A stretch of DNA of 64,000 bases from Antitrichia curtipendula (Eukaryota > Streptophyta > Bryopsida > Hypnales > Leucodontaceae): assembly GCA_951230915.1 (NCBI GenBank), contig OX579638.1, positions 2,498,696 through 2,562,695 of the forward strand. Direction: 5' to 3'. The notes under the pieces are model-generated. The model was not told the origin of the DNA. It saw nothing but the letters and a program-made list of their open reading frames with translations, and ran no database searches. A program made the position numbers and the translations under genes. Shown in pieces: positions 1-64,000 of the stretch; positions within the stretch are counted from its first letter, which is position 1, and the number at the start of each line of letters is the position of its first letter.

Positions 1-1680
1 ATTTTTTGTCACAAAATTATGGATGATTATCATTGAAATATGGATGAAATCAAAAAAATTGAACGAGTAAAGTACAAATTTATAGATGAGAAGCGTTTTC
101 TATCCTCAAATGGCTACATGATGGATTTTGTTGTAAGTTGCCAATGAAGAGAAATTTTAAAATCCCTAGGAATAACCTTGCATCTAAAGTATACAAACTT
201 CATAATTTGAACCCCAATATACTTGTGTTGTTTTGGTCTCCTCTCAATTTGCTTGTTACAAAGGTGGTAAGCATGCAAGTGCTCTCAAGGTCATACAACA
301 ACCAAATCATGTCCTCATAATATTATTAAGCAACAATGGAGGGCTTTTTTTGTTCCTCCAAATCTAAAGAATCCCCAACATTCATTGAAAGAGTGCTTGA
401 CAACCATTGTAGAATGAAAAGTTGCAACCTATCAAGCATTGTGAAATAGCATGAAGTTATAGCAAAAGGTATATTGGTAGAAGGATATATCGTCCACCTA
501 GAAGAGGTCTAAGAGGGGGGTAATCAATGTTATAGATGTAAGATGAGGAAGGACAAATAAATGACCTCCTAAGTAGGGGTTTTAATTTAAGATATTTGTT
601 CAAAGTAATACAAAATCATTTTGATGGAATATTAGACAAGAGATTCTTTCTTTCTTTCTTTGTGGATGAAATTGTTGAATTGCTACCAAATCTTGGAATG
701 GCTCACTCCTTGGGGAAGAATTTATGGACATGGTCTATTTGAGATTTATAATCACTAAATAAGTTGAAATTATGCTTAAGATAAACATCAGAATTCATCA
801 CCACTTGGTGAAATTGGGCACATCCTTAACCCCTTAAGTTCCTTGACTATGTTTTCACCAAAAACGCTCCAAAACTGCCATTTCTAGTGCAAGTACCAAA
901 TTTTTGAATTTTTTTTTTGACATATGTAACTGTGGGATCTTGTTGGATGCTAACTTGAGAACATGTGGTAAAAAATTCAAAACTTTCCACCACGTGGACT
1001 GCAAGATATAAGCATTCATTTTCACTAAAATTTATTTTTTGGCCTTGCAAAAAACAGGGCAGCTGCACTTCACAAGCTCACTTTTCTATGAAAAATGTCC
1101 AAAATGGTGGTGCTTCTTTGGATTATTTTTCCTACACAAGTTGGCTACATGCTTGAAAATTTTCACATCATTTGGAATTGTACAACATATAGGAAAAAAA
1201 ATAGTAAGTAGAAAGATGTAGAGAGTAATTTAATATACCAAAATTGTTAAGACTTTAGTTATAGAATTGAAAAATGCCAATCCCAATGGTTGCAATATTG
1301 TAATAAACAATCTACATCCAATGATTTTATTTTTCCCAGAAAAATATTGAAAATTGAGAAAGATAAAAGGACTTCAAAGTTGATTTCAGAGTAGAAAATC
1401 CATAATTGCCCAAGAAACTAAAACTCCTCATAACTTCTGACTCATTGATCAAAACGGAATGATTCAAAGCTTTCCACCCATATATAAATCTACAAAACCA
1501 ATTTCAAATTTTAGTTTCTGAAAAAAGTGATTTTTTCTGATCTGCCCGGACTGCCTGACTGGGGAAAAAAGTAATATATTAGGCCATAACTTTTGACTCG
1601 TATTTCCAAATGTCATGAAATTTAATGCATATGAAAGATATTCCTCGTCCCCACCTTCTATTACAATTCCACCCTAAGAT
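1..1680. other. AT-rich intergenic DNA, no gene recognised
   Basis: Only short random open frames occur here. Around 960-1060 there is a stretch resembling two others near 9040-9110 and 9390-9460 (GTGGAAAAAATTTCA followed by GATTGCAAGATAATAG-like text), which suggests a decayed dispersed repeat. I see no RNA gene or coding domain. Confidence 0.6.
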
Positions 1681-2440
1681 ATGCAAATCTCCAATCACAG
1701 GTACCTGCCCAAAATTTCTATGTTGCCCAAAAAACCACATGATGGTCCTTTAGGCAGTTCAACTCAAAGAATTCTCATACAAAGTAGTGATTTCCCACTC
1801 GATATGTGTTTTTTTTTCAATAGAGCATTGGGATTTTTTTTTTCTCTCACCCTTTTTCTTTTTTTTTCATGTTTTTCATTTCAGAGATGTCAAATGGTTC
1901 CGACCATATGCCTCCGTACCAACCTACGGAACGGTGCCCCGTCAGCCTTTGATTCGTATACTATGGTACTTCCTTCTGTTGCATGGAAGGCTGGGGCCGC
2001 ATTTCTCTAACTTTCAGTAACGCCTTTTGGAGCCTCCGTCACTGCACTGCTGTTTTACAAAACTCGGGGGACCACACAACTCCTGAACATGCAGAGTGGT
2101 TCAACACTGCCGGCATTGGATCGGTGTCAACCTTCATGGCCTGGAGTTTTCTTTTTCCAGGAGTTTTTCCTTTTTTGCAGATGCATGAATGCATCGTTTC
2201 TGTGAACGAAACGGTGATGGACAAATGTGTGAGTCTCATTGGAATGTACAGAAACCGGAGACACGGGGAAAACGTTCTTCAAGGGAATGCTCAACCGCAA
2301 GAGTTCCCTTATTGCGACAATACCATTCATTTTTCGTCATAGCCATAGTTACACGATGGAGGAGAGGTGGGTGATTGGGGTGTTTTAGTGAACTAAGTAC
2401 ATAAATTAATTCGATTTGTGCGAGGTTTGGAATAACACAA
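1681..2440. other. Less AT-rich unclassified segment, probably repeat remnant
   Basis: Base composition is more balanced between about 1880 and 2340 than in the flanks, and several overlapping frames of 60-119 codons are open on both strands. None shows a recognisable domain. The tracts of T at 1810-1870 and the mixed composition are more like an old retroelement or LTR fragment than a gene. No terminal repeats were found. Confidence 0.4.
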
Positions 2441-2480
2441 GATGAATTTGGATGAATTTGGATGAATTTGGATGAATTTG
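2441..2480 (+). repeat. 10-bp tandem repeat, four perfect copies
   Basis: The unit GATGAATTTG is repeated four times without change and is followed by a degenerate fifth copy. It is a simple minisatellite in intergenic DNA. Confidence 0.9.
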
Positions 2481-5400
2481 AGATGAATGTGGTCTAATTG
2501 GGATGAAATTTAGACAAGATTTGAATGGATGTAGATGATAGGAGATGACAATTGGATGAAAGCATAATGGAATATGAAAGGCAGATGATAATCATCATAT
2601 TTTTGGATTGGCAGAAAGTAGTGTGGACCACATCATATAGTATTTTTTTAATATTAAACATTGTGATCTTCCATATTAATGCATTTCAAATACTCATATG
2701 ATTATGGAATCAATGCAAATTATTGTTATTAATGTAGGGTGCAATAATTGAGTTAATTGTGTTGTACAAATTGTATCCTAATCTTGTTAGGGATCCACTG
2801 GAATTGGTTGGAATTGGTCTCACTCAACTCTCAAGTTTATCAATAGAGATATTTTAAATCATCACCTTGATAGAGCAACTTCTACCAAGATGATAAGCTC
2901 TCATTGGATAAGGAGCTTAGAAGTGTTATTCACTAAATAAATATGGGGTTGCTTTAAATAACATGATGGTGACTTCTTTCTTAGACCTTTGGTTAAGCAT
3001 GACTGAGCAAGATTTAGTCATGATGATTGAGATTGCATATAGCAATATGAAAATGGGATCTTTTAATGGAAGTAACATTATTTGCCACTTTAATTAATGG
3101 CTTAGCATGATTTTTCTTATAAATAATAGGCTCTACTTTCACGTTCTTTACTCATAACCTCTCGAAAGAGTTCATTTCTATAAGGGTGGTAAGCATCCAT
3201 TTAATATCGAGAGCATGACCAAACTTCATACCTTTGGTTTTCCTTTGACATTTTAATATCCCTTGATTGAACAAGATTGAACAGGATCCAACTATTGAAA
3301 TTGTGTCTAACAACGTGAATATAGAGCTTCCCTATGAAAAATAATATCCCTCAATCACCGCTCCTATGATTCCGCATGCTATTTCTCATAACAAGGCTCA
3401 ACTTTCATCATACCTATCCAATTATTTTCTTGAATTCATGATTTCACCTCCAACTTCATTTACAATAAATTAAATGTTTCATATATTTGTATTAAGGCAG
3501 TTACTTAGTCTTTTGAGCTCATTGTAAATTAAATGTTATTTTCATAACTTTAAGGTGGAAACACCCTAAACCATATTTGTACCTAGTTCCGTTACCATGT
3601 ACCCACAGAGTACACTTTCACTACGAATTGGGTACACGGACGGTTTGGGGTGTCTTCACCTTACGTGATGAAGAAACCATTTTAGAGTGTTGCGTGTGAA
3701 GTGCATAATAAATGTCCATTTCAGCCCCCCGGCTTTGTGAAAAACTTACAATGGGTCGCCAGCCAACCACTTTTAATTATTTATCGTTCATATGAAACTT
3801 ACTCCCGCGATTGATCAGTTCCGGATTGCCACGAGGCCCACAATGAGTAGCTAGAAATATACGCCGCCCAAGCACCTTCGAAAAGGCAGGCACTTGGGTT
3901 GCATGACTTGTAGTCAAATACTTGAGGTCAGTTTTTTGCCGGCACGCTCAAGATTGTGACTGACCCAATCCTTTCTAGCTGCGTCACGACTGTTGAGGAC
4001 CGACCAAGTCCTTCAGCGATGAATCCATGATGATAACTTAACTTGGTGAGGAAAAACAAACAAACAAACAAACAAACCCAAAAAAAAACAAAAAAAACAG
4101 ACATCCACATTAACGTTCAACGTTAAATTTTCAATTTGCTGAGCTTAATCGGCTCAAAACAATGAGCTATTGAGCTCCTCAGGCTTGGTTTTGAGATAAT
4201 TGTTGACAAAAAGTGTTTTTTGGAGTTTTTGGAGTTTTTCAACTTAAAGGATTCATTTCAGTAGTGAATATACTTGCCAAGCACTCCATTTAGGCTTACA
4301 AAGTCAAAGCGTTGTTCACTAGTCACTTTTGCATGCTCCAACTGCACAAACTTTGGGTGAGCAACAACTGAAGATCCAAACCTTGCTTCTAAGGGATTTT
4401 AGATTCCCCTTTGGACCACGGACTATTTAGGCAAGTGAATGTCGTTTAAAGGATAACCCCTAAAATTATTTGGGTGTTTTTTTTTATCAAAATTATTGCC
4501 ATTGTACAACACATGTTGAAAATGTTGAAAACAATGTGGAGTGGTCAAGTTTATGATCTTTTTTATATTGTAGGATCTTTTTTATATTTTTTTATTGTAG
4601 GATCTCATGTCTAACTTGAATATCTACTTCCCCACCAATTTACACAACTTTATATTTTTGCATCTCCAAGATCATAATACTCAAAGTAACACAATAAGCT
4701 TCTCCCAGTCTTTCCAAAAGGTGAAACTCTTAAGAAAAAATGTTTGTCTTTGGCTACCTAAGGAATTTGATATTACGTCTACAAGTTAAGTTTGGAACCT
4801 ATAGGAAGAAATTCAAGAAAAAATAACTTCATTTTCATCCTTTAAATAATCATTACATAGAAAGGGATATAAGAGAATAGAAAAATACTAAATTAATACT
4901 AAATCTAAATAATATGGAATTTTAAGCATGCCAATCCAAATAATGAAAAGTCTATGCACTTTTTTGTTTTCAAAAATTGTAAAAATTGAGTTAAAGAACA
5001 ATCTCATCATTGGATTTTTTGGAATGTATCATAATTGTCTACAAAATAAAACTCCTTGTATCTTTCATCCCACTCTCTAACATAGAACAAAAAAAAATTC
5101 CTTGTAGATATGGATATATTCTATTAGAAAATATATATTTTTTCAAATTCTTGATAATGTTTTTTTTGCTAGCCAAAATTTTATGGAAACTTAAAGAACA
5201 ACATAAATTTCTAGCTTACATTCTTGTTTTTTTAGTAAGTTTACTTGTTGGAAAGCTAGAAGAAGTCTACACTCTACATAAAAGTTTCTATAAATATTGT
5301 CAAGAATTGCATCCATGGGAGCATGCTTAGAAATGCCAAATCCATTTTGGTCATTTAAAGATTGTAGGAATTAAACTCGCAACATAAATTAGCAATCTCT

Positions 5401-8400
5401 AAGGATGACAAGGATGAAAAGAAGGAAGTAGTTAGGATTGAGTTGGATGAGAAGCAGGAACATTCATCACAAACTTCAAAAGTACCCCAAAGTATAGAAA
5501 AATAGATATAAGGATTAATGTTGTTTATAATTTAGTGCTCTATTTTTCTCCTTGCTACTATTGACAATCAATCTTAAAATTTGAAATCTATGAACCTGAA
5601 ATTTTGTAAATTTGTAGATTTGTAAAATGAACTTTTATAAATTTATAACTTGTAAAATGATAGATTTAGATAGTTTGCAATTTGAAAATTTATAAAATTT
5701 TAATTATAAAAGTTTCCAGTTATATAAATATATTTATATATATATTTATTTTAAAATCTATAATATTAATAAATTGTATTAATTGAATCAAAATAGACTT
5801 AATATTCATTTTTTGTAAACAATCAAACTACCAATAATACCAATAATACCAATAGTAATGAAAAGTTAGGCCAACCTGACTAGTTCATATTTGAGCTTAG
5901 TATATCTTTTGTACCATGAATATATTATCTATCAATTTCATCAAAATCATCATTAAAGAAGTTTATTTTTTATTTTCAAGCTTCATTTTCAATGAACGAG
6001 AAGTCATTTGGACAAAATATTTTCCTAGATCATTATTGTCTATATCTAAAATATAAACTTTAAGACACTAATTGGTGTGCACTTTGTATTCAAAACTTAT
6101 AAATGTTGGGATTTTATTGTATTGGTGTAGATGCTATAAAAACAACATGAGAACATGTAGTGAAGGCCCATCAATATTGGTTTTGAAATAAATTAACTAT
6201 CTACTAGGTAAATGATTTAAAAAGAGGGAATCCTTTCCAGTTATCTTTATCTCTTTTGAACCTCTATTCACCCACTCTTACAAATGCTAGTCACATTGTA
6301 GTATTCCAACAAGATAATCAACCTAAAAATACAAAAGCTATGTATAGTATTGCAATAGTGAGTTTTGCACATCTCTTTGATATACAAATATACATTTTTA
6401 CTTCCTCCTTGACTACAGGTCCAACAAGATTGCCACTATAGCCAATTGTCAAAAGCTCACAACCTTTAGCTTAGAAAAAACAATGAAATTGTCTCTTTTG
6501 TTGAACAACATCTTCTAATGACCGGACTTCAACATCTAAAAAATCCTTTTTGTGCTAACTATTTGCATGTGAGACTTTGAAAAGTGAGTCACATTGACAC
6601 AAATGGTGTTTTAAAATGGGTGATTGCAAGAAGCACTTATCCTATTTTGGATTCCCTTTGCCTCGGACAAGTGTTTTTTGGTTCATAATTTTTGCGTCAT
6701 ATTTTATTTTTATATGAAATTTGAAAGGAAGGTACATGTAGTAGTTGTAAACATTGAATTATTTTTTTTCATTTTTTAAGAATTTTTTTCCTATTTTTAA
6801 ACATCTCTATTGAAGAAGGATAATGACCTATTTGGAAACTACCCTATTAGTATAATAAGTTCGTTCCAAGGGAGACGGTCAAGTAGGAAATCATTGCTAA
6901 TGGGACTAATACCTAAAAATAGGTAATACAATCCCAAAATAGAAGACTATGATCCAATTTGGAAAATCAATAACCACTCAATCTACAACGACATTGCATA
7001 TATAATTCACTGACACATAGTTTGACTAACACACATACCACCAATTTGCTAATACACTTTCATTACATTAATACAAATTGGTGACAAATCACCTTTTACA
7101 AATTTATCGTTTGATATAAAAATTTATAAACTCTAATTGGAATCTAAAATTCCCATTTCCAATTATTGCTTCCTTCCAAATTGACTTCACTTCGAAACTC
7201 CAAATTGAACTCTTCAGCTTCCCAAATTGAATCCAATTTCTATTAGTAATCAATTGCAAACTATCACTGTACTTCTCCAAATTGGAAAATTAGCTCTTTA
7301 CAGCAACTTCACCGTCCTTCATACACTCCGATTAGGAAAATTCACTTTTCCCAAATTATCATCTGCACTTGATCTGTACAAACTTCCCAACTCGGAACCG
7401 ACAACCCCAGCATCCACGCTGACAGGCTTGACTCTCCGACTTGGACTCAGACACACGACCAAATTGAAAACATACACATCCAACTAGGACCACCGTCCTC
7501 TTAGAACACACACACACAAAAACCAAAAAGAAACATAAAATACGCAGTACACCCGGTTGAGACTCGCACTTGACTCTCTCAAACAGTGGGTGAAAAAAAA
7601 TGAGAGAGAAACACACCTAATAGGAACCACAAAGTGGCGGTTACCAAAAGGAGAAGGAGGATGACCTAACCACCTACAACTACCAACATTCATTCTTCCC
7701 TTCCAACTAGGCTTGACCAACTAGACACAATGCCAACTAGGACTAATAATTCACTTGATACCCCTTTAACACCTTAGCCAACTGGATAGACAAATTGACA
7801 CCTTCCAAATCGGGCAATTGACTTGGCTATAATCCTCCCTTCTTTGATTAGACATACACCAAAAAGACTCCAATTAGATCAAAATAACTCAACAAAATGA
7901 CCCAATTGAACTCAAACTTAACAAACAAACTGTCAAAATCCATAGAACACTCAAAAATTCAACCCCAAAATTGCCAAACTAATTGTCCAACTAGGAGATT
8001 TACAATCTCCCAGTTGGATGTCTACGTTGGTTATGTGGGCGAGGGGGATTAGTACTATTTTTGACCCAAAAATGAGAATTTGAAGCTCAAAATTGGGATA
8101 CGAGGATTCCTATTAGAGTTACAAGAGCCTACAAAGAGATTTTCTAAAAATAATAAATTGTTCACCTTCCACATGTGCTCAAAGTACACTACCTATGCAC
8201 AAGTTTGAATGTAGAAAAATAATATTTTCAATGCTTTACATATTATCCATGTTTTATTTTATTTAAAAAAACTATTCCAAAAGTTACAATATTCACTAAA
8301 ATAGGCCATTCTAAGCCCAAACCAGAACTCAAGGTGTTTCTTGCAACAACCCAAATAGAGAGCTTGTAAACAACAAGTGCACTTGCAACTTTTACTTATA

Positions 8401-10016
8401 TTGAATTTTCACAATCAAACTTTGTCCCATTTCAAAACAACACTTCTTACTCTTTACAAACAAAGTCTCTAAAATAACATTATTTTGAACGATGAGATGT
8501 TTAAGGTGAACAACTTGTTACCAATTTCGCACGTCATATACCCATGGTGTATATTTTTGTTATAAAATTTATCCCTTGGGCTTTGTAGGTCAAAATTGAG
8601 ATGAGAGCATGCGGTAAAAGTATCGCTAGTGTTTCCTTCTAAGCAAGCCTGGCCCGACTTCAATTTAGTTCTCCACCAAGTGTACATTCAATCCAAAATT
8701 AGGAGCTAGGTTCTTCAAATATCAAACTTTGGACACCCGCCTGATATGCACATGATCAGGCCATCACACCTAGCATTTGGGATTCAATCATTTTCATTCC
8801 ACCTTCTCAAATTAGGTATGGGCCCGGGCAAACTACATTAGCATAGCATTTTGACCGTGCAATGCTAGCTACGCTCTAATAGGCTAGTTTATCTTAATCC
8901 CTGAAGGATCAGTTTTTTTTTTCCAGGGAGACATTCCAAAAACTTTGATTTTGGGGTATGTTATTCAAAAAAGAAAATCAAAACTTTTTTTTGGAACTTC
9001 AACCGTACAAAAATAAATTAAAGTATTTTACCAAAGTGTGGAAAAAATTTCAGTCCTTTTCACAGTGCAGATTGAAAGATTATAGCATTTGAAGTGAGAA
9101 AAAACCCGTTTTTTGAATCCTTCGAAACACGGTCAGTAGACTTCGGGCTCATGTGGAGTAAATTTTTGCTCTACACAAACTTGAGATTTTTGACCATTTA
9201 TAAGTATATGATATTAGGTTCACTCAAAAAAAAATTTAGAATAAAATATGGAGTCTAAATTATTCTAAATCACCTTGCAACACAAGGAGGTTAAGTGAAT
9301 TGGCAATACACTAGTCATTTTTTTGTGCAATGAGGAAATATTTTATTTGAAATCCAAATACTGAAAAAATTAGAGAAAAACATTTGGAATATGTGGAAAA
9401 AATTTCAAGAATTTTGACTTCACTGATTGCAAGATAATAGGGCTTGAAGTTAGAGGAAAATATTTTTTTCTTGAAACTACCCCAATATAACTAACAAAGT
9501 TTGACTCCTCTTAGAATGTGATTTGACAACTAAATTTATATATTTTTTTGGATAATTGTATGCCATTTTTTATTAGTTACATACATGCCAAACTTCAAAA
9601 CTTGATGATCTTTTTTACAAAAGATTCTCCAAAGATTCCAAAATTGCCTAAGTTGCCCGAAAAGTTTAGGGCAACATAACTTTTGATCTGGGCACTCGAT
9701 CAGAAGAAAAAAAACTAGTTTTTCACAGAAGAGGTATATATTTACACATTATGTTCAAAGTTCATGAACATCCGACCAAAATGACTTTGTAGGAACCTAC
9801 CCGAGATTTTTTGCATATGTTGAACGGACACTTGGTCCTTTAGGGGTTGATCAGACATCATGTGTGACTTGAGCATAGCTTGTTGTCTATATACTACAAA
9901 AATACATACCTCTTCTTCCACTTTAATCCTTTCCAAACAAAAACAAGCAGCTACATTACAAGAGGCTTTGTCCGTACAACATTGACTCAGTTTCCAAGTA
10001 AGATAGCAACACACAC
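2481..10016. other. Long AT-rich gene-free region
   Basis: Apart from the foldback at 3551-3663, nothing codes convincingly here. There are poly-A/T runs, an ACAAACAAAC run near 4055-4100, an (AT)-rich block near 5700-5770, and two diverged copies of a repeat around 9040-9110 and 9390-9460. The open frames around 7200-7720 overlap on both strands and show no domain. Confidence 0.6.
3551..3663. repeat. Imperfect inverted repeat, about 113 bp
   Basis: The left arm TAAGGTGGAAACACCCTAAA (3551-3570, plus CC) pairs with the right arm at 3642-3663 with 19 of 22 matches. A second inner pair, GTACCC and GGGTAC, lies within the loop. The fold is compatible with a small MITE or a solo terminal foldback. 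No clear target duplication was seen. Confidence 0.55.
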
Positions 10017-10177
10017 TAAGGTAACTCTGCCTATGACAGGCAGAATTGTGGACCAGCCTAATTCGGACCAAAAATTTCTTATGAAGTACATTTCACAAGA
10101 CACATGTACTGCTCATGAATTTCTGGGCCTGCATTAGGCTGGTCCAAAGTTGGCCTGTCATAGTCAGAGTTATCTTA
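10017..10177. mobile_element. MITE-like foldback element, about 161 bp
   Basis: The left end, from TAAGGTAACTCTGCCTATGA, is matched in inverted orientation by the right end, whose complement begins TAAGATAACTCTGACTATGA. Similarity continues for about 45 bp, through a shared GGACCAGCCTAAT. The arms enclose about 70 bp of non-coding sequence, which fits a small non-autonomous DNA transposon. I could not define an exact target duplication. The flanks carry loosely similar CCAAGTAAGATAG and TCAAGGTAAGTTAG strings. Confidence 0.7.
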
Positions 10178-10858
10178 CCTCAAGGTAAGTTAGCTTCTGT
10201 CAATACAAACCCTCCTCCCCTTTAGTCCAGAGCCAACAAATTGTAAGTTAGTGTGTGTCCTTGGTGTGAGCCACACCAGCCCATTTGTGAAATTTTTGGG
10301 TGGTATTTGCCTTTGGATGAATCTCGACCGAACCCAATCACGGTCCATAGCAGGTGGTTTGAAAACAAAAAGTGGTGTTAAACCCACGACTGAAACATCT
10401 CGGTGCGTGGGTCCGTTTGAAACAAAATTATAATAAATAAAAAACAACATTTCATTATCGTACCATGTGCTGACACATCAGTTTACAGACAATACTTTTT
10501 TAACAGGCACCAAACACAATTGCTGCAGGGTGAGAACCAGTTCTGTCGAATTATAACGTACAGTCCACATGGGACTTGACTAATAAGATGGGGGCGTTAC
10601 CACGGCCAAAAGGTGGGCAACATCACTTCAATGGGGGCCAAGTCCAAGCATAAAAACATCATTGAATGAGTACGGTTGGAAGTTTCCTATCGTACAACCG
10701 GAAGAGGTCGAATACTAGCCTTTTTCTTTGAAGTATAAGAAAATCAACGAAGTCAAGGATGATGAAGAAGAGATTGACGTCGACGAGTCAATGCCATTGA
10801 GAAGAAATCAAAGGCGAAAGACCATTGATAGGTGGGGTAATGTAACTTTGATTTTGTG

Positions 10859-10910
<52 letters not shown>

Positions 10911-13600
10911 AACTTAAAAATAAGTTGTTCTTGCATGGATGCAAATGGCAACCAAACATCTGTCAGTGTTGAACAATTTAGGTGAGAGATTTTCCTTTTC
11001 CTAGTTTCATAGATTTTCAAAGCAGTGTTGCATGCAAGAAGAACATGGTATACCATCTTTTATGAGTCAAATAAAATGCTCCTAGTTAGTTGATAATGTG
11101 TGGCAATGAAACGTACTTTGAAATAGTCAACCTCTGAAAAGAATCACCAACCGTAGCCTTCACTATCCATGCCCACAAGGCATTGATACTAAACTATCTT
11201 TGACAGACTGTATATTCACAATGGTCTTCTAACCAACGTCATCATTATTTTGGTATGTGCAAAATTAGTTGAATGATTCAAATTTGTTAAAGAGATACCA
11301 AAATTAGGTATCTGAATGCTATTTTTGTTGTATGTACAAAGCAAATATATATACATACATACACACATGGACAACACAAGGTACAATTTTGAGTAGAGTG
11401 ATGAAGCTACTTTCATCAATGATTATGGATAAAACATATAAATTATAAATTCAATAGCATTTATTCATCCAAAATATGTGTATTCATTTCAAATATGACA
11501 ATATTATTTTGAGATTTGGGAGCATTTTGACTATCTATTCCATCATTATTCTAAGATAGAAAATTTAGTGCCTAAAGTTCTATTGAAAAGTCATAACATT
11601 CTTAAACTTCAAAGCATGAACCCCTTTTTTTTCCTTGAATTAATGCTCTTTTCACCAAGGTCGCAAATAATTTAGAGAGTCCAATATTTATATTTGTGTT
11701 GTATGCCTATATTTTGGCAAATTAATTTGTATTTTTAATCTCAAAGACTTATACAAAACGAATTACAATTTGTAGATATCAATTTACAAAATTTAGGCAC
11801 ACAACACCCAAACACTGAACTCTTTAAGGTGTGAATTTTAAAACTTTTATGAAATTTTCTTTCAAAGGAAGCACATAGATGTTTCTTACACATCTCTACA
11901 ATTACATTTTGAAAATTTATCACCAATGAATTTTCATTCAATTATCATATAAAATCATTAAATATAACTAAAAAAACAAGTTTTTTATTTTTCGAAATTG
12001 AAACTGAATATAATTGATTGAGATTAAGTAATTGCTTAACCATAGAAAGTTGGGCTTGTCATTGAAGAAATCCTCCCTTTTGGTATTGTGTGATTCATTT
12101 GCCTAAAAAACACCAAGAGTATACATTGGAGTCAAACTACTGTGCAATACCTACCCTTTTCACACAAATTTTCAAGGATGAACATTTGCACTTCTGTCTT
12201 ACATAGAAGGATTCTTTGGCATCCATTGGGCACTTAATGTGCCCATTAATTTTACACGGTTAAGAATACAAATGGTGTAAGAATTTTATAAGAAATTAAG
12301 AATGGTGAAAAAATTACATTTAAAATTAGGATGGTTCATCCATTTTCATGATGGTGCATAACTTTATCTATAATAGAACAACCCAATGCCATCAGCCACC
12401 CAATTCCCACATCTACTAGACCCTCCTATTTACACCAGTCACCAACCCATTGACTTACCACAATGATTTTAGCAATCCTTTAGCATCATGACAATGCAAT
12501 TGGATGGGGCCACATCATCGCATGGTTTAGCATGGGTCTACCCACACTTTACCAATTTATTCCCAACAAACTTTGAAAAATCACAAAAAATGCATTTCTT
12601 GTCGGATTGTTTTTGATTCAACTTGCAAATGGCTGCTTTTTTCTCAAAGTTCTCAATCTCTCAAAAAAAAAAATACATAAGTTGACAAATAGCTTTCTCC
12701 AGGGTACCTAGATAGAAAATCTGCTTTGTTTTATTTTTACACCGTAAAAATATAGTAAAAATAAACGAAAGTGGTCGAGAACTATGCTTGCATGCTCCCT
12801 TTGGAATTCATTTCAAAAGTGTCCGACAACCAGATGGCACTGTACAGTACAATACTGTAGATAGCAATCACAGCAGATCATGTTTGAAAATTGAAGCATT
12901 TGCAATGTCATTGTGCTCAGTAGACTTTTGGGGGTCTATATATCAATCATCAACATGGCTTTGGTACCGTACTCATAGGAATAAAAACCCAAACCAATTT
13001 TTTACTAGACTAAAAAGCCCAGGCGGCATCATGGCCTGACCCCTACGAAGTTATGTGGCTTCGTAGATATTTCCGGACAGCACACAAGTGTTTGGGGAAG
13101 TTTCAAAGTTAGCTGGTGAAATTGGGAAAAAATCTGGTTGTAATTTGAAAACACCAGGAAAAAAAAAGGTGGAAAAATTTATGAAATTTTCATTTAGAGT
13201 AAAAAATAGAGAAAATAACTGGACTATGTACTTTGTAAAAAATAATTCAACATGGAAATTAAAGGAAAATAGTTGATGAAGCCCAATAAATATCCCAAAC
13301 ATTGGAGTAAACTATCTATGGTGTTTACAGGATGCGTGCAATTCTTCCCCCCCCCCTGCAAGAAACTGAAGGAAAAATCTCGAGCCGTTGATCTGGTATT
13401 CAGAAATTAAACATAACCCCTGCGTGTGCTGTTGATTTCAGAAAAATCCCAAGTCGTCCGATCTTTGGCGGCTGAGATCTCAACCGTTCACTTTTGTAAG
13501 GGAGGGAGTTTCAGAGTGTTTTTGGAAAACGGATACGGATTATCCCATATCGATTGTCAAACAACTTCGTTTTCAAAAATACAAAACTGAGGGGGGGGGG
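10178..13600. other. Gene-free region
   Basis: Short open frames (60-86 codons) occur at 10190-10450, 10728-10985, 12788-13039 and 13051-13302. They overlap antisense frames or microsatellite and show no domain. A run of ten C lies near 13349-13358 and a run of G near 13590-13600. Confidence 0.55.
10863..10907. repeat. (TA)n microsatellite, about 22 units
   Basis: An uninterrupted run of alternating T and A, 45 bases long. It produces spurious Tyr/Ile-rich open frames on both strands that should not be annotated as genes. Confidence 0.97.
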
Positions 13601-13623
13601 GTATTGGGATTTTGGGATTTTCC

Positions 13624-13688
13624 GATCAAATTATTTTTCAAAACCCCCCCCAAAATAAAATGAGCGGTTTTGAAAAAATAATTTGATC
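13624..13688. repeat. Near-perfect hairpin next to G and C tracts
   Basis: The left arm at 13624-13645 (GATCAAATTATTTTTCAAAA plus CC) pairs with the right arm at 13666-13688 over 22 bp with a single bulged A. The loop is about 20 bases and includes a C8 tract. No TATA-, tRNA- or snoRNA-like signal accompanies it. Confidence 0.7.
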
Positions 13689-16110
13689 TGGAATTTGTCC
13701 CTCATTATGCGTTCAAAAGACAAGTCTTAAACAAATTAGAAGAGAAATAATTGATGGATTTGAGTTTACTTGGAAGCTAAAAGGCGGTACTAAGGTAACA
13801 CTACCTAAAATTGACCAAGTAAGCAATTGAGCATGGTTCCTAGTAATAGAACATTTTACGTCTTGTTAGACGATAAAAGGATATTTAAAATAAAATTAGC
13901 ATGCATTTTTGGGGATATAATATGGATTTAAAAAGTGTTAATAATAGATGTATCTAAAATCGATCCTAATCTCTCATGAATAGAGTATGTGGTCATTTGA
14001 AAAATTGCAAATGGGCTCTGTATATATCAATGCATAAATCATCTCCAACCATGAGTTTGTCATTGGAATAATAAAAGAGTGCAACAACGGTGGAATGAGT
14101 TTTAGGCCACCTACAACAATTGTTACTTTAAAGTCATTTACATGTAACACTATATTGTCACAATGTTATGAAACTCCATGTAATTATTTCCGTTTTAAAT
14201 GCCTATGTTATAAAATTACAAAGGTCCATGAAGTTCAAAACATATTCAATGAATGACTTTGAGCTTTCTTGTTGAATAAAAAAATGCACATTTTTGTCCA
14301 ATTATAGAATAAGTATATGTCTGATGACCATGACTTGATATTGGTTTGTCCTTTTAGGATTAACCTTTATAATTTATTGTGTCAAAAATTGGCAAATACT
14401 CCTAAAACCGCCAAAAAATAAACACTCAAAAAACCCAATCTACTTCTATATCTATGTATATCAATTTTTGTTTGTTTTTAAAATTTTATATCCATACAAT
14501 CTTATTGTTGATATAATATTAGTATCACAAGTAAATAGATGGAATCTCAAGCCAAATAAAAGTGAAAGTAGAGCATACAATGTAGAACAAAATGTGTTTT
14601 CTTAAGACTACTTGGGCTTTTGACAATGTGACTGAGTGCTATACTTTTGAGCCCCATAATTCAAATTTCTTTTGCCAAAAAAATCTAAAGACTTCAAATG
14701 TGGATAGAATCTTAAGTTAGAAAGAACTACAAAAAATTTCAAAAGAAAAGTCAAAGTATTCTACGCAAAGAATTAAAGTCCATTCCTTCGACAATTAGTC
14801 CCTATATTTATTTTTGTCTCCAACCAAACTATTATCAATGTGAGTCACAACCACAAACATTTGTATTTCGTATTTATACAAAGAAATTCTTTGTTGTTCT
14901 AAAGCTTTTTTCAAGAAGCTAAACAGAGATTTGGCAGTATTGAGTGATTTAAAAGATTTTTTTTCTAGGGGGAGTATCAAAGCAGGTATCAACGGGGTTC
15001 CAAGCAGGTTTTAGGGGTAGGGATTTGCCGACGTGGCAATAGTTGGGAAGCTCCATTGAGGCCTTCTGTGCACTGGAATCTCCGCCACCTTGTATTAAAC
15101 CTTTTTTCAAGTCTATCTCAAATATCTAACCCTTGCAAATGAGCATTTTGAAAATTAAAAAAATTAAATGAGCCAGTTCAAATAGTTGGTCACAATAATA
15201 AATGTGTAGAAGTAGAATATTGTTTTGGAGTTTTCAAAACTCTTTGCTTAACCCTCCGTCATATAGACTACTTTATATTTTAATTTTTTAAACATTTAGA
15301 TTCAAAGGTCTATATTTTTTCAAATCATTCAGTTTCATTTTTATTTTAACTTGGATAGGTGATAATCTATCATTCTTTCATCCCTAATATTTTCCTATTT
15401 TCTTTCCAATTTAGTTTTTACTTTCAAAGCATGAAAGAGGAGCAAGGTTGGATATGCAAAGAAAATAGTTCTTTTTCATTGAAGCTCTTTAAGTTGAAAA
15501 CATAATATTCTTAACCATCCTAAACCATTCTCCCTTGGAGATTGGGATAATTATTCCCTTCATGGTCTTCTAGGGAATGAATAGTTAGTTTAATATGCAA
15601 ATAGTCATTAGATGGTTGGGAAGTTTGCAACTCTAGTGTCATCAAAATTGGGAAGTTGCAATGCTGAGGACTTCTGCTTTCTAAGGGAGCGAAAGGAACC
15701 CCCACATTGGTTAATAATACTATAAATGGCAATTCTAGAGTGCTTTGAGGTAAAACATATTCTTCAACTTTTAAAGATTAATCTATTCATTGAAGAAGCT
15801 TCAAGAAAATACACGATTACATTAAATCAAGTGAATATTCTACAAAGAAGAGGAAAGAATGTTCTACATGGAGGACTAAGTTTAAAAATAATAATTAAAT
15901 AAAATTTTGAATTTGATTTTACTATATTAAGTTCAAGCACCTGTGAGAGGTGAAATTGTTTGTCTGGTGCACACCTGCATTTGTCCGCCATAAGCATCCA
16001 CACGCCTGATGAGTGTTTGCGGATCCACACACCCCTGAGCTGTTGACAGAGCAGCACACACACTAATATTCTGGTCTCACTATTTTGGGGTGGAGTATCC
16101 CCACTTTTCA
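13689..16110. other. AT-rich gene-free region
   Basis: Frames at 14795-14992, 15520-15732 and 15827-16111 (minus) are short and lack any recognisable domain. No repeat structure was noticed. Confidence 0.5.
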
Positions 16111-17140
16111 TGCTATTATTTGCGACCTCAAGATAAATCTAACTAAATTTGGTTCGTATTTTTCTGACACCAAGGCATTATTCTATAAATCGTATTAACT
16201 TACCTAGACTTTCTTTCACAAATATAAATTTACATCCTACATTCAAGTATGAAATGTTGCAACTTTCATTGATTTAAGGTTCCACATTTTATGAGATTGT
16301 TAGCAACTTCTAAAAGAAAATCCTATCCAAGTTGATTTATATTTTTCTCACGTCAAGGACAATATTCTATAAATTATATGAACTTACCTAGACTTCCTTC
16401 TATAGACAAAAACATTTATCTTGGTTCAAGTATGACATTCTATAACTTTCACGAATGTCTTGGTTTTATTTTTTTCAAATTTAATTAATTATTCAATGAG
16501 GAATGTTCCCCTTGACCATTGGAGACAATACATGCTTGTCAATTTCACCATCTAGTTGTCAAGATGATTAATTCTTTTGACCTAGGGACTTTTGGCACCT
16601 AATGTAGATCCAAGAGATTTCAGTCATTTTCTTTTCTTTTGAGATCCTTTGAGATCTAAAAGCTGTTAGTTTTCAAGATCACTTTCTCACTATCCTGTAC
16701 AAATCTTGATGTAAGGTATTTAATAAGCATTCTTTGTGTTGGATCCAAAAAAGAATCAAAGTTATTTTTGTGACCCTAAAGTGATGAACAATTGCAACCT
16801 TTGATGTTCTTAAAGAGCCAATTTGTAGCGTACTAATGCTTGTATCAAATGATATTATTTGACTAGTGATTTAATGAGAATTTCACCCCAAGTTGTTTTA
16901 TATTTTAGTGACCTAGGCCAATATTCTAAAAACTAGATTAGCTCACCTAGATTTCCTTGCATTCTACTTCAAGTATAAAGTTATGCAATTTTCTTTATTT
17001 TTAAATTCCACTCAAGTCATTTCTTGTTTTCCTAATGTTTAGGCAATATTTTATAAATAGAAACTTACTTAAAATCTCGTGACATACGTCATATTTGAAG
17101 TATAAAATGTTGCAACTTCCATCATATGGTTATTCCAAAG
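16111..17140. repeat. Four diverged copies of a roughly 160-bp repeat
   Basis: Text of the form 'caatattctataaat ... acttacctagactttc ... ttcaagtatgaaatgttgcaactttc' recurs starting near 16150, 16330, 16880 and 17040. The copies have drifted, and an unrelated stretch (about 16480-16860) separates the second from the third. This looks like an old repeat array or a family of clustered insertions, not coding sequence. Confidence 0.55.
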
Positions 17141-19329
17141 AACACTTCAAGTTGCTATTGCACTTACAATAGTAGAAAAGGAGCTTTTTGGCATCAACCT
17201 ACTACATGACAACTTGGTTCCACACAATCGTATAGGCATCAAGTTAGTAACCAAATGGAACTAAGTCCATGGAATCAAGCCCATGGAACCAAGCTCTCCT
17301 ACTGCAACTTGGTGCCCCTCCAAGACTTACCTTTCTATCAGTGTTCTTCTTTTGGATATTCTTCTAGTTTTTCTTGTTATCATAGCTAAAGTAGGAAGTG
17401 TATGAAGCAACCACAAAAGAGCTTATTTCAAATTTTGAGGATGCCAAAGATCCCTGCAAATGTTTTTCAATAAACTTTTTTAAAAAGAAGGATGGGAGCT
17501 GCATCTACAACAAGTTGTTTCATATATATACGTATTTTGTATGTATATACAAAAAAGTCATGAAATGCCACCAAATTCATGATATTGTTTCCAATTGCCC
17601 GCTCGTGCTCAGATTTCCAGACTTCTTTTACCGCCTTGTAGGGCCTCCCATTTGTTCCAATAAATTTAAAACAAACAAACAAAAACAAACAAACCTGGAA
17701 TTTTTTTAAAAATTTAAAAAATATATATACAGATAAATACCGTGGTGGCAGAGTGTGAAAACCTGTTCTCATGGATGAGTTCAGCATCCCCAGCATATGC
17801 TGATTCTCCAGCCAGCAGCAGCAGCAGCCCCACGGGAATCGTGTCGAAGCTCGTGTGGACCCTTGGATTAGTTCAGGAGTCTTTTTCACGTGAAAATTGA
17901 TCCAAAGAAAAACCAATAAAAAAAAAACAACAACGAAGTGAAGGCGGTTGCTTCGTCGGTTTCTTTTTCGTTTCTGTTTCTGTTGCAAAAGAATCCAGAC
18001 TCCAGCATAGACTTCCTGTAGTCTACCGATCACAAACCATGCGTCAATAAATAAAATAAAATAAAAAAGATAATGTTTTTGTTGAGATTCTTAGAATTTT
18101 CTTTTAAGAAAAAAAAAAAAGGCCTTTGCAAGATCGATGTCTTCCCACCTCGAGCTGCAACAGTCAAAGAGCGTGCTTGTCTGCAAATACACTACAGTAT
18201 TCCTATTCCTCACCATTTAATGCAAACATAGCCCCTCTTCAATTCCTTCTCTCTCTAGCTTTGAAGGTTTTTGATTCGGCTCTCCAGTTTCTAGTTATTG
18301 CATGCATGGATGCCATCCAACAATTGTGGACTGAATTGGCTCGTCGTCTTCTTCTCAGAGGATGAGTTTTGATTCTCTGCATATTTCCAGTACTAATTGG
18401 GGTTTGGAGAGGGTGAATATTCGGTCTACGCCTGACAAATTTTCGAGAAAGTTTGTAGTTCCGTCGTAGCTTAGCTTCAATTCAAGGGTTGGGTTCGTTA
18501 TCGTTGTCCGTGTTTCATTTCTGCACAGAAGGTTTTTTGGTTTGAGAGTTTGTACAGTACTAGTCACAGGCCGTGTGTATTTTTGAAGGTAATCGTAGAA
18601 CGCCGCCTTTAATTTGCAGTTATCGCAGGAGCACTTCGTGTAACCTTGCTGCTCGAAAGGTTCGTGGCTTGCTCGAATAATTTGTATCAGCAGCAAGAAA
18701 ATTAATGGCTTGAAGGGATTGTTTAAAGGATTTGCTGCCAAAAATTGGAAGAGATGAATTGATGAAACTTGTTTCGAGAGTAGTGATGGATCTTCTTGCA
18801 GTTGTAGTATTCTTAATTTGTGAGAGGGTTCGGTGATTGGAGTTTTTGAGAATTCGTTCCACGGTGCATGGGGAAGAAGGGTGGTAGTGTAGAAAACGAG
18901 GTTCAAAAGCGGCACCTCGGGGTAGACAAATGCAGCAAGGTGCGAAACCAATGGTCGATTCCGTCTCATTTGTTCCGCCCGCGCCTTGCTCGTCCATAAA
19001 AGAGTTCTTCTTTTACTCAACCAACCAAGCGTGGCGTTGCCAAGACCACCCAATCTAGCTCTGCAAATCCTGCAAAGTGTCTTTTGTTTTCCGGGTGTCT
19101 GTCTGAATTTAGCGGTGCCCACAGAATAATAAGTGATAGGCTTCTGCCTGGTCATACCCTCAAGCAGGGACTTCGAACACAACTTGTGTATTTTGCTGTT
19201 CATTACAGAAGCCCAAAACTTAGAGAATTTTTTTAGATTTTTTTATTGTCAGTGGTGGTATTATTTAGTTCTTGGACGTTCTTGACTGTACGAAATTGAA
19301 AGGGTTTTAAAATAAAAGAGAGAGAGATC
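17141..19329. other. Upstream region of the NAC gene
   Basis: From about 18100 the sequence becomes less AT-rich and probably includes the promoter and a long 5' leader of the NAC gene starting at 19330. A minus-strand frame of 282 codons (18355-19203) and one of 188 codons (17467-18033) are open, but neither has a recognisable domain. A purine run, AGAGAGAGA, lies just before the start codon. I cannot place the transcription start or a TATA box with confidence. Confidence 0.4.
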
Positions 19330-22300
19330 ATGGTGGTAATGACCTCCTCTGGAGGCTTGGCCTCCCAACTTCAACTGCCACCAGGCTTTCGGTTTCATCC
19401 CACTGACGAAGAGCTGGTGCTTCATTACTTGTGTCGGAAGGCGGAGTCTCAGGTGTTTGCAATTCCCGTGATTGCCGAAATAGACTTGTACAAGTTTGAC
19501 CCTTGGGAGCTTCCTGGTACGCCATTTCCTTCTTCTTATTGCTACGTATTAAATTACTTCTTTTGTGTGTGAGTTTATTCTCATTTGCAGCTTCGGTTGT
19601 TGAGTCAGTCCATTGGAAGTGAATTGGGGTTCATTTATGGGTCATCCTCTCATGTATTATTATAAATAAATAAAAATAGAACTTGAATGATTATGTAATT
19701 ATGCAGTTTCGAATGAACCAGCACTTGAACCAAGTTATGCAGTTTGCAGTCAAGCTTCAAGGTCAAGAGACTGCAAACTGCATAACTTGGAGCTTGAGCA
19801 TTCTTAGTATCATGGGTTTCCAATTTGTGAAAATGACGTGTTACAGAATGCCAGAGTTTAACATTCAATCTCAGGCTGTAGTTGAGGTCAAGTTTTTTGA
19901 GCGGCTCCGCGCACTTTAACCAAAGTACCATTTTCTTGAAACTTTACGATTGCAACAATATGGTGAACAATTCATGAATCGTAATATACCGTATACTCAA
20001 CTAATAGTTTCTATGTCAATACGAGTCTACTTCTTAAAGGAGACACCACGTTGAACACTTGCTGTGTGCATTCATGTGATTAGTTCGTCGAGCTACCCAA
20101 CAGACTCTTCGTTCATGCTAGTCTAAGGATTAGAGTTTTCTTTTCTTTCTTTCTTTTTCCTCTTTTCTTTCATGGTTTGGTTTCTGTAATGAAATAGTTT
20201 TCAAAATGGTCCTCCTTTGTGAATAGTGGAATAGTTCTCATTGAAGAGTGAAGAAGGTCATGTTTTGTTCCATCCAAAGAGTCTTCCCACCTTGGCTGGG
20301 TATATATAACCGATCCCATCAGTGGAACCATAATCTGGATAGACTACAAAAGGATGTGCTGCTGTCTGTCACTACATGATACTATTTTTTGAACATAGAT
20401 TCTTCTAAGAAATGGCCGGCTTCGAACTTTGGGTGCCCACAAAAAATTAATGGATCCGTGGGTTGATGGAATTGGGTGCAGGGAAAGCCATATTTGGGGA
20501 GCGGGAGTGGTATTTCTTCAGTCCCAGAGACCGGAAATACCCCAACGGAGCCCGGCCCAACCGAGCGGCGGCCTCCGGGTACTGGAAAGCCACGGGGACC
20601 GACAAACCCATTCACACCGCGGTGGGGGGAGTGCGCAAGATTGGAGTGAAGAAGGCATTGGTGTTCTACAAAGGCCGGGCTCCCAAAGGCGTGAAGACCA
20701 ACTGGATTATGCACGAGTATCGCTTGGCCGACGGCGTTTGTGCTTCCGTCCACGCTCACAGAAAAGGCTCGCTGCGTGTATGTTACCAATCTCGTTGCTT
20801 CATTCACCAATTCCAATTTAGGATTGCTCCTAACTAAAAACACTGCATTTTACAATGAAATCACTATGGAGGAACACGAAATCAATGAATGCAGCAGTAG
20901 AAACACGAAATGTGGATAAACCAGAGAAAAACGACTCACAAGAAGTCCCACATGGCAACTTCGAACAGTTGTGCCCTCATGAATGACAAAGTCAAATCTG
21001 AATCATGGTCACTATGGCTCTGATAAATGGGCAAATTCCATGCTGATTGATGTTTGTCATTGGTGATGCAGCTCGACGACTGGGTGCTGTGCCGGATTTA
21101 CAAGAAAAGTACCAGTGCACAGCGGTCAGGCAAGGAACGTGACAATTCTTCGTGCGTGGAAGAGGTGATGTCTCTATCTTCGTCACATTTTTGTTTCATG
21201 GAACAACATGTCAGCTTGAAGTCTGTTGTTACAAAATCCAAACTGAACGCCGGTTGCTTTTATCCTTTTCCTTCTGAAGTTTTCTGAGAATTGAAAGAAT
21301 GTTGTTGTCGAAATGAAAGAAGAACCCTTGCATAACATCATATATGGTTAGTAGGTGCCTGTTTCTCTGATGATCGAATTTTAGGTACACGAGACGTAGA
21401 AGCGCATTGTAATGTGACCCTTTACCTCGGTATTTGCTTTCACGTCACACTTTATCAATGGATGTCTTGATCCTTACATAATTACCTCCAGAATTGCATG
21501 CGCCAGAGCATGTATTTTGAGTGTCAGTTACCATAAATTACTTCAATCACAAACAGTGACACAGAAAATATGCTGGAGTGTAAGTCAATACATGAAATTG
21601 AAGGTAGTATAACCAAGGCTTGTATGCTAAGTAGTACACTTTCCTCAGTTCTCTATGTAAGATATGCCACTCCATCTAGTGTCCCTGCGTACATAATTAT
21701 GGACTTACGACGTAGCGCACACTTGTCTTTCATTGATGGCATGCTTCCTTGCTTCGTTCTGGATTGAAGCAAACACTTTTTTTTTTCCAAAGCCGCTTTA
21801 TGTTGCACATCTTGCATATATACCCTCTAGAATGTTGAAACATATAGCAGTTTGACATGAATGAATTCCCAAACACACAAATTAGCTAAGACTGACACGA
21901 AGTGATCTCAATAATGTTTTGTTGAGGGATATATGGTGGCAAATCCATATGTTTTGCAAGTTTCTCATGATAGCAGTCTTACTAGGAATAGCAACTACTG
22001 TTTACAGTCTTCGGTTCCGCACGACTTTAGAAAACCAATATTTCTATGGATTCGTAGCACATACACGAGTATTCTGACTTCATGAAATAGAACTAGATTG
22101 CCAAATTCTAGTCTGGAGATTGGTACTGATACAGTATGAGAGCAAGTTTTCATTGATTGAAAGGGAGACGATTTCAATCCATTACAGTTTGTTCAATTGT
22201 GAGGCTTTTGATTGAACTTGGTTGTGAGGCTCTCTTGAACTTCGCATACTGTTGAGATTAGCGGCGGCTCATTGAAGGTTAAATTATTAATCCTATTAAA

Positions 22301-23036
22301 CCCAGTTTTTGAAGCATTAGTGAACAGAACTACCCGCTTTAGTAATTGTTCACTTTCTCCACACCGTACACATGTTTTTTTTTCTCTCTAGTGGTCCCCT
22401 TCTTTCTTCCTTTCTTTCTTCCTTTCTTTCTGCACTGTGTTATGATGTTCTGCCTGGCACCTTTTGAAAATGTCGGTCCTTCGTACTTTTATTTTGTGGT
22501 CCCAAAAGGGTGCAATGAAGAGCCTGTTAGAAAGGCACAGCTATGCTCGTTGGAAATTCGTCGCCAGTGGTCAAGAATTTAAGAATTCATTTTTGCCGTT
22601 GGGGGTCAAACTCATTCAAGGTGTGTGTTTTTTAGGTGCATGGCCGTACATCAGCCGTACGGACTATATTTTCTGTTTGTTCTATTTTGCTGACGTCTTT
22701 GGTCACCGAGTCTACCCAGGTCTTCGTTGCAAACTTCACACCATCTGGCAATCCATTTCCATTGAAAAGACTAACATAGTAAAAGCCAGATTTGTATTGG
22801 GTTTCAGACTACTAGTAAATTAATTATGAATTTTTTTGAAGTTGGAAAAGGACTGAGGCAAGCGGTGCTCTATTAAAACCTCCCCTCTCTTGAAATGTTC
22901 ACTCACAGTACATTTAGAGCTGTAAGATGTACCCCTGTGGTAGAGGACTCTTTCAGATCGATCAGGGTTCGTTTTAGGCCTGTCTGTATTTTAGGGTTTA
23001 GTTTTAGGGTTCATTTTAAGGTTTCCTGTGCCTTTT

Positions 23037-23068
<32 letters not shown>

Positions 23069-23923
23069 TTCTTTCTCTTTGGGTCTGGTTTCTTTTGGGT
23101 TTTTTTGTTTTGTTTCAAGTGCTGACCGGTGTTGCTTGTGGATGGGATCCAGGTGCTTGCCTCCTTGCCTGAGATTGACGATCCCAAGCTTGTGCTGCCC
23201 CGCCTGGGCTCCTTCCCGGGCTTCCCCGAACCCGAGCAGCAATTCCTGGACAGTTTACTGACCGTTGAAAGAAACTCCGAGCGGGGCAGCCGGTTGGCCG
23301 TGGACCTCGAATCCTCTCCCGATTTCAAACGAAGCATTCTCCACAGCAGCAGCTCCAAAATCACCGACCTGGGTCTGCTGCATCAGAGAGGAGGACTCGG
23401 CGGGCAGCAGCAGCAGCACCCAGAGACCAGCAGCAGCCACAATTTTGGCAAGCTGCCCGCAAACTGGAGACTGGGGGGGCAGCAGCATCCTTTCGACGGG
23501 CAGGGGCAGCAGCAGCAGCAGCAGTTCGACAAATTCCATCGACAAATGCTGGACCTCGGCACTTCTTCTTCTTCCCCAAGACCAACTGCGCTCACCCTGC
23601 GACCTGCTTCGGACCTCACCCCATCACCACGCCACGTGGAGGATCTGCTCCTGCCAACTCGACACACCAAGGGGGGTGCCCATTTTGCTGAGCTGGCCAA
23701 GTCCGATGAAGAGGTCCAAAGCTCCTTGCGATCCTCCTCCCCCATGGGTGGACAATTCTCGGCTTCGGGGGGCAGCCACAGCAACAATGAAGGCCTGGAG
23801 TCCATCTTTGCCTTCAACTATGATCAGCCGCGGTCCACCATCAACGCATTGCTGCCGGTGTCCTCGTCAGCTGGAAGCCCTAATACGGACTTGGGATTTT
23901 CAGGGGTATTGAGAGGGACTTGA
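19330..23923 (+). CDS. NAC-domain transcription factor, four exons, 448 aa
   Basis: NAC proteins are plant-specific nuclear transcription factors that bind DNA as dimers. Exons, from in-phase GT-AG junctions, are 19330-19516, 20482-20777, 21072-21164 and 23153-23923. The N-terminal NAC domain is complete, with the subdomains in order: [19 protein letters not shown] (from residue 16), [15 protein letters not shown], then [49 protein letters not shown] and [12 protein letters not shown]. The first intron lies after WELP, the usual NAC position. The C-terminal half, beginning [11 protein letters not shown], is rich in Gln, Ser and Pro with two CAG-coded glutamine runs near 23410 and 23507, as expected for an activation domain. 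The start chosen is the first ATG; a second at codon 4 is possible. The subdomain wording resembles the ATAF/NAP group, but I do not assign an orthologue. Intron 3 is long (about 2 kb). Confidence 0.93.
19730..19790. repeat. Perfect 22-bp stem, 17-nt loop hairpin in NAC intron 1
   Basis: Bases 19730-19751 (CCAAGTTATGCAGTTTGCAG plus TC) are the exact reverse complement of 19769-19790. The 17-base loop is 19752-19768. The hairpin is intronic and in the transcribed region, so it would form in the pre-mRNA. It is too short to match a typical plant microRNA precursor convincingly, and flanking pairing is weak. It could be a foldback remnant. Confidence 0.85.
22945..23010 (+). promoter_or_regulatory. 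Telobox-like motifs (TTTTAGGGTT) in NAC intron 3
   Basis: Two TTTTAGGGTT repeats and one degenerate copy sit close to the start of exon 4. Teloboxes (AAACCCTA) are known plant promoter and Polycomb-recruiting elements. Their role here, inside an intron, is only a possibility. Confidence 0.45.
23036..23070 (+). repeat. (CTTT)n microsatellite in NAC intron 3
   Basis: About eight CTTT units form a pyrimidine tract ahead of the exon 4 acceptor. A related CTTT/CCTTT run lies at about 22395-22432 in the same intron. Confidence 0.9.
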
Positions 23924-23931
23924 AACCTCGC

Positions 23932-23992
23932 ACTAAAACCCTAAGCCCTTGCAAACCCTGAAACCCTAAATCCTAAAACCCTGTAATCCTGT
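23932..23992 (+). promoter_or_regulatory. AAACCCTAA telobox cluster just after the NAC stop codon
   Basis: Immediately past the stop codon, five or six degenerate AAACCCT(A/G)A units occur (ACTAAAACCCTAAGCCC, GAAACCCTAAATCC and similar). They are in the 3' UTR on the reading above. They may be telobox-like regulatory DNA or a short interstitial telomere-like tract. Confidence 0.5.
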
Positions 23993-26900
23993 CACCTTGT
24001 CTTTCATCTGTCAATAGGCTGCCAAATGCTCCATTCTCACCCAGTTCAGTGTTTTGGCAGCACGCGTCAAATTTGCATTTTTCGGATGCAGCCCATTTGT
24101 TGTTTACTGTGTTGGAAGCTTCTGAAAGCTATAATCTAGGCAGATAGTAGATTTGACTGGTCCTCCGGCTGCCGTGACGTGCACACTGGACTCCTTGGGT
24201 TGTTGCAGGTGCATAGAGCAGCCCGCTGTGTAGTTAAATTAGTGGATGAAAAAAGTTGCAATTAGCGTCGTGATTATCATCATGGCTAGAAATGAAATGA
24301 AGTATAGTGTAGCATCCTATGTACTGACCCTTGTGAGGGTTTTATTTTGGTTCAAGGGACACACAGTTATAATACTGGACCTATGCTAATTCTGTAGTGA
24401 CTTCGTACAGGAGATGTCTGGGTGAAGAGAACCGAATAGTGAGCAGCAACAGATGTCAGTCAGTTGCTGATTTGTGAGTTTGTAAAATCCTCACTGTATA
24501 TACAGAAGTCATTGAACAGTGAAAAGTTTGTGTAGAAATTTTTAGGGCTATTAATAAGAGTTCAGATTTGCAAAAATAGTGATTGATCATGCTTTACATA
24601 GCGGTAATTTCTATGCAGGCAAGTTTCATGTCATGGCTGTGGCAATTTGTATTGGCAAAGATGGAGCAAGGTGAGATTGTTAGTGCCAGAGTTCCGAGAG
24701 TTGAAAATTTGAAGTGCCATTCTTGTCTTTCTTGAGCATGCTTTTGTGTGACACATAAACTTTTTTTGTCTTTGTTTTTGGCTCTAATTTTGGTTGTCCA
24801 ATTTCAAATCCAATTTTTATTGTCTATTGAAAGAGGTTTTTGATGTTCTTCCAAATGATAGTAATCACAAGTTCTAATTTTACACCAAGCAAAAAGATAG
24901 TAAAATAATTTAGTGAGTCATTTAGAGAGTTGGATTGATGATGATCTGAGAACAGCTCTACACAATGTGCACACAAAGTATTAGGTATGCACAAAAGTAG
25001 GAAGTTGTAGCATTTGAGTTACAGCTTTGTTGTTTCTTTGTGTGTCTTCAGTATTTTTGAGACCTGAAGGCAATCAGAAGACTCAAACTTACAATGGAAT
25101 TATGTCAGGTCATGGCAAAGTAGGCCAAGCCATGAAGAGCAGTCACTGGTCTACTCCACAAGTCTGTGTCTGCGTATATTCTTCATAACTTGGCCTGCTT
25201 TGCCATCACCCATCGTATTTGTACTCCAGAATTTGGATTGTGAATTTGGATTGTGAATGCCACATTTACCGAGTGTCTAAAAATGTCCAGATCTACTATT
25301 TCTAAGGTGACTAACACCAAATTACATCACCTATCCAAATATGTAAGACACCCTAAAATCTTGCACAAATGAGTGCATATTGATTCTGAGAACGAATGGC
25401 ATCAGAACCCACCATTTTGGTTTCGGATTCTCGACAAAGAGTTCGAACTCTTCTAACTTTTGCATATCGTATCCATTAACGTAAATCTTTACTGCATTGC
25501 AATCCTTCTTATTCGCCTCACAATATGATGTGGTTACCTTAAAACGGCAGTAAGAGATTACAAGCATGAGAGTGCAATTCGAAAATGTTTCCATGCTGGA
25601 TCCCAAAGTGAAACCTGCACTTGCAAACCGAAGGTTAAGGTGAGCTCATGGAGATACAGAGACTGAGCCAGAGCTTCTCTGATACTTTGGAAGTGTGTGT
25701 CTGTGTTTGAAGCGAAGTACATAGTATTTCCTGAGCATAAACGGCATTATTTTGTAGAATTTCCTTACTCTTGTTAGTCCAAATTAATCTGGAAAGAGAA
25801 GAGTTTTTGCATGGAAGAATTCAAGGTTATGGCATGGCTTAACTTCTGTCAGGAAAGAGGAATCTATTTATCATTGGATATGAAAGTGACTGTCCTGTGC
25901 TTTACTCATAATGCTTAGTTTGGTGTTCACCGCAGCACTGCAGCACTGCTCACTGCTCACTGGCTTGGATTGTAGTTCAAAACCTCGATCGGAATTTCAT
26001 GAAATTGGAGCAATTCTGGCGTCAAAAATTGTGACATATATCTTCACAAAGGTCTAATTTCAGGCCACAAACTAGGGCAAGTAAGGGTTTATTGTTTTAG
26101 GCTGCCCATCTGGAAAGTATTGGAATTCTGCCAATTTAACGAAATTGAAGTTACACCTTCATAACATTGTCCAGCTAGAGGTGTCTTTGGATGTGATTAA
26201 GGATTATCAGTAGTAAACTTTGTTGATAAGATGTACTAAATCGTCGTGCAACCAATTGCTTGTTTTCTGTTTTCCTTCGAAGTTTGTCATCACTCCAGAA
26301 CGTGGAAGTGTGAGTTTCTCCGTTAGTGGCAGACAATTCAACAAACAATCTGTCTGGGTGAGGAGAGACATCATATTCTGCTCCTTCCCTGTTTTCATGG
26401 AAACAATCGTCCCCCACTGAATAATGTCCTGTTAGATCAACTAAAACGTACATACATTTACATTTTTTTATTCCAGTTATACATTATTATACATTTGGGA
26501 GATTATGTCTAATAATGCCATTCAGTGTTGCTTTTTTATGCATGATTTTTTTGCTAGTTGATTACAACCAAAAGATGGTGGCCATTTTTTGTGAATAAAT
26601 TTTCCATTTTGGGGGGTCAAAATAGCCAAATTACTGCTGTTTTTTTAAGACCAATAGCGAAACTTTAACTAGGTATCATCTACTTTTGATATAGATATCA
26701 CCAAGAATCACCCAAGTATCGTAGACATGCCACTTGCAGTGCACATTTGGGTTTCAAATGTTTGGGTATCATTTTTTCACTATTTTTTTTTTACATTATC
26801 ATTAGTAAATGAGATGAGAGTATTTTGGAAAAATGAAATGACTATTGTATTGGAAAAGTTGTGACCTTTCTAAAATTAAGTTCACATGAACATGCACTAA

Positions 26901-26999
26901 TGTGTGCTCAATGTACTATTCACTAACCGTGCACATTAAATTTCACTACGGGAGGTACAAATGTTACCCTCTTCTTTTTAGGCATAGGAAGTTCATGAA
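23993..26999. other. 3' flank of the NAC gene, no further gene seen
   Basis: The first few hundred bases are probably NAC 3' UTR. The rest contains only frames below 95 codons on either strand, mostly overlapping each other (25331-25606 minus; 26175-26453 minus). No repeats with clear ends were noticed. Confidence 0.5.
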
Positions 27000-27005
27000 G
27001 TTTAG

Positions 27006-27287
27006 TTATTGTCTTTTTGGCTTTTGTAGCCAATTTCTTCTCAAGTTGTTGTTGAATTTTGGCTTTTTTTTAGCCTTGGCAAGGTCTGATCTTCTCTTCT
27101 TCTTTTCTTCTTTATCATAAAAAATGTCCTCTTGTTCTTTTGCTGCTTTCAACCTATTCAAAGTAAATTCTTGTGAAGTAAGGCATTTGCCGTGAGGATT
27201 CAATCTCTTAGGATTTTTTGGTTTTCTCCTCATAGAACAAGGATATGAGGAAATTTTCAAAATGTTGGATAGGACTCCACTTTTCAA
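27006..27287 (-). CDS. Lysine-rich open frame, possible last exon of transposon protein
   Basis: This 93-codon frame is very basic (KKKRRSDLAKAKKKPKF and similar) and lies just downstream of the protease exons on the same strand. Lysine-rich tails occur in pogo-like transposases, so it may be the last exon of the transposase-protease gene or a separate fragment. No acceptor was assigned with confidence, and it could also be chance. Confidence 0.25.
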   Translation of the reverse strand: MKSGVLSNILKISSYPCSMRRKPKNPKRLNPHGKCLTSQEFTLNRLKAAKEQEDIFYDKEEKKKRRSDLAKAKKKPKFNNNLRRNWLQKPKRQ

Positions 27288-27420
27288 TGTACAATTGCCA
27301 TTCCTGAAGTGACAAAAAAAATTTGAGCATGTGTTTGAATAACTTGAATTTGCAAAAATTTAAATAACTTTGAAAGAATTTGTAAAATTCTAATTTCTTT
27401 TTAGTAGATTAGATGACTTA

Positions 27421-28629
27421 CCTATCTTCATCACTTGTTGAAAAAATTGACCCTCCTTCAAGCATCAATATTGTTTGTTTTATACTCATTCTCTTAGAAT
27501 TTACTTCTGTTTCTTGGAATGTCACATTTTGAAGGTCCCAATGGACCTTCTTCAACTGGGAACAAACATGCATTAACAACAAGTTAATACAAAATCTATT
27601 TGAAAGCAACTAAAGCTTTTGGAATACTATAATTCAAAATTTAATTCAAAAAAGCTTGACACTCTTCATATTCTTCAGTTTAGGGAAGCACACTTACTAT
27701 GTTCTCTTTGTTTTGTCCCAAAGAAACACCTTCTGCAATTGTGTTTAAAAAAACATCCACATTTTTTATCAAATAAATCCCACAATCTGTGCCATTGTCT
27801 TTGGGTTGTTCAGGAACCTACATACACATAACATTTGAAAACATGAGTTGGATTTGTATCATATTATTTTCAAAGACAAAATTCATTGTAATATGCTTTG
27901 TTAACAATGCATCTTCAAATCTTTATGATAAAATTGTAACTTACTTCAACCACTTGCATTTGAAGCTCAAATAGGTCCTTCTTGGAAATTTTCAAAGTCT
28001 CCAAGCTATTTTGTCTTTCCCATTCTGAGCTTAAAAGACTGCCATACAAATAACATATCATCAAGGTTAATGCATTACATTCAATAATCTACAATGGAAG
28101 ATAGAATGGAAAAAATTTATATAATTTAAAAATACTTATAGTTTGATATGTTCTTGTACATCCAAATGAGTTGTTGATTTGAGTGAATTCAAATGTAATA
28201 AACGAGGTCCACTTCCAAGGGAACACATAACAATCATGCTCCAATGTCCACTGTCAAGAAGAAAACATAGTTAATTAGTAGCATTTTGGAAATTAAAATT
28301 TTCAAATAAGTTTCCAAATAAGATTTCACAAAACATAGTAGTGAATACTTGAGTAAAATAGGCAAAAAGATATAGTCACACTTGAAGATATTGATGCCTT
28401 TAAACCAACGTGCAATTATCTTGAATCCATTTGCAGCATCCTCCTTTAGAATGATCACAAGTTTCCTGAAAAAGAAGCTATTGAAAAAATATAATCCCTT
28501 CATATATTGATGCTTTTTTTCTTGATATTTGAGATAAAAATCCACCATTGTGTCTGTTAGGCATTGACCCTTAGTGAAGGACTCAAAATCAGTGGTCCTA
28601 AGAGTCACTGGATTTGAGTCATCACATGG
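27421..28629 (-). pseudogene. Ulp1-type (C48) cysteine protease domain, fused behind the transposase
   Basis: The frame begins straight after the TGA at 28630-28632 and reads into KGQCLTDTMVDFYLKY and YFFNSFFFRKL, which are typical Ulp1/SENP core motifs, then DYIFLPI near 28365. A GT donor at 28348 and an AG acceptor before 28250 join this to GHWSMIV, the catalytic-histidine motif. The usual HLDSL motif reads HLNSL, so the catalytic Asp position is Asn. Later exons at about 28039-27961 and 27830-27709 supply DNGTDCGIYLI with the catalytic Cys; a further one lies near 27560-27421. Ulp1 enzymes cut SUMO or related peptide bonds. Transposon-borne Ulp1 domains are known from plant MULE and CACTA elements; pairing with a pogo transposase is unusual. 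Exon limits after 28150 are uncertain. Confidence 0.7.
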
Positions 28630-28632
28630 TCA

Positions 28633-29528
28633 AACAAATGAATCTTGAACCACTCTTTTTGCCTCATTTGGCATGTCAATGGGATACTCTTCAAACGTAT
28701 CATCTTCGTAAACTGAATTCTCTTCAAATGTATCATCTTCATAAAGCACCTCTTCGATAATATGGTTAATGACTTCATTAACATTTTGATGCAACATCTC
28801 TTCATCCAAATCTTTTTGCAACTCCTCTTCTTCTTTCACATGTGTAAGCAAAGGCAAGGTATTTAAGTGATGTAGACTTGGCCCATAGTATCTATCCATT
28901 GCAGTTGAATCCACTGGAAAGATGTCTATTATCCAATAAAACCCAATTTCAATTATCAGTAACTCAAATATAATAAAATAGCCATGTACATCTTTGAATA
29001 AAAATTTATTTATATATCAAGCAAAAAATTTAGCAAATATTCAAAGGAAGAGTTGAATAGGATCATACCTGTTGCCTTGAAACCTGATATTATATTAGAT
29101 GGCTTCAAGGCTTTGTCCAAAGCATTGGCTGCCATTTTGGCCAAGGTTGATTTCAACACTACTCCATTGCCCCAATCAGGATTTTCTAATGTCATAGCTG
29201 CTTTATCCTCTTGAAGATTTTGCTTAAAGGGTTTGAAGCACGAGACATCAAGAGGTTGCATGCGGTGTGAGGAATGTGAAGGGATTGTAATGATATCTAA
29301 TCCCATCTTGATGCATGTATCTAGTGCCATAGCACTAATATGGCTACAATGGCCATCTAAGACAAGAAGGTGTTTATTGTCTTTACTTACACCTCCTGGA
29401 ACATTGAGTCGAAAGTGGTTAAGCCAGTCACAAAAAATCTCATTAATTACCCATCCATTTTCTTGGACATTCATTGTCGTACTTGGTCCACAATGCTGAA
29501 CATAATCGTGAAGAAGATAGGTTTCTTT
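28633..29528 (-). pseudogene. Pogo/Tigger transposase, C-terminal half (DDE_1 core)
   Basis: DDE_1-type transposases cut and paste TIR elements at TA sites. This part carries the second catalytic aspartate in VLDGHCSH and the third in MQPLDVSCFKPFK, both characteristic of the pogo/CENP-B-derived DDE_1 family. The first exon part ends at 29069 at a GT donor and resumes at 28925 after an AG acceptor. The phase is consistent (1/2) and gives the family motif AMDRYYGPSLHHL. An acidic linker with repeated YEDDTFEE follows, then a TGA at 28630-28632 where the frame runs on into the protease. The upstream end at 29528 is the copia junction. Confidence 0.85.
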
Positions 29529-29763
29529 TGTTGACATACAAACTCTGAAGACTGCAACTGTATCAGTGCAGCAAGGCTGCTTACTTTTTTGACAGTCCTG
29601 AGGTGGGATTATATATAGGTAACCCGGATGACAAAGGACAAGCGAAGTGGGACTAGCAGTAACAAACCCTACGTGTGGATTAAGTGTGTCATGGTAACGG
29701 TTTGGTGGTGGAGGTCGTGCTAATGTAACGAACTGGTTAGGGTTTGAGCATACAATTCCAACA
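29529..29763 (-). repeat. 3' LTR of the copia element
   Basis: It starts TGTTGACATACAAACTC and ends ATTCCAACA on the plus strand and is 235 bp, equal in length to its partner. It abuts the target copy TCTTT at 29524-29528. As the element is on the minus strand, this is the downstream LTR. Confidence 0.97.
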
Positions 29764-29776
29764 CCCCCTCTCGCTC
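29764..29776 (-). promoter_or_regulatory. Polypurine tract next to the 3' LTR
   Basis: On the minus strand GAGCGAGAGGGGG directly precedes the 3' LTR, the position and composition expected of the plus-strand priming site. Confidence 0.85.
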
Positions 29777-30364
29777 AATACCCCCTCTTGCTCTCGATTT
29801 GATGGAAAAACTGGATCAGATTCGAAGTGAAGATGGTGTGTGTGTTATCGGAGGAGACCTTGAGGGAATTTCGAGAGCGGACGGACAGGATGTCCATGGT
29901 AAGCTGAGACTCCTTGAACATAGTGTTGGTCACTTGAGTTTGGTGTGGCGGTAGTGGCGGATCGCTGAGGGAGGTTGTGGCGGCTTGTGTAGGTGCAGAT
30001 GGGGGCGTTGGTGTTGTGGTTGATCTTGAGGATGATCCATCGGGCGAATGAGTGGCTGTTGGAGGCAATGTTTGCCTGGTTGTCAAAGTCTGTGCGTGGG
30101 GGCGTAGGGCTTGGATTAGGGTTTGGCGGAGATAGTGCAGAGGGAGGTAGTCGTATGGTGAGGGCAATATCTGTTAAGGAGAGAGCCTGGGAGGAGTATT
30201 TTGCTGAGCTGTCGGCGTGGTGGGATAATCGGCAGGGCAAGAGAAATGAGCGAGCTCCGAATTTTAAGCACATGCAGACAAAGAGGGCATTATGGATAGA
30301 TAGTTGGGATACACCAGAGTGGGTGAGGGCTAGACTTACTCAGTTGGCAGGGCATGAATGTCGA
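29777..30364. other. Copia 3' internal region between RNase H and LTR
   Basis: About 590 bp that do not belong to pol. A plus-strand frame of 124 codons (29993-30367), opposite in sense to the element, and overlapping minus-strand frames rich in Ser/Pro/Thr are open. None is recognised. The TTAGGGTTTGG string near 30115 gives a telobox-like sequence. It may be an untranslated region or acquired sequence. Confidence 0.4.
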
Positions 30365-31973
30365 TAGCATGGCGATTGGCTGCAAATGTAGAGAAGGGAA
30401 CTGGTTTCGTGAGGAAATCAGCTTCTTGCCGTTGGGTAGGAACAAAATGTACGGAGACGTCTCCGCTTTGAACTTTCTCACGAATAAAGTGATCTTGTAT
30501 TCCAATGTGCTTGGTCCGGGAATGTAGAACTGGGTTGTGAACTAATCATAAGCAAGATTGGTTGTCGCTGTAGATGTGTGTGGGTGTGCTGGAGGTTTCT
30601 CCAAGTTCTTGCAGGAGGGTTCGGAGGTATACGATGTCCTTGGTGGCTTCAGTGAGCACCCGATACTCTGCTTCGGTTGTTGATAGAGACACGGTTGGCT
30701 GAAGTTTACTGCTCCATTGGATGCAGGAATTGCCGAGTTTATGAAGCATGCCAGAGGTGGAGCGACGGGTGTCGAGGTCGCGTCCCCAATCTGCGTCAGT
30801 GAAGGTAAGCAAGGTCGATGGGGAATCGTTGGGGAAGAAGAGGCCAAAATTAAGTGTGCCGTTGAGGTAGCGCAAGATGTGGTCTGCTGCGTCGAGGTGC
30901 GCTTGTTGGGGTGCTTCCATGAAGTGGCTAATCGTGCTAACATCATAGGAAATGTCCGGGCGAGTGTTGGTGGCGAACAGGAGGCTGCCGACCATGGAGC
31001 GGTAAAGTTGAGTATCGATGGGTGGGATGCCGGTGTTCTTGGTTAGGTGGGTTGTGGGATCCATGGGAAGTTTTGCAGGTTGGGAATGCTTGAGTCCAAA
31101 CTTTTCTAGCATGTGACGGAGGTAGGAACGTTGGTGAATGTAGATGCCAAAGGGGTGATACTGGATTTCAGTTCCTAGGTAGTTTGTGGCTATGCCCAAA
31201 TCCGTCATGCAAAACTTGGCATGGAGGGCAGCTTTGAGGGCCTCAATCTGATCGTTGTCGCCTCCCGTAATTAGCAGGTCGTGTATGTAGACTAGAACAA
31301 TTGTCAATTTGTTGTGTCGATGAAGGTAATAGAGATTGGAGTCGGCACTGCTCTGTATTAGTCCTTGAGAACGAAGCCACTGGTCAATGGTGGAGTACCA
31401 GGCCCTAGGTGATTGGCGGAGACCATATAGAGCTTTGCGAACACGGTAGACTTTGGCTGGGTTCCCGGCTTCAGGAAATCCTTGAAGAATCTCCATGATA
31501 ATGTCGCCAGTGATGATGCCATGGAGGAAAGCGGTAATTACGTCCATGTGATGTAGGGGCTAGTCGTACTTGGCGGCGAGGGCAAAGATCAGACAAATTG
31601 TGGACCACCGGACAACGGGAGAGAACAAATCGTTGTAGTCAATGCCATCACGTTGTTGGAAGCCGCGAGCGACGATCCTAGCTTTGTATTTGTCAGGTGT
31701 TCCTGTAGGTCCTTTCTTAAGTTTATAGATCCACTTGGCAGTGATAGGTTGCATGTGAGGTTCACAATCTACGATTTCCCAGGTATGGTTCTGTTCTATA
31801 GATGTAATTTCGGCTTGCATGGCTTGCTGCCATTTGGGGTCCTGAGAGGCTTGTGTATATGTCAATGGCTCTTCTAGAAGTTCAGTGACAAAAGTCCAGA
31901 ACTGGTTTAGGTGATTGGGAGGTTTACGTTGTCTTGTGGGATAGCGAGGTGTGGGAGCTGGAGGAGAAATCAT
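30365..31973 (-). pseudogene. Copia pol: reverse transcriptase and RNase H
   Basis: The first frame (31973-31560) has WIYKLKKGPTGTPDKYKARIVARGF. The second (31547-30546) starts MDVITAFLHG, includes LYGLRQSPRAWY, and carries the catalytic doublet region as LTIVLVYIHDLLITG. In the last, Y-I-H-D replaces the usual YVDD-type motif, so the first catalytic Asp of the pair is missing. RNase H follows, with SLSTTEAEYRVLTEATKD and SDNQS, then an in-frame stop near 30546 after which the C-terminal RNase H motif continues to about 30365. Stops and the altered active site mark it as non-functional. Confidence 0.9.
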
Positions 31974-32331
31974 GGGATTTGGTAATGCCTAGTCAGTTGG
32001 ATTTATAGGATCTATTGGTTCGATTTCATTGGTTGGGATATCTGGCAGCAAGGGAGTGGTATCAAGGTTGTCAGTGGGTGGGAGGTTCGGGGGACTATCA
32101 GGTTGTATAGGTTGTGTGGGAGATGGGCTAATGTAGTGTCTGGATTGTGGTGTGTCTACAGGGATTTCGGTTGGACCTTAGGGATTTCCTGTGGACCTAT
32201 CGATCTGTCCTAAGGGTTGTTCTAGGGTGGGGGAGGGAGTCGATGTGACGTAGTGCATGCCTAATTTAGTTTCATCAAAAAACTAAGTCCATGGTGATAA
32301 TGAGTTTCCGTAGTTGTGGATCATAGGTCCT

Positions 32332-33190
32332 CTATGCCTTGCTGTTGGTGTCATACCCCAAGAAGATGCATCGTTTGCTTTTGCTATCTTGTTTGTGCCT
32401 CTGATCCTTAGGAATGTGATAGAAAGCTAGACATCCAAAAACTCTCAAGTGTGATACTGATGGTTTCGTACCGGTATATTTTTCGAATGGTGTTGTCCCT
32501 TGATTGGCGTGTGTAGGACTTCGGTTCACCATGTAGTTGGCAGTGGAGACGCCTCGCTCCACAGGAACAATGGTAGCTGGCATTGCGTAGATAAGCTCCT
32601 AGCACGCTCCATGATGGTCCTGTTTCTACGTTCTGCAACCCCGTTCTGCTCTGGAGTGTGCGCTTGTGTCAATTGTCTGTGAATTCCACGTTCATTGCAG
32701 AGAGTGATAAATTCGTTGGAGGTGTATTCTCTGCCTCGATCAGTCTGTAGGGTGCGGAGTTTGGTACCTGTTTCAGTTTCTAGCTTGAGTAAAAAGTTCT
32801 GAAAGAACTGAAAGGTTTGAGATTTACTCTGGAGGAGTAGACCCAACTGTAGCGAGAGTAGTCATCAGTAAACACTAAGATATAGCGTGATCCTGCCAAG
32901 GTTGGGACTGAGAGTGGGCCAACTAGGTCGGAGTGGATTTTCTCGCCCGGTCTCAAGGCTCTAGTTGCTGATTTCTTGGAAAACGATTTTCGATGTTGGC
33001 GCCCAGTGAGACAGTGCTCACAGACTCGTGTTATCGAGGGAAGGTGTGGGAGACCCGTCGCTTTGTTTTTGCAGGATAAATGATGGAGACTCTTATAGTT
33101 CAGGTGTCCATAACGACGGTGCCAGAGGGCTGTGGTATCTTCGGAAACTACGGTGTTAACTTGAGGACTAGAGTCGAAGGAGTATAAACC
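32332..33190 (-). pseudogene. Copia pol: integrase segment, frameshifted
   Basis: In changing frames the minus strand reads a zinc-binding motif region (VCEHCLTGRQHRKSF, about 33000), then the integrase core with TLQTDRGREYTSNEF and HTPEQNGVAERRNRTIMERA (32526-32846). It ends with the GKI-like region PFEKYTGTKPSVSHLRVFGC (32332-32583). At least two frame changes are needed to read it through, so it is inactive as it stands. Confidence 0.88.
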
Positions 33191-33211
33191 ATTGGAGCTG
33201 TCACGATGTCC

Positions 33212-33520
33212 TTATGCAAGGATATGTTTGTTTTTATCCAGTATCCAACAGTTCTTGCATGAAAAAATCACGGTGTTGCCTACATCGGCTAAGGATCCTA
33301 CTGAAATCAAATTTTTTCTAATAGATGGTACGTACTTAACTCCGTTCAGCTTTATTTGACCAGCTTGTGTTGTTACAGTTGAAGTACCAGTACCTTGCAC
33401 TAGGTGTGATTCTCCACCACCCGTTCTAACTTCTTGGGTGGTCACGTTGGAGGTACTTGGATTGTCTAGGTTTATCTGTTGACTATGCGATGCGATGTGC
33501 GTGGAAGCTCCGCTGTCCAT
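33212..33520 (-). pseudogene. Copia pol: aspartic protease segment
   Basis: The frame opens with MDSGASTHIAS, the DSGA active-site motif of retrotransposon aspartic proteases, and continues with GVKYVPSIRKNLISVGSL, the conserved spacer region before integrase. It is separated from gag by a stop and ends at a stop near 33212. It is one piece of a broken pol frame. Confidence 0.88.
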
Positions 33521-33601
33521 GTACCAGGGGCTGTAGCTATAGTCTCCCCAGTATTCTGTTAGGGCGGCATCGAAAAATTTGACGGAGTTTGCATGGTGTA
33601 G

Positions 33602-34480
33602 TCAAGGATGAGGAAGTCCGTGGCTTGGTGGCTGACGACAATCGCGCGCGAAGTGACCTATGCGTTCGCAGTTGTAACAAGTGACTGGTGGTCTTGGACT
33701 GTGCATCGGAGTAGGTGGCCGTCTTGGGAAGGTGATCGGAGAAGAGTTGATTGGAAACGGGCCGTAGTAGGATCGTGGGAGTCCGCATCCTGGTCCTCGT
33801 CCGTTGAATTGGTTGTTGTGCAGGGAGTTCTTCCATTTGAAGGTGGCCGTCAATGCTTCCACGTCGCCAAACTGTAGGGTGCGGTGTTCTCTCTTGTGAG
33901 ACTTGGTGAGGAGACTTGATACCACCTGTTTGAAAGACATAGCTGCACTTAGTTGGGTTAGAGTTTGTATCGTGCTCTCAAAACTACGAGGTAGTACATT
34001 TAAAACAAGTTGAATCATGGTTCTATCTGTGGTATTTTCACCCATGCTCGCTAATCGGTTCCTAAGCTCTCGGGTTTTCTTAACATAATCATCTACTGAG
34101 CCGCCCTCTGACAATTTGAGTGACCGAAGTTGGCTCGTGAGAGTGAAGATCTGGGCTTGATCGCCTGCTTGATAAGCTGTTCGCAACGCGGCCCATGCTA
34201 GAGCTGGATCTGTGAAGCTAGCTATTGTATTTACCAGGTCATTGCTAACGGATAGTATCAATGCAGAGACATCATTGGCTTTAGTAGTTTCTAGCTGGGC
34301 CTCTGTGAATGCGCGTCCTGCGAGGTTGGCAAGGAATTCAAGAGGATTGAACACTTCTTCGGTGAGTCTCCACCAGTTCTCTTGACGCAGTATGGCTCTC
34401 ATCTTAAGACTCCAAACGTAGTAGTTAACTACGCCTGTGAGCTTGTTAGTATCCTCTATTGACACATTTCGCTCTCCCAT
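33602..34480 (-). CDS. Copia gag polyprotein segment with CCHC zinc knuckle
   Basis: This 292-codon frame starts at the first ATG inside the 5' LTR and primer site. It shows a UBN2-type gag region (LTGVVNYYVWSLKMRAIL early; LRSLKLSEGGSVDDYVKK in the middle) and a zinc knuckle, CYNCERIGHFARDC, near its end. In intact copia elements gag and pol form one frame; here the frame stops at 33602, just before the protease. It encodes the nucleocapsid and shell of the retrotransposon particle. Confidence 0.92.
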   Translation of the reverse strand: MGERNVSIEDTNKLTGVVNYYVWSLKMRAILRQENWWRLTEEVFNPLEFLANLAGRAFTEAQLETTKANDVSALILSVSNDLVNTIASFTDPALAWAALRTAYQAGDQAQIFTLTSQLRSLKLSEGGSVDDYVKKTRELRNRLASMGENTTDRTMIQLVLNVLPRSFESTIQTLTQLSAAMSFKQVVSSLLTKSHKREHRTLQFGDVEALTATFKWKNSLHNNQFNGRGPGCGLPRSYYGPFPINSSPITFPRRPPTPMHSPRPPVTCYNCERIGHFARDCRQPPSHGLPHP

Positions 34481-34652
34481 ATTGACTGTTCAACTAACTT
34501 AGTGACTCTATCGGGCTGCAGGGCGGCGCTTTCTAGCTAGAGTTCCGACGTGACTCTGGATTGCTGGATCCGACTACACAGGTAGCGATATCTAAAACTA
34601 GCTCTTGTGCTAACTTGCAAAAACCTTGCTTACTCTATTCAAGACAAGAATC

Positions 34653-34664
34653 GCTCTGATACCA
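34653..34664 (-). promoter_or_regulatory. Primer binding site, initiator-Met tRNA type
   Basis: Read on the minus strand directly inside the 5' LTR, the sequence is TGGTATCAGAGC, the standard plant copia site complementary to the 3' end of methionine initiator tRNA. Confidence 0.95.
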
Positions 34665-34899
34665 TGTTGACATACAAACTCTGAAGACTGCAATTGTATC
34701 AGTGCAGCAAGGCTGCTTACTTTTTTGACAGTCCCGAGGTGGGATTATATACAAGTAACCCGGATGACAAAGGACAAGCGAAGTGGGACTAGCAGTAACA
34801 AACCCTACGTGTGGATTAAGTGTGTCATGGTAACGGTTTGGTGGTGGAGGTTGTGCTAATGTAACGAACTGATTAGGGTTTGAGCGTACAGTTCCAACA
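34665..34899 (-). repeat. 5' LTR of the copia element
   Basis: The 235-bp partner of 29529-29763, with about eight substitutions and no indels. It would contain the promoter of the element. It is followed on the plus strand by the second target copy TCTTT (34900-34904). Confidence 0.97.
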
Positions 34900-34904
34900 T
34901 CTTT

Positions 34905-35627
34905 CAAGATGAAATAGTGAGGGATGAAAGTGCCAATAGCACTAATACATACCAAGATAGTTAACCACTCCCTGCTATCACCAGCACAAACGTTCACATT
35001 CTTTGATCCCTTTTTTGCCACAACCTTCAAAGTATTGTTCCTACCCACTGCTTGCACCCCTGTTTCATCAACGTTCCAAATATGGGATGCTCCATATCCT
35101 TGAGACGTAATCAAAGTGGTCAAACTGTCATAAAATTGTGAACACGAGACTTTGTTCAAACCAATACACTTTTTCATTTCTAAAGCTTCACCCATTCGCA
35201 ACACCACCTCCGGATGCCATAACTTGAAGCATTGCCACCACGTTTGTCCAGGACGGTCATCTTTGAATGGATGTTTTCTTGGATGTTTTCTTACAATATC
35301 TTGGACAGTATCTTTTAAAATAGGTAACGTCACAGAGAATGCCATTTCTTGCATCTTAAAGCACCATGCTTTCAACTCACACTCTTCTTCCTTGGTTAGG
35401 TAGGGATCAAAGCCATGTCTCTTTTTCTTGGTCTTTCCATACATCCAATCTGCAATTGATGATGCAGGGATTGAGAATTTTTTTGAAGCATTTCTAATGG
35501 ACCTTTCTCCTGATTTGATGCTGTTTATTGCAGTTCTCATCAACTCTTCTGTCCATTTTCCTTAGCTAGGTCCACCTTCATGAGGCTTAGGAGCTTCAAC
35601 TCGTTGAGATCCTCTAGGGCCTCTCAT
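34905..35627 (-). pseudogene. Pogo/Tigger transposase, N-terminal half
   Basis: The ATG at 35627 opens MRGPRGSQRVEAPKPHEGGP, then a premature TAA occurs at codon 22 (35562-35564). The same frame continues with a psq-type helix-turn-helix (SIRNASKKFSIPASSIADW), a second DNA-binding region (HPFKDDRPGQTWWQCF) and the first catalytic aspartate in IWNVDETGV. The frame ends at the copia insertion. Omitting the retrotransposon and one copy of its 5-bp duplication puts 34905 in the same phase as 29528, so the target was a continuous transposase frame. The TAA shows the copy is now defective unless translation starts further in. Confidence 0.85.
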
Positions 35628-35751
35628 TGTGAAGAAGATCTCACTCAAACTCTTCTCCAATGAACCAACATTGCGTTAGTTATGTACAAAATTAGGGCAA
35701 GGATTGCCAGTCCTTAAACACTGTACCTAGAACATCATACCACAATTGTAG

Positions 35752-36156
35752 TCACAATAGTACTTGTAGACTTAACATAACTTCTTCCACCGTGACCGCC
35801 CCGTCTCGCCCAAACTTCCCACTGGCCACATTCTCTTGATAGCTCTCCTCATCCATGCCTCTGAATAAATGTCGGTGCATGTCAGTCATCACAAAGCCCG
35901 GGTGAGCATTGTGCACCTGAATCCGATGTCCTTTTGGAAGGGAAGCTCGTGGGGAAGCTAACCTTTGAGCAAGCAAACGGCTGAAGGAATTGAGGAGGAT
36001 TTTGGAAAATCGGTAGGAATTGCTGGCATTGGACTTGGACTCCCCGTTGCCGGCTTTGCAAGTGTCCAAAAACTCTTGTGCCAATGTGTCTAGGAACTGT
36101 TCGTCGAATTTGGTGACGTTGGAAAGCTTCTTCTTCAACTCCTTGTTGTTCACATC
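35752..36156 (-). pseudogene. Short-chain dehydrogenase/reductase, single exon fragment
   Basis: The minus-strand exon begins after the acceptor ...TTTGCTGCAG (36157 onward) and reads through the SDR active site YRFSK within SNSYRFSKILLNSFSRLLA, followed by VHNAHPGFVMTDMHRHLF, the conserved PG-x-TD region after the catalytic helix. These are features of the NADPH-dependent SDR group that includes carbonyl and neomenthol/salutaridine reductase-like enzymes. The Rossmann glycine motif (TGxxxGIG) and the catalytic Ser exon were not found upstream to 38 kb, nor a final exon downstream. It may be an exon whose gene was separated by the flanking transposons, or a captured fragment. Confidence 0.75.
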
Positions 36157-38366
36157 CTGCAGCAAAACCAACAAAACAAAACTTCTGATTACAACGAGCG
36201 ATACATAAATCTAATAAATCTAACACGCTGCTCTCGTGGAGCCAGAACCCTAGCTTCATTTATATAAACTAATATAAAGTCATTGTAAATCAACTCAAAT
36301 TGTAGGAAATAAACTACTCTAAGCCATGTATGAATTCATTTACGACCTCAGCACCAAGACTCAAAGCAGGTGGGGATTATGCTATGACAAAGCAGCAATT
36401 CAGTTCAAAATCCGCCACACAATTTGATGTTATGTTGTTTACATCCCTTAAATCAATCTCTATAGACAGACAAAGATAGAATTCAAAGACAGAAGAGACG
36501 AAATGTCCATTTGTTTCTGAGATCCTTTAATCTTACTGAAGTCAGATCTTACCTCCAATTAAGCAGCCCAAACAGATTCCTAGCGTGAGCACTCTAAGCC
36601 TTGAAGAAGTGACGGAGCTCGCTCCACAGGGTCAATTGAAATTGCAATAAGCAGCATTAGCAAAGTCAACAATAAAATTCTACTGTAGACGCAGCTTTTA
36701 CACTTTTATCCACCATTCTAAATAACGAGCTTGATTAAAACAACCAAAACAACTCTTCGATCAATTCTCCGACTAACTTTCCGATTAACTCTCCAATTCT
36801 CCGATCAACTCTCCGATTAACTCTAACAAATTTGAGAAAAAAAGGATTGATGCAAAAAAGAAACTCCAAGCCTCGTACTAAACATCCGCACTTACTAAAG
36901 CAAAACGAATGCTACAGATTAACACCAAGTTCCAAGTCAAAACCCCAAGCACACGAGCCTCACAAGAAAACAGGAAAAATCAAAAGACTGTTGAATGTTT
37001 CACGACATTGAGCAAAAGCTCAGAAAGAGTTTACTTGCAAAAGTGCTAGAACACACTTAGATTGTACAAGAACTCGATATGATGAAGAGCTTCATTGAAC
37101 CTGCTTGAGCTTCAAATGCAAGCTAGAAGAACACATGTTTGTGTGAGCGAGAAGGAGGAGACACCTTGCTCTTGCGTGACAGAGTCTCGAGTTGCTGAGC
37201 GCGAGTTGATAGATAGTAACATTTAGGTCACAGGTACAAACATGATTGATGATTGGACGATCGATATTGCATTTGAGAGGATCGGACGGCTAAGATAAAA
37301 AGTGCACGGTAAGTGGCACTGCACAATATGGTGTTGTGCATGGCAAGTGGCATGTCTACGATATTACATAAGTGTTGAAGAAATAACTAGTTGCTTCAAA
37401 CTCTGAAGTTCAAGTGATACCTCCAAAGACAATTTTCACGTATTGTCCGAGTGATAGAACTTGAGGCAAAGCTCAAAGTACACATGCACTTTACATTTTA
37501 CACCAATGTGAGCAGTGTGTCTTGAATACAAAATGGTTTTGAATTTGTTGAAATCTGTATGCAGTACAAGGCGCTCCATGAAGTGGATTTAATACCTACA
37601 CACACCTTCAGCAGAGCACATTTGTGTTGAGGTGGAAACAAAAGCTTGAAAATAGAGAGCACTAGGGTTAAATCTCGTCAATTGAGATATAAGTGACTAT
37701 CATAAATTCTAGCCTTCTACAGGAGTGAGCATTACGGTGCCCTTCGTTTTGCACCTTTTAGTTCAACTATTCAAGTTTTAAGTGGTGACATGATAGAACA
37801 ACCTTGTTATGAATATAACATCCCTTGTCACTCCCATGGTATGTTGGTTCTCATTAAAAAAAAAAAGACTATTCTTTTGTTCACTAGTTCACAATGAGCA
37901 GATTGTAGAATCTATTGCCTCATCTGATGGCATGGTCCTAGAATCAGGGACCCGTGATAGTAAGATACAAGTTTTTGTTTTTTTCTTTTTTTATGAAGTG
38001 CCAAAAGTAGCGATATTAAATGTTATAGCGGTGCTCCGAATTTTAACATTCATCTACATATTGGATAGAAAATATCACTAGTACATGCCACACTCATCAT
38101 TCTGTTTTCATCCACAATTTGGTGATTTCATATATATATATGAAGTTTTTTTGGCAATTTTCTGCCTTTATAGTACCACTTTGTTCTAGAGGAATCGTGT
38201 TGGGCCCATTACTTTGGTGCAAATGGACTACAGATCACCAAAAAAACCACGTTGATAAGACATGGAGAAACTTGATAGATTTAAGAGTCTTGCTCAAACA
38301 AGGAGAGACTAGGGTTGTCTTCCCAAACACAATGTTACAATGTATAATATAACATCTAGGATGTCT
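36157..38366. other. Intergenic DNA between SDR exon and the large element
   Basis: No coding domain is visible. Short direct repeats of the type CTCCGATTAACT recur at about 36765-36830. The remainder to 38366 is AT-rich, with open frames at or below 95 codons. Confidence 0.5.
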
Positions 38367-38397
38367 TATAAAGGCCTTATTCATTAAAATGAGACAA
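38367..38397 (+). repeat. Left 31-bp terminal inverted repeat
   Basis: It reads inward from TATAAAGGCC and includes TTCATTAAAATGAGACAA. It matches 55804-55834 at all 31 positions when reversed. Similarity to the outer right copy at about 56000-56031 extends four bases further, through TTTGG. Confidence 0.9.
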
Positions 38398-38881
38398 TTT
38401 GGCACTTTTGAGACTTTGGAAATCGAGGTGTGAAGGTCCATTGTGGTAATATTTGTTGAACACAAAGGTAAATTACTTTGGGCATACAAAAAGCAGAAAA
38501 AACAAAAACCATGATCATCCAAATGCCTTCAAGCAATTCAAGAGGGAAACTCATTGATTGATGAAATGATGGGAAACTATTATCATCATTCTATACCAAA
38601 GACAATTAAGCGGTCAACACAAAGCACCCAAACACATACTCAGTAAGTTTAATATTTTCAAAATTTTCAATACACAGAAAAGATGCAACTTTCACTGACG
38701 ATATCAGCAGAATAGAATCAATGGTGTAAATGAGTAAAACCATGTGGGCACCGGGGAGGCTTACTGTACATGAAGCTCCCTAATTTTTGTAATTAATGTT
38801 TATCTGTACTTATTATTTACCACGCTTTTAATAGTAAAAGATGCTCAGAAGTCCATGGCTTCGAAAACTTTTCAGGCTACC

Positions 38882-40959
38882 CTAGACATCGTTATCGCCT
38901 GTACAATTACTCTTGGTTGCTTCCAACGCTTTAAGCTTTGCCAAGCCCTTCAAAATATCCTCCCGTCGAGAACAATAGTGGGGCCCACCTGCCCCGACCA
39001 TCCCACCAGGGAAGCCCACACTCTGCGAGCCGTCTTCTTTTCGCTTCCTATTTCGAATGCTTGGAGAACCCTCAGATGTAGAATGAGATTTGGTCCTCCT
39101 AAGAGGCAGCCTCGGAACCATTGTAGCGACATCATTTATGTATGGTACTCCCGATCCAATTGATTTTGAGTCGAGAGAGCGCCTTTGGTCTATGATAATC
39201 CTCTGACGAAAAAGGGAATCAGCTGAGGGCGATCGCCTAACCCCCACAGACAGTGAAGGACGAGGACGATTGCTCTCGAGCCGAGGGACAGAATTCGCAA
39301 TTTCCGCCCCAACTTCGACGCTCCTCGTGTACCCCACGCGAGCAGCCGGGGATGTCATCACATCCATGCACATATGTGAACGTTCAAGGGGTCTCGGATA
39401 GATATCCTCGCCTCGAGGGTGCCCGCTGCCCCCTCCGACGGTCAGGTCTAGCTTCTGACTGGTCCCAACCTCATTGCATGGAGCCGGCGAGAAACAGCAT
39501 CCTTGAGTCGAGGACAATCGCTTCAGAGGGAACGGAGAGCAGATGGGAGTCCTTTCAGGGCCGCGACTAGGGGGGCTGTCAACGGCGCCGTCCTCGACGT
39601 CTCCCTTCGAGAAATCAATGGCCGCAGACGCTGCGTCCTCTGCTGTGCGCATCATGAACGGGCCTGAAAACACAGAGGGCTTCATGCTCCCCCCACCAGA
39701 ATCGGATTCGGAAAGCAACTTCTGGGATTCGGAAAGGAGATTCTTCGTGAGCCCGCGCCATTTGGGCAAGGCTCCAACAACCGGAGCTTCCACCTGCATG
39801 AACACAAGAATAGAGATGTCCTCCGAGCATCAACACCTTGCCAGAAGCACGAAGATAAGCATCGCAAAACGAGATGGACAATGAGAGATACAGACAACAC
39901 AATTATGTGAATCTTAAATTGAATTTATTATTTACAAGTGAAATTCCTGTACAATATATACTCACTACAAAATTGTCTTCCGGTCCGGAGAGATCTACGT
40001 CTTACGCCCACCGGGCTCTATCACTAAATTAAACGCCGGAAGTTCAAACCGCGAACCCACATTTCGCGCGGACTCTCTCATTCCTTGGAGCATCCCACGG
40101 ACCTCCTCGGACAAAGAAGCGAGTGGGTCTCCGCCTATCCGATTCACAGACACATATTCCCGGAGGCCACCGGGTTCGCATTCGGATTCTAGACGCGAAA
40201 GCCACAGCAAGAGATCTCCCATGAGGAAGTTGTCCAGCCGTTGCGGGTGGCGCCAGGAGCGGAGGAATATGGCATTGCCCTTCTCATTGCAGACACTCTT
40301 CTCGGGAGAGTCATCGATGAGAAGGGTGTTGTCCGCGGTAAAAGACTTGTCTTCACCGGACATGGAGAAGACCTGCTCGGAGAGCACCTTAAGAAACACG
40401 GGCTTCGCCCCATCGTGAAGAAACCGCCCTCGTGTGGTTTCTATCTGCCGACAGTGCTCCTGTCCGAGGACTTCAAAAGGGGCCCTGATTCCCTTGAACA
40501 GGAATTCTGCCACCATCTCTGCAGTCGAAAGCTTCATGGAGGACCACACGACTACCTTGGCCGTGATCTGCGAGATATCGTGAAGGAATTCCCGCAGATT
40601 GGGCCTCCCAAAGACCGCTTTGGGACCGACAATGGTGGGATTCATGTGGCAAAGTACATTTTGCTCGATACTATACGGCTTAAATTTTTTAGCGTACGAT
40701 CTTGACTCGCACTGGCACAGGATTCCGTTTAGGTCGAACACAATATTCAGCCACTTTCCCCTCAGTTCGGGCACTACTGGCGAGACACTTCGCGGCACGA
40801 TCTCTCCGCGTTCCACCGATTCTACCTGATGAAAGCAAGACAACAAAGAAATGGAGTTACTTGTTTGAATGCAGAGTCAGGTGACCCAGACAACGGGACG
40901 GAGCACTGAAATCCACTAATCCATTGCTTGCTCCCCTTAGGAAGGGCTTTCACGGCCAT
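38882..40959 (-). CDS. Gene A: FCP1/HAD-like phosphatase-domain protein
   Basis: Exon 1 (40959-40861, 33 codons from MAVKALPKG) joins exon 2 (from 40825) through an in-phase GT-AG intron. Exon 2 holds an FCP1-homology HAD domain: FDLNGILC as motif I, VVWSSM as motif II, FLKVLSEQVF, then LLIDDSPEKS as motif IV, ending near 39995. FCP1-type enzymes remove phosphate from protein serine, classically the RNA polymerase II tail, with motif DxDx(T/V). Here the second aspartate is Asn (DLN), a substitution also known in plant relatives, so catalysis is doubtful. A Ser/Pro/Arg-rich frame (39793-38882) follows after an acceptor at 39794 and may be a third exon. The donor is unclear, and an AATAAA-type string near 39925 could instead end the gene. 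It shares an LSEEVR tail motif with gene B. Confidence 0.72.
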
Positions 40960-41297
40960 CGGGCGGTGCAAACCAACAGTAATGTTTGGCTGAGTAAGAA
41001 AGACAGTGACAACAGAGTACAATTAGATTGACGTGCCTTTCAAAATACACCATGTCCATTTTTATTTACAGGAAAAATAATATACATTATCGCATACAAC
41101 ACTGTCATTCGAGAGCGTAACTAATTGGAAGGCACTGCTACGCTACACTTCTCAAGACGGTGATCGTTGGCAAAAATATCTTTCGACGCCAAACTATACA
41201 GGAGGACCCTCCTGCCAAACAAAATACGTAAGGTATGAGTGACAAGCACTTTGGAAATGTGGGACCTGAACATGGATCAGGTACACCTTGTTCAGTT

Positions 41298-41318
41298 TTA
41301 CCCTCGACTCGAGGCTAA
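41298..41318. repeat. 21-bp palindrome, copy downstream of gene B
   Basis: Consensus arms TTACCYTCGA and TCGARGGTAA surround one central base. This copy has GGCTAA at the right arm. It lies about 50 bp past the stop codon of gene B. Confidence 0.9.
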
Positions 41319-41365
41319 TCGATTAGATGTAATTGATGTATGTCTTAAGTGTCAGCGTCAGTGGT

Positions 41366-44300
41366 TTAGACAGCAACATGACCGTCCGGACTCAAGAGGG
41401 AGTCATATGGGTCAGGGGATTGTACTTGTCCCGAATCGTCAGAGTTCTGTCCAGTCGCTGTCGCAACCGCCGGTGCAAGTGACGCGTTCTCCTTCGGCAC
41501 ATTGTCCAGTAGGATGTCCTCTTTGTCTCCGTAGTCCACAAGATCGAGCTCCGGCGATCGCTGAAGCGGTCCAGATCCCTCCCGCATGGACGGCGGACGG
41601 GGAAAAACGGCTAGTACGGCATCTCGAAGGTTCTCACTCGGCGTAGCAGCATCGCCGATCACGATGTCAGAGACTCCCGTCTGTGATTTACCCTCGACTC
41701 GAGGGTAATCACCAGCAACAACGGTGCCGGATGAGCAATGACCAAGAGGGGATCCTGTGGCGCCGGCGTCAGCCCTTACCGCCGTGGCTGCAGGCGACAG
41801 GACGGGGAGTTGGTCGGCCGGGGTGGAGGCCACGATGTCCTCGGCAACCGGTGGGTCCTTAGTTGGAGTACCCTCGTGTCGAAGGTCCGACATGCCCGTG
41901 ACCAAGTCCCGTACCTCCTCCGACAGGTCCGCTGCGGGGTCAGTTTGGGATGGCATTTGGCTTTGCGTGGACTGGGAACGCTGCTGGGTCGGAACAGACT
42001 GGGACTGTAACGCGGCGAGCGTATGTTGGCTGGCAAAAAAAGCTTCCATTTGCTTGGCCATCTGGTCCATCTGCGCCTGAGTCTTCTGTGTTTGTTCCTT
42101 CAACTCCTCGCTAATCTGGAGGGCCTGAGCTATCTGTTTGTCCTTCGCCGCCAGCTGATCCTTCATGGCCTTATTCCTTGCATCCTTCTTCGCCCTCCGC
42201 TCCATCTTGGCCTCGTGCCACCCGGTCTGGATTTTTCCGGGTATTGGAGTGGGGGGGACCTCCTCGACTTTCTCGACCGGGTCACCAGCGTTGTCGGTGT
42301 CGTCGAAGTCCAAGGAGCGCAGAAGCGAGTCCGTGTCGACGTCGCTCAAGTCCACAGTTGGACGCTCAACCTTGGACTTCAATTTTTCTCCCTTCCTCGC
42401 CGTCTTATTCCGACGTCGTTTCCCGCCTTCGGAGGATTTCCCCGCAGCCTTCCGCTTGTCCCTGCGACTGGCGCGTGCCCGCTCCCTCTGCTGTTGCTCA
42501 ACGAACTCAGAGTCTGTCTCCACGTCTTCATCCGCCATGTTGGGAATCTCCGCAGGACCGCGAGGAACAGCCTGCCATCGCTGAATGACAACTGTGTTGG
42601 TGCCGTACTCGTCGATCCCATCCATTCCCACACCCGATTCCCTGCGAGCAGAATCAGGTAACTGCTCACCCTCCAACCTGGTCGCCAGATCAATACCAGA
42701 TCTGGTCCCGCCCCCATTTGTGGGCCTGGGCGCGGTATCCGGCAGGACGTCTTTCTCCTGCGCACCCCCCTCATCACGCTCGCGTAACGCTAAGTCGTCA
42801 CCGGTATTCCTCTCGTCGGATCTCGGAGATATGGCCTCCCGTCCCGAGTTCCTTTCATGCTGAACGGGAGATAACTCATCTTCATGACTTCTGTGATGTG
42901 GGTCATCGGGAGCGTCATCGTGATCGGGTGGAGGCAGGTCGTCGTCACTGCCACCGCTTGACGAGTCGTCCCTGTCAGACCCATCAGACACTCTGTCCTC
43001 CGAATGTTGTGATCCATCGGGACTGCTTGGAGGAGAAACCAATTCCCCTGCCGTTGGGGGGGAGATGGAAACCAGCACAGGTGCCTCCACGTACAGTGGT
43101 CTCAAGTATTGCGCTGAGTATGGCGAATTCGAATGCAGGAAGTCATTCATATCCAAGTACAGACTTGATTTTGTATAGGCCCTATGCCTCGCCGTCAAAG
43201 ACTTCTCGACCAGGCCGTAGTAGTACGACCGATACAACTGCACGAGTCATAGACAAACAAGTGTTAGTCGACAAGACATACCGAAGGATAGCCTCGACTC
43301 GAGGTTAAAATGTAACGTCGCCAGTCAACGTCCCTCACTACATACAAGTCACCAATTCAATACATGAACAAGTTAGCCTCGACTCGAGGGTAAATGGTAA
43401 TCTCTGCGGAAATCATTAAACTCGATGAACGCGTTTCAGGAACTGACGAAGGTTATCTTCATGTCGCGGTAGACATACCTTTGCCGCCATGGCGCTCTTT
43501 GCCCCTGCGAATATGCCGAGGACGTTCTCGTTGCGAACAGCGAAGCATTGTAGGATCTGAAGGTAAAACTCCATCCGGAGTTCGCTTGCGTAGATCCTCC
43601 ACTTGGCCTCGTTGTTGTATTTCGCCTCGCTATAGTACAGAATATCGGCAGGGCGATATTCTGTCTCCACCCTGTCGCGGACAGCATCCGCATGATCGTC
43701 TCCTCTTTTAAAGAGGAATAGCATACGAACGTCTGGGGCCACTCTCAGGCGATTAGACACGTTGTCTAATCGTTCCGCCCTCGATGGCAGATATACTGAC
43801 TTCACGATGTCGTAGTCTAGCATGTCCACCGTCGCGAAGTTCAGCGCGGCTTCGAAGTCGTCGTCGCCGCCTAGAATCCAGAGCCACACGCTGGCCTCCT
43901 TCGCATCTGGCTCTAATTTTGAAGCCATATACTCAAGAAACGGCAGAAGACTCGACGTGTTCTCGTGTACAGCTGGCCTTTCTATATCACGGACGTCCAA
44001 AATGGTGAGTCTGAGGGGACGGTTTACGTATGTGTACATCTGCGTTTCCACTAGCACTCGCGTGCGCGCATCCAGGCCGCGGAACTCGTACCCTCCAGAT
44101 TGCTCACCAAGTTGGTACTTCGACTTCATGAACCTCTGGAACATAGTGGCCTCGTCCGAGAACTTGTCGCCAAGGTCCTTTGCCCTCTTTAGCTTGGCGT
44201 CGTTCGATAGGTGTTTACTGAAGAATGACGGCTTCGGATACGAGAGCAGAAAATCCCATGTCGCGGATGAGAATAGGTGCCTCTTCTTCCAGGACCTCCA

Positions 44301-46390
44301 GACCTCTAGGATGGTGTCATTGTTCGCGTCGCGCAGTTTGAGATCGGGTTTCACTGACATCATCTCTTCATGGATGATTTTTTTCTTCTTCCTGCGCTCC
44401 ACCCAGTCCTGTGCCGTCTGATTATCCGGCACGAGATACTTCGTCTTCCCCACCGATACTTTGGGGTGACTGTGTCGGCGATCCTCGGTCAAGTTCAGCA
44501 AATGTCTGGCGAAGACCTCAAGGTCGTGGTTCGTGAAGTGGCCAATATGCTTGAAGAATTCCCTCTTCAACGCAAACGACTTGGGACTGAAATCGTCCAT
44601 GTCCCGGAAGAGCTGGCGAGTAACTGGTTCGACAAGCTCGCCCTCCGGGTACTTGGTGAGAAAATCCTTCCAGAGCTTCCAAATGTCATCCCACAGCGTG
44701 ATGATCTTAATCTCGCTTTTCAGGTCCAAGTGGGCCTTGATATTCTTTCCCTCTTTCTCCGGGTTGATATTCTGGAACCGCTTCACAACTGCATCCGTGA
44801 AACTCTGCAACACAATAGACACATTTACATTAGAACACTACGCTTACCTTCGTCTCGAAGCTAATCTGGCATGTAACGGTAATGACCATGCAGGATATCG
44901 AATGACCGCTGCCCAGGCTACCCTAAACAAAATCAGTGGTATTACCCTCGACACGAGGGTAACTCTATAGAGAGGTCGATTACCTTCCACTTGGCCTCGC
45001 TGAGGACAGATGCATTCTTCTTCTTCACGGGATCCTCGGCCACGAGCGTTGGTCGAAGGCAGTTGATCCAGACGTTCCGGGAGCTGATGACCTGGCTACC
45101 CCACGTCGGTTGAGCGTGATCCAGGTGATTCGTCGAGTTGTAGAATTGGGAGATGTTTACCAACTTCGACGCATCCAGGGTCCAGACAATGTAGGCTTCC
45201 CACATCCTGAGCTCTTTACGGCGTTGCTCGCTGCACTTTTCTATCTGTAGGTCCTTAGAAGCCTGCACACTGTGTTGACCGTTGATGATCATGAATTTTC
45301 CTTTTTTGATATCCTCCCACCTCTGCGGTGGCTCTTTGAGCAACCTGTTTTGGGTGTCCACCGGCGTAATACAAAGACGCTGTCGCTCTCTGATGTGACC
45401 CAGAGCGATCAAGTTGCGCTTCACGGACTCTGTAATCTTGTCCTCCATTCCCCGGATGACATAATCGTCTCTTGCTTTCATGCACTGGTTAATGTGGATG
45501 AGTTTGGGATCTTCTCCCAGTATGTAGCAGGCCCGATGCTCCGCCCAAAAGTTGCGCTGAATGAGCCCGAACTTGTCAGTGACATCCATTGGGGCCTCGG
45601 AGTCTGATGTCTGCGCAACGTTCGTCAGAGCTGATCCTGAACTTCCGGTAGCCGCAGCAGTCTTCGATTTCCGACGCTTGTTCGTCCCCTCAGCTGCTGC
45701 TGCGCCCCCCGACTGAGTCTCGGCGCGCTTCCGAGAGTCTGATCGAACCTGCCCCTGTCCGCTTGCGCCGCTACCGGACCCTGGCGGCGCTGACAGGCTT
45801 CTTCCTGCCCCTGCAAGATCTTTCTGTTTCTTACGCTGCATTCCGATTTGCGGGCAGGGCTTTACGTTCTTCACTGCGTGTCTGTCCAGCGCAGTCCAGA
45901 TATGTAGGATTCTTCGGGCCATGGTCGTGGGCGGGCCTTCTATCCATGGCAGATATTTTGCCGTCTTGAATGTGTGGATCAGGTGGTCAACCTTTGCATC
46001 CTTCAAGAATCTTTCGATCTCCTGTATGTCAAACCTGGCTCCTATGCCGACTCCGTCCACGACTATGGAGTGCATGTGCTCTCCGTCTTCCTTTACTTCC
46101 TGCAGCACGATGACTATGTAACGTTGGCGGACGCACTCAATACGCGACACCTTCTCCTGCTGGTGCCAGACGAAGAAGTTCCTGTGGGTCATCGTTTGGT
46201 ACCGGAGGTGGACGAAATCCTGAAACCGGTTTAAGCCAAACGACCACTTAGAGACATTCCCCCGGAATTGCCAGAGTTTCCCACTCGACTCCTCGTCGTC
46301 ATGAAGGAACGGCTCGCCCTCGACGGGGTTGTCGAACGGCTCCAGGAAGTGTTGTGTTACTGAGTAGTCGTAGTTGTCTTCTCCTTCCAT
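41366..46390 (-). CDS. Gene B: 1534-aa protein with ParB-like NGQH motif
   Basis: Three exons join in phase 0: 46390-44984 (469 codons), 44804-43479 (442) and 43237-41366 (623 plus stop). All four splice sites are GT-AG. Exon 1 contains FMIINGQHSVQASKDL at about residue 366, resembling the (D/N)GQHR core of ParB/Srx-like and DGQHR domains, plus a basic Lys/Arg-rich low-complexity stretch. Exon 2 is mixed alpha/beta without a motif I recognise. Exon 3 is acidic and Ser/Asp-rich, with a nuclear-localisation-like block (KRKAAGKSSEGGKRRRNK), a coiled coil (about 70 residues, RRAKKDARNKAMKDQLAAK onward) and a Gln/Ser-rich region. This layout suggests a nuclear DNA- or chromatin-binding protein. 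Both introns carry two palindromes each. The 5' end is unclear; an upstream non-coding exon is possible. Function is inferred only. Confidence 0.75.
41688..41708. repeat. Perfect 21-bp palindrome inside gene B exon 3
   Basis: A copy with both arms fully complementary (TTACCCTCGA and TCGAGGGTAA). It is translated in gene B as DYPRVEGK without breaking the frame. A second, degenerate copy (GTACCCTCG...CGAAGGTCC) lies at 41868-41888 in the same exon. Confidence 0.9.
43288..43393. repeat. Two 21-bp palindromes in gene B intron 2
   Basis: Copies at 43288-43308 (ATAGCCTCGA, TCGAGGTTAA) and 43373-43393 (TTAGCCTCGA, TCGAGGGTAA). The 241-bp intron holds little else. Confidence 0.9.
44844..44962. repeat. 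Two 21-bp palindromes in gene B intron 1
   Basis: Copies at 44844-44864 (TTACCTTCGT, TCGAAGCTAA) and 44942-44962 (TTACCCTCGA, ACGAGGGTAA). Both fall inside the 179-bp intron between the donor at 44983 and the acceptor at 44805. Confidence 0.9.
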
Positions 46391-46430
46391 ATTCGGGTAC
46401 TAGTTCTTGCAGGACCGACGTTGTGTTAGA

Positions 46431-47101
46431 TTACCCTCGACTCGAGGCTACTGTATACGAATATATTCGTGACATCCGACCATGTGCTCTTTCCGGATTT
46501 CACATTCAATAGTCGTTGTTTGGCTTCGACTCGTGGGTAAGATCATTATTATTGAGTACCAGGATATTGTGATCATGCATGGTCACGTCATGCTGCCGAG
46601 CGTTGGTGGACAGTTTTCTATTTAGTTAGTGCTGGTGGCTGCGTTGATATTCATGGCAATTTAATTGCCTCGGTCAGAGGAGATGCAATGGATATAGTGA
46701 CATGGACCTTCCGGGATTCTCTAGTTGCTAGTTGGACATGGTTGCTACAATTTACCTTCGACTCGAGGCTATTCGAGTTGTTGCTGTTATATTATGGGGA
46801 TATTGTTCCTCCAGGTGCGGATCCTGCAGTGCTTGGCATTACTACCCTCGACTCGAAGCTAATCTGGTTTGGCTGACCACTGGCTTCTGTTTGGCTTTCT
46901 GCAGATTCCAGCCACTAGCTTTGTCTGGTATTGCTGGCCGTGGCCGTAATTAGCTTCGACTCAAGGGTAACTGGAGAAGTGACTTGTACTTCTTAATTTC
47001 GACTCGTAGCTAATCTGGAGGTTCTCGTGGTATGGGGTCTTCTCCTGTCTCAGGTACGGGTTCTACTCTATTTGTCTTTATTACCTTCGACACGAAGGTA
47101 A
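46431..47101. repeat. Seven dispersed 21-bp palindromes upstream of gene B
   Basis: Copies start at 46431, 46520, 46752, 46842, 46951, 46993 and 47081, with variable spacing (42-232 bp). They lie in the 5' flank of gene B, where its promoter and leader should be. The copy at 47081 has both arms changed to CCTTCG and CGAAGG, a compensatory change that keeps the palindrome. Confidence 0.9.
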
Positions 47102-47188
47102 ACTAGTTCGGCTGGACATTGGCTTGTGGTAGGCATTCAGGATATGTATGGTGTTGACGGTGTCCATTTTAGCAACTGACCGACATAA

Positions 47189-47272
47189 TTACCTTCGACT
47201 CGAGGCTAATTACCTTCGGCTCGAGGCTAATTACCTTCGGGTCGAGGGTAATTAGCCTCGAGACGAAGGTTT
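47189..47272. repeat. Exact tandem array of four 21-bp palindromes
   Basis: Units at 47189-47209, 47210-47230, 47231-47251 and 47252-47272 abut with no spacer, which fixes the unit length at 21 bp. The period is two helical turns, so bound proteins would face the same side. The last unit is degenerate at its outer end (GAAGGTTTA). Confidence 0.95.
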
Positions 47273-48985
47273 AGGGTGGATAGAATATGTAGGCATTTTA
47301 ATTAGGGACTTCTAGTGCATAAACCCTAAGGCTTAAACCCTGAACCTTTGAGTATGTTCTGTAGAATTGATTACCTAGAGATTCAATTGCTCGATGTCCC
47401 TGGGAAAGCTTTGAATGAAACTTGAAGGTAGTGAATGAGACCTACAATCACAGAAATACATCGTTATTGCTTTCTGAAAGAAGACACTTTCATGAATCAA
47501 TGAGGAGATTGACTGAAGAGAATAAAACTATTGTTCAATTACTAAAAACGTGCTCAAGATTCTAATTTTTGAAACCCTGTTCTCAGGATAGAAATTCTAA
47601 AACAAAACCAGAATGAAGAAATCCACAACAGAGTTCAAGACATAAAACGAAACCACCAATAGAAAACATATATGAAGAAAAACAGGGTTGTGAATTAGGA
47701 AATGAAGCGCCCTGAATTGGTAACTGAGGTGTATGGAAGACATACCTGCGCAGGTACAACTTTGCGAAATTCCCGAACTGAAGAAATCAGCAAAATATAA
47801 AAATGCAGCACGACCACCGCCACTTCTCAATTGCCAACCGGAAAACGAATTCTTGCACCGCGAACTCGAGCGGCCACCTGAATCGGAAACAACTCACAGC
47901 GCCAATCTCCCGCGCACCAAATTCTCATGCACCAAGCTCACACCTCGGAGCTCAAACCGAATACTCTCATACGCTACCGCTGTCACGCAGAAAGAGAACC
48001 GCACCACCAAAAAGCAGCAGCTCGCAAAATCAAGCTGAAACCTCAAATTTCGCACACCCTACTCTCACGCATCAAGGTCACACTTGTATGCACAAACGCC
48101 GATGCTCCCACCACTGACCTCACACCGCGACGCAGAAACAGCCAACTTCACGGGTTTGCCGCACAAACAAAAAAAACCCACACCGCCGCGGCAAGGACGC
48201 AGCAGCCCTAAACCCAACTTGGAAATGCACAGGTACAACGCGGAAGAACGCGAGGCGCAGAAGCACGGAGAGGAAAAAAAATGCCGAGAACGGCAACTCG
48301 GAAATGGCAGGACGCGCGCGGGGAGGGAGATGACCTCCCGAACCCTACCCGAGCCGCCAAACCTGGTTTAGGGCAGGTGCGACGGTTCCGACCCTGCCTT
48401 GGACCCCCCCGAGCCTCAGATTCTGCCTCAGCCAATACCGGACCTGCTGCTTCGGTCCCGACCCTGCGTCAAAAAGAACCCAAGCTTGGAAACTTGCCTT
48501 ATGCCCCCCCAAACCTACTGCTTTGGTCCCAAACCTCAAGGACATCCCGAAGCCTATGTTAAATTGTAAATTTTATGAAAAAAAAAGGCGAAAAAAAATA
48601 ATTGTTTCCTTTCACTTTCATTCTAAAACTCTCGATGTCTTCGCGGTAAAAATTTGTGAAATTTCTTATACATATTTCCATACGATTGTAGATAATACAA
48701 GTTCCTATACTTTGATAATATATTGAAGCAAAAACTTATAAAGTTTCATGTTATTTTGCACCTAAAGAGCGAATTTAGGTGTAACTTGAACGAATAAAAG
48801 TCTATATCATTCCATTTACTGCATAGAACTGAATTAAAAAAACTAAAGACAAAATTTCACGTCAACATTTAATTTATTATGAAAGCAAACATAATACAAT
48901 AAATTGTGGAAGTTGGAGATATCTTCAACTATGTGAATGTAAATAAAAACACAATTTTTAGGTCATTCCAATCCAGCACAATATA
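47273..48985. other. Central non-coding region of the large element, first part
   Basis: It contains AAACCCTAA-type strings near 47325-47345 and a G+C-rich block at about 47740-48560. In that block several overlapping frames of 60-104 codons are open on both strands, with no domain. The rest is AT-rich. No gene is called. Confidence 0.45.
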
Positions 48986-49697
48986 AATACAGAATAAGGT
49001 CAAACCTGTATTTTAACGGTAACAAACATCAAATGTCATAGAATTCCATTTTGAAAGCGACTTGAATCAAATCGCACAAGTTGGAAATACCCTCAAGTAT
49101 TTAAATGCCCAAAAATATGAAATTGATGTGTAATTGCAATCCAACCGCACCTCAATTCAAAAAAATACAGAATAAGGTCAAACCTGTATTTTAACGGTAA
49201 CAAACATCAAATGTCATAGAATTCCATTTTGAAAGCGACTTGAATCAAATCGCACAAGTTGGAAATACCCTCAAGTATTTGAATGCCCAAAAATATGAAA
49301 TTGATGTGTAATTGCAATCCAACCGCACCTCAATTCAAAAAAATACAGAATAAGGTCAAACCTGTATTTTAACGGTAACAAACATCAAATGTCATAGAAT
49401 TCCATTTTGAAAGCGACTTGAATCAAATCGCACAAGTTGGAAATACCCTCAAGTATTTGAATGCCCAAAAATATGAAGTTGATGTGTAATTGCAATCCAA
49501 CCGCACCTCAATTCAAAAAAATACAGAATAAGGTCAAACCTGTATTTTAATGGTAACAAACATCAAATGTCATAGAATTCCATTTTGAAAGCGACTTGAA
49601 TCAAATCGCACAAGTTGGAAATACCCTCAAGTATTTGAATGCCCAAAAATATGAAGTTGATGTGTAATTGCAATCCAACTGCACCTCAATACAGAAT
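48986..49697 (+). repeat. Tandem satellite, four copies of a 178-bp unit
   Basis: The string AATACAGAATAAGGTCAAAC begins at 48986, 49164, 49342 and 49520, an exact period of 178 bp. By eye, the copies differ at only a few positions (for example TTTAAATG in the first and TTTGAATG in the others). The array is inside the large element, between the divergent genes B and C. Confidence 0.97.
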
Positions 49698-51590
49698 TAC
49701 TTGGAATGTTAAAGGTAACCTGTCCGAGATTTGAATGGCCGCCAATACTAAGTGTTACAGAAATAAATGTGACAATAATTAGTGACATTCAAATTCATTT
49801 GGAGTATCTTTGCATTAATTTCGTAATGTCATGCGTTGATTTGTATGGCGAGATTTTGTTTTTTAAAACCCAAATCTTAAATTTGCTCTAAATGTAAGGA
49901 AGTTAAATTTATGGGAATAAAAAAAAGTTGATATTGAAGTGGGAATTGTTTTACAAATAACTGAAGATAGATTTTAACATTTTTTTTTTTGGTAGCACTA
50001 TCTTTCAAATAGGAATGACATTGAATATGAAAATGAGAGAGCATGTTTTTTTCATGATTTTAACAAATTTATTGGAACCATTCTTTTAGTTGGAGATTGA
50101 AATGATAATTTGGATTTGTGAAAAAGGTTCACATGTTCATTTACACGTGGTCCATGGTTTTGGAAGAGTTAGTTTAGAGCTACTTAGCACTTTTAAACAT
50201 AGTTCTACTGTAGTCAATAAAATTAATACCTTCCTATCTTGTGGACATTTTTTTGAGAAGTACCCGGTCAGAGTATCGTGTTTTATTAAAATATTAGTCG
50301 CCTATTTTTTTTGAGGGAGACACTAAAACCTATAATCGAACTCATGAACCCTACATTCTAAAACATGAACTCTAAACATCCACTGAAATTGAGAGTCCCT
50401 TAGTTGAGACATGAAGAATATGAATTATCCTAAAGTGAAAAAAATAGCAAACATGCGTAAAAAAAATTTTAAATTCGCATGAACTTCTGAAAATCTTTTG
50501 GACACAATCGAAATAAATAGATTTAAACTTGTAAGGTAGGACCCAGGTTCCAAAGTGGTACACCCTTTAAAATGGAGCCCTACCTTTTAAGTGTGCATTG
50601 TCTGTACATGTTTCTTTTTCATAGCCCTCATAAATGTTCAGATAGTGTACATTTTACAGGGGCGACTTTGGTGCCCTATGCTCGTTCAACTTCAAAATTC
50701 CACATCTAATTCCGAAAAGCTCAAAAAAATGTGAAACGACTTGGGTTATATGCCAAGTCCACTTCTCTTTTAGGTAAAATTTACTGAAAATTATTTCAAA
50801 AAGTTATATGTTCACCAAATTCAATTCCAGCCCTTAGGTGGGTGGTTTATGGACCTGCTATCTTAGTCATATAGAGAATGACAACGCTCTCACAAAAAGC
50901 GGCTACAGAATGTGGATCCCAGGTTCCATCTTGCCGAGTGCGCATAATTTTTGGAAAAGGCACTCCCGAAATAGTGGTGGGAGAAGTCACCCCGGGGACG
51001 CGGCTCCTTTTCTTTTTATGCAACGGAATATATGGGAAAGGCGTGCATGATTTGGATAAGCACAGACTGCGCGCGAATTTGGAGTCCGTTTGAATTCCAG
51101 AATGTGGCGCGCTGTTTTTCCCGCGTTTTCTTTCCGTCTCCTTCTCTGTAGCTTGCACGCTTAGCTCGGATCGCTCACAGCGATGGAGGCGTTGCAGTCA
51201 TTCTCTTACTTGCTGTCATTCCTTCTCCGCCTGATCAGATGAGTGCAGAACGCGTAGATTTGGAGACTTACGTCCGTGTTTGCTATTTCTGGCACTTGCA
51301 AGGGATTTGTGCACTGCTGAGCAGACTTCGTAGTGAAGAATGGCCTGTAAGAAAATCCCATGTCTCTTGTAAGGTTGTTTAGTCTACGTTTTGCGATGTC
51401 GTTGATGCTTTTTGCGTTTTTCAACACTTCATGGAAATGAAATGGTAGATGCACGTCGTACTCAATTCTTCTACTTTGTGTTAATCTGAGATTGCGCCTT
51501 ACATTGTATGCTTGCGGCGTTGTCAATATCATTCACGTACTATACCGACTTTCATGCCGCGAATCCCGGAACGAGGTTGCGAATTCCATA
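49698..51590. other. Central non-coding region, second part; likely 5' region of gene C
   Basis: No coding domain is visible; frames of 60-108 codons overlap on both strands. The stretch 50900-51550 is less AT-rich and probably holds the promoter and first non-coding exon of gene C, whose coding exon starts after an acceptor at 52412. Confidence 0.4.
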
Positions 51591-52349
51591 TTACCTTCGA
51601 GTCGAAGGTAATGTAGGTGTAGCGTTGAACTATGACCGTTTACCCTCGAGTCGATAGTATGATGTGGAAGTAGACTGTAGTCTTCGGAATCCATAGTGTG
51701 CTGGATTTACCTTCGAGACAAAGGTAATAAATGGATGTTGCGGTTATTCTATATATACTCTGGTCACAATTATATATTAAGTATGACACTGGAACTCAAG
51801 AATCCTGATATTAGGTTTAGGTTCGTCTGCTAATTTTACTTCGACTCGAGGGTAATTTGATGATTGTTATTTTATTTTATCTTTAGACGGTGCCGGTTCG
51901 GAGAGGTATATTCGTGTATATGTCTTGGTTTAGTAATTTGTATGGTTTCGTATAATGACATGGTATTTTACCTTCGGGTCGAGGCTAAGGGTTCTGTGAT
52001 ACTGAGTGTGAATGACCTCTACTGTGATGCTGGTATGTGGTTCTGTAGTATGTTCATTTGGTGGTTTAGTGGTGATCCATAGTAATGGTGAATTTATCTT
52101 CGACACGAAGGTAAGTCGGTGTTGGCTTCTTACTATAGTATTGATTAAGCCTTACGATTTTAGATCAAGTTTGTGAGTCATGATTTGTGGGCTAGATCTG
52201 GCTGTACTTATTATTGCAGTGGTTGTGGTGGATGTGACGATTGATTAGTTATATGCGATTACATTATGGCTGTATAGGGTCAATACGACAAGTATATTTT
52301 CTTCGCTGTCCGTTCCTGTCGTTATCAGGTTCCTTCGTGTCGAAGGTAA
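51591..52349. repeat. Seven dispersed 21-bp palindromes upstream of gene C
   Basis: Copies start at 51591, 51640, 51707, 51835, 51968, 52094 and 52329. The first (TTACCTTCGA, TCGAAGGTAA) is fully complementary. The series ends 65 bp before the gene C start codon and probably lies in its leader intron. Spacings are 49 to 235 bp. Confidence 0.9.
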
Positions 52350-52413
52350 ATACCTTGAAATCGTCATTATACCTAGGCTTCCAATGACTTGTGCTTATTT
52401 TTGAATTTGTAGG

Positions 52414-55287
52414 ATGGACATCCATGGTCCCGACGATTTTGCTACACCTATTCCAATTTTGGCTCCGGATGTTGTTGACTGTGATGGAATTCCTCGTTCC
52501 TCTTGGAACACAAAATGTGTTACTTTGCGTAACGAAGCTGGAGATGACGTCGCCAAGGGAATCTGTCGTAGCGTTGATGCCGATCTTGTCATCGACAGTG
52601 ATGGGAAGCCCCTTGGTGATGATCGTGTTGCCGTTCAAATTGCGGAATCTTTATGTGAGATGGAGGTTCCATCAGGTTGGATGTGGTCAATGCGTTCTTG
52701 GCATATTGCGCGAGTATTTTTTAACGGTGTTAGCCTCTACGATCATCAACAGACAGATTTGTACAATAGTGCTGTGAATGCTTCCAACCGTCGTGCGCGT
52801 GTGGGGGTGCGTTCTTATGAGAGTTCTCGAGAGAGGAGGGAGCTTGATCTCCCTCCTAAAAAGGAAACCCTTCTCAGCACCCAATCGATTATTGGAGTGT
52901 CCACTTTATCTTGTTGCTATAAGAATTGCTTGCAGCATTTCCCTCGTAGCGAAATTCAGACGATTTGTTCTGAATTGCATGTAACTGGTGGAGTGTATGT
53001 CCGCAAGCGCTGCCTTCTTGAAGCGCATAGGCAAAAGCACAAAGACCAGGCAGGGAAGGAATGGATAACATTGAAGAGTATTGATGTTTGCCTTCCTGCC
53101 TGGTGGACTATCCATGGGATATCAAAAGCGACCTTCTACAGGTTCAAGCGCATGGCCAATGATGGGAAGGTAGCAGAGTCGCACGGGAATTTGGGGTCTA
53201 AGAAGCCACGCACACAGACTGTGCAAGCCACCGCCACACTTCGGGCTTTGGTTGTAGGGCAAGCAGACAAAATGCCGCACAAAACAAGAACATTAGCTTC
53301 AGGAGAGAAAGTACCTGCAATGGTTTTATCCTCTGCGTTTCGTTGGAGTGACCAACTACCAAAAATCAATGAAGCCAATGCCAAGTTCAATTTGCCGCCG
53401 ATTTCTTCCAGTGGGTTGAGTGGCATTCGGCGTGCTTCTTTTCCTGAATATTCTGCAAAGGCTCGTGGGGACACTTTTGCAAGGTGTGGTCTATGCGATA
53501 CTTACAAGCAGTTGAAGAATGCTTGCACTCCATTGTCTACAGCACAGGGCAAGTGGGACAGAATTCTGAACACCCATCTTTGTGGACAAGAGGCCCATAG
53601 AGTATTGTACTATTCAAATCGATATGTGTCGGAGGAGTTCCCTGAAAAAATGTTGTGCATCATCCACGATAAAATGGATCACTCGAAGACTGCGTCTCCA
53701 CACTTCTCTCACAAGACCAAGGCAACAGATTCATACATGAAATTGCCAGTTGTTGTCACCGGCATGATTGCTCATGGTCATGGCGACATTCGATATGCAC
53801 ACTATGGACTGGAGATTTTTCCTACAGACTCAAACCATACTGTTGGGTCTATTGCAAGGTTGTTGCGTGATCTTGAAGGAGTTCCGAAGAATTCATCTCG
53901 CATTCTGTTTTCTACGGAGGACAACCAATCCCCTTTAACCCAAGCGGTACTGGAAGGTTCAAATATATGTTTGGACTCCCTTCTTCCTCCTCCACAGGAA
54001 CCAATCGCTCATTGTCCTTTACCGCCTATATTGACTTTACAGCTAGACAATGCGTCCGGGGACAACAAGAATCGATGGGTTTTTGTTTTTTGTTCTTTAC
54101 TTGTGTTCAAAGGCATTTTTCGTGAGATATACATCAACTTCCTCATTGTTGGGCATACTCATGAAGATATAGACGCTCTCTTTGGTCGATGGAGCACGAT
54201 GTTGAAGATGAAAGACTACGAAATACTTCCTAGGCTTATGAAATCCTTCATGGATTGTGAAAGTCATCTCGTCATTCCTCACTTCATCGAGGAAGTTCCT
54301 GATTTTAAGCTATTTGTGCAGGGATACTTGGGTACAGGTGGAGACTTCTTGGAAGGTCATTCTACGTCCCAGCAGTTCAAATTTTACATGGATTCAAGTG
54401 GATGGCCTTTGATGGAGTACAAGAATCTGTGTACGGACAAGGACTGGTTGCCAGAGCATGGTAGAGGAATTCAGTTGTGGTCTGAGACAGAAGACGGTCG
54501 TCCCCAAGTGCCAAGCGGAAGCCCAACACCTTTGGCTCCACAACAAATGCGGGCAGTAGGTGAAATCAAGAAGGGTTTGGATGGTTTTATTTCACACTGG
54601 AGCAGAATGGCGAATATCGAAGAGTCTGGAGAGTTCAGGCTTCTAAATGGTCCCATAAAGGAGTATTGGAAGGGTGTGAGGGCGGCTTTAGATGAACCTC
54701 TAGTGGTTCGTGAGACGTTGAAAGATGGATTTTGGCCGGCTTCTAGGATCATTGAAGAACCGGAGGACTGAATGCGAGAAGATGGTACAGTGCGTGAAGA
54801 ATTTGCTGAAGATAGACCTTTTGTTGGGCGTAGGCGCGACCGTCCTAGACCTTCATTTCGTATTGATAAGGATTTGTTTGCGGGATATTTTGTGGTTGTG
54901 CGACCCGCTGATGATGACCCAAAGCCCTTCTGGCTTGCTAGAGCACTTACGAATCCGAATCCGGATCCGGGACATATGCATTTGATCCAAATTCAGTACT
55001 GGACACCTACATCAGGTCGTTTCATTGACTTGGATACGTATGCTGGGTGGGACACAAAAGCAGGGAATGTGTGGCGTATGGATCGTATAATCCCTCCCCG
55101 TTGGTCAAACACGGACTATATCATGACGGCATTCAAGCCACGTGGAAAGAAAGTGGTCGACGATATTCCTCAAGTGATTTCGAGAGTTACTATTCCGAAG
55201 GCACAAATGAATATCATCAAATCATCAGTGGCGAACTTTATGCCGAATTGCAATAACAATGACGTCTTGGATGAAGATGAAGAGTAG
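52414..55287 (+). pseudogene. Gene C: DUF7869-type protein, DDE-like candidate transposase, split by TGA
   Basis: The ATG follows an acceptor (...TTTGTAGG). The frame runs 785 codons to a TGA at 54769-54771 and, in the same frame, 171 more codons to 55287. A zinc-ligand-like cluster (FARCGLCDTYKQLKNAC ... LCGQEAH) precedes acidic motifs IIHDKMDHSK (Asp419/422), LQLDNASGDNKN (Asp545) and VGHTHEDIDALFGRW (Glu584/Asp585/Asp587). These are hallmark motifs of the DUF7869 family found in many eukaryotic repeats. Their order fits an RNase H-like DDE enzyme, which I infer. GISKATFYRFKRM (about residue 230) resembles a helix-turn-helix. The part after TGA (AGYFVVVRPADDDPKPFWLARA) looks like a BAH/SH3-type chromatin reader. 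The TGA may be a nonsense mutation, readthrough, or a true end followed by a remnant. Confidence 0.78.
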
Positions 55288-55734
55288 TTTGTAGCTGTAT
55301 TAGAAGAGTATTATTTTTAGATCTTTGATTCTATACGCTTTTGCATATAGATATTTTGAGTTGTTTGCAGTTGTATGTTGTATTGTTTTTATCATAATGT
55401 AGCAATGATGTAACATACTTGATTTCTATTAATAGTATTTGTTCACCTTCTCTTTGCATTTTCATGTAGAGCATTTACAAACGTTTCCCTACTTTTATCT
55501 TGTAAAAGGTTTGTGATGGAAAGAGTTGTATTACAATCATTTAGAGTAAGGATTTGGCACAAGCAAGTCTCAATTTAATGAAATGCTTCACTTCATAACT
55601 TTTTGGTCTCTTTTATTTCTTTATCTATTACGAAATAAAAACAAATAGAATGTTTATTGAGGGATGTAGCTTCTTTTTTTAGAACTATGTAAATGTATTA
55701 AATCACAATTTATTTTATGTGAGTATCAATTTAT
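55288..55734. other. 3' flank of gene C within the large element
   Basis: AT-rich and presumably includes the gene C 3' UTR. A subterminal-like string (TCTCAATTTAATGAA) occurs near 55568. No gene. Confidence 0.5.
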
Positions 55735-56031
55735 TGAAGAGTCTCATTTTAATGAACACTAATTGTACTCTAAATATAGAATGCATTAAAATGAGACCCG
55801 AACTTGTCTCATTTTAATGAATAAGGCCTTTATAGATCCACCCATCCATCTAATAGAGTCAACTTTACAATTGACTTTCAATAAATTATCGGCTTTGTTT
55901 ACAATCTTGACATATTACAGTTGCATTTTATTGAATTGTCTCAATTTAATGAACACTTATTTCATTCTAAATTTAGGATTATAATTAAAGTCAGATTCCA
56001 AATTGTTCCAATTAATGAATATGGCCTTATT
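55735..56031. repeat. Direct duplication of the right terminus of the large element
   Basis: About 105 bp ending at 55834 and about 105 bp ending at 56031 align. Both contain ACTCTTCAATAAA/CAATTCAATAAA-like, GTGTTCATTAAAATGAGAC-like, (A/G)CTAAATTTAG-like and AAGGCC(T/A)TATTCATTAA strings on the complement. The outer copy is more degenerate. This may be a relic of an earlier related insertion or a terminal duplication. Confidence 0.65.
55804..55834 (-). repeat. Right 31-bp terminal inverted repeat
   Basis: Exact reverse complement of the left repeat. Its inner part, TCTCATTTTAATGAA, recurs at 55742 (same orientation) and near 55783 (inverted), so the right end has subterminal copies that the left lacks. 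Confidence 0.9.
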
Positions 56032-57769
56032 AAACAAAAATTTGAAGTATACTTGACATCTGTTTAATACGACATGCAACATCAAACCTCTCGTATGACA
56101 CTTAGTATGGTTTGTATGTCAAACAAGACAATCTTGGACTTAATAGATTCTATAGGTAAAAATATTTTTGGAAGTCTTACATGCTTCCAAGAAAATTTTC
56201 AAAGTCTACAAGAAGTCTTCAAATAGCAGGAGAAACCTCCTAATAACAGATTTGTCTTCTTTAGAATCATAGAAGGGCCCTATACTAGGACCATGCCCAA
56301 TTTGATATTGACCCAAGATGTTCATTGCATCTTAATAGTATTGAAATTCTCCTCATCAAGTAATTGCAAAGAGTTTGATTGAACAAATAAATAGGTTAAT
56401 CTTTAAACGACATTTGAGATCCTAGGGGGGCTATCCAAATTTGGATTTGAGAACCTTTTTCAAGTGACCATCATGCAACTTGTTCAAATGACTAATCAAT
56501 TATAAGTTTCTGCCTTCTTCAAGGTCATGGGCAACTTCAAAGCAACTATTCAAAAAAATTATCAAACTTTCTAATGCAAAAACTACAAGTTCAAATTGTG
56601 ATTCAAAATCCAAGACTTAGATTTATAGTTGCATCTTGTGAAGGCAAAGGGAATGATACCAAGGAATTTGACATGTAATTGAGTACTAGAGGAGTTTTCT
56701 TGAAGACCCGCTTGAAGATTCTTTGAAAATCAAGCGCTTCAGGTTCGGTTTGTCTTTCAGGGGTTACTACAATGTAATCACCTTTGCGAGTAATGCATAC
56801 TTGTATAATGTGCTTGAATATACACGTTTTTCTTTTGCCTATCTTACTCATTCAAAAAACATGCTTTTGTTACAACTAAAGGGTCTTGAATGCATTTGAC
56901 CATTAAATGTAGAAAATTTATTTTGGGATATAAAATTGCATTTGAATGTAGAAGAAAGCTTGAAATGTTTTGAAATGTTTTTTGGACTCATAAAATGTAG
57001 ATATTCATACCATTAAATGTGTTTTGGGGGGTCTTGAGGGCCATTTTAGGCCTATTTCCATTCCTGTGAACCAACAGACACTTGTCAGAACATTAAAAAA
57101 ATTTACAAAAATTTACAAATTTAAAATTTAAAATTTAAAAGTTAAAAAAAATTTTAAAAAACTTTTAAAATTAAAATAATACATATCCAAAAATTAATTT
57201 AAAAAATTAAATTTTTATTAATATCCAACATAACAATCGCTTCGCCACATCAACATGTGGCTGCAATGGAGTTCCTATAGTCTAGGAATTCCAGGGAACT
57301 CACAACCCTTTATAGTAGTGAAATCTCATGTAATGTATTTATAATTTGTAAATTTTTTGGCAGTGGGAGGCATTATTTATACAATATTATGTTCTTAGAG
57401 ATAGTGGATATGGTGCAATTTTTCCAATACATTGGCTTCAATAGGGTGCTAATTATGGAAAGAAACTCCAAATTCTATGCCAATTTTTTATAAACATTCA
57501 CATGCAAGTCAAGGATATCATTGCTATAACAATTTTGTACCAATCGTTTTAGGGTTGCCAACATGTGAGCCTAGGATCGTAAGTCCATAAATCTAGAATC
57601 TTGAATTTATAAATCTATATGTTATAAGCACCTTCAATGGTTGTAAGGTACCTACTTACAACTAGAATCAAGGCTTGTAGGCTCGTATTACTAGGCTCAC
57701 TCGCTAGCGACATTGAAAGGATTATGCATGCATTCATGTGGTGATCATGTATGCAAATAGCGACCATTG
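56032..57769. other. AT-rich gene-free region
   Basis: Only frames below 85 codons. An extreme A/T stretch with AAATTTAAAATTTAAAA text occurs near 57100-57230. No element ends recognised. Confidence 0.5.
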
Positions 57770-57772
57770 TTA

Positions 57773-59027
57773 CACTAGAAGAAAAACGTGTCCGGCACAA
57801 CCGACTACTATGCAACTAGTGTCCTATACAACTATCCTGCAACTGTAATCCTCTCTATATGCACCAAATTTGACAACTAGGTTGTTTAGTTGCAAAGTAG
57901 TCGTAGAATGAAGTGTAGGGTTACAGGATTGTAACAGAGTTGGCAATTAGAATTACTGTGAGGTATTCTACATCCAGTTATCATCACAGTTGTCGATGTG
58001 GACAACTCTACGCATCGTGGAGTCCACTGTGGCAAACCACAATCGCATATTATCTAAATTTGACCACAATTCGACTAGAAAACGACTAGAAAACAACTAG
58101 TTTGCGACTAGAAACAACTATAGTTTGACTAAAAAACAACTAGATTGCAACTAGAAACAACTAGAATTTGTAAATGACAACTCTGTTACACTCTTGTAAC
58201 CCTACACTATTACAAAGCTTCTCTGTGACTAGATTGCAACTAGAGAATGATTAGAAAAAAACTAGAATTTTCTAGAATTCTTTTGGTTGTTTTGTAGTTA
58301 TTTTTTAGTCGTTTTCTAATTTGTTTCCCGATTATTTGTCTTATAGCAATTGTCCCATATCAATTGTCAAGAGTACCATTAGGTTAGACATATAAGACTT
58401 GTAAGTTGTTGTATTCTTATGTAATGAACTCCCTTAGTAGAATTTTAAGATTTCTATTAGGTGTAGATTTCTACAGTTTGTAGATTTTAACAATTTGTAG
58501 ATTTCTACAAATTGTAAAAATCCAAGAATTTTTAAATTACATAATTTCCTAAACCATTGAAATCTTTTAAATCTAAGTATCTGAAATCTAAAATAAAATT
58601 TAGATTTGTAATATCCAAAATCTACAAATCATTAAGATTAGAATTTTAAAATCTACAAATCTACAAGTCGCAAACAAGTTACAAACAAGTCGCAAATGAG
58701 TCACCAACAAGTCGCAATGGAGTCACAGATAAGTCGCAATGGAGTCACAGATAAGTCGCAAATAAGTCGCACAACTCGTTGATTGAATGACCGACGTCAC
58801 ATGGCAGCGAGTACATATAAGCGACCATGTCAGAAAAGGCCATCGACGAAGTTCAAACTACGCTGCCGGATGAAAAACAGATTCACTTCATTTTGCGACT
58901 CTAATTTTCCATACGGCTCGTCCACTGCAACTACAGACGTCTAGATTATCACTTGTCACAAATTAGTCCCACAATTCAAAAAGCAGTTGTTCTTTGCAGT
59001 CGCAGAACCCCTCATTTTCTTCTAGTG
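57773..59027. mobile_element. Non-autonomous CACTA (En/Spm) element, 1255 bp
   Basis: It begins CACTAGAAGAAAA and ends TTTTCTTCTAGTG, an exact 13-bp inverted terminus close to the classic CACTACAAGAAAA. The 3-bp target TTA is duplicated at 57770-57772 and 59028-59030, as CACTA elements do. The interior is non-coding. Left-hand AACTAG/ACTAGAAAACAACTAG repeats (about 58070-58270) and right-hand AAGTCGCAA/GAGTCAC repeats (about 58665-58770) serve as subterminal repeats for transposase binding. No transposase frame is present, so mobility would need an autonomous partner. Confidence 0.93.
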
Positions 59028-59030
59028 TTA

Positions 59031-60933
59031 TGTATGAGTTGTTGTATATTTTTGGAGTGTACCATTCATTCTTTTAGAAGGCTGGAGACTAATTTTTAGA
59101 TATAGGTTCAAAGAACAGATTAAGTACTGTAGCTTCTTAGATGATTAGACATTTTTTTGCCTGACTAATTAAAATGCAAAAAATAATTAGGCATCCCAAA
59201 AAATGATATATTAAAATTGATCAATTTAAAAAATAAAAAAAATATGTTACACATTCATCCAAGTTGTTCTTACAATTTTTGGTTGGTTATTGTTACTTCA
59301 ATCAAGGCAACCATATTCACCTAAATCCTTATCTTGACCTCCATACCCTAAACTCTCTACTGTGTGTGTCAAGGTTTTATTAAGTGTTAAGGTTTGTTGC
59401 ATATGAGAGATCTGGATTTTTTTGAGAGAGATTGTGATTTAGAACAGTCAAAAAGATGAGGCAAAAACTTTACAATGTATATTTGCAATTACTAACAAAT
59501 AAAAAGATGCAAGATTGCATAAAACAAGCTGAAATTATTTGAATTGATTGCAAAATGAATTTCTATGAATTAGGCAATCTTTTAATGTATAAATGTATAT
59601 ATTTTAGAGGAAAAAAATTAGGTAGTAATTTCTCCAAATTTTAGGCACCCTCTTAATCATTTCTTTTTTGATGAATCAAAATGTCATATTTGATGTCATT
59701 GTAAAAAATAAAACAGTTGGATTACCACAGATGTCACCTAAAATACATCACAAAAAAACACGGTCTTTTTATAGTGATAATTGTATTAAGGAGGCATGGA
59801 TTAGTTCTGGATGGTTTGCCAATGACAAGAAGAAGGAAGTCATTTATGTGACCTTTCCAATGGTTACTTTGACCATGTTAGTAGAGACATTGTTTGGTTG
59901 CAGTGCATTGGCATTAGATTCATTATGTGGACTAGTGCTTATAAAAAAGACTTTTGAATTTATATCATATTCTATGGCATTGACTAAATCATCATACAAT
60001 TAAGAAGTTCCTAGAAGACATTGCAAGGATCCTTTTCTTCCATGGAATACATGTACAAAATTGTCTCAACAATGCGGCCAATGCCGAGATATTGTATCTT
60101 CATTGGACTTAAAATAGGGTGCCATCTATTTTTTCATCACTTCTTTTTGCCCAACCCATTCATTGGCATCCACTGGCAAAGGATATCACTCTTATAGAGA
60201 TATTTGCAAGCATTCGTACTAGTTTGGTAATTCTTTTGTAGACCAGATTGAAGGTCAAGCTAGTGCTACATTCATATTGATATTATAATGACACCCAACC
60301 AAATAGCCCACCATCATGTTATGAAGGTTTTTACTGGTGAGGACAAAAAAACGATATAGAATTGGGCTAGTGGGGAGTGTGACAACCTAGATCCTTTAAG
60401 CAATAGACCCCTGCTTCAACAATACTCCAAATTGCCCCCTAAATCCGAAGGCAATACAAGGGCAATACACTTAGCATCATCAAAAAACACTTCCTAACAA
60501 CCTGCAATCATCTAATGAATACTCGTTCGAATAGATTAAAACAACATCTATATCAAAATCTCCATCAAAATCGTAATTAGCACACCAAAATGGGTGAAAC
60601 TAAATACTTACATACTACTTACATTACACCCATATTTATACAATATGGTGATTATGGTCAAATTCAAACATGCATTGACCCCAATTTTTACTTCAACCTA
60701 AACCCAAAGGTTCATCCTCAAATTCTTTCAACAATTCTCATAATCCATGCATCAAACAAACTGTGAACTTACAAACATCACTGAATCCAAGAGTTTAACT
60801 CACAATAATGTTTATAGACACTTAAAGTCCATGAGCAAATACTTTAGGCCTTCAATTCATCAAAAAGAATATTTTTTTAAAGTTCAGCAACATATTCACT
60901 TACAACCAAGAGGGTAGTTGCCCCACTTGTAGT
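59031..60933. other. AT-rich gene-free region
   Basis: A 111-codon plus-strand frame (59668-60003) is the longest but shows no domain I recognise. No repeat structure was noticed. Confidence 0.45.
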
Positions 60934-61290
60934 AGAATGACTGCCATGTCTTTGTTATTGATTTCCTTCTCATGCGCCTAGACTTTTTGAAAATCTAACT
61001 TTAAGCTCTACCACCTCTCTAAAAATGATCTCCATTGCCTTCACAATTCTTTAGATATTATCCCTCAAAGTTGGTAGTCTTGAACGTCCTTAGTAGCCAA
61101 CACCCTAATACTAGAATGACCGCTATGTGTTTTTAATTTATTTCCTTCCAATGTTCCTAGGCTTTTTAAGAAGATAACTTCAAGATCTACAACCTCTCCA
61201 AAATTCAACTCTATTGCCTTCATAATTCTTCAGATTTTGCCCTTTGTAGTTAGCAGTCTTGAATATTCTTGACAGCCAACACCCTCTCAA
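60934..61290. repeat. Diverged tandem duplication, period about 179 bp
   Basis: AGAATGACTGCCATGT at 60934 and AGAATGACCGCTATGT at 61113 begin two similar stretches. Both run through TTTCCTTC, CTAGACTTTT/CTAGGCTTTT, ACC/AACCTCTC and CCATTGCCTTCA/CTATTGCCTTCA to AGCCAACACCCT. No coding sense is evident. Confidence 0.75.
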
Positions 61291-63410
61291 TTCGAGATCT
61301 ACTTCTAATTTCCTCTCACAAGAAGGTGGGGACCTACTCGATAAATTTCCTAAATCATAATTTTGACTCATTCTCCCAACTTAAAATATTCCTTCTCATC
61401 AAAAATTCCAAGAGCCTAAGCATACACACATAGAACAAGCATGAGAGTGAGAGAGAGCTTCAAATTGTACATTCCTAATCAGTCAAAAAATCCATGAATG
61501 TTCTAACCTTCATCCCTAAATTTCATCTCTACCCTGTTTTTTTGTAACTACTCTAGTTTACTACTTTTTCCTTACTTTAGTGTGTCAATTTGATTATTTG
61601 ATCTCTACCCTTGAAATATAGCAAGCATAACCGAGTTCTTTACATTTTTTATATAATGATCCTAAAAGGCTTTATAGGTGTCATCCAATTGTGCCTTTTA
61701 AGCAATGAACAAATCTTGTTTTGTGCTAGATCCTAGTGCATCTAGATGTAAACTTAAAACAATGCAATCTCTAAAAGTTAAAAATTTTGGTCAATTTTGG
61801 CTATCTTTCCAAAAAGATAAAGCATTCACTAATCGGAATTTTCTACTAAAATTTATTTGCGGATGCAGTTATATTCTAAATTGTTCTAACAAACTTCATC
61901 CAACAATTTCTATTGACTTATTGATTGCATTCACTTTTAACTATGGGGTTGAGTTTAAAGTTAATCCTAGTTTTTAAGGTTTTAATTTTACTTGAATTGA
62001 ATGGATGATTATTACTTTCAAATTCATCTTAAACTAAATTTGTTTAAGACCTTACCTCATTCTATGTTATCTTCTTTAATTTTGATCTAAGTGTAATTTA
62101 ATTATGAAATCGTTTAAAGATTTTCTAATTGATTCTAACTTTAAAATCTTCTTTAATTTTTTCAAAAGATTATTATTGATTGTCTATTTGTTGACTACTA
62201 TTCTAGAATTTTATTATTTTTAGATTTTTAATTGATTTAAATTATAAAACCTAAAATTACCTATCTAAAAAATTAATACACTTTAAGTTTGGACTTACTT
62301 ATCAAAGGTTTAGGACAAATGAAGTTTGGCCACTAGTTGGCGCTCTAAAATTTCATCCAACATTTTCTTTTGACCTATAATTCCAAATTAACTTTTCTTT
62401 AGATTTTGAATTCTAAGTTTTATCTAAATTCTAAGAATTAATTTTTTAAATGATTTGGATGTTTTTTTATTATTTTTCATCCAAAACTCATACCTCTAAC
62501 TACTGAACTTCATACATGCATAATTTCTACTATTTTTATATATTTTTAAAGATGAATACATTTTTGAAAAATCCTAAAAATTAACTACTTGATTCTAGAT
62601 TTGAAATTGAGTTTTAGAAAATTCTTAAAGGTCTGACTTAATTGTTTAGCAATTAATTTTAATTTTAATTTCTATAAAAAGATCAAATAATCAAAGCATA
62701 GAGTTAAGCACATACCTCCAATGTAGTTGACATTAGGGGTCCCATCTTCTTGGATCATGATCATGATTGTCATAATATCCATCTCACTCCATCTTGTGAT
62801 TTTTCTTTATTACTTGCATACAACTAAAATAGGAAGCTGACAAAAGTAATTATAAATCTAAACTAATCTCTTTGTTTCTCTCCCATCTAATTTTCCTCCT
62901 AATTCTCCTCCTTTTTTTTATCCTATTTTTTTAACCATTTCTTTTCTTCTATTTTTTATAGTGGCTTTTGAGTTTTCATTGTTGATTTCTACTATATCAA
63001 TTATTTCTAATTGGCCCTAAGAATCAAACTAATGGGAAGATATAGGCCTCATAAATTTTATTAAGCATCTAATCAAATTTGTAGTATCTAATTTAGTCAA
63101 CTATAATTGGTGGAATCAAATAGTTTAAGAAAATTCCATAGTCAATCCCTTGATTATGGGGCTCGTTATGGGGTCAAATTAGTCTAATAACCTTACCATT
63201 AAGTTGAATGGCCACTTGGTTTCTATTTCTATTTCAACAATCAACACTCACACAACCTTCATTTTCATTCTTTACCTCCTTGCATTTTCACACTCTTGAT
63301 CTCTATCTAATTCTCTTTATTAAAACTTCAATTGCATCAACTAACTCTTTGAAATCTAGTTTAATTTTTCAATAGTTTTGCTCACATCTAAACTAGGTAA
63401 GACCAGCTCA
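61291..63410. other. AT-rich gene-free region
   Basis: Poly-A/T runs and frames of at most 90 codons (61705-61977 plus). Nothing recognised. Confidence 0.5.
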
Positions 63411-64000
63411 CACTATAAGAACCCCAGGGTTTTTTGGACAAGCTAAAAAATATGAAAATACGTTTTTTCTAACGTCAGGCATGCCTTCGTTGATGTCTAA
63501 AAAAATACGTCAAGATTGACATGACAAAAACATGGTAAAATCTGAGAAAACACACCATGTTTTTAGTGCGACATCTGCAAACATGATCAAAGAAGGAGTC
63601 AAAATTAAGTGCGCCACATGGAAGCTACATCACTTCCCCCTAAACGCCATATGGGTAGACAATGTCACATGAGATTTTTTTCACCTGACCCGGAAATGAT
63701 ATGGTAGTTAACGTTGCACTTGATGTCACACTATTTGAAAAGATTAATATTGCTTTGAGCAATGTCAACTTATTAGACGTCAAGAAGAATTATGATATTG
63801 TTTTAGCAACATTATACACAATATGCCAAACATTGTACATCATATACAATACACTATATTGTGTATTTATGATGTATGAAGGTCATATTCGTTATATTGA
63901 GACTTTTCGCAGTCTCATTTTTATCCTCAACTAGAGGATAAACCGTTTGATCTTTTTATTAGTATTTTTTTTTATAAATAGGTAACAACACCAATTTTTA
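63411..64000. mobile_element. Possible left end of a second CACTA element, runs off the window
   Basis: CACTATAAGAACCCC at 63411 resembles the CACTA terminus. It is followed by repeated ACGTCA/ATGTC motifs (63470-63520), as expected of subterminal repeats. The other end is outside the window, so no target duplication can be checked. The frame at 63701-63934 has no recognisable domain. Confidence 0.35.

Follow-up and report, generated by a model that had tools for sequence, protein, structure and literature searches.

A large DNA transposon of the moss Antitrichia curtipendula with a DUF7869 gene, a ParB-like motif and its own palindrome family

Gene content and ends of the element

The window analysed here comprises 64,000 nt (positions 2,498,696–2,562,695) of contig OX579638.1 of Antitrichia curtipendula. 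A 17.5-kb stretch of it is a mobile element, a large DNA transposon bounded by terminal inverted repeats (TIRs). The features of the element are as follows.

38367..38370, no strand: left target-site duplication TATA, identical to 55831-55834
38371..38397, plus: left terminal inverted repeat AAGGCCTTATTCATTAAAATGAGACAA
38885..39829, minus: frame X, no assigned function, probable 3' exon (presumed acceptor CAG before GTGGAA)
39998..40822, minus: gene A, NIF/FCP1-like HAD domain, DLNG replacing DxD
41298..41318, no strand: palindrome 3' of B
41369..43237, minus: gene B exon 3, one palindrome inside at 41688-41708
43238..43478, minus: B intron 2, palindromes 43288-43308 and 43373-43393
43479..44804, minus: gene B exon 2, C-terminal half with amino-methyltransferase fold
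44805..44983, minus: B intron 1, palindromes 44844-44864 and 44942-44962
44984..46390, minus: gene B exon 1, ParB-like box-II motif IINGQHSVQAS
46431..47270, no strand: palindrome cluster 5' of B
48985..49690, plus: 178-bp tandem repeat, central core
51591..52349, no strand: palindrome cluster 5' of C
52414..54771, plus: gene C, transposase-like DUF7869 protein truncated by a premature TGA
54772..55284, plus: C-terminal remainder of C in the same frame, severed by the stop
55804..55830, minus: right terminal inverted repeat
55831..55834, no strand: right target-site duplication TATA

The segments 38367-38397 and 55804-55834 form a perfect inverted match of 31 nt, which extends to 34 nt at 97% identity. 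Comparison with other copies identifies its outermost 4 nt (TATA) as the target-site duplication. The TIR proper has 27 bp (38371-38397 and 55804-55830) and begins with AAGGCC. In a 29-mer search of the moss's own assembly (33 places) the 4 nt preceding AAGGCC differ from copy to copy, and they match across each long element, which rules out a target duplication of TA. The first-pass annotation of this DNA had described 31-bp inverted repeats with an outer TA. The perfect match stands, but the repeat is shorter and the duplication has 4 bp instead of two. A search of the window against Rfam gave no match at the gathering thresholds.

Genes B (minus strand) and C (plus strand) point away from each other on either side of a ~6-kb core, as proposed in that annotation. 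Its assignment of C to the DUF7869 type agrees with Pfam (E 9.6e-42). C also has RNase H-like matches; Foldseek by itself gave no placement. C probably contains an RNase H-like transposase core and is likely the catalytic protein of the element, the role already suggested for it. Seven relatives of C were read (six of 939–986 aa, one of 827 aa) and none is interrupted at the position of the TGA in the window. The C-terminal remainder adjoins C in all five other long elements, and elsewhere in the genome there are copies whose C frame is free of internal stops. Because C carries the premature stop, the window copy is probably non-autonomous; the earlier description as a large autonomous-type transposon is thus right about the TIR transposon, but probably not about the autonomy of this copy. 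Named plant relatives of C occur in Ceratodon and Physcomitrium. A scan of genome contigs with C returned one relative; in viral contigs neither C nor B exon 2 found any.

The FCP1/HAD-like assignment of gene A was borne out: Pfam PF03031 (NIF, FCP1-like) matches above cut-off (E 5.5e-12), and A accordingly carries a HAD domain. The catalytic motif of FCP1/NIF phosphatases is DxDx(T/V). In the printed sequences of all six long elements A has DLNG with no second Asp instead, together with a TCAG|GTA acceptor. The A frame of one copy (E2) is broken downstream of this motif. A sequence search of the PDB with A gave no match. Frame X has no Pfam match and was matched in all five other long elements with 34–84% identity. 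Of the Pfam families, only NIF and DUF7869 exceed the cut-off in the seven open frames that were searched.

Three further observations concern the surroundings. A further right-type terminus, now diverged (76% over 106 bp), lies immediately beyond the right end at 55919-56033, as if the element had been inserted beside or into an older family member. Near the end of the window, at 63869-63941, a relic of a left-type terminus (76% over ~50 bp) is followed by the palindrome-like TTATCCTCAACTAGAGGATAA. To the left of the element, a series of minus-strand open frames at 28237-36259 is perhaps another mobile element.

Copies elsewhere in the genome

The TIR core AAGGCCWTATTCATTAAAWTGAGACA is present at 543 places of the genome and its reversed control at none (26-nt pattern, up to 2 mismatches, own assembly of 400 Mb in 303 contigs). 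Long copies were chosen by eye as pairs of plus and minus TIRs 17–36 kb apart among the matches listed (100 of the 543 termini); wider pairs of 60 and 104 kb were left out. The five copies chosen (E1–E5) are compared with the window copy (E0). Matching 4-bp flanks enclose all six (TATA, ATAC, TTAG, CAAA, TTTC, TTTC). E1–E5 hold C, the C tail, B exons 1 and 2, A and X in constant relative order, and B exon 3 was matched in four of them, E3 being the exception. Identity to the window copy (best piece) is 95% (E1), 95% (E2), 93% (E4), 78% (E3) and 64% (E5) for C and 93%, 91%, 84%, 50% and 45%, in the same order, for B exon 2. At least 59 match rows for C were obtained from its own genome, a few of them pieces of one gene; this is a lower bound, with 57 of 2089 candidates scored. 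Thirteen rows span almost the whole query without an internal stop, in an open frame of more than 900 aa.

Short loci with both ends within 3 kb were found at 24 distinct places, 22 of which measure 254–256 bp. They were drawn from the 29-mer and TIR-core searches after two duplicates had been dropped; further loci have one end only. The duplication is exact in 19 of the 24 and inexact in L006, L008, L016, L019 and L028. The copies of ~256 bp (L006–L038) look like ordinary non-autonomous derivatives of the element. Termini without the genes had been named in advance as an argument against a transposon; taken literally the short copies are just that, but most of them carry exact duplications. 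The genome search that had been proposed thus recovered further copies that share the ends, the 4-bp duplication and the genes. TIRs and target-site duplications in several independent copies (six of six long pairs, 19 of 24 short pairs) place the element among class II DNA transposons.

A, B and X are retained in all six long copies; the first-pass annotation had rightly regarded A and B, which are kept with C, as accessory, and had missed the fourth frame, X. The ratio dN/dS was taken from five pairs of the more similar copies (E0, E1, E2 and E4); in E3 and E5, saturation at synonymous sites precludes a ratio for A and B. It is 0.07–0.25 for B exons 1-2, 0.17–0.35 for C, 0.20–0.41 for A, 0.29–0.52 for B exon 3 and 0.44–0.70 for X, whose full range is 0.27–0.70. 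The values for A and for B exons 1-2 therefore place both under purifying selection. Between the window copy and E1, E2 and E4 synonymous divergence is 0.12–0.13 in C, 0.24–0.30 in A and 0.44–0.64 in B exons 1-2, the last being about four to five times that of C. Accordingly, parts of the elements seem to differ in age, which suggests that modules have been exchanged among copies.

The tails of B and A have LSEEVR in common (blastp E 0.003–0.005), and B exon 3 and X have VEAPV in common. VEAPV occurs in B exon 3 of E0, E1, E2 and E4 and not of E5; in E3 and E5 it is missing from X. The shared motifs hint that 3' exons were duplicated or are used as alternatives. For A and X, both of which start with VE, a role as alternative last exons of a single B transcript is only weakly supported.

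Moss-type transposon genes also occur on contigs (L001 and L070–L072) assigned to the bin of a Synechococcales cyanobacterium (AVDCRST_MAG81), which probably reflects contamination of the bin.

Gene B and the palindrome family

Gene B has three exons, and the acceptor AG of exon 3 is present in all five elements (of six) in which this exon was matched. The ParB-like motif seen in the first-pass annotation, FMIINGQHSVQAS, is indeed present, and FMIINGQHS..AS is invariant in five of five aligned sequences. The methyltransferase fold had been overlooked. Pfam assigns no ParB family to B in any of five members, phrog_723 (ParB-like) matches one of the five weakly (E 0.019), and hhalign of exon 1 aligns over the box-II motif only (E 0.057). 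The putative ParB assignment holds at the motif level only. Apart from the weak phrog_723 match, sequence profiles placed neither the ParB nor the methyltransferase part of B; the latter was revealed by fold comparison of exon 2 only. The fold is that of beta-class amino-methyltransferases (N6_N4), with CcrM and RsrI among the best matches. A DPPY-type motif IV is absent: at its position, which is the analyst's reading of the alignment, PPY occurs in 0 of 42 aligned sequences and D-x-R is found instead (R in 41 of 42). Motif I reads FxGxK, with K in 40 of 40 ungapped sequences.

The proposal that the element has its own palindrome family was confirmed. With up to 3 mismatches, 22 sites of the 21-bp palindrome lie in the window element, none lies elsewhere in the window, and each of 200 dinucleotide shuffles of the element contains none. 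The same window-type rule finds 21, 21, 1, 14 and 12 sites in E1–E5, the single site in E3 being due to its different arms. A rule based on the core finds 91 sites in the six elements (17, 17, 18, 11, 12 and 16), and three in the 45.9 kb of the window outside the element, including the relic at 63921. Up to 1.2 kb 5' of B and C lie 29 and 21 of the 91 sites, respectively. Intron 1 of B contains 8, intron 2 contains 9, exon 3 contains 5, and another 5 are located between B and A and 2 in the A–X region. The remaining 12 comprise 4 units of the 178-bp tandem repeat, which are not family members, and 8 sites just 5' of the displaced C start in E2. Including these eight, 75 of the 91 sites are 5' of B or C or within B introns, and none is in B exons 1-2 or in C. 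Five further copies of C have palindromes in the 1 kb upstream. On the contigs of the cyanobacterial bin the palindromes are located 5' of C (L001), flanking exon 2 (L070 and L071) or between exons 1 and 2 (L072).

Genome-wide, the window-type palindrome occurs at 111 places per strand and its control at none. Among 32 perfect sites, 27 are within 20 kb of a C match compared with about 0.2 expected; one of the other five is inside the verified element E4.

The core TCGANTCGA is constant in all subfamilies, whereas the arms vary and yet stay symmetric about it. They read TTACCY in E0, E1, E2 and E4, TATCG in E3, TTATCC in E5 and L072, TTTAGC in L001 and TTCAGC in L070 and L071. The TIR is nearly constant across subfamilies whose arms differ. 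Copies with B exons more than 80% identical have one arm type in common. Between the window copy and E3 the 25-nt left terminus is identical, C is 78% and B 42–50% identical, and the arms are different. L072 and E5 are an exception, with a common arm type and B about 38% identical; they may have retained an older site. B is likely the reader of the palindromes, as suggested by a correlation that comprises few independent points.

Interpretation and comparison with known systems

The element is probably a giant Sola-like cut-and-paste transposon, in which C would act as the transposase on the 27-bp ends and B would bind the element's own palindromes and regulate or mark the element. The fold and the conserved acidic residues point to C as a putative DDE/D transposase. 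It would make staggered insertions of 4 bp, and the duplications themselves are observed. B, with its ParB-like motif and amino-methyltransferase fold, would recognise the 21-bp palindromes, probably as a dimer. Most likely it regulates or marks its own element, because most sites lie upstream of B and C or within B introns; the bacterial global repressor KorB with its operators offers an analogy. In the aligned relatives neither the methyltransferase nor the HAD motif has its catalytic form; B and A are therefore probably binding modules and not standard enzymes. A more specific reading, offered tentatively, is a eukaryotic transposon with a self-system of the ParB/parS or KorB kind: a ParB-like protein with a pseudo-methyltransferase and about 10–20 palindromic operators per element that diversify together, with a private code for each subfamily and transposase ends nearly common to all.

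Alternatively, the palindromes could be recognised by C or, as an enhancer or insulator, by a host factor, with B having another task. This is unlikely: the left TIR, the expected site of C, is the same in the window copy and E3 although their palindromes differ, and a host factor leaves the arm changes between subfamilies within one genome unexplained. Quite unlikely, too, is an active N6-adenine or N4-cytosine methyltransferase B that is recruited by the palindromes to mark the DNA of the element, the reading proposed for an Ectocarpus protein. The beta-class fold with CcrM and RsrI among its best matches would suit such an enzyme, as would GASTC within TCGASTCGA, which is near the CcrM site GANTC; however, GANTC is missing from several palindromes, and B has D-x-R at the DPPY-type position and FxGxK as motif I. 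The available parts of the Ectocarpus paper predict N4-methylcytosine or N6-methyladenine as the product of the same domain pair (PMC12477816).

Two other explanations are highly improbable. Short copies of the terminus are frequent in the genome, so that A, B and C might be ordinary host genes between two short repeat insertions, but all six long pairs of ends, each at its own place and with a matching duplication, enclose these genes; the gene content of the other long copies led us to reject this explanation. A length of 17–36 kb and several genes are reminiscent of a virus-like or self-synthesizing (Maverick-type) element, but the two Pfam families named above do not suit it, and 4-bp duplications and short non-autonomous copies suit a cut-and-paste transposon.

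KorB and other ParB-family proteins have scattered operators. The moss element is similar in that one ParB-like protein is accompanied by many near-identical palindromes, spread across a mobile element near promoters, and the L001 arms TTTAGC...GCTAAA are identical to the half-sites of KorB. It differs in the longer site with its TCGANTCGA core, the methyltransferase fold, the eukaryotic host and the putative nature of B's ParB homology. The phage fusions Javan447, Javan318 and NatCom_11697 likewise have an N-terminal ParB-like part in a protein annotated as DNA methylase or methyltransferase, but hhalign of B against such fusions gave no significant sequence match in either half, and NatCom_11697 keeps the DPPY and DPFSGSGS motifs that B has lost. 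The ParB fold and these fusions are surveyed in a paper available to us in part (PMC12704722). A captured accessory gene of the DNA-modification type is also found in fungal DNA transposons with TET/JBP genes; there, according to the accessible passages, the enzyme family and the transposon lineages are different (PMC12730594).

As in the Sola superfamily, the moss element has TIRs and a 4-bp target-site duplication, and it shares with Sola its occurrence in a moss, Sola1 being recorded in Physcomitrella (passages of PMC9033089). The passages available on Sola2 give AT-rich 4-bp duplications (PMC3627910), whereas those of the moss element go beyond AWWT. The literature searched (limited, open-licence) yielded no mention of DUF7869, no earlier description of the palindromes and no record of this kind of element from a moss; on ParB together with Sola, transposons and algae, the Ectocarpus paper was its sole result.

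According to the available passages of that paper, Sola1-1_Ec32 is a 21.5-kb giant Sola1 DNA transposon with a 1104-aa protein, ParB-like and N4/N6 DNA-methyltransferase, encoded on the strand opposite the transposase; similar proteins are cited from green and red algae and are proposed to bind and modify their own transposon (PMC12477816). The pairing of a Sola1 transposase with a ParB-methyltransferase gene on the other strand is therefore already published, and the moss element is a variant of it. For the same reason the statement of the first-pass annotation that no described plant superfamily has this gene set was too strong. Giant size and the opposed gene pair are common to both elements, whereas in the moss element the methyltransferase motif is altered (42 of 42) and there are an FCP1-like gene, X and a palindrome family, of which those passages make no mention. 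Two conserved pseudo-enzymes are suggested where the published passages predict an active methyltransferase. Furthermore, the moss family offers concrete candidate target sites, with at least five arm types as natural protein/DNA pairs. The Ectocarpus passages name no target, and with these pairs the idea of an element that binds and marks itself becomes directly testable.
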